Below are positions 1 through 64,000 of a stretch of DNA of 64,000 nt, in pieces (within the stretch, counting starts at the first letter, position 1; each line of letters starts with the position of its first letter). The DNA comes from Enterobacter asburiae (GTDB lineage: Bacteria; Pseudomonadota; Gammaproteobacteria; Enterobacterales; Enterobacteriaceae). The translations under genes and the position numbers were made by a program. A model generated the notes under the pieces. It was not told the origin of the DNA. It did not search any database and was given only the letters and a program-made list of their open reading frames with translations. The stretch lies in NCBI GenBank assembly GCA_011754535.1, contig JAAQVN010000002.1, positions 47,007-111,006 on the forward strand. Reading direction: 5' to 3'.

Positions 1-1
1 A

Positions 2-907
2 ACTCCCCTCGATGCGACATTCCGCCAGTTTCTGTCACAACCAGACATTGCCAGGGATTTTATGGAACTGCATCTGCCGACAGAGCTGCGTGCCATCTGC
101 GATCTGAGCACGCTGAAATTGGAATCCGGCTCGTTCGTTGAGGATGATCTCCGGCAGTATTTCAGCGACGTTCTCTACAGCCTGAAAACTACAGCAGGTG
201 ACGGGTACATACATGTCCTCGTGGAATACCAGTCAACGCCGGACAAACATATGGCTTTCCGCCTGATACGCTATGCGGTGGCCGCCATGCAGCGCCATCT
301 GGAGGCAGGGCATAAAAAGTTGCCACTGGTGGTACCGGTGCTGTTCTATACGGGTAAGCGCAGCCCGTATCCGTACTCTACCCGATGGCTGGATGAATTT
401 GACGATCCGGCGCTGGCAGGCAAACTCTACAGCTGCGCTTTCCCGCTGGTAGACGTTACGGTCATTCCGGATGATGAAATCGCTGACCATCGTAGTATGG
501 CCGCACTAACTTTACTGCAAAAGCATATTCACCAGCGGGACCTGGCAGAACTGGTTGACCGGCTGGCGCCCATCTTGCTGGCCGGATATCTGTCTTCATC
601 ACAGGTAATATCGCTGGTACACTATATAGTGCAGGCAGGCGAAACATCGGACGCCGAAGCCTTTGTACGCGAACTGGCACAGCGTGTGCCGCAACACGGA
701 GACGCACTTATGACCATCGCACAACAGCTTGAACAAAAAGGCATCGAGAAGGGGATTCAGCTCGGTGAACAGCGCGGCATTGAAAAAGGCGAGCGCGAAG
801 CCACACTTAAAATTGCCCGTACCATGCTGCAGAACGGCATTGACCGCAATACCGTCATGAAAATGACCGGTCTGACTGAAAACGATCTGGCCCAGATCCG
901 TCACTAA
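2..907 (+). CDS. Rpn family recombination-promoting nuclease (5' end outside window)
   Basis: The reading frame is open from base 2, and codons before the first ATG (62) match the N-terminal region of the paralogue at 13093, so the true start lies left of the window. Rpn proteins (PF04754, Transposase_31) are PD-(D/E)XK-type DNA endonucleases linked to RecA-independent recombination. Visible features are the SDVLYSLKT segment, then VLVEYQS about 20 residues later, which should hold the catalytic Asp and Glu-x-Gln. The C-terminal third is charged, with EKGI/EKGE repeats, and ends in the conserved LTENDLAQIRH. It lies upstream of the replication origin and converges on a decayed small gene. Family assignment is firm; activity is inferred. 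Confidence 0.88.
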   Translation, partial: TPLDATFRQFLSQPDIARDFMELHLPTELRAICDLSTLKLESGSFVEDDLRQYFSDVLYSLKTTAGDGYIHVLVEYQSTPDKHMAFRLIRYAVAAMQRHLEAGHKKLPLVVPVLFYTGKRSPYPYSTRWLDEFDDPALAGKLYSCAFPLVDVTVIPDDEIADHRSMAALTLLQKHIHQRDLAELVDRLAPILLAGYLSSSQVISLVHYIVQAGETSDAEAFVRELAQRVPQHGDALMTIAQQLEQKGIEKGIQLGEQRGIEKGEREATLKIARTMLQNGIDRNTVMKMTGLTENDLAQIRH

Positions 908-1130
908 TCCCCCTCTCCTGACACTCCTTGTCCGGCCATTAGCGAATACTGGCGGGGCGGGGCAGGGAGGCACCAGACTCAGGCTCTGCCAGCCACAGCG
1001 ATTAAATAGCTTCATTACCTCCGCTACGTTCCCCGTCAGACGCGCAGTTAGGGGACTTATCTGTCGGCCGCTGTCGTCAAAAGTGACATCAAGGTTGGCC
1101 CGTGAGAGATAAATGCCATTGACGCCCGCA
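905..1130 (-). pseudogene. Decayed small plasmid gene convergent with rpn (copy 1)
   Basis: The minus strand encodes LSRANLDVTFDD, ISPLTARLTGNV and KLFNRCGW, closely matching the gene fragment at 14040-14326. A one-base frameshift after the NRCGW codons is needed to reach the expected C-terminus (QGVSGEGD, stop near 905). The 5' part is not recognisable beyond about 1130. As with copy 2, its stop overlaps the stop of an rpn gene, so rpn plus this gene is a conserved convergent pair. Function unknown. Confidence 0.5.
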
Positions 1131-1304
1131 CTGAGCGGCAGGGCATTCCGGCCGGACCATTTCCACCAGGCAATGTGCAGCCAAAAAGTAAGTAGTGCTC
1201 GCCGCAGCCATGTGACCGAGCAACGCGAGCGAACTGGCGAGGAAGCGCAAGAGCGAGGGTGTTACAGAAGGCAATTACGCGCAGGAACTGAATACTTAGA
1301 AAAC

Positions 1305-1319
1305 TATGGGAAATACCCC
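1305..1319 (+). repeat. Outlying origin iteron
   Basis: The sequence TATGGGAAATACCCC is the same as the iteron core in the array at 1451-1575, but it stands about 150 bp upstream. Confidence 0.6.
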
Positions 1320-1450
1320 TGGTTTGGAGATATCCAGTTATCCACCGGATATTTTTAAAAGCATTTTTACTCTTTTTATTTCCTTTTTATCCATTTTATC
1401 CCTTTTAGAAACCCGCCAGACCACGCCAGCCGCACTTCTCAAGGCACCAG

Positions 1451-1575
1451 TATGGGAAACGCCTAAAGTTCTTCTGGGAAACACCTCGGGTTATTGTGGG
1501 GAACACCACAAGTAGCTATGGGGAACACCTCAACAAAGTATGGGAAACACCACATGTTACTATGGGAAATACCCC
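1451..1575 (+). repeat. Replication origin iterons (six, exact 22-bp period)
   Basis: Six copies of a TATGGGAAACACC-like unit start at 1451, 1473, 1495, 1517, 1539 and 1561. The exact 22-bp spacing is about two helical turns, so bound initiators would lie on one face of the DNA. The array ends about 110 bp before the initiator gene. An AT-rich tract (about 1350-1410) lies just upstream and could be the unwinding region. This is the classic iteron layout for Rep_3 replicons and would control both replication and rep expression. Confidence 0.88.
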
Positions 1576-1686
1576 TAGTTCATCTGCAGTTCATATACCT
1601 GTTGATAACTTACTAATTCTTCTTGTGAATTTCGGTGCCTCATGCCAGTATGTGGGGGATTCAAAAACACCCACACGGTGAAGGCA

Positions 1687-2382
1687 ATGACCACGGAAAC
1701 CATTAAAAAGCCTGTCAATATCAGTCAGTCCAATGAGCTGACTGAGGCCGCTTACTATTTGCCTCTACAGGCAAAACGTGTGTTGTGGCTTTGCCTGATG
1801 CAGTGCTACCCGATGAAGGATGATCCCGATTCTGTCTCTCCGATATTCACCGTTACTGTGGCGGATTATCAGAAATTTTTTAAGGTCAGCGTGGATACTG
1901 CCTCAACTGACGTTAAAAAAGGTGTGACCGCACTGGCGGACAGCAGCGTGGTTTTTTACCCTAAAGAAGGGGAGTTTGAAGAGGTGAAACGTCCCTGGCT
2001 GGCTGAAGCAGGCCTGAAAAAAGGGCGGGGGAAATGGCAAATAGAGTTCAACTACAAGGTAATGCCGTACCTGATGGGACTGACTAACCAGTTCACAACA
2101 TACTCCTTGTACGACTGTGGAAAAATTAACAGTGTACGGGTTATCCGCCTCTATGAAAGCCTTTGCCAGTACCGTTCAAGCGGCGTTTGGATCACTACTC
2201 AGGATTGGCTGTCTGAACGTTTCATGCTCCCGGAATCACAACGCAGTAACTTTGCTGAGATGAAACGCACCTTCATCAATCCAGCTCTGAAGAAAATCAA
2301 CGCCAATACGCCTCTTAAAGCCGCGATGACGCAGAATGACGACGGCCGACTGGTATTCACTATCCTGGATTCAAAAAGCTAA
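1687..2382 (+). CDS. repB: Plasmid replication initiator, RepB/RepE (Rep_3) family
   Basis: This 231-residue protein resembles the RepE initiator of F-type replicons. QSNELTEAAYYLPLQAKR near residue 15 and VIRLYESLCQYR near residue 160 are hallmark segments of the two winged-helix domains of Rep_3 proteins. It should bind the flanking iterons and open the origin. The ATG at 1687 is chosen because homology begins there; an upstream in-frame ATG at 1642 adds residues with no family match. Iterons lie on both sides of the gene (1305-1575 direct, 2386-2464 inverted), which supports autoregulation. No copy-number antisense RNA was identified. Confidence 0.9.
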   Translation: MTTETIKKPVNISQSNELTEAAYYLPLQAKRVLWLCLMQCYPMKDDPDSVSPIFTVTVADYQKFFKVSVDTASTDVKKGVTALADSSVVFYPKEGEFEEVKRPWLAEAGLKKGRGKWQIEFNYKVMPYLMGLTNQFTTYSLYDCGKINSVRVIRLYESLCQYRSSGVWITTQDWLSERFMLPESQRSNFAEMKRTFINPALKKINANTPLKAAMTQNDDGRLVFTILDSKS

Positions 2383-2385
2383 CTT

Positions 2386-2464
2386 GGGGTATTTCCCATA
2401 TCAGCCCTGCCGACTGCTAAACTCTAGGTCATTCCCATAAACTGAACTTGGGGTATTTCCCATA
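2386..2464 (-). repeat. Inverted iterons downstream of rep
   Basis: GGGGTATTTCCCATA occurs at 2386-2400 and 2450-2464, with a partial ATTCCCATA copy between them (about 2431-2439). These are the reverse complement of the origin iterons. Iterons on both sides of the initiator are typical of RepFIA/RepFIB replicons, where the downstream set helps set copy number. Confidence 0.8.
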
Positions 2465-2465
2465 A

Positions 2466-2723
2466 TCATCCTCGGTTCAGTTGTTTTATCAACGCAACCG
2501 CATCTGATTCCGGCATAGCAAACTGCACCCGATGACGTGCTGCGACATCGAGCGCAAAAACCTTCGTGTAGACCTCCGGTGAGCTCACTGACTTGTGCCC
2601 CATCAGGCTCTGCAGTACCTTCAGCGGAATTCCGGCATACAGCATGTGCATGGCATAGCTGTGACGGAATGTGTGCGGTGTTACCGGCACGGAGAACGTC
2701 CCCCATATGCTGGATAACATCAA
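2466..2723 (-). pseudogene. Tyrosine recombinase, C-terminal fragment (RepFIB-type integrase)
   Basis: Only the last 80 or so residues of a tyrosine recombinase remain. PHTFRHSYAMHML holds the His-x-x-Arg box, GHKS the next conserved His, and VYTKVF the nucleophilic Tyr. Homology begins at about 2700 and the preceding codons do not continue the family. An integrase pointing back toward rep is the usual RepFIB arrangement, where it resolves multimers. Without the N-terminal DNA-binding part and the first catalytic Arg it should be inactive. Confidence 0.75.
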
Positions 2724-2735
2724 GTTATCTTCCTG

Positions 2736-3215
2736 TCACAGTCTTGGACGTTTGTGGTTTGTACTGGCTAGAAGTGCATCTTCAAATATCTTTTTTAATT
2801 GTGGTTTCTCATCAAAAGCACCGGCTGCTCCGGCTCTTTCCATTGCACTCTCAAGTGTTTCAATAGCGAAGGATTCCCCGTCAACTATATCCGTAGGCGG
2901 TAATATACTCTTTATTTTTCCACGAACAAGTTGATCATCTTCTATTGTTTCAGAACATCCATCAGGAGATATAGTCATCACGGTAGTGTCCCCCCAGGTG
3001 ACAACAAAACGATTAACCATATGATCCACTTCTCCGGCACGCCCTCGTTTTTTAGAGCCTTTAATCCATAGATCGCTGAGCAAAAGTCCGTCAGTCATGC
3101 GGGACGCTCGGGTAAGAACAGTCGAGATGGCATCAAGAATCCTGGTTTCCCCGGGACCGATAAGTAGATGTTTAAGAGCAGCATTTCGCCATTTCAGTTC
3201 CGTATTATCAGTCAT
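2736..3215 (-). CDS. Hypothetical plasmid protein, 159 aa
   Basis: This is an open frame with even amino-acid use and no membrane segment or signal peptide. The second of two adjacent ATGs (3215) is preferred because GAGGAG lies at a better distance from it. A basic segment (KGSKKRGRAGE) sits mid-protein, and the C-terminal half is rich in Glu and Ala. I recognise no domain. Its 3' end abuts the truncation point of the integrase fragment, so the junction between the two is a rearrangement point. Confidence 0.6.
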   Translation of the reverse strand: MTDNTELKWRNAALKHLLIGPGETRILDAISTVLTRASRMTDGLLLSDLWIKGSKKRGRAGEVDHMVNRFVVTWGDTTVMTISPDGCSETIEDDQLVRGKIKSILPPTDIVDGESFAIETLESAMERAGAAGAFDEKPQLKKIFEDALLASTNHKRPRL

Positions 3216-3279
3216 CATTGCTCCTCTATTCTATGTTTCTGCCATAATCGCGACGTTTCATTGCGTAACGCCTGAAAGC

Positions 3280-3423
3280 CTATAGGGCGTCAGCCGAGGA
3301 GGCCTGCTCGGTACAGTCCCCGCGCAGCGGGTCGAATCCCGCCGGGTACTCACTGACCAGCTGGCCATACACGCATTCTGGCGTATGGAAGTAATTTTCG
3401 TCCGCCCTGCATAAATCGCACAT
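3280..3423 (-). CDS. Small Cys-containing protein, 47 aa
   Basis: Start ATG at 3423 follows a good ribosome site (GAGGAAAG, seven bases upstream). The peptide opens with MCDLCRAD, a CxxC pair, and has further Cys at residues 17 and 37 (TPECVYG and GDCTEQ), so a small metal-binding fold is possible. It lies between two same-strand hypothetical genes. Its function is unknown and there is no domain I can name. Confidence 0.5.
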   Translation of the reverse strand: MCDLCRADENYFHTPECVYGQLVSEYPAGFDPLRGDCTEQASSADAL

Positions 3424-3554
3424 AATCTTTCCTCTACTTAGAAATCCCGCCCGCTGTTATGAATATTGCTCAGCGGAAAGGAAAAAGGGCCGTGAGAACA
3501 TCGAACCCGTTTCGCCGAGAAGACGCCGGGTTAATAGCAGATATAAATCCATTT

Positions 3555-3791
3555 TCAGAGCACCTTTCGGCAGCCCCCAAAATCTCTCGCATGCCAAGAA
3601 TCGATGCGCCAGCCATTTTCTAGCCTTTCCGGAATATCAATGCGACGGGCCAGTTCTTTTCCGTTCAGATCGACTATTAGCTGAACGTCAGGAGAATTAC
3701 CATCAGGATTGCTGACGCCTGGTTCACGGAGATACCAGACGAATCTGCGACCGCTATCCATCAGCTCACGAAAAAGCTCCACTTCGTCCAT
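3555..3791 (-). CDS. Hypothetical protein, 78 aa
   Basis: Start ATG 3791 is favoured by AAAGGG five bases upstream; an in-frame TTG at 3806 is the only longer option. The product begins MDEVELFRELMDSG and has a strand-rich middle (RRFVWYLREPG, VQLIVDLNG), so it is probably a compact soluble protein. It belongs to a run of small minus-strand plasmid genes (2736-3791). No family recognised. Confidence 0.55.
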   Translation of the reverse strand: MDEVELFRELMDSGRRFVWYLREPGVSNPDGNSPDVQLIVDLNGKELARRIDIPERLENGWRIDSWHARDFGGCRKVL

Positions 3792-3806
3792 TTCAGCCCT
3801 TTGCAA

Positions 3807-4261
3807 TACCTTCCCAACAAATAGTCACAAATAGTAATTATGTCTCACAGCATAATTATCTGCGCAACCAGCCATTCATCACCTACCTTAATATTCCAGT
3901 GTTCATCTTTTATGTGAGTTAACGTCACGTTCCTGATAATAAGAAGCAATATAACCACGCAAGTAAATTACCGGATGGCCGATTCGTGGTGATCCTACTT
4001 TTTCGCTATTTATCAGTTTCCGGAAGTCTAACACCCACACGGAATAATCACACCGCCCTGTTCCGGTGGTGAGCAGGCGGTCACGGGGCCGGGGAAAGAT
4101 AAAACATATAGCGTCATTATTAGCTGATAACACCGCTACATCTTGTGTTGGTGGGCCACTGCGCGCCAGTGGGGTTTGCGGAGATCCGGAACTACCTTTT
4201 TTCGGATCTCCGCAGAAAAAAAGACAGAAGTATATATATGTGTGACATATGCATATCACTG
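3807..4261. other. Stretch without a convincing gene
   Basis: Short minus-strand stretches look faintly coding (for example LRGYIASYYQERDVNSHKR near 3910-3970), but frames change and no start or family could be supported. The 12-bp hairpin at 4177-4214 lies here. Confidence 0.4.
4177..4214. repeat. 12-bp perfect hairpin
   Basis: TGCGGAGATCCG (4177-4188) pairs with CGGATCTCCGCA (4203-4214) across a 14-base loop containing a T6 run. An A7 run follows the second arm. There is no T-run after the stem on either strand, so a simple intrinsic terminator is not supported; a protein-binding or structured RNA site is possible. Confidence 0.5.
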
Positions 4262-4292
4262 CCATCTGTATATGCCAACCATCTGCATATGC
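4262..4292 (+). promoter_or_regulatory. Direct repeats upstream of vapBC, candidate operator
   Basis: CCATCTGTATATGC (4262-4275) and CCATCTGCATATGC (4279-4292) are 14-mers with one mismatch, 17 bp apart. They lie about 100 bp before vapB in an AT-rich segment with more ATATGCATAT-like palindromes. VapB-VapC complexes normally repress their own promoter through such repeats. The operator role is inferred. Confidence 0.5.
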
Positions 4293-4391
4293 AAGAGATA
4301 TACAACTGAACATAGTTAGCTTATACTTAGCCTATGCGCACATCCGGCACATTACCACCTTCGGAGAGGTCCGAACATCGGGAGAAACACG

Positions 4392-4622
4392 ATGAGAACC
4401 GTATCAATATTTAAAAACGGCAACAACCGCGCCATCCGTCTGCCCCGCGATCTGGATTTTGAGGGGGTGAGCGAGCTGGAGATAGTCCGGGAAGGGGACA
4501 GCATCATCCTTCGCCCCGTCCGGCCGACCTGGGGTTCGTTCGCACAGCTCGAAAAAGCTGACCCGGACTTTATGGCGGATCGCGAGGACGTTGTCAGCGA
4601 CGAAGGACGATTTAACCTGTGA
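4392..4622 (+). CDS. vapB: VapB-type antitoxin
   Basis: This 76-residue protein opens with MRTVSIFKNGNNRAIRLPRD, the AbrB/SpoVT-type swapped-hairpin DNA-binding domain of VapB/MvpA antitoxins. The acidic C-terminal half (EKADPDFMADREDVVSDEG) is the part that normally wraps around the toxin. Its stop overlaps the GTG start of vapC (GTGA), so the two genes are translationally coupled. It should neutralise VapC and repress the operon from the repeats at 4262-4292. Truncated relatives of this gene occur at 14812 and 18968. Confidence 0.92.
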   Translation: MRTVSIFKNGNNRAIRLPRDLDFEGVSELEIVREGDSIILRPVRPTWGSFAQLEKADPDFMADREDVVSDEGRFNL

Positions 4623-5035
4623 ACAAGACCTATATGCTGGACACCAACATCTGCTCGTTCATCATGCGCGAGCAGCCGGAAGCAGTCCTGAAGCGCCTGG
4701 AGCAGGCGGTGCTGCGTAACCAGCGCATCGTTGTCTCGGCCATCACCTACTCCGAGATGCGCTTCGGTGCCACCGGTCCGAAGGCCTCCCCGCGCCACAT
4801 CCAGCTGGTTGACGCGTTCTGCGCCCGCCTCGATGCCATCCTGCCCTGGGACCGCGCCGCGGTGGATGCGACCACGGAGATTAAAGTGGCGCTGCGCCTC
4901 GCCGGGACGCCGATCGGCCCGAACGACACGGCGATTGCCGGACATGCCATCGCCGCCGGTGCCGTGCTAGTAACCAATAATGTAAGAGAGTTTGAGCGGG
5001 TATCAGGGTTAGTACTTGAAGACTGGGTGAAGTAA
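4619..5035 (+). CDS. vapC: VapC-type toxin, PIN-domain ribonuclease
   Basis: The 138-residue protein is a PIN-domain RNase. MLDTN gives catalytic Asp8, TYSE gives Glu46, and PNDTAIAGHA gives Asp103, matching the acidic metal-binding triad. Enterobacterial VapC (MvpT) cleaves initiator tRNA in the anticodon loop; that activity is known for the family and inferred here. It starts at a GTG overlapping the vapB stop and is full length and uninterrupted, so with vapB it should act as a plasmid-maintenance module. Confidence 0.92.
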   Translation: MNKTYMLDTNICSFIMREQPEAVLKRLEQAVLRNQRIVVSAITYSEMRFGATGPKASPRHIQLVDAFCARLDAILPWDRAAVDATTEIKVALRLAGTPIGPNDTAIAGHAIAAGAVLVTNNVREFERVSGLVLEDWVK

Positions 5036-5589
5036 CGTAGTCAGGCCGCCATCCGGCAGCCTGACAATTGTTAAGGGATTTTAATTATGTGGATTTCGAA
5101 GAACGGATGAGCACATAAACCCGCTTGATAACTAGGCAGGGATATGCACAAAAATCATTGGATAGTCTGTTATTCAAATGATAACTGTGCGTGACAATGA
5201 GCCCCCCGGAATTTTCATATAAAACTTTCCGCAGTACGGCATTTTGATGTATGGCAGCTTTAGATCGCTAATTGGTATGCCGTATATCGATAATTATATT
5301 AACCGCCAGCGAACATAATGTAGTTCCCACATGCAGGATAAAGTATTTCAGCCAGATTAAAGCTAATGGTTGGAAGGCTTAATAATCAATAGCAAGTCTG
5401 CTTCAAGAAAGCTAACTGACTTCAACCGCAACGTACCAAAATCAAAGAGTTGAAGCAGTGAGGTCGACTTGTGCTGCACGTTTTAGGACTTAAATAGGAC
5501 GTAGTAAATAATAACGTAGCACGTTCAGTATAATATTACTGTAAGTTAACCGTTTTGCTGGCGATCACCTGACGGGTAACCCCCTCTCA
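5036..5589. other. Non-coding stretch after vapBC
   Basis: No frame, RNA gene or strong structure could be supported. The sequence is AT-rich with short unrelated segments, and I see no remnant I can name. Confidence 0.4.
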
Positions 5590-5886
5590 TTAGCTGGATG
5601 AATCACTGTCTTTTAGATTCGGTCGTCGATTTTCCTCTCTTAATTCAGCTGCGTGCCATTTCATGATAGCCAGATCGGCTGAGCCCCTTTCAATTAGATT
5701 TTTGTGTATCATGCGTAACAGCAATGATACGCGACGTTCTGTACGTTCCAAAGTATCCTGCGGGAGGCTGTAACACAAAGTGTACAGCTTACTATCTACT
5801 TTCGCGATATCAACAAATAACACAGGAATGAAGCTCCCTAGTATGCCGATATGCCTTAAAGATATACGAGCAAACCTCAATGCCAT
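5590..5886 (-). CDS. Hypothetical protein, 98 aa
   Basis: The frame starts at ATG 5886 with GGAG nine bases upstream. The N-terminal half is hydrophobic (GILGSFIPVLFVDIA) and the C-terminal half is charged and helical (TLERTERRVSLLLRMIHKNLIERG, broken here only by description). No family was recognised and the surroundings are full of relics, so it may itself be a fragment. Confidence 0.35.
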   Translation of the reverse strand: MALRFARISLRHIGILGSFIPVLFVDIAKVDSKLYTLCYSLPQDTLERTERRVSLLLRMIHKNLIERGSADLAIMKWHAAELREENRRPNLKDSDSSS

Positions 5887-6050
5887 TCAGAGGTACTCCA
5901 AGGTTGATCAACATCAGAATGTTGTGGGTTCGAAAGATACCATAGCGATATCTATGCTTGGGTCCGTATTACCATCTTGCCCAACAACATTTCTAGCGCT
6001 TTATAGCCACGGTGGTTGCTTAACTTCTGAACCAGCAGGGCAGAGGCGTA

Positions 6051-6077
6051 AAAAACTCTCAGGGAAAACCCTGAGAG
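6051..6077 (-). terminator. Intrinsic terminator-like hairpin on the minus strand
   Basis: CTCTCAGGG (6056-6064) and CCCTGAGAG (6069-6077) form a 9-bp perfect stem with an AAAA loop. Read on the minus strand, the stem is followed by TTTTT. No supported minus-strand gene ends just upstream, so it may terminate an unannotated transcript or be a leftover. Confidence 0.55.
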
Positions 6078-6114
6078 GGGCCATATGGCTAACACCAGGT
6101 AACTTTCCACTCAA

Positions 6115-6152
6115 ACCTTGGTATAGTAAAACAAACAAAACTATACCAAGGT
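6115..6152. repeat. 13-bp perfect inverted repeat (CTATACCAAGG family)
   Basis: ACCTTGGTATAGT (6115-6127) and ACTATACCAAGGT (6140-6152) are separated by 12 A-rich bases. The half-site CTATACCAAGG recurs in palindromes at 7171 and 7698. It could be a hairpin or a two-site operator. Confidence 0.55.
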
Positions 6153-6532
6153 CTAGCAGCATTATAATCAAACGAAACGTTGATTATCAATAGATGGTGC
6201 GATATTCCTGATCTAAATCAATAAATTAAGCCATCCCTTACCCTTGGACCTCTCCAGCCTAATGCTGTCAGAAAAACAAAATGCGTTGCCAGGGATAAGG
6301 GGGAAGCGCATTAAGCTGTTGCCGAAAAGTCTTTTGCAGACCTGATAGAAAATCATGCTCAATGTCGTTGTGAGTCTTGGTAGGGTTTCTAAATGGAAAA
6401 CCGCCAAAATTGTAGCGGAAAAGCTCTAAAGCATTACACTACCGCTGCGTCCTTGACACCAATTAGGCAACAGGTGTAACCCCACCAAAGCAGTCAGGCT
6501 TCGCGAAAACGAAATTTTCTGAGGGTAGAGTA

Positions 6533-6601
6533 AAAACCAGAACAGATGTTTATCTGATGGTGACGGATAGCATTATTGAAAAGCTGGAAGTGTGGTGTTA
6601 A
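6533..6601 (+). pseudogene. ArdC-like (DUF1738) antirestriction gene, N-terminal relic
   Basis: The frame reads RTDVYLMVTDSIIEKLE, which fits the conserved N-terminus of ArdC-type single-stranded-DNA-binding proteins (…DVYQMVT…I…LE). It ends in a stop at 6599, and the next codons in another frame give SHGGAIK, resembling the following PWGGG segment. Only about 35 codons remain. The assignment rests on a short match. Confidence 0.4.
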
Positions 6602-6628
6602 GCCATGGGGGAGCAATAAAGTAGCGAT

Positions 6629-6748
6629 ATGTCGGCTCTGATGAGGTTAATGCTGCCGGGCCTGTTGCGAAGGGGGGATATTATCCGTGGAAAGCGCAGC
6701 GTTCTGAACTATTTACTACGACCCTTGATTAAAGCACGACTGTATTAA
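6629..6748 (+). pseudogene. HlyD-type secretion adaptor, C-terminal relic
   Basis: The frame contains LPGLLRRGDIIRGKRSVLNY then LLRPLIKA before its stop. This fits the conserved C-terminus of type I secretion membrane-fusion proteins (HlyD/LapC; …GKRSVLEYLL.PL…). No ABC exporter or other part of the adaptor is present, so this is a relic of a lost type I secretion operon. Confidence 0.45.
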
Positions 6749-7170
6749 CCACAAAAAACTGGTGGTTGGTATACTCACAGGTCATTATGATAACAAATAT
6801 GGTGCTTTACTGAGTGATATTTCTACGCTCAGGCCTCACAGGCACATAATTTGCATAAATATCATCATCGGGGCTCAGGGTGAATATGGTAAAGTCGAAT
6901 GTGTAGCGGTCTGTCAGACACAATCTGTAGGTGAATATAAGTTCAATTATAGTAAAGATGCTTATCATTGGTGCGCTTGGGTAGAAAATTGAGGCTCAGT
7001 GACCGATGAACATGTTTTGCCACACAGCATGTATGAATAAATCTGTTTAAATGAGTATAGGTAAGTCTATACGTGTATGTCAAAGAATGACTTAAGCAGC
7101 CCCATATCCCCGATCTTCAACAGCAAGTAAATTCTAAGCTCAAAAAAGAAAAAACTGATCCCATAACTTG

Positions 7171-7186
7171 CTATACCATGGCATAG
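7171..7186. repeat. Near-palindrome CTATACCATGGCATAG
   Basis: This 16-bp site has one mismatch from perfect symmetry and is preceded by CTTG. It matches the site at 7698-7713 over 21 positions with one difference. Confidence 0.5.
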
Positions 7187-7697
7187 TGTACCCACCTTTA
7201 GGTTGGAGGGGCGTGTTATGTTTTTTCACTGCATTAAAATAGTGGATTTTGGTCAATGCTTGTTTCTCATCATTTTTATCCTTATGAAATCCTCGATAAA
7301 AGACAAAGGTGTTTACTACGAAGTTGTAGTCACATGTCTGATTTATTTTATTGAAAGTCATATGATTGATCTACTATCTAGGATGAGTAATTCCTTCATA
7401 TAACAGAGATTTATAATCCAATTTAGGAGATTGTTGCTCGTTGTAAGAATTAATTAGAAACGATTAATTTTATTGTCACAGTGGCAGATTCTGTCTATCA
7501 CGGGCACAGGCTTACTCACCATAGCCCGACAAGCGAGAGTGATTTGCTCGAAGGTGGAACGGCTAATCAGAACACGGACACCATCAGGCTACAGTTATTT
7601 TAGCCTTGTCAGTATTGTTTTCCTGTCAAGGATTTGCAGAGGAAGTGTAAGCATATCGTCATAAAATAAATTACAACCGATTGCATTTACATTCTTG

Positions 7698-7713
7698 CTA
7701 TACCAAGGCATAG
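7698..7713. repeat. Near-palindrome CTATACCAAGGCATAG
   Basis: Second copy of the CTTG-flanked near-palindrome at 7171. A weaker relative (CTATACCCGGGCACAG) lies at about 32473, next to the truncated IS6 element. Confidence 0.5.
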
Positions 7714-7746
7714 TTAAATCTACTCTGTTTGACTGATCCTTGATCA

Positions 7747-7785
7747 CCTCTCCTATGTGCAGGCGTGCAAGGAGAGGCTTTTTTT
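7747..7785 (+). terminator. Intrinsic terminator
   Basis: CCTCTCC (7747-7753) pairs with GGAGAGG (7771-7777) and is followed by a C and seven T. The loop contains a small GCA/TGC inner stem. It lies just before the chitin-binding-tail relic, so it probably belonged to a deleted upstream gene. Confidence 0.7.
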
Positions 7786-7797
7786 ATGTGCTGTAAT

Positions 7798-7917
7798 TAG
7801 ATTCAGCATTCAGTTGTTGGCGCACAACAACCTGCAGGCGATTATCTGGTAAAAGTTACTGCCGAGCTGGACAACGGTGAACGGAAAGCCAATGGAACCG
7901 CCGCGCTGAAAGTCACG
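7798..7917 (+). pseudogene. Relic of the Ig-like/chitin-binding tail family
   Basis: The frame reads QQPAGDYLVKVTAELDNGER then KANGTAALKVT and stops. It parallels the LPGGDYTAEVSAWSDKGGRK segment shared by the M60 protease and the chitinase. This is a diverged fragment of that tail domain, cut off from any catalytic part and ending about 30 bp before the transposase gene. Confidence 0.5.
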
Positions 7918-7946
7918 TAAAAAGATGAACCAGGTACTGGGATCTA

Positions 7947-9278
7947 TTAAAGCTGGCTGACAGCACCTTTACTGAAGGCGCGGTAACGGTTGAGTGGGAT
8001 CGGACCTGAGACTGGGTAACAGGGGCCCGTTCGGTTGCCTTCAAATTCAACATGCAGCTTGTTATCAAACAGTCCCCACAGCAACAGTACATGTTCTCCT
8101 GCCAGATCGGGATCCACTTCATATGCCGTTCCCTCCACCATTATTCTGGCATCAATACCCACTTTACGGCGTTCAGGCTCCCGGGCAAAATGACAGAACC
8201 GCTCCCAGCTGCACATTTCACGGATCCCTTCTTCAGGGAGGTTGAGCAGCCAGGCCTCCCGGCGTGAATGCGGCTGTGAGCGATGAGGCTGGTCATTGTA
8301 GTGAAGAATATATCGCAGCAGCCATTCATTAGCCTGCTGCTCAGTTTCCGGTTTATGAAAATGGTACAGTGTTTCATGAGCTTCCTTGACGGTGCGGAAG
8401 GGACGTTCCACTTTACCTTTCGAACGGGCGGTCACCCGTTCACCATCCTTCCCGGCGGGTAGATGCGTCTGCCAGTCCACGCCCAGAGACAGCATGACAT
8501 CCTGGAATATGCGGTTTTTGGCCACAGGACCGTTGTCCAGGTAAAGCATTTTTGGCCTGCCCTGCAGGGGAAAAGCGGGATCGACTTTTGGTGCCATGGC
8601 GGCATAAAGGAATCGCAGGGCAGATTCTGCATCTTCACCATAAACACAGTGGTACTCCTGGTATGCAACACCACTACGGTCATCGACAACACTGAACAGC
8701 ATCAGTGTGGGCTCACCTTTTGTAGGATCAATCCATTCGGGGGCATCAATATGTTTCAGGTCAGAGGGTGACATATCAAACTGCCAGCAATCATTACTGT
8801 GTTCGGCCTGAAAACGAACCGCTGGCGGCGGGCGATGTAACCGGGGCTGGTCCAGGTGCCAGCCGGAAAGCCAGCGATTAAAGGTGCTGCGGGTCAGGAC
8901 ACCTTTTGGAGCCTGAAAATGCCCCTGTTCAGTATCAACACCGTAATCCTCCAGTAATTCAATCGCCCGGCGGGTGGAAAGATGGCGGCCTTTTTTGTTG
9001 GTGGTGCGAAATTTAAGTGCAACGACCAGTTCACAGTAACGTTCCATATCCTTGCAGGGGAGTACCCGTGGCTGCCCATGGTCCTGCCGGTGAACCGGGC
9101 GGGGTTTTAGCAAATCATTGAGCGCCCGGTACACAGATGTGGTGGAGAGTCCATATAATGCAGAGACTGCAGCAATCTGCGATGCCCGTTCAGGGCTTTT
9201 GGGTGACAGACGTTCCAGCCGCTGGCGCAGCTGTAACAAAGCTTCAGCCGGAATGCTTTTACGCCATCCTGGTGGCAT
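7947..9278 (-). CDS. DDE (rve-type) transposase, IS481-like
   Basis: This 443-residue transposase has an N-terminal helix-turn-helix region (ASQIAAVSALYGLSTTSVYR), an integrase core with CWQFDMSP, MLYLDNGPVAKN and KGKVERPFRTVKE supplying the D-D-E residues, and a C-terminal small-barrel segment (MVEGTAYEVDPDL). It appears intact. Its ATG overlaps the last 20 bp of a decayed resolvase gene in another frame, so the two formed one mobile unit. I call it IS481-like from the core; a more precise element name needs database comparison. Confidence 0.82.
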   Translation of the reverse strand: MPPGWRKSIPAEALLQLRQRLERLSPKSPERASQIAAVSALYGLSTTSVYRALNDLLKPRPVHRQDHGQPRVLPCKDMERYCELVVALKFRTTNKKGRHLSTRRAIELLEDYGVDTEQGHFQAPKGVLTRSTFNRWLSGWHLDQPRLHRPPPAVRFQAEHSNDCWQFDMSPSDLKHIDAPEWIDPTKGEPTLMLFSVVDDRSGVAYQEYHCVYGEDAESALRFLYAAMAPKVDPAFPLQGRPKMLYLDNGPVAKNRIFQDVMLSLGVDWQTHLPAGKDGERVTARSKGKVERPFRTVKEAHETLYHFHKPETEQQANEWLLRYILHYNDQPHRSQPHSRREAWLLNLPEEGIREMCSWERFCHFAREPERRKVGIDARIMVEGTAYEVDPDLAGEHVLLLWGLFDNKLHVEFEGNRTGPCYPVSGPIPLNRYRAFSKGAVSQL

Positions 9279-9833
9279 CCTGACCCGCCTTGTTCAGATA
9301 GTTATACAGCGTTGATTTGGAGATCACCATCATGTTGCAGATTTCCTCGATGGTATGATTACGCTCCTAGTGTAACTTCAGCACCAGCGCTTTCTTTGTG
9401 GGGCTGAGCAACGCAGGCCGTCCGCCCTGACGCCCCCGCTTGCGGGCAGCCGAAAGCCCGGCCGGCCTGCGTTCGCGTACCAGATTACGCTCAAGCTCGG
9501 CCAGCGCGCCAAAAAGGTGTAAAACCAGGCGGCCGCCGCTGGAAGTTGTGTCGATATTTTCCTGAAGACTGCGGATGCCCACCTGCAACCCGTCCAGCCG
9601 TTCGACCAGTTGCAGCAGATTTTTAAGGGAACGCTCAGACGATCCAGTCACCAGATAACGACAGTATCGCCGGGCCGGAGCGAACCTATCAGTCTGGCCA
9701 ATCCTTCGCGTTCAGCCTGTGCACCAGTGACTTTATCTTCAAAAATACGTTCACAACCTGCCTGCGCCAGTGCATCACGCTGGAGATCGAGATGCTGGTC
9801 GTCAGTGGAAACCCGCGCGTATCCAATCAACAT
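9259..9833 (-). pseudogene. Tn3-type serine resolvase, inactivated
   Basis: The N-terminal catalytic part (MLIGYARVSTDDQHLDLQ, with Ser9 in ARVST) and the C-terminal helix-turn-helix (HTIEEICNMMVISKSTLYNY) are both recognisable. The gene is broken in three ways: a TGA replaces the Arg codon in the VVIWRLDR motif, one base is missing a few codons later (LS-RSLK), and a TAG replaces Gln in KLHQER. The product overlaps the start of the adjacent transposase. The catalytic Ser survives only in a peptide too short to work. Confidence 0.85.
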
Positions 9834-9905
9834 GGTCTGTATTCCAGTAAGCCATCAGATTTAAGTATAGATGGAAAGTGAATGATGGAATGAGAAAGTG
9901 TAATC

Positions 9906-9968
9906 CAGTAGTGCAGGTTACAGACCGATCATGAAAGCGGTTATCCCGGGTGCATAAAACGGTCGTTT
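9906..9968 (+). repeat. 63-bp segment, inverted copy at 34798-34860
   Basis: Starts CAGTAGTGCAGGTTACAGAC and ends AAACGGTCGTTT. The reverse complement occurs at 34798-34860 with two mismatches by eye. Similarity stops sharply at both ends. It lies between the resolvase and the ABC operon. Confidence 0.7.
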
Positions 9969-10071
9969 ACTGCACGCTCTGAAAAGTGATTTTTATTGAT
10001 TGTGTGATATTTAACCAATACATTACCTTACTTAAATTATACGATGCCATCTATAGAGAAAGGAAACAGCT

Positions 10072-11097
10072 ATGAAATTTGTTCTGAAGGGAATCCTGGC
10101 GGGGTTATTACTGTTCAGCCTTCACGCCGTATCTTCTGCCCTGCCACTGGAGAAACCGCGGCTCACTATTGCAGTTGGAGGGAAAAGCGTTTTATACAAT
10201 CTGCCGCTGACGATTGCAGAGCGGAAAGGCTATTTTAAAGAGGCTGGTTTACAGGTTGATATTGCGGATTTCGCTGGCGGTGGGAAAGCGTTACAGGCAC
10301 TGATTGGCGGAAGTGCTGATGTAGTCAGTGGAGCCTATGAGCATACAATTACCTTACAGAATAAAAATCAATATATTACCGCGTTTATAATGACCGGGCA
10401 GGCACCGCAAATTGTGGTAGCTGTGTCACGGAAAACCATGCCGTATTATCATCAGATTAGCGATCTGAAAGGTAAAAGAATCGGGATAAGCGCACCGGGA
10501 TCCTCCACCAATATGGTGGCAAATGTAGTGCTTGCCCGGGCGGGGCTGAAACCGGGTGATGTTTCCTTCATTGGTGTCGGTACCACCGCTGGCGCAGTGG
10601 ACGCTCTGCGTTCCGGACGTATTGATGCCATCGCCAATACGGAACCGGTTATCTCTCTGCTTGAGAAAAGTAACGACATTATTATTGTCGCTGATACACG
10701 TACAAAAGCCGGTACAGAAGCCATTTTTGGGGGACCAATGCCTGCTGGCTCACTGTACGCCAAAGAGTCATTTCTGAAGAACAATCCGGCAACGATTCAG
10801 GCATTAACAACAGCGATGCTGAAAGCATTACGCTGGCTGAACACCGCTTCTCCTGAAGAGGTCGCTGCTGTGGTACCCGAAAATTATCTTCTCGGGGATC
10901 CGACCCTTTATAAAATGGCTTTTACCAATATACGTCCTGCCATCTCCCGGGATGGTCTGTTTACACCAGTAGCCACAAAAACAGCATTACATGCCCTTTC
11001 GACGTTCGATCCGTCTATTCAGCCTGAGCATATCGATCTATTACGAACATGGACTAATCGTTACGCGATTGAGGCACAGCGCAATGAACAGGAATGA
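10072..11097 (+). CDS. ABC importer substrate-binding protein (SsuA/TauA/NMT1 type)
   Basis: The 341-residue protein has an export signal (about residues 1-23) and a two-lobed NMT1/ThiY-type fold. Typical segments are PLTIAERKGYFKEAGL, GGGKALQALIGGSADV and DLKGKRIGISAPGSSTN. It would bind a small solute in the periplasm and pass it to the permease encoded two genes on. Family members bind sulfonates, taurine, nitrate, bicarbonate or thiamine precursors; the sequence does not tell which. AAAGGA precedes the ATG. It is the first gene of a tightly overlapping operon of three. Confidence 0.87.
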   Translation: MKFVLKGILAGLLLFSLHAVSSALPLEKPRLTIAVGGKSVLYNLPLTIAERKGYFKEAGLQVDIADFAGGGKALQALIGGSADVVSGAYEHTITLQNKNQYITAFIMTGQAPQIVVAVSRKTMPYYHQISDLKGKRIGISAPGSSTNMVANVVLARAGLKPGDVSFIGVGTTAGAVDALRSGRIDAIANTEPVISLLEKSNDIIIVADTRTKAGTEAIFGGPMPAGSLYAKESFLKNNPATIQALTTAMLKALRWLNTASPEEVAAVVPENYLLGDPTLYKMAFTNIRPAISRDGLFTPVATKTALHALSTFDPSIQPEHIDLLRTWTNRYAIEAQRNEQE

Positions 11098-11914
11098 CCC
11101 TTACAGTGAGACAGCAATGCAACTGCACGCTGTTTCATATTGTTATGGCCAGTCTCGTTCACAGACAGAAAGAACGGTACTGGCCGAAACCAGCCTGAAG
11201 ATTTCAGCCGGAGAGTTTGTCTCTCTGGTCGGGCCAACAGGATGTGGTAAATCCACATTGTTGAAGCTTTGCGCTGGCTTGCTCGCGCCTTCTTCCGGTC
11301 ATATTACGGTATTTGATAAACCGCTGGACGGTATTAATTCACACGCAGGCTATATGTTTCAGGATGAAGTATTACTGCCCTGGCTGACGGTTCTGGAAAA
11401 TGTGGTGCTGGGATTGGGGTATCACGGGATGCCTGCGACTGAATCTGATTCATTGGGCAGGTCATGGTTAACCCGTGTGGGGTTAAGTGTTGTTGCAGAT
11501 TATTATCCTTCGCAGCTGTCCGGAGGCATGCGTAAACGTGTGGCCTTGGCGCAAACCTTGATTCTTGATCCTGACATTATCCTGATGGATGAACCTTTTT
11601 CTTCGCTGGATATTCAAACCCGTCAGCTAATGGAAAATGAATTGCTCGCACTCTGGGAAAAAAAACGCAGTGCGGTACTGTTTATAACGCATGATCTAGA
11701 CGAGGCCATTGCCTTGGCCGATCGTGTTATTGTCCTTACGGCCGGGCCAGGCACACACCCAATAGGCGAATTTTCAGTTCCCCTGGTCCGCCCACGTGAT
11801 GTAACAGAAATTCGTACCCATCCAGAGTTTGTCGGACTACATAAGAATATCTGGAATGTACTTCGTGACGAAGTGCTGAAAAGTTACCAACATAATTTAT
11901 CCCATCATGAGTAA
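11084..11914 (+). CDS. ABC importer ATP-binding protein (SsuB/TauB type)
   Basis: This 276-residue ATPase shows Walker A GPTGCGKST, the Q-loop MFQDE, signature LSGGMRKR, Walker B IILMDEP and the switch HD in ITHDLDEA. The signature has Met where Gln or Glu is usual, a minor change. The chosen ATG overlaps the end of the binding-protein gene by 14 bp, and the 3' end overlaps the permease start by 8 bp, so the three are co-translated. It energises import of the ligand taken up by the 10072 product. Confidence 0.9.
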   Translation: MNRNDPYSETAMQLHAVSYCYGQSRSQTERTVLAETSLKISAGEFVSLVGPTGCGKSTLLKLCAGLLAPSSGHITVFDKPLDGINSHAGYMFQDEVLLPWLTVLENVVLGLGYHGMPATESDSLGRSWLTRVGLSVVADYYPSQLSGGMRKRVALAQTLILDPDIILMDEPFSSLDIQTRQLMENELLALWEKKRSAVLFITHDLDEAIALADRVIVLTAGPGTHPIGEFSVPLVRPRDVTEIRTHPEFVGLHKNIWNVLRDEVLKSYQHNLSHHE

Positions 11915-12743
11915 TAACAATTCCGAAATGAAACCAGCCTTGCTTGTGCTGGGTAAACTGTCTGTATTCTGCAGTGCGCTTGCCGTCTGGGAAGTGGTAT
12001 CGTGGGATCCACAGCTGGCGTTTTTCTTTGGTGATCCTCAGCGTGTGGTTATCACCCTCTGGCAATGGTTTACTGAAGGTGAGGGAGCTCTGGACATCGC
12101 CTGGGGTGACCATGTTCTCTGGTCGTTACATTTCCCGGCGCAAATTTATCCTCATCTCATTATTACACTCGCTGAAACCTTGTTGGCATTTATCATTGGT
12201 ACGGCGATGGGGATGGTGGCGGGACTTTTTCTGGGGATAAATCCGCTGTTATCTGCGATTTTCTCACCTTATATCAAAGCATTAAACTCGTTACCGCGTG
12301 TGATCCTCGCCCCCATCTTTGCTATGTGGTTTGGACTTGGTATCTGGTCAAAAGTGGCTTTTGCTATCACCCTGGTATTTTTTGTCGTCTTTTTTAACGT
12401 ATGGCAGGGGGTCCGTGACGTAAACTCTGTTCTGTTGGACAATGTCCGTATGCTGGGAGCAAATAAACGCCAACAACTAATGACTATTTACCTTCCATCC
12501 GCCACATCATGGGTATTTTCAAGTTTGCATATGGCTATCGGCCTGGCTTTCGTCGGTTCAGTTGTGGGGGAATATTTAGGCTCTTACCGGGGAATTGGAT
12601 ATTTAATCCTTCAGGCGGAAGGAAGTTTTGATATCAACACCATCCTTGCCGGAACGTTGTTACTTACCCTGTTTGCTCTGTTATTAGACTCCGGAATTAA
12701 TATTATTGAGTGCTATGCATTTAAATACAGGCAAGTTAAGTAA
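11907..12743 (+). CDS. ABC importer permease (SsuC/TauC type)
   Basis: The 278-residue inner-membrane protein has about six membrane segments of the binding-protein-dependent permease family. The cytoplasmic coupling loop that meets the ATPase is visible as MLGANKRQQLMTIYLPSA, a version of the EAA motif. It is the last gene of the importer operon. Some 50 bp after its stop a field of short repeats begins. The operon is complete with no decay, unlike most of its surroundings, which suggests recent acquisition or selection. Confidence 0.9.
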   Translation: MSNNNSEMKPALLVLGKLSVFCSALAVWEVVSWDPQLAFFFGDPQRVVITLWQWFTEGEGALDIAWGDHVLWSLHFPAQIYPHLIITLAETLLAFIIGTAMGMVAGLFLGINPLLSAIFSPYIKALNSLPRVILAPIFAMWFGLGIWSKVAFAITLVFFVVFFNVWQGVRDVNSVLLDNVRMLGANKRQQLMTIYLPSATSWVFSSLHMAIGLAFVGSVVGEYLGSYRGIGYLILQAEGSFDINTILAGTLLLTLFALLLDSGINIIECYAFKYRQVK

Positions 12744-12798
12744 TTTTATCGGATGTACAACATTTGCCAATGAAGCTGTTTCGGGGAATGAATTTTCA

Positions 12799-12960
12799 TT
12801 TGCAGCTAATGTGGGTCGGTGGAAATGGAATGCAGGTCGATACGGATAAATGCAGGTTCATTTGCAGGTATTGTGGGTTTGAGACCATCGCTGGTTGCAG
12901 TTAGTGTGGGCTGAAAACGTGGGGTAAATGCAGGTCGGGACGATTTCAAATGCAGGTCAC
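12799..12960 (+). repeat. Field of two interspersed short repeats
   Basis: Three 18-mers of type TTTGCAGSTAWTGTGGGT start at 12799, 12861 and 12894 (the last diverged). Four AATGCAGGT units start near 12829, 12848, 12926 and 12948. All face the same way. No rep gene lies nearby. The array could be initiator, partition or transposase binding sites. Confidence 0.55.
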
Positions 12961-13092
12961 TACAGGTAGGGAAGGGGACTAAACTCCCCCGGCACGGCTC
13001 CCTTAAGGAATGGCAATTCCGTTCACTACAAATACTGACGGTCCTCCGGCTGTTGTAATATAAGGTCGTCATTTTTTCAGAGTCCAGGACCG

Positions 13093-14043
13093 ATGAAGAA
13101 GAAACCCGGAACACCAACGCCCCATGACGCGACATTTCGCCAGTTCCTGGCGAACCCCGATGTGGCCCGCGACTTTATGCAGCTCCATCTTCCGGCGGAA
13201 TTGCAGGCATTATGCGATTTGAGTACGCTGAAACTTGAACCCGGTACCTTCGTTGAGAATGACTTACGTCAGTATGCCAGCGACATTCTCTGGAGCATGA
13301 AAACCACCACCGGCGATGATGGGTACATCCATCTGCTTCTGGAGCACCAGAGTTCGGCCGATAAAAATATGGCCTTTCGCCAGCTCAGATATGCTGTCGC
13401 CGCCATGCAACGTCATCTTGAAGCTGGTCATAAAAAACTGCCGCTGGTCATCCCGGTACTGTTTTACCACGGCAGCCGGAGTCCGTATCCGTTCTCCACT
13501 AACTGGCTGGATTGTTTCAGTAACCCGGAGCAGGCTGGAAAGGTGTACACGAACGGCTTCCCGCTGGTTGATGTCACCGTCATCGATGATGATGAGATAA
13601 TGAACCACCGACGGATGGCCGCACTGACCCTGCTGATGAAACATATCCGCCAGCGGGACATGATGGAACTACTGGACAGGCTGCCCCGGGTGATGGTGGA
13701 ATGGATTTCCCCCGAACAGGTGCGCGTTCTGATAAACTATATGGTAAATGCAGGCGAAGCGCCTGCACCTGAATTTATGCGGGCGCTGGCAGAGCGTCTG
13801 CCGCAACACGAGGATGAACTGATGACCATCGCACAACAGCTTGAACAGATAGGCGTTGAAAAGGGCATCAAGCTTGGTGAACAACGCGGCATCGAGAAAG
13901 GCCGCCATGAAGGCAAACTCGAGGGCAAACTCGAGGGAAAACTGGAAGTTGCGCACACCATGCTGCAGAACGGCATTGACCGTAATACCGTCATGAAAAT
14001 GACCGGTCTGACTGAAGACGACCTGGCGCAAATCCGCCACTAA
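13093..14043 (+). CDS. Rpn family recombination-promoting nuclease
   Basis: This complete 316-residue Rpn protein is closely related to the one at the left edge. It starts MKKKPGTPTPHDATFRQFLA. The nuclease region has SDILWSMKT followed by LLLEHQS, the probable catalytic Asp and Glu-x-Gln. After residue 250 it carries EKGI repeats and three tandem EGKL units encoded by near-identical 12-bp repeats (about 13912-13945), a slippage-prone tract. It ends LTEDDLAQIRH. The neighbouring minus-strand gene converges with a 4-bp stop overlap, as at the first copy. Confidence 0.9.
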   Translation: MKKKPGTPTPHDATFRQFLANPDVARDFMQLHLPAELQALCDLSTLKLEPGTFVENDLRQYASDILWSMKTTTGDDGYIHLLLEHQSSADKNMAFRQLRYAVAAMQRHLEAGHKKLPLVIPVLFYHGSRSPYPFSTNWLDCFSNPEQAGKVYTNGFPLVDVTVIDDDEIMNHRRMAALTLLMKHIRQRDMMELLDRLPRVMVEWISPEQVRVLINYMVNAGEAPAPEFMRALAERLPQHEDELMTIAQQLEQIGVEKGIKLGEQRGIEKGRHEGKLEGKLEGKLEVAHTMLQNGIDRNTVMKMTGLTEDDLAQIRH

Positions 14044-14326
14044 TAACCCTCTCCCGGCACTCCCTGTCTGACCATCAGCGTAAACTGGTGGGGCAGGGAG
14101 GCCCCATTCTCTGGCTCAGCCTGCCAGTCACAGCGGTTAAACAGCTTTACCACACCTGTCACGTTCCCCGTAAGACGCGCTGTCAGCGGATTTATCTGCC
14201 GCCCATCGTCGTCAAATGCCGCGTCGAGGTTAGTCCGCGAGAGATAACGCCACCATCCTGTCTGGCCAGCGCAAGCGCCACCAGTGCGCACCATGCCAGA
14301 TGGCCCGATTTTTCTGTCAGCGTCAT
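14040..14326 (-). pseudogene. Decayed small plasmid gene convergent with rpn (copy 2)
   Basis: The ATG at 14326 begins MTLTEKSGHLAWCALVALAL. After ARQDGG one base appears to be missing, and the frame must shift to continue YLSRTNLDAAFDDDGRQINP through to the stop at 14040. Copy 1 (905-1130) keeps the correct frame at this point (GIYLSRANLD), which supports the deletion. The ATG overlaps the stop of the coiled-coil gene upstream (ATGA), so the two were an operon. Function unknown. Confidence 0.55.
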
Positions 14327-14650
14327 GTCTTCTCCAACGAATCAAAAAACTGAAGTAATTCATCCAGCATAATCAGCACACGACGGCCAGTCTTACGGGG
14401 CGCTTCATCCCGAGTGTCTGGATTGTCATCACTGGCCACCGGTCTGTTTGTTGCCTGAAAGCGCCGCCATCAGTGACTGGTTCTGACGCTTCAGGGCTTC
14501 AGCCTCACCACGCAGTGCCGCGACAGTTTCTTTCTCTCCCATCGTCTCCAGACGGGCATCATCACGCTGGTTTTCCAGTTGTGTGCAGCGATCAGTCAGA
14601 CTGGCTATTTCACTGCTCATTCGCACCAGTTGCTCCGAGGAGGCTTTTTC
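14322..14650 (-). pseudogene. Coiled-coil protein relic
   Basis: The minus strand reads LVRMSSEIASLTDRCTQLEN and then EKETVAALRGEAEALKRQNQ, a heptad-like coiled coil. One frame stops after SGNKQTGGQ, while the adjacent frame continues NRPVASDDNPDTRDEAPRKT to LLQFFDSLEKT and stops exactly at the start of the next gene. An in-frame TAG lies upstream of the coil. It is probably a plasmid DNA-binding or stability protein broken by at least one frameshift and one nonsense change. Confidence 0.45.
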
Positions 14651-14811
14651 CTACGATTCCAGCCTTACGGTGGGGGCACAGTGATTTCACAGGAAGCAGG
14701 GGCTACGGGAAGACCGGATGATTTTCGGGAGTTCTGCCGGTAAAGGCGTTTATCCAGGTTTTTTGCGTTGATTCGTGGCGGCAAAGGCCAGGACAGACCG
14801 GCCTTCCTGAA

Positions 14812-14880
14812 GCGAACAGCAACAATCGCACCATCCGCCTGCCCCGCGATCCGGATTGTCAGCGGTATATAAAGGAATAA
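14812..14880 (+). pseudogene. vapB relic
   Basis: The frame reads NSNNRTIRLPRDPD, matching NGNNRAIRLPRDLD of VapB, and then loses similarity and stops. The N-terminal codons and the toxin gene are gone. Confidence 0.6.
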
Positions 14881-14883
14881 AAG

Positions 14884-15054
14884 ATGCCTCTGATCACGCG
14901 GCTTATGTTGCAAAACTTTAAAAAATTTCCGAAACTGGACCTACGCTTCACTAATAACCGTAACATTCTGGTTGGGAAAAATGATTCCGGTTCAGCACAT
15001 TCTCCGGGGTTCTGTCGCATTAAGGGCAGCGGGTTGATATGCACCTCTCTTTAA
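14884..15054 (+). pseudogene. OLD-family/AAA ATPase nuclease, N-terminal relic
   Basis: MPLITRLMLQNFKKFPKLDL leads to NILVGKNDSGSAHS. The first 36 codons look like the start of an OLD-type ATP-dependent endonuclease (N-terminal strand, then Walker A GKNDSGKS). The Walker A Lys-Ser is lost at the break, where GGGTTCTGTCGCATTAAGG (15007-15025) begins; an inverted copy of that 19-mer lies at 55159-55177 and resembles an IS6-type end. A good ribosome site (AAAGGA) remains. OLD nucleases are often phage-defence effectors. Confidence 0.55.
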
Positions 15055-15351
15055 TCGTTCTTGAATGACTCAGAGGCGTCTGTTAAATCTGTGGCGATTC
15101 ACGGATCGTATAGGTCCTCATTTGGAAAGCGACATCAATAGTACTGCAAGAAAACAAAGTTTTAGGAAAAAACCTAAGAAGCCAAACTAATTCTTCTCCG
15201 TGTTCATTTGATAAAATTGCTCCTTCTTATCCAAATAGAGTAGAGGACTTTCTGCATGTACTATGCAGGCATATTTTAAGTATGATAAAATAATTTCTTT
15301 TACCAATCCATTTAAAATATTAGAGATTCATCAAATTAGGAGTATTTGGAA
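15055..15351. other. AT-rich leader of the LacI-type gene
   Basis: No gene seen. The final 20 bp hold the ribosome site TTAGGAG used by the regulator at 15352. Confidence 0.4.
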
Positions 15352-16308
15352 ATGTCCAAACCGTCAATAAAAGATATAGCTAAAATAGCCGGCGTAACGG
15401 ATATAACGGTATCAAGAACATTTACATCCCCCGAAAAAGTAAAGAAAGATACAAGAGAAAAAATATTAAGAATTGCACAGGAACTAAATTACACTCCAAA
15501 TTTATCGGCCAGGAGTATTCGTTCATCCAAAAGCAAAATCATTGGATTGATTGCTGATGACATATTCAACCCGATTTATGCTTTTATAATCAAAGAACTG
15601 AATGCTATTGCAGAGAGGGAAGGTTATTCTGTCATGATATTTAATACTAACGGCTGTTTTTTTTCAGAGGAGACTGCTGTTAAAACATTAATATCATATA
15701 ATGCTGCTGGTGTTATTGTGTCTCCAATTAGCGACACCTTAACCAGTCAAGCGCATCTGGAAAAACTTATTGAATCAAATATTCAAGTCATTCAATTTGA
15801 TCGTCAGTTTTCTGAAAGATTACCGGGGGTTTTCATTGATAGCAATTATGCGGGAGAGCTAGTCGGTTCTCGTGCTACAGGGAATACTCTTATCGTGGGC
15901 GGCCCTCGTAATTCAATAATTACCCGCCAACGAATTAACGGTATACTACAAAAATTACCGGAGAATGCTATCCCGACTGTTGTTTATTCTGATTATCATT
16001 TTGAGAAGTGCTGTGAAATATTAAAAGAATTTAATAAATGCAATCAGATTAGGTTTGACTGTATAATAGGTGTTACAGGATTGATTTCATTAGCAATTAT
16101 ATCTGAATTAAACGTGAATTATGATGACGCAAAGTTAATATCGATTGATGAAATACCATTATCCAACATTTATGGGCTGCATTGTACTCATGTCAATCAT
16201 AATTATAAGGAATGGGCTCGTTTGGTTGCGGTAAATCTTTTTAACTCAATAAATAACAATGAGAATACATTTAGATTTTTTATAAGAGGTACTTTAAATG
16301 AAAAATAA
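15352..16308 (+). CDS. LacI/GalR family transcriptional regulator
   Basis: The protein begins MSKPSIKDIAKIAGVTDITV, the LacI helix-turn-helix, followed by a hinge helix (LSARSIRSSKSK) and a periplasmic-binding-like effector domain (IIGLIADDIFNPIYAFIIKE). ATG 15352 is nine bases after TTAGGAG and is preferred to the in-frame TTG at 15346. Length (318 aa) is slightly short for the family. It would bind a sugar-like effector and control nearby or remote catabolic genes, but no such operon is adjacent. The gene is AT-rich compared with the vapBC and integrase regions. Confidence 0.85.
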   Translation: MSKPSIKDIAKIAGVTDITVSRTFTSPEKVKKDTREKILRIAQELNYTPNLSARSIRSSKSKIIGLIADDIFNPIYAFIIKELNAIAEREGYSVMIFNTNGCFFSEETAVKTLISYNAAGVIVSPISDTLTSQAHLEKLIESNIQVIQFDRQFSERLPGVFIDSNYAGELVGSRATGNTLIVGGPRNSIITRQRINGILQKLPENAIPTVVYSDYHFEKCCEILKEFNKCNQIRFDCIIGVTGLISLAIISELNVNYDDAKLISIDEIPLSNIYGLHCTHVNHNYKEWARLVAVNLFNSINNNENTFRFFIRGTLNEK

Positions 16309-16667
16309 TTATAACTATCACGCAGTTATTGGGCAAGAGCGAAGATTTTCATTTTTAAAATATACTGTACAAATTACTGCAGGGTCATTGATACATACTG
16401 TGTATGTTTCCTTATGGCACCGTAGAAGCTAAGCTCGCCCACCTAAGGAACTATTAAGCATTTTCGTCTCAGAAGATTTAAAGCGAACGGAAGGAACATA
16501 ACGACCTTTCTCATGTGCCTTGTGGTAGCAGAGCACGCAGGTGACTTAAGTGCATTCTTTTAGAAGAATTTAAGCGTGATCACATTTGTAAAAGATGTTG
16601 ACGTCAACATTCCTGAGGTTTAAAAATGAAACGAACACATAGCCACTATCAATAGCGAGGATAACCC
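16309..16667. other. Non-coding stretch
   Basis: No frame or family could be supported between the regulator and the small gene at 16668. Confidence 0.4.
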
Positions 16668-16940
16668 ATGAATAACATTGTTGCTGAGAAGCTCTTCCTT
16701 AAGGAGAATGAAGGCGTACGTGTCACCTCCAATGATCTATGTGCAATTTTTCTTTTGAATGATTTTGAACTAAACTCGTTCATTTCTGCATTGAAGAGAG
16801 ATATGTTGACACCCATCTATCAATCGACACCTGTTGAAGTTTTTTCTCCTTGTTCAGAAATATGGAATGTCGTCATATGTTTTCAAGGAACAGCCAGGAA
16901 AATAAGGTTCAATATGGAAAGAATAGAATCCTTGAATTAG
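16668..16940 (+). CDS. Hypothetical protein, 90 aa
   Basis: The ATG follows GCGAGGATAACCC, a usable ribosome site. The product starts MNNIVAEKLFLKENEGVRVT and looks soluble, with a hydrophobic C-terminal strand (EIWNVVICFQG). I recognise no family. It may be a regulator-sized accessory protein. A 9-bp hairpin (AGGCACTCT/AGAGTGCCT, 16995-17018) lies 55 bp downstream but lacks a T-run. Confidence 0.5.
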   Translation: MNNIVAEKLFLKENEGVRVTSNDLCAIFLLNDFELNSFISALKRDMLTPIYQSTPVEVFSPCSEIWNVVICFQGTARKIRFNMERIESLN

Positions 16941-17109
16941 TTATTTTGCCTCATGCTACTGCTTGTAGGTGGCGTGGTATGTGGCTTTCCTGGAAGGCAC
17001 TCTAGAGACAGAGTGCCTGCTGGGATAAGGGATTTGTTTCTGTGTTTGCCCTGTTTTTCACATACCATCCGCAACTGCAGAGAATTGGATAAAGAGTAGC
17101 TAACGCAGC

Positions 17110-17600
<491 letters not shown>

Positions 17601-17785
17601 TAGTAATAAAGAGAATGGGGCTCAGTGCTCACATAAATCATTGATTATAAATGATTACCGCCATGCATTTAACATAATCTTTGTTAAACGCACTTAAGGC
17701 ATTGTATGCATGCGTATCGAACATAACATTTTAGATGTATCTATTCAGACCTGGATAATTATCGCTAAAAAGTTGAGTGGATGTT

Positions 17786-18025
17786 TTATTTTTTCTGGCT
17801 CGTGCTTAAAATCAACATCGTGGAATATAACACAGCCACAAGTGTTATAATTAATAGTGAGATTAAAGTAATTAGGATGTTTTGAGTTGATAAATTGTTA
17901 TAACCTCTCGCCATTTTGTAAAGAAAAATGGCCATTTTCAATGAGAAGCCTATCAAAATGACCCGTGAAATAAAACCGGCCAAATCAACTATAATTGATA
18001 GACTTATTAAGTCATTCTTTTTCAT
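17786..18025 (-). CDS. Small membrane protein, 79 aa
   Basis: Two hydrophobic segments are clear (IVDLAGFISRVILIGFSL and ILITLISLLIITLVAVLY) joined by a basic, polar loop. A GGAG sits about ten bases before the ATG at 18025. No family recognised. Small two-helix proteins on plasmids are often entry-exclusion, toxin or membrane-stress peptides, but nothing here decides between these. Confidence 0.5.
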   Translation of the reverse strand: MKKNDLISLSIIVDLAGFISRVILIGFSLKMAIFLYKMARGYNNLSTQNILITLISLLIITLVAVLYSTMLILSTSQKK

Positions 18026-18506
18026 AATATTTCAACTCCAAGCAAATTATTTTATGCAAGCTGCGTTCTACATCACGAGCTTAATGGCAATTTATTAACT
18101 TTACCACAATTAATTCCAATATCATTATAGTACATATGATACTGCTTGATACGAAAGAAAGCGCAAGAGTTACTGTATTCTCACATTAGTAAAGAAACAT
18201 CTGAAATCTGAGCCAAGCCCAGAAATCGTGGGCACATCCTTAGAGAAGAACCCGTCGTTCAAAGTCTAGGGCATTGCGAGCCTCCTTTTAAATGCCAATG
18301 ATACCGGCATATCTCATTCTTATCCATTTACTATCAACGATGTATGTACGGCAATATAGACAACGAAAAGCTGCTCCAGCCTCCCGCGGAGTCATTAACG
18401 GTGCATTGAAGACCCCAGACTACATCTGGCTCGATGGGCATAGATATATAAACGCCAAGGTGTGGAGCTGAGTCGCTCACTGCCTTCGGGCGGGGTGGAT
18501 GCATAT
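18026..18506. other. Stretch without a convincing gene
   Basis: Promoter side of the small membrane protein, then sequence with no supported frame before the IS66 remnant. Confidence 0.4.
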
Positions 18507-18911
18507 GGTAAAAAGAAAACCGGGCGTTTGTGGATATATGTTCGGGATGACCGCAACGCTTGGTCAGAGCAGGCATCGGCCATATGGTTCGCTTACAGCC
18601 CGGAAAGAACAGATATCCATCCGCAGAACCAAATACCAGCCCTGACATGCTATGTGGACTATGTCTGGGACGAAACAGACCCACGTCGATTAAAATGCTC
18701 CGCGGATGGTCAGTCTGAGTCGAAAATAGTTCCTGTTCATCGCTTCTGACCATGCTTGTGAGCGAAGAGCACTGTTGTACAGCCTATTCGGTATATACAA
18801 ACTGAACAGCGTGGCCCAGAAGGCTACCTTCGCTATCTGCTTGACGTAATAGCCGGCTGGCCGGGCAATCGGAAACTGCTACACTGGCACATCACATTGC
18901 CAACTGAATAA
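18507..18911 (+). pseudogene. IS66 transposase (TnpC) remnants
   Basis: GKKKTGRLWIYVRDDRN and AIWFAYSPERTDIHPQN (18507-18630) come from the centre of IS66 TnpC. The C-terminal end follows in another frame (GPEGYLRYLLDVIAGW to ITLPTE, about 18811-18911). The part between is deleted. Confidence 0.75.
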
Positions 18912-18967
18912 CACATCCACTTCAATACAGTTCTCGGTATACGCTTATTATTACTCGGAAGAGAACC

Positions 18968-19018
18968 ATGAGAACCGTATCTATCCTTAATGCGATAGGA
19001 ACCGACAAAGCAGTTTGA
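18968..19018 (+). pseudogene. vapB N-terminal relic
   Basis: MRTVSILNAIG matches the start of vapB (MRTVSIFKNG) including bases just before the ATG, then diverges and stops after 16 codons. A matching leftover lies downstream of the small secreted-protein paralogue at 55573. Confidence 0.5.
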
Positions 19019-19022
19019 ATTC

Positions 19023-19322
19023 TTAATTCATAAACGGGTAAATTATGTCGCAATCACCAAGCATTTCTTTTTCCATTATAATCATAATTTTCCCTGAGGA
19101 TGTTGCAGCTGGGGCAATTTTTTCGGACATTTTCCAGCCTTCTTTGAAGGCATACATAACTGCTTTTCCTTGGGTTTTGTTACTGGATTTATCACCACTT
19201 AAAAATGTTGAAGTTGAATCGGTAGTATCTATAATTGCCACTCTTTGGCATTCTTGTGCGTATCCTAACGATGTAGACATCATGCCTACAACAATAACTA
19301 TATTTTTTACTCTACTTAACAT
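19023..19322 (-). CDS. Small secreted protein, 99 aa (paralogue of 55277 gene)
   Basis: An N-terminal signal sequence (MLSRVKNIVIVVGMMSTSLG-YA) is followed by a mature part with two Cys (QECQRV near the start, LGDCDI near the end) that could form a disulfide. It aligns end to end with the 55277 product (QECQRVVIIDT, GWKMSEKIAP, SSGKIMI). ATG 19322 is chosen from that alignment; the frame opens two codons earlier at a TTG. The surrounding block, including a vapB relic and an IS66 end, is shared with 55.3-55.7 kb in inverted orientation. Function unknown. Confidence 0.7.
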   Translation of the reverse strand: MLSRVKNIVIVVGMMSTSLGYAQECQRVAIIDTTDSTSTFLSGDKSSNKTQGKAVMYAFKEGWKMSEKIAPAATSSGKIMIIMEKEMLGDCDIIYPFMN

Positions 19323-19679
19323 TAGCAAGACTTTTATTATTCGATTAATAGAAGATATGTCAATTTAACAGGAGTTTATCTTATATCCATCTATGCTGTC
19401 AGCACAATACAGTATTGTCGTCTTTACACAAATAGAAAATCCGCGCTAAAGTCACTCTATAGCGATCACTGTTTTGAAAGGATGAGACTCATGACGGCAT
19501 ACGGAACGGAGATTTTCTTCCTAAACGATGTAAACCTGCTAAGGAACCTTCTGGACATTATCGCTCGCCATCTTCCCATGCGTCTTGCAGACACTAGTCA
19601 TGAGAGCTCTGACTGATCCTGCCGACAGTTACTGGAGAGCTATAGTGACATCGACCGCTTTCTCTTGTTAACCGTCGTT
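19323..19679. other. Stretch without a convincing gene
   Basis: Contains the promoter side of the small secreted-protein gene. A 40-codon frame from 19491 (MTAYGTEIFFLND) has a weak ribosome site and no family. Confidence 0.35.
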
Positions 19680-19935
19680 TTGACCAGCCGGGCAACTGAT
19701 GCAAAGCCTCGCTGAACGTGCATTGCGTATTATCCGCGAACGTTACACTGATTTTGGGCCGGCTTGAGCCTGTGTGATGCTCGACAAGATTCATGGGCTG
19801 TTAGAAGCTGATAAAACAGGCTGGTTTAAGGATGCCCCACAAGTTACGGCCGTTGCGTGTACGTCAGCCGTATCCGCCTGAAGAACTCATCCCGATTAAT
19901 GGCTGTGAGCATCACTGGTGTTTAATCTGGTAAAT
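19680..19935 (+). pseudogene. ISNCY-family transposase fragments
   Basis: ALRIIRERYTDFGP (about 19713-19755) and ELIPINGCEHHW (about 19880-19915) match central parts of ISNCY transposases. Frames are broken and intervening codons are missing. Confidence 0.55.
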
Positions 19936-20089
19936 TTATCATGATAAGGGAGCTGTGTGGTGAGCACTTGTTTTGACGAGGCAAAATACTACGAATTCTT
20001 GTTTGCTTTGATTATAATTAAAACGGTTACGACATTACGGAATGTTAAGGTGCTGCTAAAAATTAGAGGAAAAACACATGGCAGCCAAT

Positions 20090-20228
20090 CTTCTGATGTC
20101 ACTTTTAACCCATTTAGTGATGTCACTTTTTCTGGCATAAAGGATCCATTCCTCAGGCCATGGAGACATCAGGATGCTTGTGACCATGTCAGATAAAGAA
20201 CTCAGTCGGGTCGATGTCATTCAGTCAA
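20090..20228 (+). mobile_element. ISNCY-type left end and transposase start
   Basis: TGATGTCACTTTT occurs twice (about 20094 and 20118), followed by MSDKELSRVDVIQS, the N-terminus of an ISNCY transposase. An inverted, slightly diverged copy (same leader and MSDKELSRINVIQS) lies at about 44857-44955. The frame breaks abruptly into chitin-binding-tail sequence at 20228. Confidence 0.6.
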
Positions 20229-20346
20229 ACGGAGATTTGTTCGAATGTAAACCATGGCCGTATACGGGCTGGGGCGGCAACTCGTCAGTCCTGCATTATG
20301 AACCGGGATTGGCCTGAACTGGAAGGATGCATGGCATAGTAAATAA
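20228..20346 (+). pseudogene. Chitin-binding tail relic (third copy)
   Basis: NGDLFECKPWPYTGWGGNSS and then LHYEPG match the last 40 residues shared by the M60 protease and the chitinase. One base is missing near LHYEPG, shifting the end of the gene, yet the final AGT AAA TAA and the terminator downstream still align. This shows a third protein of the family once ended here. Confidence 0.75.
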
Positions 20347-20381
20347 GCATAAACCATCATAGAATGATGGATTCAAACGGG

Positions 20382-20416
20382 CGAACTCTGTCGAAACGGC
20401 AGAGTTCGTTTTTTTC
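20382..20416 (+). terminator. Intrinsic terminator of the tail relic
   Basis: CGAACTCTG (20382-20390) pairs with CAGAGTTCG (20400-20408) and is followed by T7. It is nearly identical to the terminator after the M60 protease at 59040. Confidence 0.85.
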
Positions 20417-20597
20417 ATATCGCTCGAAATACCGAGTATGGGAGCATAACTTAAATTTTTGTGCATGTGAGAAAATGACACCACTGCGTTTCTTCAAATC
20501 AAGACTTCATTTTAGCCCGCAAAAAGTTTTTATTTAGTAAATTACGCATACATATTTCAAAAACAACTAAATCATTATAAAAGTTGAAATGTATATT

Positions 20598-21317
20598 TTA
20601 CGGTCGATGAACCAGATCTAACTCTATAGCCAGAATAATCGCGTGCTTAGCATTTTTTACACCAAGCTTTTTGACGACTTTACTCATATGGAATTTAATA
20701 GTGCTCACTGTGAGATTAAGTTTTCGGGCAATTTCCGGATAATTTTTCCCTGCACAATACCAATAAAGAATCTCATTCTCTCGTGCAGAAAGAATGAATT
20801 CATTATTTTGAGGGGGGAGTGGCTCATCAGCATAAATATGCATTACCATGTCATGAGCGTCAATTAAAATCCCTTGTATCTCGTTTCTGCAGTTTAGAGC
20901 TAGTTCATGTTGCTTGGGATTCAAAAATCTATTGATATATAAAGACAATAATACTAGGTTGTTGTTTGGGTCATGCAAAACAAAAGTTTGTCCGCTTAAC
21001 ACATCATGAGGTTTAATAGATTCAAAAATCCTACCTACAGGCCACCGCCCATTAATTTGCAAGCTGTTATCCCATACAAGAGGAGTTACTCTGTTTAATG
21101 CATTTATAATAATAGGGTCGACTGACTGATAACTATTTAGTAAGTAAACTTCTGTAAAATAGCCTGGCAAATTAGTTACGATAGTCATGCAATCCGTGTC
21201 ACGTTTATTCATAATAGCGTAGCAATAGTGCATTTCGCCAAACTTGGATAACGCCCCCTCTAAATATTTTTTAATTACTTCGTTTTTTGTTGGATCTGAA
21301 AAGATTTTTTTCCTCAC
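20598..21317 (-). CDS. LuxR-type quorum-sensing regulator (EsaR-like), no LuxI seen
   Basis: The N-terminal half is an acyl-homoserine-lactone-binding domain: VYLLNSYQSVDPIIINALNR and PLVWDN keep the ligand-pocket Tyr, Asp-Pro and Trp. The usual first pocket Trp is Phe here (LPGYFTEVY), which may alter ligand choice. The C-terminal half is the LuxR helix-turn-helix (LSARENEILYWYCAGKNYPE, STIKFHMSKVVKKLGV). It resembles the EsaR/ExpR branch, many of which act without signal. GTG 21317 has GGGGTG upstream; TTG 21329 is the alternative. No synthase gene lies in the window. It sits downstream of the GNAT and decarboxylase genes on the same strand. Confidence 0.88.
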   Translation of the reverse strand: MRKKIFSDPTKNEVIKKYLEGALSKFGEMHYCYAIMNKRDTDCMTIVTNLPGYFTEVYLLNSYQSVDPIIINALNRVTPLVWDNSLQINGRWPVGRIFESIKPHDVLSGQTFVLHDPNNNLVLLSLYINRFLNPKQHELALNCRNEIQGILIDAHDMVMHIYADEPLPPQNNEFILSARENEILYWYCAGKNYPEIARKLNLTVSTIKFHMSKVVKKLGVKNAKHAIILAIELDLVHRP

Positions 21318-21329
21318 AAAACACCCCAA

Positions 21330-21671
21330 GCAATATTAACCACATAAAATAAGCAAATCATTACTCACCATTGTTATTATACACCAGCCCATCACCAGAG
21401 TAAAATCATCTTAAACATTTAAATAAATTTTTTGAAATGTTAGATACAATTTAGTTGAATAAAATTCATAGCGAAAGTTTTTACATGTCAGATAAACATG
21501 CCAAATATAATGTCAGGCCCAGTAGGATTTTTTTGTTTGCTTAAAAATGGGGGTGCAATGTAATTAATAGCAATTACACGCTACCCCTAACTTAAAAAAC
21601 ACAGGAAAATTCATCAGTTAAATAATACCAGCCGCATTGATTTTATTACATAGATAGTTAATTTTTATATA
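21330..21671. other. Gap between GNAT gene and luxR
   Basis: AT-rich, no gene seen. It is long enough to hold a separate promoter for luxR; I could not define a clear lux-box palindrome by eye. Confidence 0.4.
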
Positions 21672-22262
21672 TCACCCCCTCCAAATTGGATATAATAGAG
21701 GGAAGCCTTCTATATTTATGGGGGACCCAGCATCATAGTACCCATATCTTCTGAGTAAAGTTCTTGTAGCATAGGTGGTACATTCCGCATAACATGGCAA
21801 ATTACCAGCATCCAATATTCTGTTCATTTCTCTGAATAGATCTGAAACAACACGCCCCCCTCTACAAGGCTTGGATACGGCAACTAAAAAAATATATATA
21901 TGAGGCAGTTCATTAGGATGAAATATGTCTAATCCGTTCATAAATTTAGATATTAACTCATAACTTTCACCACACCCTTTTCGCAACTCCTTATCAATTA
22001 TCATACGTTCATCTGCTGACATTTCAATGAATAGTGTATTGAAGTAAACCAAAGCCCCCGTAATTCCCTCTGTAACAATAACACCTCCGTTCTTTATAGC
22101 TAAGCGGGTATATAAATCGAAAAAAAAACGCATGCTATATTTTCTTTTCTCAAGATCGACATCAGTGAAAGCGTATTTTAATACTGGGTCATCGAAAAAT
22201 TCACTTGTAAGCAAGTCAATTACTGAATTAATTTCACAATCTTTTACTGCCCTACATTTCAT
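21672..22262 (-). CDS. GNAT family acyltransferase
   Basis: The 196-residue protein begins MKCRAVKDCEINSVIDLLTS and has the order of a GNAT fold: FFDDPVLKYAF near the start, a central strand (IYIFLVAVSKPCRGG) leading into the acyl-CoA pyrophosphate loop, and a C-terminal LLRRYGYYDAGSP. The ATG lies one base after the decarboxylase stop, so the two are almost certainly co-translated. The likely substrate is the amine made by that decarboxylase, giving an N-acyl product; this is inference from gene order. Confidence 0.75.
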   Translation of the reverse strand: MKCRAVKDCEINSVIDLLTSEFFDDPVLKYAFTDVDLEKRKYSMRFFFDLYTRLAIKNGGVIVTEGITGALVYFNTLFIEMSADERMIIDKELRKGCGESYELISKFMNGLDIFHPNELPHIYIFLVAVSKPCRGGRVVSDLFREMNRILDAGNLPCYAECTTYATRTLLRRYGYYDAGSPINIEGFPLLYPIWRG

Positions 22263-22263
22263 C

Positions 22264-23613
22264 TTAGTTTCCTTCTTCAACGAAAGCATCTTTCTCGTGC
22301 ATCTTTTCAATAAATGAGTCGATTATAGAACGGGTAACATGTGGCATAACTACAATGTGCGCCAAATTATTTTTAACGCTCAAATGAAATTGTTGAGTTA
22401 TTTTTTTATTAGGTCGACTAAAAAATACAACTATAGATTGCGGAGCTCTACAAACAAAAAAAGATGGATGTTTTGTTTTTATATTAATCATTTTTGAATA
22501 AGCATATTCAGCAAGTTTTTCGCAGTCAGCAGCAATTTTAGCCTGCATAATGGAAGGGGTGGTATTTATTTCATACCACATTAACATCGCTGAAAGCCCA
22601 TTACGTGTCCCCCCCAGCGTGCTGTCTGCAGAATTAATATATTCAACATCGTCTGGATGTATCCTGAACTTCTCTTTACTCATGTATATTCCTGACGCAA
22701 ACGGCGCGCCGAACCATTTATGAAAACTCATTACTATAGAATTTATGTAAGGTAATCGGAAATCAAATACCTGCCCATGAACTTTACTTATATTACATTG
22801 ATATCCCATCTCAAGGTAGGAGAGATATGAGGCTCCTAAAGCCCCATCAATATGCATCCAAAAATTTGGAGTGGAATTTTCACTTGTTTCAATAGAAAAA
22901 CCATTTTCCTCAAGAATTTTAGATATCTTCCCCCAAATATCTTGAATATTATCAAATGCTCCCCTGAATGTTGAACCGATGTTAAATACAAATATAGATT
23001 GATGCCCATGCTGAGAAAAAAACTCAACTAACTTAGATAATTTTTCAATTTCAATAGTGCCATATTTATTGACTGGAATAGCGTAAGGCCAACTCCCATC
23101 TTCTGTTACAGGACACATATTAGGGTAACAATTATTCCCCATTTCTTGGAAAGTTTTAAGTCCTAAAATATTTGTGCATTTTTTTATCGAATAATGAGAT
23201 TCTTCAGAAAAAAAGACTACAGGATCCACGTTGTTTTTTTTCAAGCCATCTTCAAACTTTTTTAGTTTATAGAGATATTCACGCGCACTCCACAAAGCAT
23301 ACATATTACCTTCCGTAGCTCCCATAGATAAAACATACCCCCAAAATGATTCACTAGTCAAAGGAGTACGTGGCTTTGCATTCCACATCTTACCAAAGTG
23401 ATTTAATACTTCTCGTTCAAGTTCGTGTGTATTAATTAATGTAGAAGCATTATCAAACGTGTCTCCAACATTATTTAAATGCACTGATAAAAATTGAGAC
23501 ATTAAGGAATAGTCAAATTTTTGATTTAAAGGATAACCTAAAGACGTACTTTTCTCTCTATGTGCGTTTGCAAAGATCTCCGTGATTTTCACAAGTGCGG
23601 CGTTACATTTCAT
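22264..23613 (-). CDS. PLP-dependent group II amino-acid decarboxylase
   Basis: The 449-residue enzyme has the group II (histidine/aromatic amino-acid/glutamate) decarboxylase landmarks: GATEGN (98-103), His140 in EESHYS for ring stacking, HIDGALG (254-260) with the Asp that holds the pyridine nitrogen, and SFHKWFG with the cofactor Lys at about 299. It would convert an amino acid to its amine. Overall pattern is closest to histidine-decarboxylase-like proteins, but the substrate cannot be fixed from sequence. It heads a short operon with the GNAT gene and lies in markedly AT-rich DNA. Confidence 0.85.
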   Translation of the reverse strand: MKCNAALVKITEIFANAHREKSTSLGYPLNQKFDYSLMSQFLSVHLNNVGDTFDNASTLINTHELEREVLNHFGKMWNAKPRTPLTSESFWGYVLSMGATEGNMYALWSAREYLYKLKKFEDGLKKNNVDPVVFFSEESHYSIKKCTNILGLKTFQEMGNNCYPNMCPVTEDGSWPYAIPVNKYGTIEIEKLSKLVEFFSQHGHQSIFVFNIGSTFRGAFDNIQDIWGKISKILEENGFSIETSENSTPNFWMHIDGALGASYLSYLEMGYQCNISKVHGQVFDFRLPYINSIVMSFHKWFGAPFASGIYMSKEKFRIHPDDVEYINSADSTLGGTRNGLSAMLMWYEINTTPSIMQAKIAADCEKLAEYAYSKMINIKTKHPSFFVCRAPQSIVVFFSRPNKKITQQFHLSVKNNLAHIVVMPHVTRSIIDSFIEKMHEKDAFVEEGN

Positions 23614-23768
23614 TACGTACCCTCCAATTTATATTCATTTTGATGCTATACCGTAAAAGATGAAAAATGTAATGCATTAGGTATAAAATCATAAATATGT
23701 CAGTAACACTCTCGAGTAAATCATGACTTTTAAAGAACCAATAATATATTATTCATGATTATGAGGCG

Positions 23769-24606
23769 TTATGTCATAAGGTACATGGATATTCGCCAGT
23801 CCGTTACGAATTCAGCTGGTGTCTGGTAATCCAGCGATGAATGGGGACGGCACTCGTTATAATCCTGCCGCCAGTAATTAATCGTTTTCCGGGCATGAAG
23901 AATATCGCTTAACCAGTGTTCATTCAGACACTCATCGCGAAAGCGCCCTTTAAAACTCTCAATAACTCCGTTCTGCATTGGCTTACCTAGCTGGATAAGC
24001 CGTAGTTCCACACCATGCTTAAAGGCCTATTGATCGAGCGCGCGGCAGGTAAATTCCGGGCTCTGAGCGGTTCTTATTGTCGCCGGATAGCCCCTAAACA
24101 GCGCGATGCTGTCCAGAATGCGCTGACCTGAACGCCTGCGCTCCAGTACCAGGCCTGATAAATGCGCATCAGCTGCCGGACGTTGAGCCTCATAGCGGCA
24201 GGTCGAACCTGTAAGCCTGCAGGCACGACGTTGCGACAGACCGGTCGCATCACACATAAACTCAACGGCTTCCCGCTTCTGGCCTGTCGTCAGTACTTTC
24301 GCCCCAGAGCCACCTGAAGAGCCTCCTTATCCAGCATGGCTTCGGCAAGCGGGCGTTCTCCTCTTCAAGAGATTTAAGCCGCTTCACCTCAGGAAGGTCC
24401 ATGCCACCAAACTTCTTGCGCCAGGTGTAGAAAGTGGCATCGGAAATGGCGTGCTTACGGCAGAGCTCACGGGCAGAAACTCCGGCTTCCGCTTCGCGAA
24501 GAATACTGATGAGCTGTTCGTCGGAAAAACGCTTCTTCATGGGATGCCCTCATGTGGCTTATGAAGACATTACTAACATCGGGGTGTGTTAATCAACGGG
24601 GAGCAG
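23769..24606 (-). mobile_element. Degraded IS3-family element (IS407-like group)
   Basis: OrfA starts at 24540 (MKKRFSDEQLISILREAEAG) with an intact helix-turn-helix, then shifts frame after ENARL. OrfB survives as MCDATGLSQRRACRLTG, a deletion, RGYPATIRT and a C-terminal part with RFRDECLNEHW and PHSSLDYQTPAEF, with an in-frame stop after RALDQ. CTGCTCCCCGTTGATTAACA near 24606 looks like the element end. Insertion removed most of a GNAT toxin gene on the right (24615). Confidence 0.8.
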
Positions 24607-24614
24607 GTAACATT

Positions 24615-24677
24615 CACCATGGCTTTAAGGCATCACAAACCCGGGAGCGGACTTTGTTTCTCAAACTACCACAGTAG
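24615..24677 (+). pseudogene. GNAT toxin C-terminal relic, second copy
   Basis: [20 protein letters not shown] matches the last 20 residues of the relic at 17400-17600. The rest was removed at the IS3 junction. Confidence 0.7.
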
Positions 24678-24765
24678 ATATAAAGATTGAAAGGGCACAC
24701 CTCATTCAGTTAACTAAAACTACGGCTCCCAAAGCTAAACAATGGTAAATATCAATGATGACAGT

Positions 24766-24966
24766 TCAGGATATAATCAAGAAAATTAGTGGTATTAGTG
24801 ATGGTATTATGCTTGTTGCCCACGTTACCATTAGTTGCCAGGCAGGAATATTCCATTGAGTTAAAACACTCCACCACAATGTCACATCGGACGGGAATGT
24901 TCTATTAAGTAATAATAAACTGACCAACCCCCAAATTATCGCTGGTTTTAATGAGTTATTTGCCAA
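24766..24966 (-). CDS. Small membrane protein, 66 aa (TTG start)
   Basis: Two hydrophobic stretches (AIIWGLVSLLLL and IIPSLIPLIFLIIS) flank a Trp-rich middle (WWSVLTQWNIPAWQ). The start is a TTG eight bases after a perfect GGAGGA; the nearby ATG is in another frame that stops at once. No family recognised; a holin-like or peptide-toxin role is possible but unsupported. Confidence 0.5.
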   Translation of the reverse strand: MANNSLKPAIIWGLVSLLLLNRTFPSDVTLWWSVLTQWNIPAWQLMVTWATSIIPSLIPLIFLIIS

Positions 24967-25081
24967 ATCTGCTATCCTCCATTATTATTAGTAATGCTCT
25001 TAGGTACTTAACTGCACATTTATTATCTTTAAACCCAATTCATTTTACTTAAATCAGGAGTATGATAAACTGAAATAATTT

Positions 25082-25285
<204 letters not shown>

Positions 25286-25393
25286 TTATCGAACTTCGTA
25301 TTTTATATGGATTAGGAATCTACTGTGCCGCTCCAATTTGGAGCGGCAGACCAGCCAAAACCTGAACACAAATAATTCGATTAACGATACAAT

Positions 25394-25753
25394 TTATTCG
25401 GGGCATTTATAAACATTACCAGTTAGTGTGACATTTGTTTGCGCCAATGATCCTGAACTATCGTATATACTCCCTGTCTGCCCTGCACGCTGTGTAAGTA
25501 AGGAAACTACATTCCCTCCCATTCCTGCAGCTTGGTTTTTTAGATCATTTCTAGCACCAGTTTCAAGGTTACTATTTGAGGTCCATTCGCCTGTTAAAAA
25601 GTTACCTTGATTACCTGTAATTTCACCTAAGTACTTACATTCTTTTCCTGGTTCGTTATTGGTCAACCTTACTTTCTCAGCACCTGGTTGTAGACTATCT
25701 GCGCTACAACCGCCAAGCGCCAGCACTGCTAACAGGACAGAGATTTTTTTCAT
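25394..25753 (-). CDS. DUF4156 family lipoprotein
   Basis: The 119-residue protein starts MKKISVLLAVLALGGCSADS, with a lipobox whose Cys is at residue 16. The mature part, with CKYLGEITGNQGNFLTGEWT and ARNDLKNQAAGMGGNVVSLL, fits the DUF4156 family of outer-membrane-directed lipoproteins of unknown function. ATG 25753 follows AAGGAATAGAC. A second Cys near the C-terminus (YKCPE) could pair with the one at CKYLG. It stands alone. Confidence 0.8.
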   Translation of the reverse strand: MKKISVLLAVLALGGCSADSLQPGAEKVRLTNNEPGKECKYLGEITGNQGNFLTGEWTSNSNLETGARNDLKNQAAGMGGNVVSLLTQRAGQTGSIYDSSGSLAQTNVTLTGNVYKCPE

Positions 25754-26211
25754 GTCTATTCCTTTTGTTTCAGAAGGAGTTGTGGGCAGAAATTGCAGCC
25801 AGCTAATAAATATCATCATAAACAACTAGGCATCTATAAAAATAAACATCATACTTTGCCTTGTTTAATTTGCTAAAATTACTAAACTATGAAAACATAA
25901 AACTCACCTCTCTTTTTAGTTATCCATTGCCTTATATTGTTCAAATAAATAATTTCCTTGATATGTGGTAGACAGGCTACTACTTCTATATTCTATTGTA
26001 TATAGAATACTTTTATGATAAATGCCATAAAATTAACGAAAAATAGTTGGTGATTCTGGACAGAATCCAGAACTGTAGTAAAATTTTTGAACTCTATTAA
26101 TTAAAATGTATCTTTGAAAAAGTAGACTATCTGCGGTACGCTCTGACGGACCTTTCATCCCGATTTTTCACGCAGCGCGCCGGAGGCTTTCCGGCCCGGA
26201 CGGAACCCGAC
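25754..26211. other. AT-rich spacer before the integrase
   Basis: No gene seen. It includes the lipoprotein promoter side and an inverted repeat ATTCTAT-N5-ATAGAAT near 25990-26010. Base composition switches sharply to GC-rich at about 26130, close to the integrase, so a recombination boundary may lie there. Confidence 0.45.
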
Positions 26212-27201
26212 ATGATCCTGATGCCCGACGACGAACCAGAGCTGAGTCTCCCCCCGGCGGTCCTTCCGCCCGGCGAGGAATTCCTGCCGGCCCTGTCCGG
26301 TGATAATGCTCCGGTCAGCCCGGCCCGGGCCTACCTGCTGTCCCTCAACTCCCCCCGCAGCCGGCAGACCATGGCCTCGTTCCTGAACATCGTTGCCGGC
26401 ATGCTCGGCGCCGCATCCCTGGAGTCCTGCAGCTGGGGCAGCCTGCGGCGCCATCACGTGATGGCCGTGACCGAGCTGCTGCGCGACACCGGCCGGGCCA
26501 CCGCCACGGTCAACACCTATCTTTCGGCACTCAAGGGGGTGGCGAAGGAAGCCTGGATGCTCCGACTGATGGACGTCGAGAGCTTCCAGCACATCCGGGC
26601 AGTGCGTAACCTGCGCGGCAGTCGTCTTCCGCGCGGCCGGGCCCTGCCACCGGAAGAGATCCGTTCACTGTTTGCTGCCTGCGAGGCCGATGATTCAAGT
26701 ATCGGCATCCGCGATGCGGCTATGCTGGCCGTCATTCTAGGCTGTGGCCTGCGTCGCTCGGAGGCCGTAGGGCTGGATTTGAGTGACGTTGTCACCCATG
26801 AGCAGGCGCTCCGGGTGCTGGGCAAGGGAAACAAGGAGCGGCTGGCCTACATGCCGGCGGGCACCTGGCAACGGCTCAGGATGTGGATCGATGACGTGCG
26901 GGGGGAAAAAGACGGGCCGCTGTTCACCCGCATCCGGCGCTTTGACACCCTGACAAATGCCCGGCTGACCGACCAGGCGGTGTACCATGTCCTGCAGGTG
27001 CGTCAGCGTCAGGCGGGCATTGTGAAATGCGCGCCGCACGATTTAAGGCGAACCTTTGCCACAGCCATGCTGGATAACGGCGAGGATTTAATCACGGTAA
27101 AGGATGCGATGGGTCATGCCAGCGTCACCACCACCCAGCAGTACGATCGCCGCGGCGAAGCGCGCCTGCGCTCGGCCCGTGACCGTCTGGATCTGATATA
27201 A
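26212..27201 (+). CDS. Tyrosine site-specific recombinase/integrase
   Basis: This 329-residue protein has the phage-integrase fold. An N-terminal core-binding region (about 30-125) is followed by the catalytic domain with GCGLRRSEAVGL (first Arg), HDLRRTFATAML (His-x-x-Arg), GHASVTTTQQYDR (His and nucleophilic Tyr). All catalytic residues are present. Enzymes of this type resolve plasmid multimers or move integrative elements. The gene is GC-rich and its neighbours on the left are AT-rich, so it probably came from elsewhere. Confidence 0.9.
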   Translation: MILMPDDEPELSLPPAVLPPGEEFLPALSGDNAPVSPARAYLLSLNSPRSRQTMASFLNIVAGMLGAASLESCSWGSLRRHHVMAVTELLRDTGRATATVNTYLSALKGVAKEAWMLRLMDVESFQHIRAVRNLRGSRLPRGRALPPEEIRSLFAACEADDSSIGIRDAAMLAVILGCGLRRSEAVGLDLSDVVTHEQALRVLGKGNKERLAYMPAGTWQRLRMWIDDVRGEKDGPLFTRIRRFDTLTNARLTDQAVYHVLQVRQRQAGIVKCAPHDLRRTFATAMLDNGEDLITVKDAMGHASVTTTQQYDRRGEARLRSARDRLDLI

Positions 27202-27413
27202 ACTTAATAACATTTCAAGATGATATGTTTACAAAATGGTGTGCGAAGTTGCTCGCAGGCTGCGCGATTTTCTGAAATGGTGTTAAAGCGGAACTTTCGT
27301 TAAAGTAGGTCTGCCGGTTATCCTGCTTCCCCTTCTGAACCGGGGTGGTTTGGATATGCGGGATGGCCGGTCCTTTTTGTTCTTTCGCCGGTTACCAGAT
27401 GTGATTTTGAGGG

Positions 27414-27830
27414 TTATGAAGCGTGAAAATCTTCTGCAACTTCAGAAAAGTAGCTGAGTAACCGGGAATCTCTCGCCGGCATACGTTCATGAGCCGGTGT
27501 TATAAGCCCCATCAGCAGAAAGCGTCCGCTATCCCACATGTGTTCTGTGTAAATGAGATAGTGATCTGAGGTACGGTTGTAATTCTCTTGTCTGGCACTC
27601 CAGGTTAGCTGGAAATGCAGGTTAACGTGAATATGCTGGACGTTAGCATCGACAGCGAATGGCGGGAAATCAAAAGGGACGTCCCTTCCAAGAAGATTCG
27701 ACGGTGCGCCAGTTGATTTATACGTGATGAACTCTGCTTGTAACTGGCTCTCCAGCTCAGGGTAAGCGGCAAACGTGGGCTGGAAAAACGTATCCCACGT
27801 GACATGACTGTACTCAGCCGTTAACGCCAT
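27414..27830 (-). CDS. yafO: YafO-type mRNA interferase toxin
   Basis: The 138-residue protein keeps the YafO pattern in order: FITYKSTGAPSNLLGRD, NVQHIHVN, NRTSDHYLIYTEHMWDSGRF and LITPAHERMPARDSRLLSYF. YafO cuts mRNA when bound to the ribosome and is normally encoded after an antitoxin. Here the gene overlaps by 10 bp the end of an upstream gene (27821-28360) that does not look like YafN, so that protein may be the antitoxin. The frame is intact and near the usual length. Confidence 0.75.
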   Translation of the reverse strand: MALTAEYSHVTWDTFFQPTFAAYPELESQLQAEFITYKSTGAPSNLLGRDVPFDFPPFAVDANVQHIHVNLHFQLTWSARQENYNRTSDHYLIYTEHMWDSGRFLLMGLITPAHERMPARDSRLLSYFSEVAEDFHAS

Positions 27831-28360
27831 TTAGCCGCGGCCCTGTTGCCTGAATCCAGCAGGTGATTCATGGCCGAGAGGTTGATTCCAGAGTCACGCA
27901 CTTCTGTGGTTCGTGTGATTTGATCAATCAAGCTAAGGTAGTTTTTGGTCGCAAGACTGACCATTTTAATGGCCTTAAAGAACGCAAACTCAACAGAATT
28001 CCTGTCATATGACTGAACGATGTTTTTTTCCGGCAACATCAGAACAAAGGACTCTGCGATACCTGCAACATGGATAGTATGATTTCTGATGTCGCTGGCG
28101 ACTTTGATAGCGCCAGAGAAATCGCTGTCTGCATACCGGGCCAGCTCGATGCGACTTGAGCGTAACTCTTCAGCTACGTCATTAAGAGCAACGGTGAGCT
28201 CGCTGATATCAGTTTTGTTGACTCTGGAGCCCATTTCGTAAACCCGTTCAACAATCGTAGGCTGACACGCAACCGCTTTGGGTTGCGGCTGGAAACTGGC
28301 AAGAACCAGTGCCACTGCGGCCTGCAAGTGCTGGATTTTAAATTTCACAACGGGCTCCAT
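27821..28360 (-). CDS. Hypothetical partner of the YafO-type toxin, 179 aa
   Basis: The gene ends inside the start of the YafO-like gene, indicating translational coupling. The product is mostly helical: a short hydrophobic N-terminal segment (LQAAVALVLASF) precedes ELTVALNDVAEELRSSRIEL and IKMVSLATKNYLSLIDQI. I see no AbrB, Phd/YefM or ribbon-helix-helix domain of a known antitoxin. ATG 28360 is used because GAGAG lies nine bases upstream; 28369 is possible. Antitoxin role is inferred from position only. Confidence 0.6.
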   Translation of the reverse strand: MEPVVKFKIQHLQAAVALVLASFQPQPKAVACQPTIVERVYEMGSRVNKTDISELTVALNDVAEELRSSRIELARYADSDFSGAIKVASDIRNHTIHVAGIAESFVLMLPEKNIVQSYDRNSVEFAFFKAIKMVSLATKNYLSLIDQITRTTEVRDSGINLSAMNHLLDSGNRAAAKWR

Positions 28361-28494
28361 AATCATCATCTCTCGACGAGGCGCTGCATTTTACTACTGA
28401 ACTTAACTATATGCTAAAAAAAGTTGGTTGCATATGTGGCTGGCACAGCAAACAGAAAATTGAAATCCTCTATCTGGACGTGGCTTACCAGATT

Positions 28495-29225
28495 GCGGTC
28501 TGAAGCCTGTCAGCGATAACGGCTTCCGGGAAACCGTGATTGTGTTAGGAGTGGCTCCGCTAACGGGCATGACTATGATCTCCGGCGTTCCAGTGAGTCC
28601 CAGAGCCTCTGCCAGGTTACTGTTTTTCTCAAGGAGCGAGGTATTTTCTTCCTGCGCTAGCGTTGTCATTCCGGCTTTTGCCGCAACTTCCCGGATGTCT
28701 TAAGCTGTGAGTTTGCTCTCATTGTGGCCGGGCATTGCAGTAAGTTACATAGGCCTGCGGCCCTTTCTTTTTCCAGACCGTAAGCCCCGCAGATCCGCCT
28801 GAAATAAAGCTTCCCAGCGACCACTAAAGATTGGCCACTCCTTGAACACGTACCGGACGTCCGGCTGCGCTTTCATAACGTTCCCAGCTCCGGTGCGAAG
28901 CGGCTGCAGAATACGCACTCGATCACCGCGACCTTTGCATTTTCAGGCCCGTAAGCCGGTGTGTCCTGATAATGCAGTAGGCCGGCCCATTTCTCCATCA
29001 CACTGAGTGCAAACATCTTTTGCTTACGTGCCTGCTGCTGTTCCTGCAGCTTATTACAGACCTTCACCAGAATCTCCGGATTGGGCACCAGATAGTCTGC
29101 AGCTATTTCGCCAATATGGGCTACCTGCTCCGGGCTGAATACAGGCTGAGGGGCTGAAGCGTGTACTGTTGAAATAAAGTCAATGTAAGTTGTAACATTA
29201 ATGCTGCTATTTTGTTTGCTTTCAT
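28495..29225 (-). pseudogene. DsbA-family thiol-disulfide protein, decayed
   Basis: Pieces of a periplasmic DsbA-like (COG1651) protein lie in order on the minus strand: start MKANKIAALMLQLTLTL, then in another frame FSPEQVAHIGEIAADYL, YGPENAKVAVIE with the redox pair CVFC, and near the end KNSNLAEALGLTGTPEIIVM then FPEAVIADRLQ. At least three frame changes and a missing middle make it inactive. Such genes often accompany conjugation clusters, none of which remains here. Confidence 0.75.
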
Positions 29226-29356
29226 TGCCTGATTCTCATGGATAAATGAGGATGTGAGCGCAGACGATTATACTCCGCCATTTTGCGGATGGTGACCTGC
29301 TGCTCCAGCAGCAGTGCTCTGAGCCGGGCGTTTTCATCAGGGTATGAGGTATCCAT
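29222..29356 (-). pseudogene. IS66 tnpC, N-terminal fragment
   Basis: MDTSYPDENARLRALLLEQQ and TIRKMAEYNRL match the start of IS66 TnpC. The fragment then runs out, ending on top of the DsbA-like start. Confidence 0.75.
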
Positions 29357-29375
29357 AACCCTACTTTACAGCAGG

Positions 29376-29729
29376 TTATATGCGTATTCCAGGTCGTTCC
29401 GTCCGCTGCGGATGCTTCCAGTTAATGCCTTCCAGCAGCATGGACAGCTGCGCCGGCGTCAGGTGGACTTTACCGTCGCGGGTCACCGGCCAGACGAAAC
29501 GCCCCTGTTCCAGCCGTTTGGTAAACAGGCACAGGCCGTCCCGGTCGGCCCACAGCACCTTTATCATGTCGCCGCGACGTCCCCGGAAGATGAACAGATG
29601 CCCGCTGAACGGGTCATCCCGTAACGTGTTCTGCCCCCTGGAAGCAAGACCATTGAAGCCGTTGCGCATGTCCGTCACGCCGGCAATCAGCCAGATGCGT
29701 GAGCCCGTTGGGAGAGATATCACTGGCAT
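29376..29729 (-). CDS. tnpB: IS66 family TnpB
   Basis: This 117-residue protein is a complete IS66 Orf2/TnpB: IWLIAGVTDMRNGFNGLASR, FIFRGRRGDMIKVLWADRDG, RFVWPVTRDGKVHLTPAQLS are all typical. ATG 29729 is used; the frame opens upstream inside an IS3 remnant. TnpB is required with TnpA and TnpC for IS66 transposition. Here TnpA is missing and TnpC is truncated, so the element is dead though this gene is intact. Confidence 0.88.
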   Translation of the reverse strand: MPVISLPTGSRIWLIAGVTDMRNGFNGLASRGQNTLRDDPFSGHLFIFRGRRGDMIKVLWADRDGLCLFTKRLEQGRFVWPVTRDGKVHLTPAQLSMLLEGINWKHPQRTERPGIRI

Positions 29730-29744
29730 TCTCCCTGCATTTCC

Positions 29745-30180
29745 CGGATAAGCATCTACAGCAGCTCTGGCGTCAGCTTTCCACTGATACGCTACGTACC
29801 GACGGGCCGATATCCAGCTCGTGGCATACCGATCCGACCCCGTGTTCGTCGTGCAGGGCATCCACCAGGGGCGCTATTTTTTCTACAGACGGTCGAACTC
29901 CGCCTTCGCAAAATAAGTGGAAGCCTAGCGCAGGATATCGTTGCTGCGGCGCAGCTCGCGATTTTCGCGTTCCAGCTCCTTCAGTCGCTGGCGTTCAGTG
30001 GTGGTGAGTCCGCCATCACCGCCACCGGTATCTCGCTCATGCTGACGAAGCCAGATACGCTGGGTCTCCGGCGTACAGCCGATTTTGGGGGCCATTGTGA
30101 GTCATAGTCGTTCTGGCCTTCCAAACCATACGGACAGCCCACTGACGGCCCCCCGGAGAAAAACGTGTGGTTTTAGTCAT
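29745..30180 (-). pseudogene. IS3-family orfA/orfB start (IS51-like), decayed
   Basis: MTKTTRFSPGGRQWAVRMV begins orfA at 30180. In other frames follow RQHERDTGGGDGGLTT and KELERENRELRRSNDILR, then a TAG, STYFAKAEFDRL and the start of orfB. Several frameshifts and stops. The 3' part of an orfB of the same group lies at 34901, about 5 kb away. Confidence 0.75.
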
Positions 30181-30472
30181 CCTGTTACCTCTCTCTCTCA
30201 GGGAGTTTAGTCTCTAGGGGGGCCGGGGTGGTTCAGTGTGGACAGCAAGAATAAAAGAAGGTAAAAACAGCCCGGTCAGTATTAGAATTTTTGGAGCCAG
30301 CATCACTCCTCCACTGTTATTTATGGCCGTAGCTCCCCGCATACTGATTACCGGCTTATCCGGCATGGCAACCTGTTGCGCTGAGTTTGTCCTCACTCTG
30401 GGTCCGAAGTAATGATATGCGAAAACTGCCCGGAAACTCCCGATAATGGCAGGGGCAACTGACAGTCGCCAG
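30181..30472. other. Gap between IS3 remnant and kup
   Basis: Contains the IS3 left end and the 3' side of kup. A 60-codon minus frame (30214-30396) has no supporting features. Confidence 0.35.
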
Positions 30473-32338
30473 TCAGAATTCTATCTGAGCGCCCAGTTCA
30501 ATGACCCGGTTAGGGGGTATACGGAACAGTTCCGGAGCACGCAATGAATTGCGCTGAAGGGCCTGGAATATTCTACCTCGTATTCGCAGATACCAGGTAC
30601 GCTTGCCCAGGACCAGCGTATCGCGAGACAGGAAAAATGACGTTTCACTCATGCTAAAACTCAGACCTTCTACGCCACATCGGTAAAGAATGTCCGTCAT
30701 ATCCGGAGTTTCACGCCAGCCATAGCGGGCAACCACCCGCCAGAAACTCGGAGATAGCTGCTCAATGGAGACACGTTTTACATTGTGTACATACGGGGCA
30801 TCAGCGGTCGCGACAGTAAGCATTACAATACGTTCATGCAGTACCTTATTGTGCTTAAGATTGTGTAATAACACCAGTGGTAAGGCATAAGGCGTACGTT
30901 CCATCAACACAGCAGTACCGGATACGCGCTGCTGTGGTGTTGTTTCCAGCGAGTTTATTAACGCAGTGAATCCTTCCTGGTTATCACGCAGACGATGGAT
31001 AAGCCGCGAACGTTCTGACTTCCAGGTCAGCATAAGCAACAGAATAATGAGTCCCAGCGCTACCGGAAGCCAGCCACCGGATACCAGCTTTATCAGATTG
31101 GCACCAAACAGGGGAATATCGATCACCAGCATGGCCAGCAACATGATGCCCCCCCAGTGTTGAGACCAGCCCCAGTTTTTTACCGCCACAATGCTCAGCA
31201 ATATTGATGTCAACGCCATGGTCCCCGTGACGACAATTCCGTAGGCAGAGGCCAAATGGCTGGAATGCTTAAAACTGATGATAACAATCAGCACGGCTGC
31301 GTAGAGCAGCCAGTTCACTGTCGGGATATAAATCTGGCCGGATTCCTGATCTGAAGTATAGATAATTCGTATGGGAGGAAGATACCCCAGGCGAACCGCC
31401 TGACGGGTCAGTGAAAATACGCCGGAAATCACCGCCTGAGAGGCGATCACCGTCGCCAGGGTAGCAATTAACAATAAAGGGATAAGCGCCCATTGTGGAG
31501 CCAGCAGGAAGAACGGATTATCTATCGCAGCCGGGTCAACAAGCAACAGCGCCCCCTGTCCAAAATAATTCAGCACCAGGGAAGGTCCCACTAATGTAAA
31601 CCAGGCAATCCGGATCGGTGTTTTACCAAAATGCCCCATATCGGCGTACAACGCTTCCGCGCCAGTTATTGACAGAACGGCCATACCCAGTGCAAAAAAC
31701 GATACTGCTTTGTATTCGAAAAAGAAATTCACGGCCCAGTAAGGGTTCATCGCCTGCAGGATCTGCGGATGACGCAGTATCCCCCCAATTCCCAGTAATG
31801 CAAGCGTAAGAAACCAGAGTACCATCACCGGCGCAAACAGTTTGCCGACACTGCCGGTGCCATGTTTCTGAATGGCAAACAGGGCCGTCAGCACAATAAG
31901 CGCCAGCGGAATAATCATGTGATCCAGTGATGGGGCAATGATCTCCAGCCCTTCAATAGCAGAAAGTACCGAAATTGCCGGGGTGATCACCCCATCCCCA
32001 TAGAAGAAGCTACCACCGACTAGGCCAAGAAATATGCTTGCCGGTATCCATCGTTTGTCCAGCTTCCGTACCGCCAGTGACATCAGTGTCAGAATACCGC
32101 CTTCGCCATCGTTGTCGGCACGCATAACAACGCAGATATACTTTATTGATACCACCAGTACCAGCAGCCAGAAGATAAGCGACAGAAAACCATAGATAGC
32201 GCTGTGGCTCAGGGAAATCCCTTTTTCGCTGGTCAGACACTCACGCAGGGTATACAGCGGACTGGTGCCTATATCACCATACACGACGCCAATAGCGGCC
32301 AGAGTTACCGACGATAATGGCTGTTTTTTTTCGTGCAT
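30473..32338 (-). CDS. kup: Kup low-affinity potassium transporter
   Basis: The 621-residue inner-membrane protein is full length for Kup/Trk[16 protein letters not shown] (about 18-32) is the family signature, followed by about twelve membrane segments and a cytoplasmic C-terminal domain. [15 protein letters not shown] and [14 protein letters not shown] are also typical. Kup takes up K+ (and Cs+) with protons. The frame is intact, with IS material on both sides, so it was probably carried in as a single-gene insert. K+ uptake genes are uncommon on virulence-type plasmids. Confidence 0.95.
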
Positions 32339-32503
32339 AATCAGATTTCCGGAAAGAGTATTCTGGCAGTATAGATGCAGAAAAATATTTTTAGAAAAAA
32401 GTCCCCTCGCAATTGAAAAATGGAGGGGGCAATGGACACTATTTTCGGGGGATCCGAATCCACGCCAACTTACTATACCCGGGCACAGCTAGGCAATAAT
32501 CTT

Positions 32504-32746
32504 GGCTCTGTCGAAAATATTCTACAAAATCGAAGGAGGGCCTTACTCTGGACGTAGTCAGGCTGCTAACGAATAAAACTGTTTCCAGGCCGGGGTATCT
32601 CCTGCGTCTTCCATCTATCCTTTTTTAAGCATTCGATGCACCTCAATTCCCGCAATCGTCGCTTCCGCAGATTCGAATGATTTAAACCCGAGCGTGGACT
32701 TCGTGATACGCTTAATGCCCCGATGGTCCTGCTCCACTAGGTTGTA
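32504..32746 (-). mobile_element. IS6-family fragment (right part only)
   Basis: Starts at the terminal GGCTCTGTCGAAAATATTCT and holds the C-terminal codons of an IS6 transposase. It matches 35240-35480 of the complete element with some divergence. It breaks at about 32746 into IS21 sequence. Confidence 0.8.
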
Positions 32747-33512
<766 letters not shown>

Positions 33513-33594
33513 ACAAGGTGGATCAATATTAAACCGTTGGTGGTGACGGTAAGTGCATCACTTTTTACCCGTTGTTGACACTCGTGGTATCAAT

Positions 33595-33981
33595 ATGACA
33601 TACGAAAAACTTAAGCTGGCGTTGATGACTGGATGCGATGTTTCATTTACGTTTGAACCTCATCTTTGTCTGCTGACTCAAAAAGAGGCAAAAAAACTAG
33701 TTGTGACAGGCCGTCGGTGCATTGAGAGCTATATGATTTATCAAAGCGACGACGATATTGAATGTATTGCTTTTTCCACACAACACTTAACAGTCGCTAA
33801 CGATATCAGGCCTGTTCTGGAAATAAGTAAATACGTTATCAGAAACACAGATACACCAGATGTGAAGTTAACTAGTTATTTTTTATCGCCTCATGAATAC
33901 TCTTTCTTAAGAGACCCTTTGACTTTTGAAGGGCAAGTCGGAACGAGTTTTAAATTTATTGTAAGTAATAAGGCACCATGA
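33595..33981 (+). CDS. VirK-like (PF06903) protein, possibly lacking its signal peptide
   Basis: The 128-residue product follows the VirK pattern: MTYEKLKLALMTGCDVSFTF at the start, a Cys in HLCLL, then IAFSTQHLTVAND, PVLEISKYVI and LTSYFLSPHEYSF. VirK proteins are small exported proteins of unknown function. No signal peptide precedes the match, and IS21 sequence ends about 60 bp upstream, so the 5' end may have been replaced. The first in-frame ATG at 33553 adds 14 residues without family similarity. Confidence 0.55.
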   Translation: MTYEKLKLALMTGCDVSFTFEPHLCLLTQKEAKKLVVTGRRCIESYMIYQSDDDIECIAFSTQHLTVANDIRPVLEISKYVIRNTDTPDVKLTSYFLSPHEYSFLRDPLTFEGQVGTSFKFIVSNKAP

Positions 33982-34232
33982 CTGGCAGAGGGCTGTTGGG
34001 TACAGGAAACAGGCACTGGCGGAAACGATGATGGCATGTTACAAAATGCTCATCGGCCCTCGCTCTGCCTGAATTGCTGGTAGGTAAAGGAAATTCTGTC
34101 TATGCACTAACGCCTTCTGCCTGTCCTTTATGCATGCGGCACCCATATAGAAACTTGCAATCGCGAAAATTTGTGGAGTATTTTCAGAAACTTGACTCAA
34201 ATCACCTACAGAATCAGACAAGGAGAATTGAA

Positions 34233-34721
34233 GTGAAAGTAATCACAACGGCAACCGCAAGTCTGTTGATGCTCATTAGCAGTGCTCACGCTGAAGGGCG
34301 CACGACCTCAGCGGACAGTCAAAATCTGACCGTCAGCTTCGGTCAGCCCACCATTAAGCAGGTGCTGCATTACCGTAAAATGTACGACAGAAAACCGTTC
34401 CCCGATGCCGAAATTTATTATTATGATAACGGCGTCTATAAAATCATTTCGCAGGGTGAAAACCACTATGGTGTTTACTCCATGCAAGGCAAATTCGATG
34501 ATGAAACCTTCACAGTGCGTTTCATTTCGCTACCTTCCAGCGACTGGGGCAATAAAACTGCCTTTCATCAGTTAACCTTCGTTCAGGGAGAAAAACAAAA
34601 CGTGTTTATTCAGAACGCGATTGTTGATACTGGCGAAGCCATTACCCAACAGAACGGCACTTATACTCAAGAAAAAAACACAGTGATTAATCCGGTTTCC
34701 ACCAACTGGAAAAATAATTAA
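34233..34721 (+). CDS. Secreted hypothetical protein, 162 aa
   Basis: GTG 34233 lies seven bases after AAGGAG, a strong ribosome site, and begins a clear signal peptide (MKVITTATASLLMLISSAHA, cleaved before EGRTT). The mature domain is strand-rich with many aromatic residues (AEIYYYDNGVYKIISQGENH, FTVRFISLPSSDWGN). No Cys and no recognised family. The frame extends upstream to 34074, but that part has no coding character. Likely a periplasmic or secreted beta-rich protein. Confidence 0.65.
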   Translation: MKVITTATASLLMLISSAHAEGRTTSADSQNLTVSFGQPTIKQVLHYRKMYDRKPFPDAEIYYYDNGVYKIISQGENHYGVYSMQGKFDDETFTVRFISLPSSDWGNKTAFHQLTFVQGEKQNVFIQNAIVDTGEAITQQNGTYTQEKNTVINPVSTNWKNN

Positions 34722-34797
34722 TCCTCATGTGGCTGTCTGTCTCCACATTTCAATCAATGGAGATGGACAGTCGCTGACGTATTAAAAACAGCCCAAC

Positions 34798-34860
34798 AAA
34801 CGACCGTTTTATGCGCCCGGGATAACCACTTTCATGATCGGTCTGTAACCTGCACTACTG
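34798..34860 (-). repeat. 63-bp segment, inverted copy of 9906-9968
   Basis: Reverse complement of the 9906-9968 segment with two mismatches by eye. It lies between a secreted-protein gene and an IS3 fragment. Confidence 0.7.
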
Positions 34861-34900
34861 AACCGCCCCGGTTTTCCAGGAGAGTATTTTAGTTGGGAAC

Positions 34901-35239
34901 TCAGGCTGCCAGATCCTTATTCCCGATGGAAGCATAATATGCCTGTTCGGCTTCTGCCGGTGGGACATGCCCCAGCCTTTCCAGCAGCCGGCGATTGTTG
35001 TACCAGTCCACCCACGCCAGCGTCGCCAGCTCTACTTCGGTGCGGTTTTTCCAGCTCTTACGGTGTATCACCTCCGCTTTATAAAGGCCGTTGATGCTCT
35101 CTGCCATTGCGTTGTCGTATGAGTCGCCCGTGCTGCCCGTTGATGCCAGCAGTTCTACGTCCTTAAGCCGCTGCGTGTACGCCAGCGACACATACTGCGA
35201 GCCTTTATCTGAGTGATGGATGGTTCCCGCAGGACGTCG
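34901..35239 (-). pseudogene. IS3-family orfB, C-terminal fragment (IS51-like)
   Basis: GDSYDNAMAESINGLYKAEV and WVDWYNNRRLLERLGHVPPA are the end of an IS3 orfB, including the last catalytic Glu. It is cut at 35239 by the IS6 element. Confidence 0.85.
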
Positions 35240-36045
35240 GGCTCTGTCGAAAATATTCTACAAAATCGGAAGCAGCCTTATTCTGGACGTTATCAGGCTG
35301 CTAACGAATAAAACTGTTTCCAGGCTGGGTATTCCGGCGTTTTCCATCTGGCGTTTTTAAGCATTCTATGCAACTCAATTCCCGCAATCGTCGCTTCTGC
35401 TGAGCCAAATGATTTAAACCCGAGCGTGGACTTCGTGATGCGTTTAATACTCCGATGATCCTGTTCCACCAGGTTGTTCAGATATTTTATCCGCCTCACC
35501 TCAATCAACAAAGGCCAGAGTCCATAGAAAAACAGCAGGTTATTGATACGCTCCAGTGCGGCGGTGTTCACGCCTGATTTATCAAAATTGACTTTCTCCG
35601 GGAACCTACTGGAACCGATGGCTCTTTCGAAAAAACTCAGTACGGCTGGGCGGTCACGGGTTTCTGACAACATAAAATCAATCGTGGCACCGTCATTATC
35701 CACGGCCCGATAAAGGTAAACCCACTTGCCATTCACTTTGATATAGGTTTCATCCTTCTTCCAGCTCCGCCCCACGGGTTTCTTCCTTTTTCTGAAGATT
35801 TGCTCAAGCTGAGGGGCATAATGGACGCCCCATTTTTGCACGGTGGAATGGTCGACATCAGCCCCGCATTCCTCCAGTAGCTCTTCAATGTCACGATAAC
35901 TAAGCGGATAGGCGAGCTTCCACCGTACGGCCATCAGAATGAGATCTCTGGGGAAGTGACGGCCTTTGAAGCTGAGCATTTTTCAACCTTAATATGGAGT
36001 TATCGTTCAATAGAATCACTTTACCTTTGTTTTTTCGACAGAACC
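35240..36045 (-). mobile_element. IS6-family element, apparently complete
   Basis: The ends GGCTCTGTCGAAAA and (inverted) GGTTCTGTCGAAAA bound an 806-bp element with one transposase gene. The flanking 8-mers do not match, so it no longer has its original target duplication, as expected after IS6-mediated deletion or cointegrate resolution. Confidence 0.85.
35293..35979 (-). CDS. IS6-family transposase
   Basis: This 228-residue DDE transposase has WKKDETYIKVNGKWVYLYRA (first Asp), VNFDKSGVNTAAL (second Asp) and NLVEQDHRSIKR (Glu), all in the IS26-like arrangement. It is intact. IS6 elements form cointegrates and delete neighbouring DNA, which fits the truncated IS6 copy at 32504 and the hybrid IS junctions around it. 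Confidence 0.92.
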   Translation of the reverse strand: MLSFKGRHFPRDLILMAVRWKLAYPLSYRDIEELLEECGADVDHSTVQKWGVHYAPQLEQIFRKRKKPVGRSWKKDETYIKVNGKWVYLYRAVDNDGATIDFMLSETRDRPAVLSFFERAIGSSRFPEKVNFDKSGVNTAALERINNLLFFYGLWPLLIEVRRIKYLNNLVEQDHRSIKRITKSTLGFKSFGSAEATIAGIELHRMLKNARWKTPEYPAWKQFYSLAA

Positions 36046-36145
36046 CACAGGGATATCGTTGGTATACACTTTATCCGGCATAAGCATGTACTGGCGCTAC
36101 AGCACGCTGACCGCGTCGTGCCAGCGTGGCCCCTCCATTAATGTG

Positions 36146-37126
36146 TTATCCAGGTAATGATCCCTTTAGTATATGAAGGGTTATGACAGCTGTCGATTTA
36201 CCAGCTTTCAATGATACTTCATGCCGTCCCGGTGACGTGAACAGGGATGAAAATTTATCATCTGGCATATCGATAAATACATTTCCTTCAGAAGAGGTTG
36301 CTCCTGTTCTCTTTAAGAACTCTTCTTTAGATAAATCATCCCCCCATTGAGCGAAAACCTGACAATGTTCAGTTTTAATTGATGAATTATAGGTTAAAAG
36401 GTAAATGCTATTTTTATTTACACCAGGGAATGCACCATGAACTCCCATGCATGATGACCATAACCCGGACCATGTCTGACTGATATATTCAGGTTTGCTA
36501 ACCAGTGCTTCATCCTCTAAATCCAGCGTTGCTGTCTGGCTTCCGCTAAACAATATCAGTTGTGTCTTCATTGTTTCAGCGTCAGTGACAGAAACAGCAG
36601 CAGTAATCTTTTCAGAAAAAGAGGTTCCAGCAAGCACAGGGTATTTATCTGCCAGTTTTTCCGGGACTGTCCAGTCGTATATTCCCGGGGTGGGCATTCC
36701 TGAATAAAAAGAAAAAATATCATTTTTTATATACCCCCAGGGCCCTCCTTCAAACGGGGTTGTAATACCAGTTGCAAAAACAGCATCGGCTCCTTCATGA
36801 AGGAATTCCGGTGATGAAAATTCTTTATAGAAGTTACTGAATAATAAGTTGTAATTCCCTTTTGGACTCAGCCTGGCTAGGTTTTTTTTGCTATACAATG
36901 TAGTACCTAAAGGTTCTCCGTCAGGTGCATATTCCACATAACCACCATCTATCTTTGTGGCGAAAGGCGTTCCCTTAAAATTTGGCCATTTTTTGATTAC
37001 CGGGATAGCTTTTTCGCAATGATGGGTTTCAGCGTTACATTCAGATACAATGTATTCTCCGGCATATGAAATGTATGGGGTAAAACTAATCATGGTTGAG
37101 GAAAATACAACTTCTTTAAGTTTCAT
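36146..37126 (-). CDS. Secreted hypothetical protein, 326 aa
   Basis: A signal sequence (MKLKEVVFSSTMISFTPYIS-YA) precedes a mature part with two Cys near the start (SECNAETHHCEK) and later Cys pairs (SSCMGVHG, TEHCQVFA). Segments such as YVEYAPDGEPLGTTLYSKK and ADAVFATGITTPFEGGPWG suggest a blade-like repeated fold. It shares no obvious constant tail with its neighbours but lies on the same strand as the 694-aa protein, about 370 bp downstream of it. No family recognised; co-function with the adjacent secreted proteins is inferred from position. Confidence 0.65.
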   Translation of the reverse strand: MKLKEVVFSSTMISFTPYISYAGEYIVSECNAETHHCEKAIPVIKKWPNFKGTPFATKIDGGYVEYAPDGEPLGTTLYSKKNLARLSPKGNYNLLFSNFYKEFSSPEFLHEGADAVFATGITTPFEGGPWGYIKNDIFSFYSGMPTPGIYDWTVPEKLADKYPVLAGTSFSEKITAAVSVTDAETMKTQLILFSGSQTATLDLEDEALVSKPEYISQTWSGLWSSCMGVHGAFPGVNKNSIYLLTYNSSIKTEHCQVFAQWGDDLSKEEFLKRTGATSSEGNVFIDMPDDKFSSLFTSPGRHEVSLKAGKSTAVITLHILKGSLPG

Positions 37127-37421
37127 AACGCAATCCTATTTAGCAAGCATTTAAGAAATGAGCTGTCCGAGGCCGGAATAGAGTGAAAATAAATTTCACA
37201 CCCCCCCGCAAACAGTAAGACCTAACATTCTTGTTAAGATGTGAAAATTTAAATCATGGATGCGAAATATATCGCCAGGCAAAATTACTCTGATAGCCGA
37301 CAAGCAGCCGCATGAAATAAGTAAATTATAAATTGATTTATTTCTCATTTATTATATCTCTTTTGATTGGGGTTCACTTTTATGCCACGATTTTTAGTCG
37401 CCTGCTGGCCCAATAGGGGTG

Positions 37422-38222
37422 AAGCTGCAATATGACGGCATTCAGCCCCCTGAAACGGGCGTTACTCTCCCTGCCGGGAGAGCAACGCAGGGCATTTAAT
37501 TTCCTGTCTGACAAAAGACTGCAGGCGTACAGCCCGTCACTTCGACATCACCATCACTGGCAACCCACAGCCGGTTACGGTACTGGCTGGCCAGCGGACT
37601 GACTGTCTGGCCACCATCAGCAGACACCTCCCCGAGCTTAATCACATCAGACTGCGCGTTTACTTTCCGGGCCACGTCCATCGCCCATGTGAAACGGTTC
37701 TTTGTATTCAGCCCGTCAACTTCAAGCGGAGACCTGGCTCCACTTTTTTTACTGAACAGCTCAAACACCATTTTTTCAGGCAGCACCGACTGTTCGCCGG
37801 TGACCAGGCTGGCCGGCAGTGCGCTGTCATCACGGTTGTTGAGACGCCATTTGTCGTCAGTTGCCTCAGACGGAAGGAATGCCAGCCGGACAGTGGCTCC
37901 CTGCCATTTTTCGCCTTCAGGCAGCCAGAAATGGTTGCGGTACGAACTGGCCAGTGGCGTAATGACCCCGTTTTCCATTTCTCCGGCTTTCAGTGCTCCG
38001 CCGCTGCGGTTAATGGCTTCCGCCAGGCGTAACGGCCAGGCAGTGATGCCCAGCATGTCCGGGTCAGCGGCAGGCAGTGTCAGGGCGCCGGAATCCAGGG
38101 AGGTACCGTCCGGGGTGTTCACCTGCCAGGTGATATGCCGGTGACTGTGAAGCGGTGTACCCTGCTCTTCCGGCAGGGTACCGCTGATGGCCAGCCCGGT
38201 GTCTGCATACTCTCCACTGGCT
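37422..38222. repeat. Left arm of 0.8-kb inverted repeat
   Basis: These 801 bp are the reverse complement of 41266-42067, identical by eye except for one extra base in a G-run (about 37449 versus 42040). The arm covers the C-terminal 245 codons of the minus-strand gene and about 70 bp beyond its stop. Confidence 0.9.
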
Positions 38223-39580
38223 GTGTCCAGCGGCCAGGCAGAGAGCGTGTCCGAATAAAACGTATACATTACACCGTCATGAATTAGAGGCGGGAGACTG
38301 AATTCTGCTAACAAACTATTTCCAATAACATGACGAATACCAGAATCAGGGAAAACTATTTTTTTTCGTTGCCCTTTGGACGAAAAACCGATTACACCTT
38401 CCTCCCATGTTCCATACCCAATTTTTGTATTATGGTAAGCAAAATATCCCCAGCCGGTAGCAGAGTCGAAAGTGATGTCCCCAGCATTTCCAAGATTAAA
38501 AAAATGAAAATCCGCTTTTTCTGGCGTTATTTCAAATTTTACCTTGCCGGTATCCCGGTTATAAGCCACAACTTTTTGTGTCAGCATCTGATAAAACAGT
38601 TTTTTTTGTGGGTCGGATGTCAGCCCGCCCCAGAACTTAATTGATGTGTCACTTGTATTTGCAGGGAAGCTGACCGATGGAAAACCAGCATCAATAATGG
38701 TATCGGAGAAAGGCGTCATTTTATCCAGAACCCCAATACCATTTTCGTCCACATTCCAGCGGAAAACACAGCCCTGTGGCATTGCCAGCAGTGAGGCGGG
38801 TGTAATTTCTCCAGCAACGGATTGGTTATTGTCAGAACGAATAACATTACCATCCCTGGTATCCAGAATAGCCACAGCCCCTGACGTATGGTGGAGCAAC
38901 TTTCCCTCTTCCTCGCTGAGGAGCAGATTATCATGTCTGCCAAAACCCTCCGGAATTGAGAGCCGGGCCTGCCAGAGCACATTGTCTGTTTTGTTATTCA
39001 GGTCCAGCGCAACCACTGTAACCTGCCCTGACGAATCGGGAATGGAGAGGTATGCGCGGGTAAAATCTTTGCTGTACACCACATTCATTTTTCCGATTTT
39101 AAATTCCAGGAGCTGTTCCCTGGATAATATTGGGCTGCTGAAAATATTCTCTGGCTGAAATTTATTTCCCGGATATGCCTGATAAAGCGCAATGTAACCA
39201 GTATTATCATCAGTATAACGAATAACCGGGAACAGTAATCTGCCATCCCCGGTTAAAACAATACCCGCCGCGTTGAGTCCCCAGGAGCCATATGCTCCCC
39301 ACTGGCTTACCTGACCCGCTTTACTGACGGTATGCCCGTGGATACCACAACGGTTTTTTTTATCACTATCAAACTCCGAAGGACGACAATCTAGGCCGCC
39401 AATAGCATAAATACCGCCATCCGGTGCCGGGAGTAAACGGTCCGTAATGGTATCCAGCGTTGTCTCCCAGGCTTTTTCAGCATGAACAATTTCCTGTTCC
39501 GCAAATGCGGAAGCACATAATATAAAGCCAAGTCCTGTCATTATTAATCTGTGATAACATCTATTATTTTTAACGACCAT
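37496..39580 (-). CDS. Secreted head/tail protein A, 694 aa
   Basis: A signal peptide (cleaved near ASAFA, about residue 27) leads to a 420-residue head of repeated strand segments resembling a beta-propeller (RLLPAPDGGIYAIGG, GRLLFPVIRYTDDNTGYIAL, TVVALDLNNKTDNVLW). From ASGEYADTGLAISG on, the last 245 residues are identical to protein B (40007). This tail holds two copies of a module ending PLAS-x-YRN-xx-W (SSYRNHFW and SQYRNRLW, 120 residues apart). AAGGGG precedes the ATG. The gene is divergent from protein B. Family unknown to me; surface display, adhesion or effector roles are all possible. Confidence 0.75.
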   Translation of the reverse strand: MVVKNNRCYHRLIMTGLGFILCASAFAEQEIVHAEKAWETTLDTITDRLLPAPDGGIYAIGGLDCRPSEFDSDKKNRCGIHGHTVSKAGQVSQWGAYGSWGLNAAGIVLTGDGRLLFPVIRYTDDNTGYIALYQAYPGNKFQPENIFSSPILSREQLLEFKIGKMNVVYSKDFTRAYLSIPDSSGQVTVVALDLNNKTDNVLWQARLSIPEGFGRHDNLLLSEEEGKLLHHTSGAVAILDTRDGNVIRSDNNQSVAGEITPASLLAMPQGCVFRWNVDENGIGVLDKMTPFSDTIIDAGFPSVSFPANTSDTSIKFWGGLTSDPQKKLFYQMLTQKVVAYNRDTGKVKFEITPEKADFHFFNLGNAGDITFDSATGWGYFAYHNTKIGYGTWEEGVIGFSSKGQRKKIVFPDSGIRHVIGNSLLAEFSLPPLIHDGVMYTFYSDTLSAWPLDTASGEYADTGLAISGTLPEEQGTPLHSHRHITWQVNTPDGTSLDSGALTLPAADPDMLGITAWPLRLAEAINRSGGALKAGEMENGVITPLASSYRNHFWLPEGEKWQGATVRLAFLPSEATDDKWRLNNRDDSALPASLVTGEQSVLPEKMVFELFSKKSGARSPLEVDGLNTKNRFTWAMDVARKVNAQSDVIKLGEVSADGGQTVSPLASQYRNRLWVASDGDVEVTGCTPAVFCQTGN

Positions 39581-40006
39581 AAATTACCCCTTGTATTAAT
39601 TGAGGTTGATCTTAAACTACACCCCCCCCCTGAAATCTGAATTTTGCCTGATATTAATATATCCTCTGGCCATACTCATGATGGCGCCCTGCAGCATTAA
39701 CAGTGGCGGGTTGCCGGAAAACAGGTCTGAATTGTTTTTTAATGAAGCACCACCGGAAAGTCCTGCTGGACAAGGATGCAACCTCCCCTTGCCTGCCACT
39801 GACAGCAGGCACTGTGGAAAAAATCCGGATGTGGTGCTACGTATCACCTCCTTTTTGCTGAGGGGCAATCAATTTCATTAGCATAAAATCATAAATATAT
39901 CATTAGCGTCACTTTGTCATTTCTGTGTAATCTGGAACGAAATCTTTGTTGTGACTTTTATACAATCCGCAGTGACTTATCAAGTTATTACATACGAGCT
40001 AAATAA
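39581..40006. other. Divergent promoter region of proteins A and B
   Basis: No supported gene. A 9-base C-run lies at about 39623. The right half is AT-rich before protein B. It sits at the centre of the segment between the inverted repeats, so inversion would swap which gene faces which flank. Confidence 0.45.
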
Positions 40007-41992
40007 ATGAAAAAAAAACAGTTACATTTAAATTTATTGTTAATTGCACTGGCTTACTTTGGGCTATCATCTTCCTCTTTTGCTGACTTGCAAAAAAAAG
40101 AAGATATAAAATTAGGCATGGATGTTGTCTGTGGCGTTAAACTCGTATCAGATGGTGATCTTTATGCAACAGGTTATAATTATAAAAATAAACAAACTCT
40201 GCTTTATAAAGTATTGCAACAAAATTTCACATTAATCCATGAGGGCACGATAGAAAGTCCGGATGGAGGTGAGGTGAGTTGTAGTTCAAAAATTATTCCC
40301 GGCAAGGAAGAAGACCTGTTTATACCTGTTAACTGGGTGATATATCATGGAGGCGGAAATGGTTATAGTTCTGCAGGCTATGTTTATCGTGTGAAATTCA
40401 AGAAAAATAAAAACGCTGTTGTGTTTAAGAAGGATGATATTCATTTTGATAAGGTTTTTTTAGGAAAGGACATAACGAAACTGTACGTAAGCTCTTATGC
40501 TACCTGGTCTATGGATCGTCACAGCACAAGTATTACAGAGATTAATCTCGATAATAACACAGTCTCATGGGAAAATGATTTTCGTCTTGCATCGCGAGGC
40601 AGTATTATCAGCCCTGACAACACCATGATTTACCTTATTGATGAACAAAAAGCGGATATTGTATCCTTGCCAGAAAGAAGAGTTATTGATGAGACGCCTC
40701 ATTTTATTGATGGGTTTGCTCCTGGGATAGATAATTATGGTGACATTTATGGAACGAGATACGGCAATCTATTAACTATGGCTAAAATTCAGCCATTTAC
40801 TTCTTCCCCCGATAAGCTGCTATGGCAAATGCCATATCCTCATTCTTTATTTGATGAAGGGGACGGTTACAAGAAATTAGTCCCTGGTTCCGATGGGGCA
40901 ATTTATGTAGATGGTGTATCAAAAACTGAAGGTGCCGGAATTCTGGTTTTCGACCCGAAATCGAGTATTCAGAAAACGTTTATCCCCTTCCCGTCAGAAA
41001 ACGTAGACGCTGCCCCCTATGCAGTATCTCCTGCTGTTTTTGATAAAAATACCGGGCAGGGTTACAGTTATTCCTATTCGCTAAAAGAGACTGAAAATGG
41101 CAGAGATCGTAGCTTTACCGTCTGGTCATTTTCTCCTGAAACGAAAGAAACGAATATTATTTCTACCTTTAATACAGGTGATTATTTCCCTCAGTTTTTT
41201 AATGTTATTAACAATAAACTATTTCTGTTTATAAAAGATACTCTCCATATCCTCCCGCTGGGCATAGCCAGTGGAGAGTATGCAGACACCGGGCTGGCCA
41301 TCAGCGGTACCCTGCCGGAAGAGCAGGGTACACCGCTTCACAGTCACCGGCATATCACCTGGCAGGTGAACACCCCGGACGGTACCTCCCTGGATTCCGG
41401 CGCCCTGACACTGCCTGCCGCTGACCCGGACATGCTGGGCATCACTGCCTGGCCGTTACGCCTGGCGGAAGCCATTAACCGCAGCGGCGGAGCACTGAAA
41501 GCCGGAGAAATGGAAAACGGGGTCATTACGCCACTGGCCAGTTCGTACCGCAACCATTTCTGGCTGCCTGAAGGCGAAAAATGGCAGGGAGCCACTGTCC
41601 GGCTGGCATTCCTTCCGTCTGAGGCAACTGACGACAAATGGCGTCTCAACAACCGTGATGACAGCGCACTGCCGGCCAGCCTGGTCACCGGCGAACAGTC
41701 GGTGCTGCCTGAAAAAATGGTGTTTGAGCTGTTCAGTAAAAAAAGTGGAGCCAGGTCTCCGCTTGAAGTTGACGGGCTGAATACAAAGAACCGTTTCACA
41801 TGGGCGATGGACGTGGCCCGGAAAGTAAACGCGCAGTCTGATGTGATTAAGCTCGGGGAGGTGTCTGCTGATGGTGGCCAGACAGTCAGTCCGCTGGCCA
41901 GCCAGTACCGTAACCGGCTGTGGGTTGCCAGTGATGGTGATGTCGAAGTGACGGGCTGTACGCCTGCAGTCTTTTGTCAGACAGGAAATTAA
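40007..41992 (+). CDS. Secreted head/tail protein B, 661 aa
   Basis: The protein starts with a signal peptide (MKKKQLHLNLLLIALAYFGL…, cleaved near SSFA). Its 415-residue head differs from protein A in sequence but has the same kind of repeated strands (DLYATGYNYKNKQTLLYKVL, DNTMIYLIDEQKADIVSLPE, NTGQGYSYSYSLKE). The C-terminal 245 residues are identical to those of protein A, down to the final VFCQTGN. Codons in the head are AT-rich while the tail is GC-richer, so the tail looks like a transplanted constant cassette. Likely exported through the Sec pathway; no catalytic motif seen. Confidence 0.75.
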   Translation: MKKKQLHLNLLLIALAYFGLSSSSFADLQKKEDIKLGMDVVCGVKLVSDGDLYATGYNYKNKQTLLYKVLQQNFTLIHEGTIESPDGGEVSCSSKIIPGKEEDLFIPVNWVIYHGGGNGYSSAGYVYRVKFKKNKNAVVFKKDDIHFDKVFLGKDITKLYVSSYATWSMDRHSTSITEINLDNNTVSWENDFRLASRGSIISPDNTMIYLIDEQKADIVSLPERRVIDETPHFIDGFAPGIDNYGDIYGTRYGNLLTMAKIQPFTSSPDKLLWQMPYPHSLFDEGDGYKKLVPGSDGAIYVDGVSKTEGAGILVFDPKSSIQKTFIPFPSENVDAAPYAVSPAVFDKNTGQGYSYSYSLKETENGRDRSFTVWSFSPETKETNIISTFNTGDYFPQFFNVINNKLFLFIKDTLHILPLGIASGEYADTGLAISGTLPEEQGTPLHSHRHITWQVNTPDGTSLDSGALTLPAADPDMLGITAWPLRLAEAINRSGGALKAGEMENGVITPLASSYRNHFWLPEGEKWQGATVRLAFLPSEATDDKWRLNNRDDSALPASLVTGEQSVLPEKMVFELFSKKSGARSPLEVDGLNTKNRFTWAMDVARKVNAQSDVIKLGEVSADGGQTVSPLASQYRNRLWVASDGDVEVTGCTPAVFCQTGN

Positions 41993-42067
41993 ATGCCCTG
42001 CGTTGCTCTCCCGGCAGGGAGAGTAACGCCCGTTTCAGGGGGGCTGAATGCCGTCATATTGCAGCTT
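41266..42067. repeat. Right arm of 0.8-kb inverted repeat
   Basis: Reverse complement of 37422-38222. It covers the tail of protein B and about 75 bp of downstream sequence. The spacer between the arms is 3043 bp. Confidence 0.9.
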
Positions 42068-42089
42068 TGCTTCCATTGGGCCAAGAAAG

Positions 42090-42300
42090 TCGGACTCGAA
42101 AGAGGGAGAACTTTCGGTAAATTTCCTGCCAGCAATAGTGCCAGAGCTGCCGGGTCAATCCGTCAGACAGTACGGGGATGGGATTTGAGCCACAAAACAC
42201 CGATATCGCTGGAGACAATGGTACATGTTACGAGGCTGGGTCGCTTACTATGGACGCTTTTATCGACATATTGCCAGACATGTCGATCTGTACCTTGCAT
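42090..42300 (+). pseudogene. Group II intron maturase, C-terminal relic
   Basis: SNSARAAGSIRQTVRGWDLS (about 42120-42190) and, in another frame, LRGWVAYYGRFYRHIARHVD (from 42228) match the conserved end of group II intron reverse transcriptase/maturases (…IRQ..R.W.L…RGW..YYGRFYR). A frameshift separates the two. The intron RNA and the RT domain are not present. Confidence 0.6.
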
Positions 42301-42424
42301 CTTCACCGTGGTTTACTTTCAGCATCTCGGACTGATCTCATAAATATCAGTAAAATATCATAAAAACCGTGCGCGTCCCTTTGCTAACCATCTAAATTTG
42401 ACGTTTGATTTTTAAGGTTCTCTT

Positions 42425-44614
42425 ATGAAACGTAAAATGCCTGTTTTGCGTGCAACAGTCTTTATTTCTTTGGTCGCTGTACCTACGGTGCAATCGCAGT
42501 CTCTCAGCTTTTCTGATGATGAGGTAAAGAATAGTCCGGTTATTAAGCTGCTCTCTGGAGATAATGGCAATAACTATGCGTTAAGGGCGAAATGTGACGT
42601 TAATGGCAATGGTGCTCTGTTTGTGCAGGCTTTCAGTAACGATAATAGCAGTCGCTTACACTATGTGCAGATCGATACTGGGGCCTACATTCGAAGTCAG
42701 TCTGGGCAAGGGTGTTTTCCTGACTGGATGAAAAGTTATGATTTTCAGTTCATGCAGGGGCTGCTTTGGCTTAGCGCTCCGGTAAATATCTCAAAATCTG
42801 ATGGTAATATCGAAACCCGGCTACACGTCTGGCAGATTCAGGCCGATGAGCATTCAACCACGGCCCATCTGATTTTTCAGACCGAACCTGAAGATATTGA
42901 AAAACTATATAAGGTTTTAGCAATAGCTCTGGATGGCATTAATAAAAAACTTTACCTGAGAGCCAGTACAGTTGAAGAGGAAAGTGGTGGCCAGTATCGA
43001 AAAGCAAAAGGAAAATTGTTCACGGGAGATCTTGTACTTCAGCACGAAAATTCCTTATCCACTCCACTCATGCTTTTCTCTCATTCCAGACCTGATATAT
43101 CTGTCTCCTCTTTAGGGCTTTTTATCAATGCTGATTCTGCTAAAAAGGGCCCACACGTATTGGCTCTAAGCAGTTTTAATCCATTAGAAGCAATTTACTA
43201 TGCGGAATATTTTAAATTGAATTCACAGGGACTCCTGAACCGAGAGAGTATCAACGGAAATGAGGATAATGAAAACGGGATAATGTTGCGGCCAGGTGGC
43301 TTAACCACACAAACGAGCCAGTATGATTATGATACCAGCCAGGGGTTGCTATACAGTCGAACCGACTTACCAGCTTTCGTCCAAATATCAGCCTGTAAGT
43401 TATTTACTCCTTTTGCGGCTGATTTTTGCACCTTTTCTGAAAAGATTTATACCAGTGATGCTGCGGGATTGTACTCGATTACTCATAACGATAATGAAGT
43501 CATCGCTTCAGGGGAAAAAAATATTTTCACTTTCACCTTAAGTCCCACCAGACAATTGCAACAAGCGTTTCATTTCGATCTCGATGAAGGCAACTTTCCC
43601 GGTATGATATTTAACGGTAAAAATTTACCGGCATTTTCGCATCCTGCGTCAAATGCTTTCTATCGGGCGTACTGGGACCGCAATAGCCGGAACATTAAAA
43701 TAATAAAAATCAGTCGCGATGGTCACACCATAGATGAAGCGTTCTGGGTTGCACCAGAAGAAGTTAATCACGGTAAGTCAGGTGAAAACGACGATAGTCT
43801 GAAAGACTTGTTTGACAATAACACCAGGATGCAACTCAATCACAATACAATCATCCTGACGATAAAAAACCAGATATATTTGGTTCAGATCGAAGATAAG
43901 GAAACAACAAAGTCGTTAATTGCACTACAACAAATTGACGGAAAACTCATCCCGGAAAGGGAGCGTAAGCATCCTCATCGTATTAGCTGGGAAGTGTATG
44001 ATAAAGACAACAATCGCGTTGATACAGCGTCGGGATATCTCGATATTGACGGTTCAGACCCAATGCTGCTGGACCCGTTCCGCTGGCCTATGCTGGTCAG
44101 CGAAGCTATTAATCGTCAGGGAGGCATGCTGAAGGCCGGCGTAAAACAGCAGAAAGGGGATAACATCGTCCCGGGTAAACCGGAGGCAAGTCAGTACCAG
44201 AACTGGCTGTGGCTGGCGGAAAATAAAGTGTCAGAAGGATATCATGTTTCACTGAGCGTCGACCTGCTGCAGGAAGCTCCGGCATCTGTCTGGTCCCTGA
44301 ACTCCTTTGATGCTCAGCAGGCATTTGTCAGCGAGGAAGGAGATGATTTCAGTAAGAAGACCATCCACTTCACCGTTACCCGGGAGGGAGAAAAAACGCA
44401 GGAGTATATTTTTACCACCCGGGAGAAGGACCGTTTCATGGCGGTGATGGATATTGCCCGGCAGGTTAATAAGACCATCCCGGATGTTCAGTTGGGAGAG
44501 AAAGCGTCCGGTGACATTGTCACACCTCTTGCTTCCCAGTACCGCAATACAATCTGGGTAAAAACTGGTGCCAATGGAAAGCCGTCTGTTTCTGTTAAGT
44601 GGCGGGTTGAGTAA
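42425..44614 (+). CDS. Secreted head/tail protein C, 729 aa
   Basis: A signal peptide (cleaved near VPTVQSQS) precedes a roughly 510-residue head with its own sequence. The tail is a diverged relative of that in proteins A and B: HRISWEVYDKDNNRVDTASG matches HITWQVNTPDGTSLDSG, WPMLVSEAINRQGGMLKAGV matches WPLRLAEAINRSGGALKAGE, and both YRN-xx-W modules are kept as SQYQNWLW and SQYRNTIW, 115 residues apart. So three neighbouring genes share one architecture. Head regions carry no recognised domain. AAGG lies upstream of the ATG. Confidence 0.75.
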   Translation: MKRKMPVLRATVFISLVAVPTVQSQSLSFSDDEVKNSPVIKLLSGDNGNNYALRAKCDVNGNGALFVQAFSNDNSSRLHYVQIDTGAYIRSQSGQGCFPDWMKSYDFQFMQGLLWLSAPVNISKSDGNIETRLHVWQIQADEHSTTAHLIFQTEPEDIEKLYKVLAIALDGINKKLYLRASTVEEESGGQYRKAKGKLFTGDLVLQHENSLSTPLMLFSHSRPDISVSSLGLFINADSAKKGPHVLALSSFNPLEAIYYAEYFKLNSQGLLNRESINGNEDNENGIMLRPGGLTTQTSQYDYDTSQGLLYSRTDLPAFVQISACKLFTPFAADFCTFSEKIYTSDAAGLYSITHNDNEVIASGEKNIFTFTLSPTRQLQQAFHFDLDEGNFPGMIFNGKNLPAFSHPASNAFYRAYWDRNSRNIKIIKISRDGHTIDEAFWVAPEEVNHGKSGENDDSLKDLFDNNTRMQLNHNTIILTIKNQIYLVQIEDKETTKSLIALQQIDGKLIPERERKHPHRISWEVYDKDNNRVDTASGYLDIDGSDPMLLDPFRWPMLVSEAINRQGGMLKAGVKQQKGDNIVPGKPEASQYQNWLWLAENKVSEGYHVSLSVDLLQEAPASVWSLNSFDAQQAFVSEEGDDFSKKTIHFTVTREGEKTQEYIFTTREKDRFMAVMDIARQVNKTIPDVQLGEKASGDIVTPLASQYRNTIWVKTGANGKPSVSVKWRVE

Positions 44615-44631
44615 CGGAACCAGACTACGTT

Positions 44632-44669
44632 GGGGTCTGACGCTCAGTGGAACGAAAACTCATGTTAAG
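44632..44669 (+). other. ColE1-type origin-adjacent relic
   Basis: GGGGTCTGACGCTCAGTGGA and the following AACGAAAACTCATGTTAAG match the sequence just beyond the replication origin of ColE1/pMB1 plasmids, with one mismatch as I remember that sequence. No RNA I/II region remains. It probably marks a past fusion with a small plasmid. Confidence 0.55.
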
Positions 44670-44756
44670 TAAGTAGTAAGCATCTTCTACATGAGGCCGG
44701 AAAATGTAGAGTAAAATACTCCAATCTGCTACCGGCTAAAACTTGTTTCTCCAAGA

Positions 44757-44960
44757 GACTGTGGTATGGGCGGGTACAGCAAGAGGGAGATCCATCAGCC
44801 TGAAGACCGACAATTATCGTGAAGTAACGAAAGAACATGCAGCTTTCGATAACTGATTGAATGACGTTGATCCGGCTGAGTTCTTTATCTGACATAGTCA
44901 CATGCATCCTGATGTCTCCATGGCTTGAGGATTGGATCCTTTATGCCAGATCTCACCCTC
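44757..44960 (-). pseudogene. IS5 and ISNCY transposase scraps
   Basis: At 44757-44805 the minus strand reads FRLMDLPLAVPAHTTVS, an IS5 transposase segment also present at 46105-46155. At 44857-44955 it reads MSDKELSRINVIQS with the ISNCY leader found at 20090-20228. Confidence 0.55.
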
Positions 44961-45174
44961 TACCGCATCAAGTAGCGATGCCGGACAAAGCGTATTCACG
45001 ATCTCACCACCTGACTAAGGCGCGAATCCCATGGGCAGAATGTTATAGGCTGGCGCAAGACGATATGGATGACCATGCGCACTGACACATCATAAGCTAG
45101 ACTACTAGTCTGATATGTATACGTTAATGATTCATGTCATAATTTTTGCGAATCAAACCAACATAAGGTTATTT

Positions 45175-45465
45175 ATGAAAAAATTTATTATGATAGCACT
45201 TGTTGCTGCGGCTGTTTCTGGCTGTGCCCAACAATCATTCTCAGTAAACAAAGCAGCGACGTTCGTACCTCAGCAAGTCACGACACATCATTTCTTCGTC
45301 AGCGGCATTGGTCAATCTAAGCAAATTGATGCTGCTCAGATTTGCGGTGGTGCCGATAAAGTTGTTCGTACTGAAGTTCAGCAGACTTTTGTAAATGGAT
45401 TACTTGGATTTATTACATTCGGTATCTATACCCCTCGTGAAGCAAGAGTTTATTGCGCGAAATAA
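45175..45465 (+). CDS. bor: Bor/Iss family serum-survival lipoprotein
   Basis: The 96-residue protein starts MKKFIMIALVAAAVSGCAQQ with a lipobox, and continues THHFFVSGIGQSKQIDAAQI, CGGADKVVRTEVQQTFVNGL and LGFITFGIYTPREARVYC, nearly identical in pattern to phage lambda Bor and plasmid Iss. These outer-membrane lipoproteins raise resistance to complement. ATG 45175 is chosen at the signal peptide; the frame opens 20 codons earlier without a ribosome site. Complete and likely functional. Confidence 0.93.
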   Translation: MKKFIMIALVAAAVSGCAQQSFSVNKAATFVPQQVTTHHFFVSGIGQSKQIDAAQICGGADKVVRTEVQQTFVNGLLGFITFGIYTPREARVYCAK

Positions 45466-45828
45466 TCATTTGGTCAGCAGAGTAATTACTGCTGACCTTT
45501 TCTTTTCCCATTGTGATGGAGTGCAAGCTTCTGAAAACACGTCAGTCGGTTTTATAACCAAGAACCCTCATTACTGGTCTGCTCTTACTAGCACAGCAGA
45601 TACATTCCAGAATATTTTGATCTTGATGAGCGAGTGCTGAACTTTATTAATCAGCGCTGAGGCAGCGCACAACAGGTTTGGCTAAGATGGACTTTTTGCT
45701 CAAACTGGATACTCTTATTTCTTGAAAAATCAGTAGTAAATGCTTGCAGGATGGGAGGCATGCGACTTTGGTGCATGGATACACCACAATTATAGCATAG
45801 CGGTCATGAATTTTCAGGATACAGACTC
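45466..45828. other. Gap between bor and IS5 fragment
   Basis: A GC-poor hairpin-like GTCAGCAGAGTAATTACTGC-TGAC (about 45472-45497) followed by TTTTCTTTT may be the bor terminator. No further gene seen; the last 90 bp are probably the IS5 left end. Confidence 0.4.
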
Positions 45829-46187
45829 ATGCCACACAAATATAACGCCGGAAAGCGCCATCATATACTCAAAGCCAGATTCACCGTCACCAACTGGTCT
45901 CAATACGAAAACGGTCTCAGGCAACGTGGCTATCTGACCCTCTGGATCTCTCCTGACGTCATTGCCGAGTGGAAGGCTACTCCCCGCGAGTTTCCCGGAG
46001 GCCAGCCTCGTTATTCTGACCTCGCCATTCAGGCCTGCCCGACGATACGTGCCGCTTACCGCATCCCCCTCCGACAGGCCGAATGCCTGATGCTGTCGGT
46101 TTTCAGGCTGATGGTTCTCCCTCTTGCCGTACCCGGCCATACCACGGTCAGCAAACGGGCTGCCGTTCTGCCTCCTCTCTCGCGTAT
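45829..46187 (+). pseudogene. IS5-family transposase, N-terminal part
   Basis: MPHKYNAGKRHHILKARFTV, then SLRQRG-like LRQRGYLTLWISPDV and FRLMVLPLAVPGHTTVSKRA match the start of IS5-family transposases. The frame is cut at 46188 by the IS481 element and no 3' half is found beyond 47423. Confidence 0.8.
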
Positions 46188-47423
46188 TGTACAGTCCGGG
46201 GACATGGTAGACACTTACAACTGAGGCATAAGAACCCGTTTATGGAGTCACTTATGCCCTGGGATGCGAGAGATACCATGTCATTACGTACCGAGTTTGT
46301 ACTGTTCGCCTCGCAGGACGGGGCGAACATCCGTTTCCTCTGCCGTCAGTTCGGCATTTCTCCTGCCACCGGCTACAAGTGGCTTCAGCGCTGGGCTGAG
46401 GAAGGTGCCTCCGGTCTTCAGGACCGCTCCCGCGCACCTCATCATTCCCCGAACCGCTCATCTGACGACATCACGGCCCTGCTGCGCATGGCGCATGGCC
46501 GTCATCAACGCTGGGGCGCCCGCAAGATTAAGCGCTGGCTTGAAGACCAGGGGCACCGTATGCCTGCCTTCAGCACCGTCCATAATCTGATGGCCCGTCA
46601 CGGCCTGCTGCCGGGCGCATCACCGGGCGTTCCGGCTACGGGACGCTTCGAACATGACGCGCCGAACCGGCTCTGGCAGATGGATTTTAAGGGCCACTTT
46701 TCCTTTGGCGGTGGCCGCTGCCATCCGCTCACCCTGCTGGACGACCACTCCCGTTTTTCCCTGTGCCTGGCGCACTGTACCGATGAACGGCGCGAGACCG
46801 TGCAGCAGCAGCTGGTCAGCGCGTTTGAACGCTACGGCCTGCCGGACAGGATGACGATGGACAACGGCTCACCGTGGGGCGACACCACCGGCACCTGGAC
46901 GGCGCTGGAGCTGTGGCTGATGCGCCACGGTATCCGGGTGGGGCACTCCCGGCCTTATCATCCGCAGACGCAGGGCAAGCTGGAGCGTTTTCACCGCAGC
47001 CTGAAGGCGGAAGTGCTGCAGGGAAAATGGTTCGCGGACAGCGGAGAGCTGCAGCGCGCTTTCGATCACTGGCGCACGGTGTACAACCTTGAACGCCCGC
47101 ACGAGGCGCTGGATATGGCGGTACCGGCCTCGCGTTATCAGCCGTCTGCCCGGCAGTACAGCGGCAGCACGCCACCTGAATACGATGAAGGGGTGAAGGT
47201 CAGGAAAGTGGATGTCAGCGGAAAGCTGAGCATACAGGGTGTCAGTCTGAGCGCAGGCAAGGCGTTCAGGGGAGAACGGGTCGGGCTGAGGGAGACGCAG
47301 GATGACGGCTGCTATGAAGTGTGGTGGTACAGCACGAAAGTGGGGGTGATCGACCTGAAGAAAAAGTCGATCACCATGGGTAAAGGATGTTAAAAAGTGT
47401 TCACCATGTCCCCGGACCGTACA
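46188..47423 (+). mobile_element. IS481-family element, complete
   Basis: The ends TGTACAGTCCGGGGACATGG and, inverted, TGTACGGTCCGGGGACATGG are imperfect terminal repeats of about 29 bp with two or three mismatches. The 1236-bp element lies in an IS5 gene. Flanks differ, and the right flank is a GTACAC tandem repeat, so a target duplication is not visible. Confidence 0.88.
46254..47393 (+). CDS. IS481-family transposase
   Basis: This 379-residue DDE transposase starts MPWDARDTMSLRTEFVLFAS. The N-terminal helix-turn-helix (RFLCRQFGISPATGYKWLQR) and a second one (HHSPNRSSDDITALLRMAHG) precede the rve core with LWQMDFKGHF (Asp), RMTMDNGSPWG (Asp) and PQTQGKLERFHRSLK (Glu). The frame is intact, so the element may be active. 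It is unlike the 443-aa transposase at 7947. Confidence 0.92.
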   Translation: MPWDARDTMSLRTEFVLFASQDGANIRFLCRQFGISPATGYKWLQRWAEEGASGLQDRSRAPHHSPNRSSDDITALLRMAHGRHQRWGARKIKRWLEDQGHRMPAFSTVHNLMARHGLLPGASPGVPATGRFEHDAPNRLWQMDFKGHFSFGGGRCHPLTLLDDHSRFSLCLAHCTDERRETVQQQLVSAFERYGLPDRMTMDNGSPWGDTTGTWTALELWLMRHGIRVGHSRPYHPQTQGKLERFHRSLKAEVLQGKWFADSGELQRAFDHWRTVYNLERPHEALDMAVPASRYQPSARQYSGSTPPEYDEGVKVRKVDVSGKLSIQGVSLSAGKAFRGERVGLRETQDDGCYEVWWYSTKVGVIDLKKKSITMGKGC

Positions 47424-47440
47424 CGTACACGTACACGTAC
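47419..47440. repeat. GTACAC tandem repeat
   Basis: Almost four copies of the hexamer GTACAC lie at the right edge of the IS481 element. The first overlaps the element's terminal GTACA, so it may have grown by slippage or marks the target preference. Confidence 0.7.
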
Positions 47441-48075
47441 ATAACTTAGTTGCTGCAGTTGGCGCTCCAGTCGTTTTTCCTGCCGCGCCTTCATCAGCGC
47501 CGTTATCGCGACAGAGCTCCGGATTTTGACAAACCGTATCCCCTTACCCCAATCCTCCAATAAAATCGGTATTGCCCTTAAGTCAAGAGATACTGCGACA
47601 TCATTGATATTAAAAATCCAGAATTACTCATCTTTGCATGTGAAAACTATGTAGATGAGTTCCTCGCGACCAGAGCAGTCCGGTGCAAGAGCAGAGGACG
47701 ATGGGAGTGCAATTTTGTCGAGTAAAATACAAAACCACAAATATGATATCATTAATTCACATAAAAACTTGAAAAATCTCATGAAATCATCATTTTCTTT
47801 TAAGGGGGGGGTTATTTTAGCCAACTAAAAAAAACGAATAACTCCCGAAAAAAAAATATTGAATTATTAAAGCAGCCTGTTTTTTTTACATATCGACGAT
47901 ATTTAGCTATAAGAATCTTCTTTTATAGATTAAGGGCAGGAACATCGGTCACCCATTGTGGATGCCCAAATCCATTGAAACGCAATTCCTCCGGCCTGCA
48001 AAACCATGAGGTCAGAGGGGTAGCATAACGTACACAATTCGCGACTGAGATAACGAATCGACAAGGATCGTTACT
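47441..48075. other. Leader region of the inverse autotransporter
   Basis: A minus-strand scrap (GKGIRFVKIRSSVAITALMK, about 47440-47555) looks coding but has no start and no family I can name. The rest is AT-rich and probably holds the promoter for the 48076 gene; AAGGA lies ten bases before its ATG. Confidence 0.4.
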
Positions 48076-51000
48076 ATGATATTTAAAAATAGAGAGGACG
48101 CGCGTGCGTCTGAAAATAAGTTATTACAACGACTTTCCCGTTTTCTGATATTTACCGCTTTTATTTTTACTGTTAGCACTCTAAGTGCTAATAATACTGT
48201 GACTAATCTACCTACCGAGCAGCGGTACATTCTTTATTATAAAACACCCGCAGTAACGACGCAGGATATTAAAAAATATCTGGCTCCAGAACTTAAGGAT
48301 TTACCAGCTCTGCAAAATGAGCTGGCGATACGCTATGGGCTTAAACTGACCGAATGGCTATTGCTGCCCGATGATAATGCCTACACTCGTCATTATCCCG
48401 CAGTAACGCTTAATTACATCGGTAAAGATGAAGACATCCTGAAATTCACGCTTGACAGAAAACTCTCACACACGCAATTACTCAGGCTTAACCATGCAGT
48501 TAAATCGCCAGCGCAACTAAAAGACCTGCGAGGTCAATGGGTAATTGTGCCAACTGAAAGGCCTAAATCTGTGTCAGAAGTACACAATGAACGCGCGTCG
48601 ATGCTGACACAACAAGCGGCATCACTAGGAAAAAATATCCAAATGTCAGGGATGAATAACGCATTGCGTTCCGCGGCCAGTCAGCACCTTAATAACATAC
48701 TTACCGCCGAAGTTGAATCCTGGCTTAATGGCAAGAACAGTAAAGCCCGTGTTACGCTGGATAGCGGGACCAGCAAACAGGGTCGGCCCTCTGTCGGCCT
48801 GGATTACCTATACCCTTTTGCTGTCTGGCCGAGTGATATTCTTTTTACTCAGTTGAGTGCCCACCGTAAAAACTCACGTGATATTGTCAACCTCGGGCTT
48901 GGCTGGCGTCATAATTCAACTCCCCAACTGATGACAGGCAGTAACGTCTTTGTTGATCATGATATAACACGTCATCACAACCGTCTGGGGCTGGGTCTGG
49001 AGTTGTGGACAGAGCAGTTCCGCAGTAGCCTGAACTACTACATTCCTCTGAGTGGCTGGCGTTCCTCATCCGATACCGTTTTTCTGGATGATTCTGATTA
49101 TTTTTCACTTTATGAGCGCCCAGCACGTGGCTGGGACGTGAATGTCATTACAGCGTTATCACGCCATATTTCTGTCAACGCCAGCTGGTTTAAGTGGTAC
49201 GGTGATAAGGTGGATGTGACCGGCAACCGTGATCAATCAAGTAAAAACCCCGGAGGCCTTACGCTTGGGATACGCTGGCAACCCGTCCCGTTACTGAGCA
49301 GCCTGGCCGAACATCGCCTTATTACCGATCAGGATGATGAAATTAGGATAGGCATACAGCTGACCTGGGAGTTTGGCCGCAAATTTTCAGAACTACTGGA
49401 TCCGGCCAACGTTACTTTATCCCCTTCGTTATTGCAGTCACGCAACGAATTCGTAACCCGGAATAACGACATTGTTCTTGCTTACCAGCGGCGTAGTAAA
49501 GATACCCCCCTGCGCTTTGAGCCGGCGACAATGAGCGCGAAAGCTGGAAGTCCCCCCTTCACTCATACAGTACAGGGGGCATTTGGTACGGTTATCTATC
49601 ACTCAGCACAGCCCGAACTGGCCAGCGTGGACGCCACCAATGGTATGGTCACGCCATTACGTCGTGGGCAAACCACGATTTATGCCACAGAACATCATCA
49701 GCGCACCGGCAAAGCACGTCGACAGACGAGCTATGCCCTAACCATCCAGCCAGGTGATGCACTGCCGGGCGCCACTGATGTCACAATCAGCGGAGAAATG
49801 GCCTTAGAGAATCAACTCACGGGCCATTACAGTTATCAGGACAATAATGGTGAGGATGAAGCCGTAGGTGGCTCAGTTGTTAGCTGGTACTACGAGGATG
49901 CTCCGGATGCCATACTCTCTTCGGAGAAAACGTATACGATTAGTGAACATGATGCAGAAAAGGTGCTGGTCTTCCGTGTTATCCCCAAAAATCGGGCAGG
50001 CATAACCGGCCAGCCAGTAGAAGCCCGAATCCAGGGCCTACGTCGCCCAACTGTGCAGGATGTTGATATTATCGGCCCGGTGATAGTCGGCCAGACTGTC
50101 AACGCCATCTGGACAGGTCATCGAGCACTTGACCCCACCGTAAACAACGGTGCCGATATTCGCTGGGTAACTGTGAATAATGCAGGTGATGAAAAACAGG
50201 TAGGGGAAGGTGCTACGCTTACTCTTACAGAAGAGATGCGTACTCAGGGAGCACTTGAAGTCCGGGTCACACCATTGAGTCCTGGTGGGCTAAAAGGTGA
50301 GGAAATATGCTCACCACGTTACACAATTCTGCCTGCAGAACCGTTCTTCAGCGAAATGCCGTCTGTCAGCCCCGCGGAAGGGCTTTCACCGGGCGACCTA
50401 CTGACGCTTAATTACGGGTACGGATCTCACCCGGAGGTCAGCGAAGGAGAGAGTCGCTACAGCTGGTTCCGCGTTTCTCCTGATGGTGGTAACCGCCAGG
50501 AAATAGCAGGTCAGACGGCCCGCACCTACCGGTCCGTTGCGGAAGATGCAGGCTATGCCCTGACTGCCTGTGTTCAACTGGTGGATGCAAAAGGCACGGT
50601 TTCCACGACGACCGAGTGCAGTGCGCCGTCACAACCGATAGGCTCGCTGCCGGTTATCAGCAATGTTGATATCAACGGACTGAAGGTGGTGGGACAGACT
50701 GTCACCGCCAGCTGGCAGGCTGCCCGCAGTGACGTTCAATTCCAGGTACGCTGGTACACTGTCGCCGACACGAGTACAGAGACGCTGGTCGGCGAGGAAG
50801 CCACCCTGTTGCTCACACAGGAAATGATGCAAAGTGGCCAGCTCGAAGTTCGCGTCACGCCGCTGAATGAAAATACGGTGTCCGGGCAGGAGGTTATTTC
50901 ACCACGTTACACAATTCTGCCTGCAGAACCGTTCTTCAGCGAAATGCCGTCTGTCAGCCCCGCGGAAGGGCTTTCACCGGGCGACCTACTGACGCTTAAT

Positions 51001-54000
51001 TACGGGTACGGATCTCACCCGGAGGTCAGCGAAGGAGAGAGTCGCTACAGCTGGTTCCGCGTTTCTCCTGATGGTGGTAACCGCCAGGAAATAGCAGGTC
51101 AGACGGCCCGCACCTACCGGTCCGTTGCGGAAGATGCAGGCTATGCCCTGACTGCCTGTGTTCAACTGGTGGATGCAAAAGGCACGGTTTCCACGACGAC
51201 CGAGTGCAGTGCGCCGTCACAACCGATAGGCTCGCTGCCGGTTATCAGCAATGTTGATATCAACGGACTGAAGGTGGTGGGACAGACTGTCACCGCCAGC
51301 TGGCAGGCTGCCCGCAGTGACGTTCAATTCCAGGTACGCTGGTACACTGTCGCCGACACGAGTACAGAGACGCTGGTCGGCGAGGAAGCCACCCTGTTGC
51401 TCACACAGGAAATGATGCAAAGTGGCCAGCTCGAAGTTCGCGTCACGCCGCTGAATGAAAATACGGTGTCCGGGCAGGAGGTTATTTCACCACGTTACAC
51501 AATTCTGCCTGCAGAACCGTTCTTCAGCGAAATGCCGTCTGTCAGCCCCGCGGAAGGGCTTTCACCGGGCGACCTACTGACGCTTAATTACGGGTACGGA
51601 TCTCACCCGGAGGTCAGCGAAGGAGAGAGTCGCTACAGCTGGTTCCGCGTTTCTCCTGATGGTGGTAACCGCCAGGAAATAGCAGGTCAGACGGCCCGCA
51701 CCTACCGGTCCGTTGCGGAAGATGCAGGCTATGCCCTGACTGCCTGTGTTCAACTGGTGGATGCAAAAGGCACGGTTTCCACGACGACCGAGTGCAGTGC
51801 GCCGTCACAACCGATAGGCTCGCTGCCGGTTATCAGCAATGTTGATATCAACGGACTGAAGGTGGTGGGACAGACTGTCACCGCCAGCTGGCAGGCTGCC
51901 CGCAGTGACGTTCAATTCCAGGTACGCTGGTACACTGTCGCCGACACGAGTACAGAGACGCTGGTCGGCGAGGAAGCCACCCTGTTGCTCACACAGGAAA
52001 TGATGCAAAGTGGCCAGCTCGAAGTTCGCGTCACGCCGCTGAATGAAAATACGGTGTCCGGGCAGGAGGTTATTTCACCACGTTACACAATTCTGCCTGC
52101 AGAACCGTTCTTCAGCGAAATGCCGTCTGTCAGCCCCGCGGAAGGGCTTTCACCGGGCGACCTACTGACGCTTAATTACGGGTACGGATCTCACCCGGAG
52201 GTCAGCGAAGGAGAGAGTCGCTACAGCTGGTTCCGCGTTTCTCCTGATGGTGGTAACCGCCAGGAAATAGCAGGTCAGACGGCCCGCACCTACCGGTCCG
52301 TTGCGGAAGATGCAGGCTATGCCCTGACTGCCTGTGTTCAACTGGTGGATGCAAAAGGCACGGTTTCCACGACGACCGAGTGCAGTGCGCCGTCACAACC
52401 GATAGGCTCGCTGCCGGTTATCAGCAATGTTGATATCAACGGACTGAAGGTGGTGGGACAGACTGTCACCGCCAGCTGGCAGGCTGCCCGCAGTGACGTT
52501 CAATTCCAGGTACGCTGGTACACTGTCGCCGACACGAGTACAGAGACGCTGGTCGGCGAGGAAGCCACCCTGTTGCTCACACAGGAAATGATGCAAAGTG
52601 GCCAGCTCGAAGTTCGCGTCACGCCGCTGAATGAAAATACGGTGTCCGGGCAGGAGGTTATTTCACCACGTTACACAATTCTGCCTGCAGAACCGTTCTT
52701 CAGCGAAATGCCGTCTGTCAGCCCCGCGGAAGGGCTTTCACCGGGCGACCTACTGACGCTTAATTACGGGTACGGATCTCACCCGGAGGTCAGCGAAGGA
52801 GAGAGTCGCTACAGCTGGTTCCGCGTTTCTCCTGATGGTGGTAACCGCCAGGAAATAGCAGGTCAGACGGCCCGCACCTACCGGTCCGTTGCGGAAGATG
52901 CAGGCTATGCCCTGACTGCCTGTGTTCAACTGGTGGATGCAAAAGGCACGGTTTCCACGACGACCGAGTGCAGTGCGCCGTCACAACCGATAGGCTCGCT
53001 GCCGGTTATCAGCAATGTTGATATCAACGGACTGAAGGTGGTGGGACAGACTGTCACCGCCAGCTGGCAGGCTGCCCGCAGTGACGTTCAATTCCAGGTA
53101 CGCTGGTACACTGTCGCCGACACGAGTACAGAGACGCTGGTCGGCGAGGAAGCCACCCTGTTGCTCACACAGGAAATGATGCAAAGTGGCCAGCTCGAAG
53201 TTCGCGTCACGCCGCTGAATGAAAATACGGTGTCCGGGCAGGAGGTTATTTCACCACGTTACACAATTCTGCCTGCAGAACCGTTCTTCAGCGAAATGCC
53301 GTCTGTCAGCCCCGCGGAAGGGCTTTCACCGGGCGACCTACTGACGCTTAATTACGGGTACGGATCTCACCCGGAGGTCAGCGAAGGAGAGAGTCGCTAC
53401 AGCTGGTTCCGCGTTTCTCCTGATGGTGGTAACCGCCAGGAAATAGCAGGTCAGACGGCCCGCACCTACCGGTCCGTTGCGGAAGATGCAGGCTATGCCC
53501 TGACTGCCTGTGTTCAACTGGTGGATGCAAAAGGCACGGTTTCCACGACGACCGAGTGCAGTGCGCCGTCACAACCGATAGGCTCGCTGCCGGTTATCAG
53601 CAATGTTGATATCAACGGACTGAAGGTGGTGGGACAGACTGTCACCGCCAGCTGGCAGGCTGCCCGCAGTGACGTTCAATTCCAGGTACGCTGGTACATC
53701 GTCGGCAATAATGGATTGGAAGATGTCGAAAGACTGGTAGGAGAACAGAACTCCCTGACGCTGACACGTGACATGAAAAACCGCGGCGGACTGGAAGCCC
53801 GCGTCACGCCACTGACTCCGGGGGGGATAGCGGGTCTGGAAGTCCGTTCACCGCGTTATGCTATTAAGCAGTCTGAAGCCTATTTCGTGGAGAGACCTAC
53901 GCTGGCACCGCCTGACAGCCTTCGTCCCGGAACCACCGTGACTGTAAACTGGCGTTACGGTTCATATCTGAATATTCCGGAGGGCAATAGCCGGATTGAG

Positions 54001-54789
54001 TGGTATCGCGTTTATAAAGACGAGTTTGGCCGCCCGGAGAAAATAGAAGGGGAAACCGGACGGCAGTATACCCTGAAAACTGGGGACATAGATTACCGGA
54101 TCTTCGCCCGAGTGACGCTGGTTGACCAGCAGAATACGGAGGGTGATGTTCACAGTACTGGCTGGAGTGCGATTACGCAGTCTGTATGGAAGCTGGAGCC
54201 TGGCGGTGATACCAGTGCAGACACTGATGAACACATTGAAATGTACGTCAGACTGACAGAGAGAGACAGCAATGCTGGCTTAATCGGTCAACCCGTTCGT
54301 CTGGAATATGACCAGGATGCCATCAGCGTTGTTACTTTCCCTAATCATGGCAGCACCGACGGCGATGGGTATCTTTACGTGCATCTATACCCGAAAAAGG
54401 CCGGGAGCGGACAGATTAAATTCAGTGCAGGAGGCGCCAAAACCAGCTGGGACTATCGGTTTATCCCTGAGGTCGAATTTAAGGTGACGATTCTTGAAAG
54501 AGAGAAAGACGGCGTGGGTATCTGGTATACCTGGAAAGCGAGAGCAACAAAAAATGGCAACGTGATGCCCAACCTGCCTATCTGCTTTGAAACCGGGGTT
54601 TTCCCGATGGGGGAAGGAGCCGGGGGAGTATACAGACACTATTCTGGCACTACTGATAGTAATGGTGAACTAACCGGAAAAGACTGGCTGAAACCCTTAT
54701 TCGGTTTCTCAACGGTGAAGGTGCTGAAACGTAAAAACGACTGCGTCAATGAAGCTTGGTCGTCTGTGGATTATACCTACATGGATTAA
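48076..54789 (+). CDS. Inverse autotransporter (intimin/invasin family), 2237 aa
   Basis: After an N-terminal signal region (FLIFTAFIFTVSTLSA) and a LysM-like segment (about 95-160, HTQLLRLNHAVKSPAQLKDL), residues about 200-455 form the outer-membrane beta-barrel of type Ve proteins (VTLDSGTSKQGRPSVGLDYL, NVFVDHDITRHHNRLGLGLE, IGIQLTWEFG). Ig-like domains follow. Residues about 746-1874 are five perfect copies and one partial copy of a 196-residue double-Ig unit (RYSWFRVSPDGG; FQVRWYTVADTS). The end has a different Ig pair and Big-1-like domains but no intimin C-type lectin domain. It would sit in the outer membrane with a long surface arm for adhesion. The barrel and all frames are intact. 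Confidence 0.92.
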   Translation: MIFKNREDARASENKLLQRLSRFLIFTAFIFTVSTLSANNTVTNLPTEQRYILYYKTPAVTTQDIKKYLAPELKDLPALQNELAIRYGLKLTEWLLLPDDNAYTRHYPAVTLNYIGKDEDILKFTLDRKLSHTQLLRLNHAVKSPAQLKDLRGQWVIVPTERPKSVSEVHNERASMLTQQAASLGKNIQMSGMNNALRSAASQHLNNILTAEVESWLNGKNSKARVTLDSGTSKQGRPSVGLDYLYPFAVWPSDILFTQLSAHRKNSRDIVNLGLGWRHNSTPQLMTGSNVFVDHDITRHHNRLGLGLELWTEQFRSSLNYYIPLSGWRSSSDTVFLDDSDYFSLYERPARGWDVNVITALSRHISVNASWFKWYGDKVDVTGNRDQSSKNPGGLTLGIRWQPVPLLSSLAEHRLITDQDDEIRIGIQLTWEFGRKFSELLDPANVTLSPSLLQSRNEFVTRNNDIVLAYQRRSKDTPLRFEPATMSAKAGSPPFTHTVQGAFGTVIYHSAQPELASVDATNGMVTPLRRGQTTIYATEHHQRTGKARRQTSYALTIQPGDALPGATDVTISGEMALENQLTGHYSYQDNNGEDEAVGGSVVSWYYEDAPDAILSSEKTYTISEHDAEKVLVFRVIPKNRAGITGQPVEARIQGLRRPTVQDVDIIGPVIVGQTVNAIWTGHRALDPTVNNGADIRWVTVNNAGDEKQVGEGATLTLTEEMRTQGALEVRVTPLSPGGLKGEEICSPRYTILPAEPFFSEMPSVSPAEGLSPGDLLTLNYGYGSHPEVSEGESRYSWFRVSPDGGNRQEIAGQTARTYRSVAEDAGYALTACVQLVDAKGTVSTTTECSAPSQPIGSLPVISNVDINGLKVVGQTVTASWQAARSDVQFQVRWYTVADTSTETLVGEEATLLLTQEMMQSGQLEVRVTPLNENTVSGQEVISPRYTILPAEPFFSEMPSVSPAEGLSPGDLLTLNYGYGSHPEVSEGESRYSWFRVSPDGGNRQEIAGQTARTYRSVAEDAGYALTACVQLVDAKGTVSTTTECSAPSQPIGSLPVISNVDINGLKVVGQTVTASWQAARSDVQFQVRWYTVADTSTETLVGEEATLLLTQEMMQSGQLEVRVTPLNENTVSGQEVISPRYTILPAEPFFSEMPSVSPAEGLSPGDLLTLNYGYGSHPEVSEGESRYSWFRVSPDGGNRQEIAGQTARTYRSVAEDAGYALTACVQLVDAKGTVSTTTECSAPSQPIGSLPVISNVDINGLKVVGQTVTASWQAARSDVQFQVRWYTVADTSTETLVGEEATLLLTQEMMQSGQLEVRVTPLNENTVSGQEVISPRYTILPAEPFFSEMPSVSPAEGLSPGDLLTLNYGYGSHPEVSEGESRYSWFRVSPDGGNRQEIAGQTARTYRSVAEDAGYALTACVQLVDAKGTVSTTTECSAPSQPIGSLPVISNVDINGLKVVGQTVTASWQAARSDVQFQVRWYTVADTSTETLVGEEATLLLTQEMMQSGQLEVRVTPLNENTVSGQEVISPRYTILPAEPFFSEMPSVSPAEGLSPGDLLTLNYGYGSHPEVSEGESRYSWFRVSPDGGNRQEIAGQTARTYRSVAEDAGYALTACVQLVDAKGTVSTTTECSAPSQPIGSLPVISNVDINGLKVVGQTVTASWQAARSDVQFQVRWYTVADTSTETLVGEEATLLLTQEMMQSGQLEVRVTPLNENTVSGQEVISPRYTILPAEPFFSEMPSVSPAEGLSPGDLLTLNYGYGSHPEVSEGESRYSWFRVSPDGGNRQEIAGQTARTYRSVAEDAGYALTACVQLVDAKGTVSTTTECSAPSQPIGSLPVISNVDINGLKVVGQTVTASWQAARSDVQFQVRWYIVGNNGLEDVERLVGEQNSLTLTRDMKNRGGLEARVTPLTPGGIAGLEVRSPRYAIKQSEAYFVERPTLAPPDSLRPGTTVTVNWRYGSYLNIPEGNSRIEWYRVYKDEFGRPEKIEGETGRQYTLKTGDIDYRIFARVTLVDQQNTEGDVHSTGWSAITQSVWKLEPGGDTSADTDEHIEMYVRLTERDSNAGLIGQPVRLEYDQDAISVVTFPNHGSTDGDGYLYVHLYPKKAGSGQIKFSAGGAKTSWDYRFIPEVEFKVTILEREKDGVGIWYTWKARATKNGNVMPNLPICFETGVFPMGEGAGGVYRHYSGTTDSNGELTGKDWLKPLFGFSTVKVLKRKNDCVNEAWSSVDYTYMD
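50311..53698 (+). repeat. 588-bp tandem repeats, 5.76 copies
   Basis: Units start at 50311, 50899, 51487, 52075, 52663 and 53251. Five are complete and the sixth is identical for 448 bp, then diverges. By eye the copies are identical at DNA level, including silent positions, so expansion or homogenisation is very recent. Each unit encodes two Ig-like domains and keeps the frame (196 codons). Confidence 0.95.
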
Positions 54790-55276
54790 CCTGCGGGGAT
54801 GCAAATCCAGCGATGTTGGCCGTAGGATACCTGATACGTAAAGGGGCCAGAGCACAATATGGCCTCCTTTTACCAAAAGACGACCTAAAAACGATAAGCC
54901 GCCAGAAACGCATACAGCGACCACTCGTGCCCATGAATGGCTATACACATGGGCTCCATGGTGGGTCGCTTCAGCCCGTCGGCCTCCGAAACTTCGTCAG
55001 CCCGAAGGGCTGATGGCAGTAAGCGTCCCGTTAAGGGCGTGAAGTAAGGATTATTTTACAGATGACAGGAGTATTTCATGAACCTAGTTGGATGCCAGTC
55101 GCCGATTTTGCTGATGACCAAGCTCAACCAGCTTTCCGGATTATGATAAACCACATCCCCTTAATGCGACAGAACCCTCACCAGCGTTTGCAACAATACC
55201 AGGGAGTGTTGTCCATGCCCTAAAATAAATGTTATACTGCACTTATCTATTACTGAAACGATAATGGACATTTCTA
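54790..55276. other. Gap after the autotransporter gene
   Basis: TCAGCCC-GAA-GGGCTGA (54997-55013) is a 7-bp hairpin without a T-run, perhaps part of a terminator. CCTTAATGCGACAGAACCC (55159-55177) is an inverted copy of the 19-mer at 15007 and looks like an IS6-type end. No gene seen. Confidence 0.45.
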
Positions 55277-55573
55277 ATGTCAAAATTAAAAACAATGATT
55301 ATTTCTATAGGCATAATCTCCACATCTTTTGGATATGCCCAGGAGTGTCAAAGAGTGGTAATTATTGATACAGCCAATTCTACTTCAACATTTTTAATTG
55401 GTGATAAATACAGTAACAAAGCTCAGGGGAAAGCAGTTTATTATGCTTTCAAGGACGGTTGGAAAATGTCTGAAAAAATTGCCCCGTCAGCAACATCTTC
55501 AGGAAAGATAATGATCGTAATGGAAAAAGAAACGTCTGGGGACTGCGACATAATTGATCCATTTATGAATTAA
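55277..55573 (+). CDS. Small secreted protein, 98 aa (paralogue of 19023 gene)
   Basis: MSKLKTMIISIGIISTSFGYA is a signal peptide with cleavage before QECQRV. The mature part has two Cys (ECQR and GDCDI) and the shared core AVYYAFKDGWKMSEKIAPSA. It aligns over its whole length with the 19023-19322 product. GGA lies eight bases before the ATG. It stands between the autotransporter and the M60 protease genes, so a role at the same cell surface or host interface is plausible. No family recognised. Confidence 0.72.
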   Translation: MSKLKTMIISIGIISTSFGYAQECQRVVIIDTANSTSTFLIGDKYSNKAQGKAVYYAFKDGWKMSEKIAPSATSSGKIMIVMEKETSGDCDIIDPFMN

Positions 55574-55646
55574 GAATTCAAACTGCTCTGTCGTATTAAG
55601 GATAAATACTTAAGCTTACACCTAGAGCCGTATTGACGTGGATGTG

Positions 55647-55690
55647 TTATTCAATTGGCAGTGTGATGTCCCAGGGTAGCAGTTCTGTAT
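55647..55690 (-). pseudogene. IS66 tnpC C-terminal scrap
   Basis: ELLPWDITLPIE and a stop match the end of IS66 TnpC and the relic ending at 18911. It is part of a block duplicated in inverted orientation. Confidence 0.6.
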
Positions 55691-56478
55691 GACTGGATAC
55701 AAAGGTGACAGATCAGACCGGGAACACAGGGAAGACTTTTCTAGTCTATCCGGACCACACTCTGGGTTTTCCTGGACACATCCGTACCGGCCCCGTTCGC
55801 CGTGAAGGTATATTCCACCCTCGGGAGATCTGCCCCACCTCCGGCGCGCCGGATATACGCAGGCACTCCACCGCTGGAGTGCCGTAACACTGTTATCACT
55901 GGCGATGCTCTGGATCCAGCTAGGCCGTGATTTCATCCTCACCATCCGCCTTATTCAGGTGTTCAGCTACTTCTTCGTATACTCCTCAACGAAACATCGT
56001 AGAATCTTTATCATGATTGATTAAACTCGAAGCTAGCAGTAAATAAGATAAACGCATATCATAATTTTTTAAGCAGAAAGTATTCATTCATCCATTCCTT
56101 TCCTTATAAATAATTGCTGTTATATTTAATACCAATGAAATATGTGAAACCCTTATTTATAAGGGGTTGCAACTAGCTTAAAATAAACTTAATCTAATAA
56201 TGATAAATTTATAACAACATTGTAATGAGAAAAAATCGGTAATTAAGAATAATCTTGTGGCGATATAAACCATCCCCATAAGGAACATCACTTATGATGA
56301 TATTTCTTTAATCATATCATCTCAAATCTCAATATTTATCGAGAAAAACCCTTACTCACATGACTAAAATCTCATATCAACCAAGATTTTTCTTCGTCGC
56401 TTACCCCGTATATCTTGTATATAAATATGACAAAAAAATAAAAAATGTAAATTCCATTCATTAATCCAAAGGGACATT
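55691..56478. other. Long leader of the M60 protease gene
   Basis: The left 300 bp are GC-rich with no supported frame. From about 55990 the DNA turns very AT-rich and probably carries the promoter and control region for the protease gene. AAAGGGA precedes its GTG start. Confidence 0.45.
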
Positions 56479-58992
56479 GTGAAAATTAATGCACTAACAT
56501 TAGGGGTAACCTTAGCTTTATCTTCACCGCTATCTGCAAGTGTGGCTAATATGAATACTTCACCTTGGTGGGAAGAATTCAGCTCTAATCCAGGTTTTGT
56601 CGAAGCCCTTCCTCACATTGGCTACAGCCTCGACGCACTACGGCAGGATACCGAAAAAGGATTACAGGAATCCGCAGACAGTCGTACAGCCTTGTTCTGG
56701 CTAAAACGTACGATGGATATGTATCCCCCTGAAACGCCCGATCACTATAATATGCCTGTCGCACACCATGAAACAAAAGACTGGCCAAACGGGCATTATG
56801 CAACGATGGGCCGAGGTATATTCTACTTTACCCGTACATTCGGTGAAACTGGTCAGACTATAACGATCAATACTGGTAATATCCCTAAAGGTGCAAACTG
56901 CTATGCAGCAACGGGACGGGATTTTAGCAATAAAGATGAAATGTATCTGAACCAACTCCCCCTCACACCTAACAGTGATAACTATTATACCTTCAAACAA
57001 TCAGGTATTTTGCTCTTAGGCTGTGGAGATCCTGATAAACAACAGAACGGACAGTTTGTTTCGCTTAAGGTCAGTGGAGGAGATAAAAGTAATCTGTTTA
57101 TTTTAGGTCAGAGCACTCAAAGTGATTGGCAGGCAGCCAAAACGACAGCCAGCCGTGCAGGTTTCGCATTTCTTTATGACGGACACGCCAATACCGTTGT
57201 TCCCAATGAAATGGCTCAGCGCACTAAAGAAATTATCGGGAAAGAGTTGGGGTCGAACCTTCGTATTATTGCACTCTACGAAAAGATAAACGGCATGGAT
57301 GGCTCCGACCCTCTATTCACCTCTTCCATGGGCTCTATGTTTGCAAACTATGATACTTGCTGCTATGCAGATTATCGTAATGGTTATGTGGGTATAGGAT
57401 TTAGCTCTGACAAGCTACATAATGACTGGGGCGTTTGGCACGAATTCGGACATCAGTATGAACCAACCCGTGAAGCCCTGAATCTATTTTCTGAGATACA
57501 AGTTAACCGTTATTCAATAGAAGCCTGCCAGCTGTTTAAGGGTCATGAAGTACCCCTTAATAAGTGCCACTCTGATATTACTACAGAAGATGGAAACTGG
57601 GATAAGAAGGCAGTTGAAAACTTCCTGGCATCAAATGTTGAGTATCAAGACTACAGCGCTATTAAAGATCTCTTCAAGCAACTTAGTTTCTTCTCTCGTC
57701 TGCGCTTCTCATATGGAGAGAACTTTTTCCCAAAAGTCAATCAGGCTCGCTTAAAAGCCATTAAGGCTGCGCCAGGGAACAGTCTGGCGGATAAGACTAA
57801 TTATCTTCTGGGGTCGAAAGAAAAGGTAATCGACTTTAGTGTAGTAGCCTATAGCCAAGCTGCGGGATATGATTTACGTCAATACTTCACAAAATGGGGA
57901 TTAAACTTTAGTGCTTCTGCAGGACGAAAAGTGGCAGAAATGGAGTTACCTCAACCAGGTGAAGAACAGGTGCTGCAGATTAGTTTGAGCCGAGATAAAA
58001 TCACGGCAGTTGCGACTTATAATACCAGCTTTGGATATAGCGTTACTGCAAGAAGTAATCAGGACGATGTGAGTTATCGCTGGAGGCGCATTGGTGGGGA
58101 CGCCCGTATTTACACTAAAACCCAAGAAGGAGCCACGGTGGAAGTGGTTATTCCTAAAAATGTTGAGGCCGTAAGTACGCGTTTTGAAGTGACAGCCGAA
58201 AATCGAACGGGGGAGGATAAAAAGATTGTTGAGGTTCAGGCACTTTCGCCTGAGGTAAAAATAACGGGGCCTACGGAAACCGCGGCTCACGAATCTGTTC
58301 GGCTTAAAGCACAGGCCAACTTTGACCAGGCCACCTATGACTGGACTCTGAAGCGCAACGGGCAGAACATTTCTGGTGGCATTGATGCCAGCGGCCAGAT
58401 TGCTAAAAACCTGCCTGGCGGTGATTACACTGCTGAGGTATCTGCCTGGAGTGATAAAGGCGGACGTAAAGCCTCGGCAGAATACAAAATTAAGGTAAAG
58501 GAACAGGCACAGAACAACGATCAGGCGTTTATTAATGCCCTGAGCCTGTCCATGCAGTCAACAGATAACGGCGACAGCGTTACCTTCAGTGGCAACGTGG
58601 CATCTTCATCTGCTGCAACCAGTACTCCTGGTTACGCGTGGACCCTGCCGGCAGGTGCCCAGGGGGGGAGTAACGGCCAGCCTCAGCAGAGTTTTACCGT
58701 GACCAAAAACAAACAGGTTCAGAACCTGAAGGTGAAAGTTAAGGTTACGGCAGGTAAAGAGATGCGTGAACTGGAGCGGGACATCACCGTACCAGCTAAA
58801 ACTGAAACCGGTCAGTACCCACTGTATAAGCCCGGTACAGACTATAAGGCAGGTGATGTGGTGAAAAACAAAAACGGAGATTTGTTCGAATGTAAACCAT
58901 GGCCATACACTGCATGGTGTGGCAGCTCGTCGGCCCTGCATTATGAACCAGGTATTGGACTGAACTGGAAGGATGCCTGGAATAGTAAATAA
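56479..58992 (+). CDS. Peptidase M60 (enhancin-like) metalloprotease with chitin-binding tail, 837 aa
   Basis: GTG start with a signal peptide (MKINALTLGVTLALSSPLSA). Residues about 30-510 are the M60 region: GQTITINTGNIPKGANCYAA in the N-terminal part, WHEFGHQYEP with zinc ligands His321 and His325 and catalytic Glu322, and Glu339 in NLFSEIQ as the third ligand. Family members (SslE, AcfD, viral enhancin) cut mucin-like glycoproteins. After about 510 come Ig-like domains (AVATYNTSFGYSVTARSNQD; ATYDWTLKRNG) and a C-terminal CBM5/12-like chitin-binding domain (YKAGDVVKNKNGDLFECKPW). The last 230 residues nearly equal those of the chitinase at 60954. Likely secreted; export route not evident beyond Sec. 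Confidence 0.9.
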   Translation: MKINALTLGVTLALSSPLSASVANMNTSPWWEEFSSNPGFVEALPHIGYSLDALRQDTEKGLQESADSRTALFWLKRTMDMYPPETPDHYNMPVAHHETKDWPNGHYATMGRGIFYFTRTFGETGQTITINTGNIPKGANCYAATGRDFSNKDEMYLNQLPLTPNSDNYYTFKQSGILLLGCGDPDKQQNGQFVSLKVSGGDKSNLFILGQSTQSDWQAAKTTASRAGFAFLYDGHANTVVPNEMAQRTKEIIGKELGSNLRIIALYEKINGMDGSDPLFTSSMGSMFANYDTCCYADYRNGYVGIGFSSDKLHNDWGVWHEFGHQYEPTREALNLFSEIQVNRYSIEACQLFKGHEVPLNKCHSDITTEDGNWDKKAVENFLASNVEYQDYSAIKDLFKQLSFFSRLRFSYGENFFPKVNQARLKAIKAAPGNSLADKTNYLLGSKEKVIDFSVVAYSQAAGYDLRQYFTKWGLNFSASAGRKVAEMELPQPGEEQVLQISLSRDKITAVATYNTSFGYSVTARSNQDDVSYRWRRIGGDARIYTKTQEGATVEVVIPKNVEAVSTRFEVTAENRTGEDKKIVEVQALSPEVKITGPTETAAHESVRLKAQANFDQATYDWTLKRNGQNISGGIDASGQIAKNLPGGDYTAEVSAWSDKGGRKASAEYKIKVKEQAQNNDQAFINALSLSMQSTDNGDSVTFSGNVASSSAATSTPGYAWTLPAGAQGGSNGQPQQSFTVTKNKQVQNLKVKVKVTAGKEMRELERDITVPAKTETGQYPLYKPGTDYKAGDVVKNKNGDLFECKPWPYTAWCGSSSALHYEPGIGLNWKDAWNSK

Positions 58993-59036
58993 GGGTCAGT
59001 AATGCATCAATCCTCATGAAAATGATGGATTAATAC
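58315..59036 (+). repeat. Direct repeat, copy 1 (tail of M60 gene)
   Basis: Matches 63279-64000 at a constant offset of 4964 bp. The first 185 bp contain scattered differences; from about 58500 the copies look identical through the stop codon and into the 3' flank. Confidence 0.92.
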
Positions 59037-59039
59037 GAG

Positions 59040-59072
59040 CGAACTCTGTCTAAACGGCAGAGTTCGTTTTTT
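59040..59072 (+). terminator. Intrinsic terminator after the M60 gene
   Basis: CGAACTCTG (59040-59048) pairs with CAGAGTTCG (59058-59066) and is followed by T6. Same structure as at 20382. Confidence 0.88.
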
Positions 59073-59227
59073 CTTGTCGATGAGAATACCAGTTACGTCA
59101 ACCTATCTTACCTTTAATGTAGGCCACCGAGCTGTAAATGCCTAGACTGGCCCCATAGATTACCAGACACTTTGCCTCTCTTAAAAGTCTTGGAGCTATG
59201 TTTAACACCAGTCCGAATAATAAGATG

Positions 59228-59593
59228 GTTGAGGTATTATCAGGACCTGAGCGGCGTCGGCGTCGTACTCCGCAGGAAAAAATTGCCATTTTTCAGCAGA
59301 CCATGGAGCCGGGCATGACCGTGTCCCACGTTGCTCGTTTGCATGGCATTAATGCCAACCAGATCTTCAAATGGCGAAAACAGTATGAAGAGGGATCGCT
59401 GACTGCTGTTACTGCCGGTGAAGATGTCGTCCCGGCCTCCGAACTGGCTGCCGCCAATAAGCAAATCCGCGAACTCCTGCGACTTCTGGGTAAAAAGACG
59501 ATGGAAGCAGAAATACTTAAAGAGGCCGTGAAGTTCGGCCGGGCAAAAAAATGGATTGCGCATGCGCCCTTGTTGCCTGGGGACGACGACTAA
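59228..59593 (+). CDS. IS2-like OrfA (InsC-like)
   Basis: The frame opens at ATG 59198, and similarity to IS2 OrfA starts near [20 protein letters not shown], so the ATG at about 59225-59228 is likely the used start. The helix-turn-helix ([20 protein letters not shown]) and a leucine-zipper part ([20 protein letters not shown]) are intact. In IS2 this protein binds the ends and represses transposition; the full transposase is made by frameshifting into orfB. Confidence 0.8.
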
Positions 59594-60424
59594 CCGACGT
59601 CTGCCGGAGTATCGGTGTATCGCGTGCGCAACTGAGTATCAGGGTTCACCGCCCGTCTGACTGGCAGGAGTGCAGGCGGTAATCCCGTTTTGACGACAGC
59701 GCTGTGTTATCCCGAATAAGCACGGCGCTGGCTGATTTACCGACGTATGGTCATCGCCGTTTGTGGGTGTTGCTGCGACGGGAGTCAGGAGGGTCTGCCG
59801 GTGGTTAACGCAAAGCGGGTATACCGTATTATGCGAGCCCACCACCTGCTTCTTGAACGTAAACCTGCTGATCATCAGCGGAAGCGGGCACATAAAGGGC
59901 GGGTGGCGGTAGCTGAGAGCAACCGGCGCTGGTGCTCAGATGGCTTCGAGTTCCGCTGTGACAATGCCGAAAAGCTGCGGGTGACCTTCGCGCAGGACTG
60001 CTGTGACAGAGAGATAATCGACTGGGCAGCCAGTACCGGAGGCTATGACAAAGAAACGGTGCAGGATGTCATGTTGGGCGCGATAGAAAAACGCTTTGGA
60101 AGGGAGTTGCCCACAGAGTCTCTGGAATGGCTGACGGATAACGCTTCGGCGTACAGGGCGCATGAAACGCGGGCGTTCGCCCGGATGTTGGGACTGGAGC
60201 CGTGCACAACAGCAGTCCGTAGCCCGGAAAGCAACGGCATAGCAGAAAGCTTCGTGAAAACGATAAAGCGGAACTACATCAGCATCATGCCGAAACCGGA
60301 CAGCCAGGCAGCGGCGATGAACCTGGCGGTGGCGTTCAGTCATTACAACGAACATCATCCGCACAGTGCGCTGGGATATCGCTCACCACAGGAATATAGA
60401 CACAGGAAGTTATCGCAACCGTAA
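59593..60424 (+). pseudogene. IS2-like OrfB, inactivated
   Basis: Sequence runs VCRSIGVSRAQL, a TAA stop, [14 protein letters not shown], a frameshift, then [20 protein letters not shown] to [13 protein letters not shown]. The DDE core is recognisable but cannot be joined to OrfA. Confidence 0.85.
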
Positions 60425-60461
60425 GAGAGGAAAAGTGTCTGGATATATAGGGTCAAATCCA

Positions 60462-60953
60462 AAACCAGAAATTGGGAAATGAAGGATGCATATTCTGTCA
60501 GAACATTTAAAGGTACTTGCTACTGCATCAACCCGAGAGGGCTACTTGTTCTTCTAAAAAAAACCGCTCACGGGATCAAAATGAGCGGATTAAAATGTAG
60601 ACAACTTTTTAGAAGACTATTTTTATCAAAGCACGGATTTAGGAAGTTTATGAAACTAACAGTAGAGTAATGTCGCGATAACGCTATATCTCTGCCGTTA
60701 AATTCACTTTGCCATATCCTGTGATGTAAAGACATTAGTTTTATCTCATAATGATTGAGATAGTTCTTGTATGTAATTAACGGCACTATTCAATGAGTTA
60801 GGTGCAGCCCTCCATAATTCACAATAAGCCCCCTCCCCTCTCTTTGTTCTAATAAAAGGAAAGACATTTCTGCACATCTTTTGAACAAAAACTTAAAGTG
60901 CATCGGAAACATTTTGTTTATCTTTTTCACTGAATAACATTGGAGGTTATCTC
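60462..60953. other. AT-rich leader of the chitinase gene
   Basis: No supported protein gene. It contains a minus-strand terminator-like hairpin (60556-60588) and ends in the chitinase ribosome site GGAGGT, seven bases before the GTG. Confidence 0.45.
60556..60588 (-). terminator. Terminator-like hairpin on the minus strand
   Basis: CCGCTCA (60564-60570) pairs with TGAGCGG (60582-60588). On the minus strand the stem is followed by eight T. No minus-strand gene ends here, so it might close a short antisense or regulatory RNA. Confidence 0.5.
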
Positions 60954-63900
60954 GTGAAAAAATTATCTATTATTGCCCTTGCAACTCTGTCTGCAATTTA
61001 TGGTACTCATGCGTTTGCGGTAGAAGTTACCCCAAATGAAAGTGGTAAAGTGGTTGCAGAGCAGCGTGGTTCTGCAGGAGAGGTAAGCCGCCACCGCGGC
61101 GATCGTCTAAAAACTAAGCTTCAGTGGAAATCCTGGAGCAACGATATGGAAGGGTTACATCCACACAGCCCGAAAAATTATCGTGTTTATAAAGTTGATT
61201 ACACTAATCCTGGTGATATTTATCCTTCGTCTGGCAACAGCGATAGCCTGATTCTTAAAGATAGTGAAAACGGCTTTGCAGGAAATCTCGAAAAAAATGT
61301 GCCATTTCAGCATAACAGCAATAAAATCGTCGGTATGTACTATGATGAGTGGGCATACTGGGAGCGCTCTTTCACTGCTGATTTAGTACCTGCCAATAAC
61401 CTGACTCATATTTTCTGGAGTTTCCTGGGCCTATGCGATTTTAACTCTACTCGCCCAGGTAACGTCACACTGCCGGTCACTGAAAATACTGGGCTGGTTG
61501 CTGAGGGCAACGAGCGTGGTCAGAAAATTCTTAAGGCAATGTGTGGTCAGGGCGACTTCCCAACAGAAAATGGCTCAACGGCCTGGCAGGGCAAAGATAC
61601 ACCGGCCAAACAGCAGGGTGATTTTAATGTCACTCGCTATGATCCGCAGGCATCCTACTACGGTCTGCAAGCGCTGGAAAAAATGAAGAAAGCGAATCCT
61701 AAGCTAAACGTGATGGTCTCTATCGGCGGTTGGTCGATGAGTTCGCCATTCCATGCGATGGTTGAAACCCAGGAAGGACGAACTATCTTTGTTAATTCCG
61801 TGATGGATTTTCTTAAAGAAAATCCATTTGTTGACGGTATAGACCTTGACTGGGAATTTGTCGGCTCCACTGGGCCGTCCGCGATCGGTGACCTGGCAAC
61901 AGATGGTTATCAACAAGAACGCAGTCGCTACACCAAACTGGTGAAACAACTGCGCCAAGCGATGGACGCTAAGTACTCCGGTTCACAACGTAAGCAGTTA
62001 AGTGCGGCAGTCAGTGCTTCTCCTGCAAAACTTGCAGCGATTGATTTTAATAGTCTGAAAGATGACTTCGACTTTATTAACATCATGACCTATGACATGT
62101 ATGGCGCCTTTGCCCGCAACCCAGGACATCAGGCTGCTGTATATGCCAAACCTATCGCCGGTACCTATTATCAACCGGGAAGCCAGAACAAAGTCAAAGA
62201 TGAAGCGGGAAACATTATCATCGATGGCCAGGGGAACTCCATGACAGGTGAGCAAGCCCAACGAGGCTTCAGTACCGAAGGTGCAGTTAAAGCTATTCTC
62301 GATAACAACCCTGATTTCCCGTCAGAAAAATTGGTCGTTGGGGCGGCAGCTTACAGTCGTGGATGGCACAGCGTTAGCGTTAAGCCAGAACATGACAAAC
62401 TCTTCTGGCACGGTATTGCCAACGGTGAAGCTGTCAGCCGTAAAGGACTTGGCAGCAACGGTAGCTATGAGCACGGTGTAACCGATTATCGTGAACTTTA
62501 CGACACATTTATTAGTAAGAAGGTGGACACTTACTACGATAAGCAGGCTGAAGCGGCTTATATCTGGAAACCAATCAGCAGCGTGAACGGAAATCCAACT
62601 GCACAAGTTGAAACCTTCGACTCTCAGCGTTCTGTCATTGCAAAAGGTGACCTGGTTAAGAAGTACAAGCTGGGCGGTCTATTCGCATGGGCAGCATCCA
62701 ATGATAATGGACTGATCCTGAACAGTATGAACGCGGCGGTTTGTAATAAACGCAGTAGTGGTGATTACTACAACTTTACTGAGCACTACAATGGTGTTGT
62801 CGACACCAAAGTACTGCAATCTCAGAATGATGTTCCGGTAAAAGTGGATGAAATCCTCTCTGGGGCACAGAATTATAATTTTGACGGTAAAGCATATTGC
62901 TCGGATGATATCGAAATCGACGCACCGGCCGTTACGCTCGACAGAACCAGCCTTAGCGTGGTTGCCACAACTAACACTGGCTTTGGTTATAAGGTGTCCG
63001 CTAACAGCAGTCAGGACGATGTTACATGGAAGTGGGAACTGGCTGAGGGCGATAAAAATATTTACCTGAAGTCTTACGACAAATCCACTGCAGAAATTGT
63101 AGTTCCCAAGCAAAATGAGAGCCACATTTCTGATATGTATGCAAAATTCAAAGTCTCTGCTACCAAGAATGGCAAAACGGGACATTCTTATGTGACCATT
63201 AACGTTGTTAAGCCCGCAGTGTCTATTACTGGCGATTCTCACATGTCTCCGGCTAACCCGGTAAAACTGACGGCCAGAGCCAACTTTGACCAGGCCACCT
63301 ATGACTGGACTCTGAAGCGCAACGGGGAGAACGTTTCTGGTGGCATTGATGCCAGCGGCCAGATTGCTAAAAACCTGCCTGGCGGTGATTACACTGCTGA
63401 GGTGTTTGCAAGAAGTGATAAAGGCGGGCGTAAAGCCTCCGCAGAATACACCATTAAGGTAGAGGAACAGGCACAGAACAACGATCAGGCGTTTATTAAT
63501 GCCCTGAGCCTGTCCATGCAGTCAACAGATAACGGCGACAGCGTTACCTTCAGTGGCAACGTGGCATCTTCATCTGCTGCAACCAGTACTCCTGGTTACG
63601 CGTGGACCCTGCCGGCAGGTGCCCAGGGGGGGAGTAACGGCCAGCCTCAGCAGAGTTTTACCGTGACCAAAAACAAACAGGTTCAGAACCTGAAGGTGAA
63701 AGTTAAGGTTACGGCAGGTAAAGAGATGCGTGAACTGGAGCGGGACATCACCGTACCAGCTAAAACTGAAACCGGTCAGTACCCACTGTATAAGCCCGGT
63801 ACAGACTATAAGGCAGGTGATGTGGTGAAAAACAAAAACGGAGATTTGTTCGAATGTAAACCATGGCCATACACTGCATGGTGTGGCAGCTCGTCGGCCC

Positions 63901-63956
63901 TGCATTATGAACCAGGTATTGGACTGAACTGGAAGGATGCCTGGAATAGTAAATAA
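60954..63956 (+). CDS. GH18 chitinase with Ig-like domains and chitin-binding tail, 1000 aa
   Basis: GTG start after GGAGGT; signal peptide MKKLSIIALATLSAIYGTHA. Residues about 120-600 form a GH18 barrel: VGMYYDEWAYWERSFTADLV, LNVMVSIGGWSMSSPFHAM, the catalytic DGIDLDWE (294-301, proton donor Glu301), INIMTYDMYGAF and VVGAAAYSRGW. It would cleave chitin outside the cell. Residues about 655-770 resemble the Ig-like domain of the M60 protease (TTNTGFGYKVSANSSQDDVT). The last 230 residues, ending in the CBM5/12-like domain, nearly equal that protein's tail. The barrel resembles chitinases of insect-associated enterobacteria; that comparison is from memory. All catalytic residues are present. Confidence 0.93.
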   Translation: MKKLSIIALATLSAIYGTHAFAVEVTPNESGKVVAEQRGSAGEVSRHRGDRLKTKLQWKSWSNDMEGLHPHSPKNYRVYKVDYTNPGDIYPSSGNSDSLILKDSENGFAGNLEKNVPFQHNSNKIVGMYYDEWAYWERSFTADLVPANNLTHIFWSFLGLCDFNSTRPGNVTLPVTENTGLVAEGNERGQKILKAMCGQGDFPTENGSTAWQGKDTPAKQQGDFNVTRYDPQASYYGLQALEKMKKANPKLNVMVSIGGWSMSSPFHAMVETQEGRTIFVNSVMDFLKENPFVDGIDLDWEFVGSTGPSAIGDLATDGYQQERSRYTKLVKQLRQAMDAKYSGSQRKQLSAAVSASPAKLAAIDFNSLKDDFDFINIMTYDMYGAFARNPGHQAAVYAKPIAGTYYQPGSQNKVKDEAGNIIIDGQGNSMTGEQAQRGFSTEGAVKAILDNNPDFPSEKLVVGAAAYSRGWHSVSVKPEHDKLFWHGIANGEAVSRKGLGSNGSYEHGVTDYRELYDTFISKKVDTYYDKQAEAAYIWKPISSVNGNPTAQVETFDSQRSVIAKGDLVKKYKLGGLFAWAASNDNGLILNSMNAAVCNKRSSGDYYNFTEHYNGVVDTKVLQSQNDVPVKVDEILSGAQNYNFDGKAYCSDDIEIDAPAVTLDRTSLSVVATTNTGFGYKVSANSSQDDVTWKWELAEGDKNIYLKSYDKSTAEIVVPKQNESHISDMYAKFKVSATKNGKTGHSYVTINVVKPAVSITGDSHMSPANPVKLTARANFDQATYDWTLKRNGENVSGGIDASGQIAKNLPGGDYTAEVFARSDKGGRKASAEYTIKVEEQAQNNDQAFINALSLSMQSTDNGDSVTFSGNVASSSAATSTPGYAWTLPAGAQGGSNGQPQQSFTVTKNKQVQNLKVKVKVTAGKEMRELERDITVPAKTETGQYPLYKPGTDYKAGDVVKNKNGDLFECKPWPYTAWCGSSSALHYEPGIGLNWKDAWNSK

Positions 63957-64000
63957 GGGTCAGTAATGCATCAATCCTCATGAAAATGATGGATTAATAC
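63279..64000 (+). repeat. Direct repeat, copy 2 (tail of chitinase gene)
   Basis: Same sequence as 58315-59036, running off the right edge of the window. Differences are limited to the first 185 bp or so. The terminator seen after copy 1 should lie just outside. Confidence 0.92.

Follow-up and report, generated by a model that had tools for sequence, protein, structure and literature searches.

The window, by which we mean the whole stretch of 64,000 nucleotides that was analysed, is contained in the 111-kb second contig of a 4.96-Mb genome. It carries two genes, A and B, which are transcribed divergently and whose 3′ ends form inverted arms of 812-813 bp. The following features are located here:

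37496..39580, minus strand: gene A, 694 aa; Sec-type N-terminus (read by eye), beta-propeller-like head (residues 27-453) and a tail with two GbpA_2-type domains.
40007..41992, plus strand: gene B, 661 aa; Sec-type N-terminus (read by eye), beta-propeller head (residues 28-419) and a tail (residues 417-661) as in A.
37422..38233, minus strand: arm 1, the shared tail of A plus 74 bp beyond the stop codon.
41255..42067, plus strand: arm 2, the shared tail of B plus 75 bp beyond the stop codon.
38234..39580, minus strand: head of A, with a dS of 0.42 to the A head of plasmid pEC105227L (see below) and 39% DNA identity to the head of B.
40007..41254, plus strand: head of B, with a dS of 0.89 to the B head of pEC105227L.
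39581..40006: divergent intergenic region of 426 bp on the start sides of both genes; it lies inside the spacer and would invert together with both genes.
37406..37421, minus strand: diverged residual homology outside arm 1, end of the homogenised tract.
42068..42083, plus strand: diverged residual homology outside arm 2, end of the homogenised tract.
42425..44614, plus strand: gene C, a third paralogue, 729 aa; its tail is ~35% identical and not homogenised.

A repeat search returned the arms as 37446-38233 and 41255-42042, 788 nt each, 100% complementary as printed and 3021 nt apart. Comparison of the bases revealed two mismatches between the arms, both within the first 11 nt of the inner edge, where they change a D/G and a T/I codon, and one indel in a G5/G6 run 3′ of the stop codons. 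Beyond the stops the identity of the two arms continues for 74-75 bp, to positions 37422 and 42067; the 16 bp outside each arm are recognisably homologous yet diverged and lie within a second repeat pair. About 800 matching bases cannot be due to chance. An earlier, sequence-only reading of this DNA had described an inverted repeat with shared tails and one homopolymer indel past the stops, and this is borne out. It had also called the 245-residue tails identical; the length is correct, but two residues differ, at the two inner-edge codons. A promoter scan of the intergenic region gave 8 promoter-like sites versus 9.2 in shuffles and thus no excess; a terminator scan gave 8 terminator-like sites versus 5.5 (sd 3.1) in shuffles.

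The 326-aa neighbour encoded at 36146-37126 has no match to the A/B family profile. Between arm 2 and gene C (42104-42343) there is a frame-broken remnant that resembles the 3′ part of a group II intron maturase, as read by eye from the translations (compare positions 7396-8634 of stretch L016 of pEC105227L). Further genes of the window encode a plasmid Kup-type potassium transporter (30473-32338), for which both Pfam domains are matched nearly over their full length, a Bor-type lipoprotein (45115-45465; PF06291) and a 2237-aa inverse autotransporter that combines an intimin-like beta domain with a long series of Ig-like repeats (48076-54789). An M60 (enhancin-like) peptidase with PKD-like domains and a weak CBM5/12 match (E 0.096) is encoded at 56479-58992, and a GH18 chitinase with PKD-like domains at 60954-63956; unlike the peptidase, the chitinase has no CBM5/12 match. 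Just upstream of the chitinase gene, positions 60463-60853 are 89% identical to positions 22365-22755 of stretch L004 of pEC105227L, where an ISAs1 transposase is annotated next to them.

According to the N-termini read by eye, A and B apparently are exported proteins. The heads of 449 aa (A) and 416 aa (B) are 18.5% identical, while the tails, 245 aa in both proteins, agree in 243 of 245 residues. Structure models assign a beta-propeller fold (WD40/BamB/YxaL-like) to both heads; the middle of the head A model is of low confidence (whole-model mean pLDDT 62.4). In each model the propeller ends at the head/tail junction. The tail is poorly resolved in both models, and the structural matches (VIA-align) chiefly cover the heads. 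The heads had been described as different, which is true of their sequences, but the modelled folds suggest that they are probably remote homologues and not unrelated.

The two tail domains are of the GbpA_2 type (PF18416, Pfam E 1e-13, 51 bits versus a cut-off of 26.6). Up to an E of 1, no AA10 catalytic domain was among the Pfam matches of A, B and C, the GbpA equivalog profile scored 21 against its 481-bit cut-off, and the family profile matches CbpD (7sqx) with an E of 1.3e-4. The GbpA_2-type tail domain is best read as a general add-on, because in another genome (G179) such domains come after a reprolysin-like peptidase. Export via the type II secretion system of the host is possible, since the host encodes a secretin that scores above the curated cut-off (540 versus 351 bits). 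A and B would function as exported surface- or glycan-binding proteins.

Among 72,556 plasmid records only one, the Enterobacter bugandensis plasmid pEC105227L (NZ_CP110986.1), contains relatives of both A and B (E 1e-5). It has the same divergent pair (eA/eB, the window genes being wA/wB), and also holds an orthologue of C elsewhere, a second B-type gene (eB2) and, beside eB2, a divergent relative termed D. Near the eB2/D pair, positions 21630-23579 of stretch L016 encode a 649-aa exported-looking protein without a GbpA_2 match; it may be a related head that carries a different tail. In a Serratia record the match to C covers only 12%. The comparison at the DNA level is thus one of two plasmids, the window plasmid and pEC105227L.

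The tails of A and B differ at 2 of 738 positions within the window and at 0 of 738 within pEC105227L; between the plasmids, each comparison of the two pairs gives 85 differences in 738 positions (11.5%). The tail dS is 0 within both pairs and 0.35 between the plasmids, and at a dS of 0.35 the probability of finding zero synonymous changes over 182 synonymous sites is ~1e-26. Homogenisation therefore reaches the silent sites and does not reflect protein constraint alone. The dN/dS ratio is ~0.18 for the tail, ~0.35 for head A and ~0.19 for head B, so that constraint on the tail exceeds that on head A but not that on head B. The heads behave differently: A and B heads share 39-40% DNA identity, while orthologous heads of the two plasmids share 82% (A to A, dS 0.42) and 77% (B to B, dS 0.89). 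Since both head types are found on both plasmids and are this dissimilar from each other, the A/B paralogues predate the split of the plasmids, and each lineage must therefore have homogenised its tails at least once after that split. The tails of the paralogues are closer to each other within a genome than to their orthologues, which is concerted evolution.

The degree of homogenisation differs among the copies on a plasmid. The tail of eB2, which is located ~74 kb from the eA/eB pair, differs at 37 of 738 positions from eA/eB and at 78 of 738 from wA/wB and is less homogenised than the inverted pair. Gene C, on the same plasmid as A and B, with 35% tail identity, has not been homogenised. 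The arms in pEC105227L are 1157 bp long with 3 mismatches and have different outer flanks. Both contain an annotated PqaA fragment and the same IS6-type end at one site; the simplest explanation is that one arm was copied to the other, and not that there were two insertions. At the inner tract end there are 2 mismatches in the first 11 nt in the window versus 0 in pEC105227L, as would be expected if the tracts stem from separate events.

At third codon positions the tails have a GC content (GC3) of 0.60-0.62, versus 0.32-0.43 in five A/B-type heads; in the window GC3 rises from 0.43 (head A) and 0.32 (head B) to 0.62 in the tail. The step is smaller in C, D and a relative from Winslowiella and is not seen in the relative from Rouxiella. 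It is suggestive of GC-biased conversion, or of separate origins of head and tail.

To search beyond these plasmids, the tail was compared with 5.8 billion proteins, which yielded 12 proteins, two of them the window's own. Three kinds of head occur on this tail family, the A type, the B type and a B variant, so other heads on the same tail, for which the earlier reading had proposed to look, do exist. The tails of P0007 (A type) and P0008 (B type) are 99.2% identical (2 of 245 residues differ), and 82.2-90.6% identical to the eight other full tails; P0007 and P0008 are likely a third A/B pair from one strain. P0013 (B head) and P0014 (A head) are fragments named E. bugandensis; for each, 3 members and a single 3231-bp contig are listed. 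The pairing of P0007 with P0008 and the common contig of P0013 and P0014 are deduced from the sequences and the equal length of 3231 bp, and may represent one strain each. The spacers in the two plasmids are 3047 and 3189 bp long. P0013 and P0014 end at the head/tail border to within one or two residues, as would be expected if identical arms interrupt an assembly.

The remaining proteins include a B-type protein from Cedecea (P0009) and another B-type protein from a further source (P0004), whose tail is 98.0% identical to the pEC105227L pair; P0010 has a partial tail of 61 residues that is 98.4% identical to P0007. These near-identities indicate that relatedness of strains or exchange between strains also shapes the tails. 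A tree was calculated from 10 tails, omitting P0010 (61 tail residues), P0013 and P0014 (no tail) and the distant P0011, P0012, C and D. Starred clades (100/99) are formed by the window pair and by the P0007/P0008 pair, and the pEC105227L pair is identical. A clade of A tails is rejected (4 changes, AU p 1.27e-52). Two of the six inner branches are starred and three are open.

The A/B family is rare. It is present in 1 of 61 genomes of the genus, which is the window's own, in 4 of 392 genomes of the family sample (two of those for tail-like domains only), in 2 of 394 genomes of the order sample and in 3 of 40 relatives of genome G349. Named relatives are from Rouxiella silvae and Winslowiella iniecta (2 of 46 stretches); these are apparently chromosomal, to judge from the neighbouring genes. 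Viral contigs and phage records contained no relative, nor did the E. coli genomes searched with the tail DNA or the genome contigs of the initial scan.

Taken together, near-identity of the tails within plasmids, their divergence between plasmids, the coincidence of the junction with the modelled domain border, the diverged residual homology beside the arms and the lack of homogenisation with gene C make it very probable that the tails of two old paralogues have been homogenised recurrently by recombination, that is, have evolved in concert. A and B would be old divergent paralogues in which a beta-propeller head precedes two GbpA_2-type tail domains. Their arms would undergo homologous recombination, presumably of the ordinary RecA type, and the resulting gene conversion, whether or not accompanied by crossovers, would repeatedly equalise the tails. 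The homogenised tract would stop on its inner side at propeller heads that differ too much, and on its outer side at the end of the homology; the diverged residual homology at the tract ends fits gene conversion by homologous recombination. Since the inverted repeats are arranged tail-out, a crossover would merely invert the spacer and leave both genes intact, so that exchange would be tolerated; such crossovers and inversions are presumed to occur. The proteins would be secreted, possibly via the type II system, with the shared tail binding a surface or glycan and the heads conferring different specificities. Of the two origins offered in the sequence-only reading, recent gene conversion or duplication, conversion is thus supported, as a recurrent process (0 and 2 of 738 differences within pairs versus 85 of 738 between), and a single recent duplication is rejected.

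Such a duplication, in which one constant tail cassette was copied and fused to two heads, would account for the identity at silent sites and for the common 3′ flank of the A and B tails. However, pEC105227L, whose tail pair has diverged from that of the window, already has the same A and B heads on this tail family, and a third line likely has them as well; diverged homology persists outside the arms, and A, B, C, D and the Rouxiella relative fit one full-length alignment, though the heads are only ~20% alike. We therefore regard a single duplication as highly unlikely. We give just as little credence to an assembly artefact, in which arms that differ in the cell would have been merged into one sequence and duplicated during assembly. 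Assemblers are known to stumble over identical repeats, and head fragments in other entries stop at the arm border, but the window arms retain one indel and two mismatches, the pEC105227L arms retain 3 mismatches and differ in their outer flanks, 2 of the 245 tail residues distinguish P0007 from P0008, and likeness of tails within pairs appears in independent records. It is also conceivable that recombination between plasmids brought in both tails from elsewhere, so that neither was copied from the other, and exchange between lineages may indeed occur, as the B heads are recombinant (see below) and the P0004 tail is near-identical to that of pEC105227L. In every lineage, however, one and the same foreign tail would have had to be taken up twice, and the eB2 tail, on the same plasmid, stays 37 of 738 positions away from eA/eB, which makes it extremely unlikely.

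The flip of the spacer as a switch, suggested by the earlier reading, is not supported. Programmed inversion, in which arm recombination would flip the spacer and thereby switch or diversify A and B, could draw on the ~800-bp inverted arms that flank both heads, on arm recombination that clearly occurs on evolutionary time and on a tyrosine recombinase gene linked on both plasmids. But both genes start within the spacer and have their tails in the arms. A flip would therefore move each start region together with its own head and attach that head to a tail of the same sequence, and the two proteins made would not depend on the orientation, with the possible exception of the two edge codons. The integrase block at 25311-27520 has a match in pEC105227L on the A side and in the same direction, ~10 kb from the arm in the window and <1 kb in pEC105227L, and relative to it the spacer has the same orientation in 2 of 2 plasmids. 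The linked tyrosine recombinase (integrase) is present in 1734 of 72,556 plasmid records at E <= 1e-60, versus 1 with the A/B pair, and headless tail copies are absent from the 3 places in the window's own genome where tails are found, all in open frames of 661-732 aa. Because a flip leaves the proteins unchanged, the orientation agrees and the recombinase tested is generic, a programmed switch is unsupported and we consider it improbable. The linked tyrosine recombinase was also tried as a candidate for a dedicated invertase and rejected as a common plasmid gene. The arms are mostly coding, and other recombinase genes are annotated on pEC105227L.

Some shuffling is real. The first part of the eB2 head is like eB and the second part like P0008, with a breakpoint near residue 275: informative sites are P0008-like at 18 of 77 positions before the breakpoint versus 43 of 52 after it, and 0 of 2000 shuffles were as strong. 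In three more comparisons of B heads the breakpoint falls at 251-281, and a signal of that strength arose in 0-3 of 2000 shuffles. The B heads are thus mosaics, and propeller blocks, too, are exchanged. The idea of a diversification system survives on this account in a weaker form, through recombination of B heads near residue 275 and not through a switch by inversion. More speculatively, and in our view rather doubtfully, the locus might serve modular variation of exported beta-propeller proteins: the tail-out inverted layout would be favoured since recombination breaks no gene, a common docking or export tail would be kept, and blocks of propeller blades (the B breakpoint near residue 275) would be passed between paralogues and between plasmids, so that the binding targets of the heads vary.

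Partial concerted evolution of paralogue pairs is a process already known from other bacteria. The primary paper on the bab genes is reportedly that of Pride and Blaser 2002. In Helicobacter pylori, babA and babB resemble each other more within a strain in their 3′ segments, which is interpreted as concerted evolution through gene conversion inside the genome (PMC3960876), and for segment 3 of homB versus homA the Ks is 0.051 within and 0.202 between strains (PMC2795765). Like A and B, these outer-membrane protein genes have gene-specific 5′ parts and a 3′ segment that is most similar within a strain. Unlike them, A and B are located on a plasmid of an Enterobacter-like host, belong to another protein family and are arranged as a divergent inverted pair, with tails that lack any silent difference within a plasmid and heads that are only ~19% identical. 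The inverted repeat of the Saccharomyces 'flip/flop' region is likewise one of recurrently homogenised paralogous genes; each strain and species has homogenised its own copies, and the intervening region inverts (PMC9731477). As described there, the region differs from A/B in being eukaryotic, with 4-kb arms, a 24-kb region and homogenisation of whole genes, and it is found in both orientations, versus one orientation in 2 of 2 plasmids here.

Among enterobacterial repeated genes kept alike by recombination, rates and conversion tracts have been measured for the duplicate tuf genes of Salmonella (PMC5485169), and a rate of 8.6e-6 per operon per donor per generation is quoted for E. coli rRNA operon conversion (PMC8022953); this rate, if valid here, would keep the arms alike. 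The repeats in tuf and the rRNA operons are whole genes with one function, whereas A and B share the 3′ part only and differ in their heads. A survey covers long-lasting concerted evolution in prokaryotes (PMC6053082). CbpD carries a GbpA2 domain (PMC9344471); the A/B tail resembles the chitin-active LPMOs GbpA and CbpD in its GbpA_2 domain, and differs in lacking an AA10 match and in having two GbpA_2-type domains behind a propeller. The sequence-only reading knew of no description of such a design. The process has been described, for the 3′ segments of babA/babB and homA/homB; for this gene family or such a plasmid pair, no description appears among the literature matches listed, which comprise titles and abstract openings, with subscription papers mostly outside.

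The A/B pair is a clean case in which one half of a gene evolves in concert and the other half does not, and C, D and the distant eB2 copy are natural comparisons on the same plasmids. The system would allow measuring how inverted orientation, distance and length of homology govern gene conversion on plasmids. It also draws attention to a rare family of propeller and GbpA_2 proteins on Enterobacter-type plasmids; in the window, genes for a chitinase, an M60 peptidase and an intimin-like protein are its neighbours. Because of these neighbours, the target of A and B could be an insect or gut surface.
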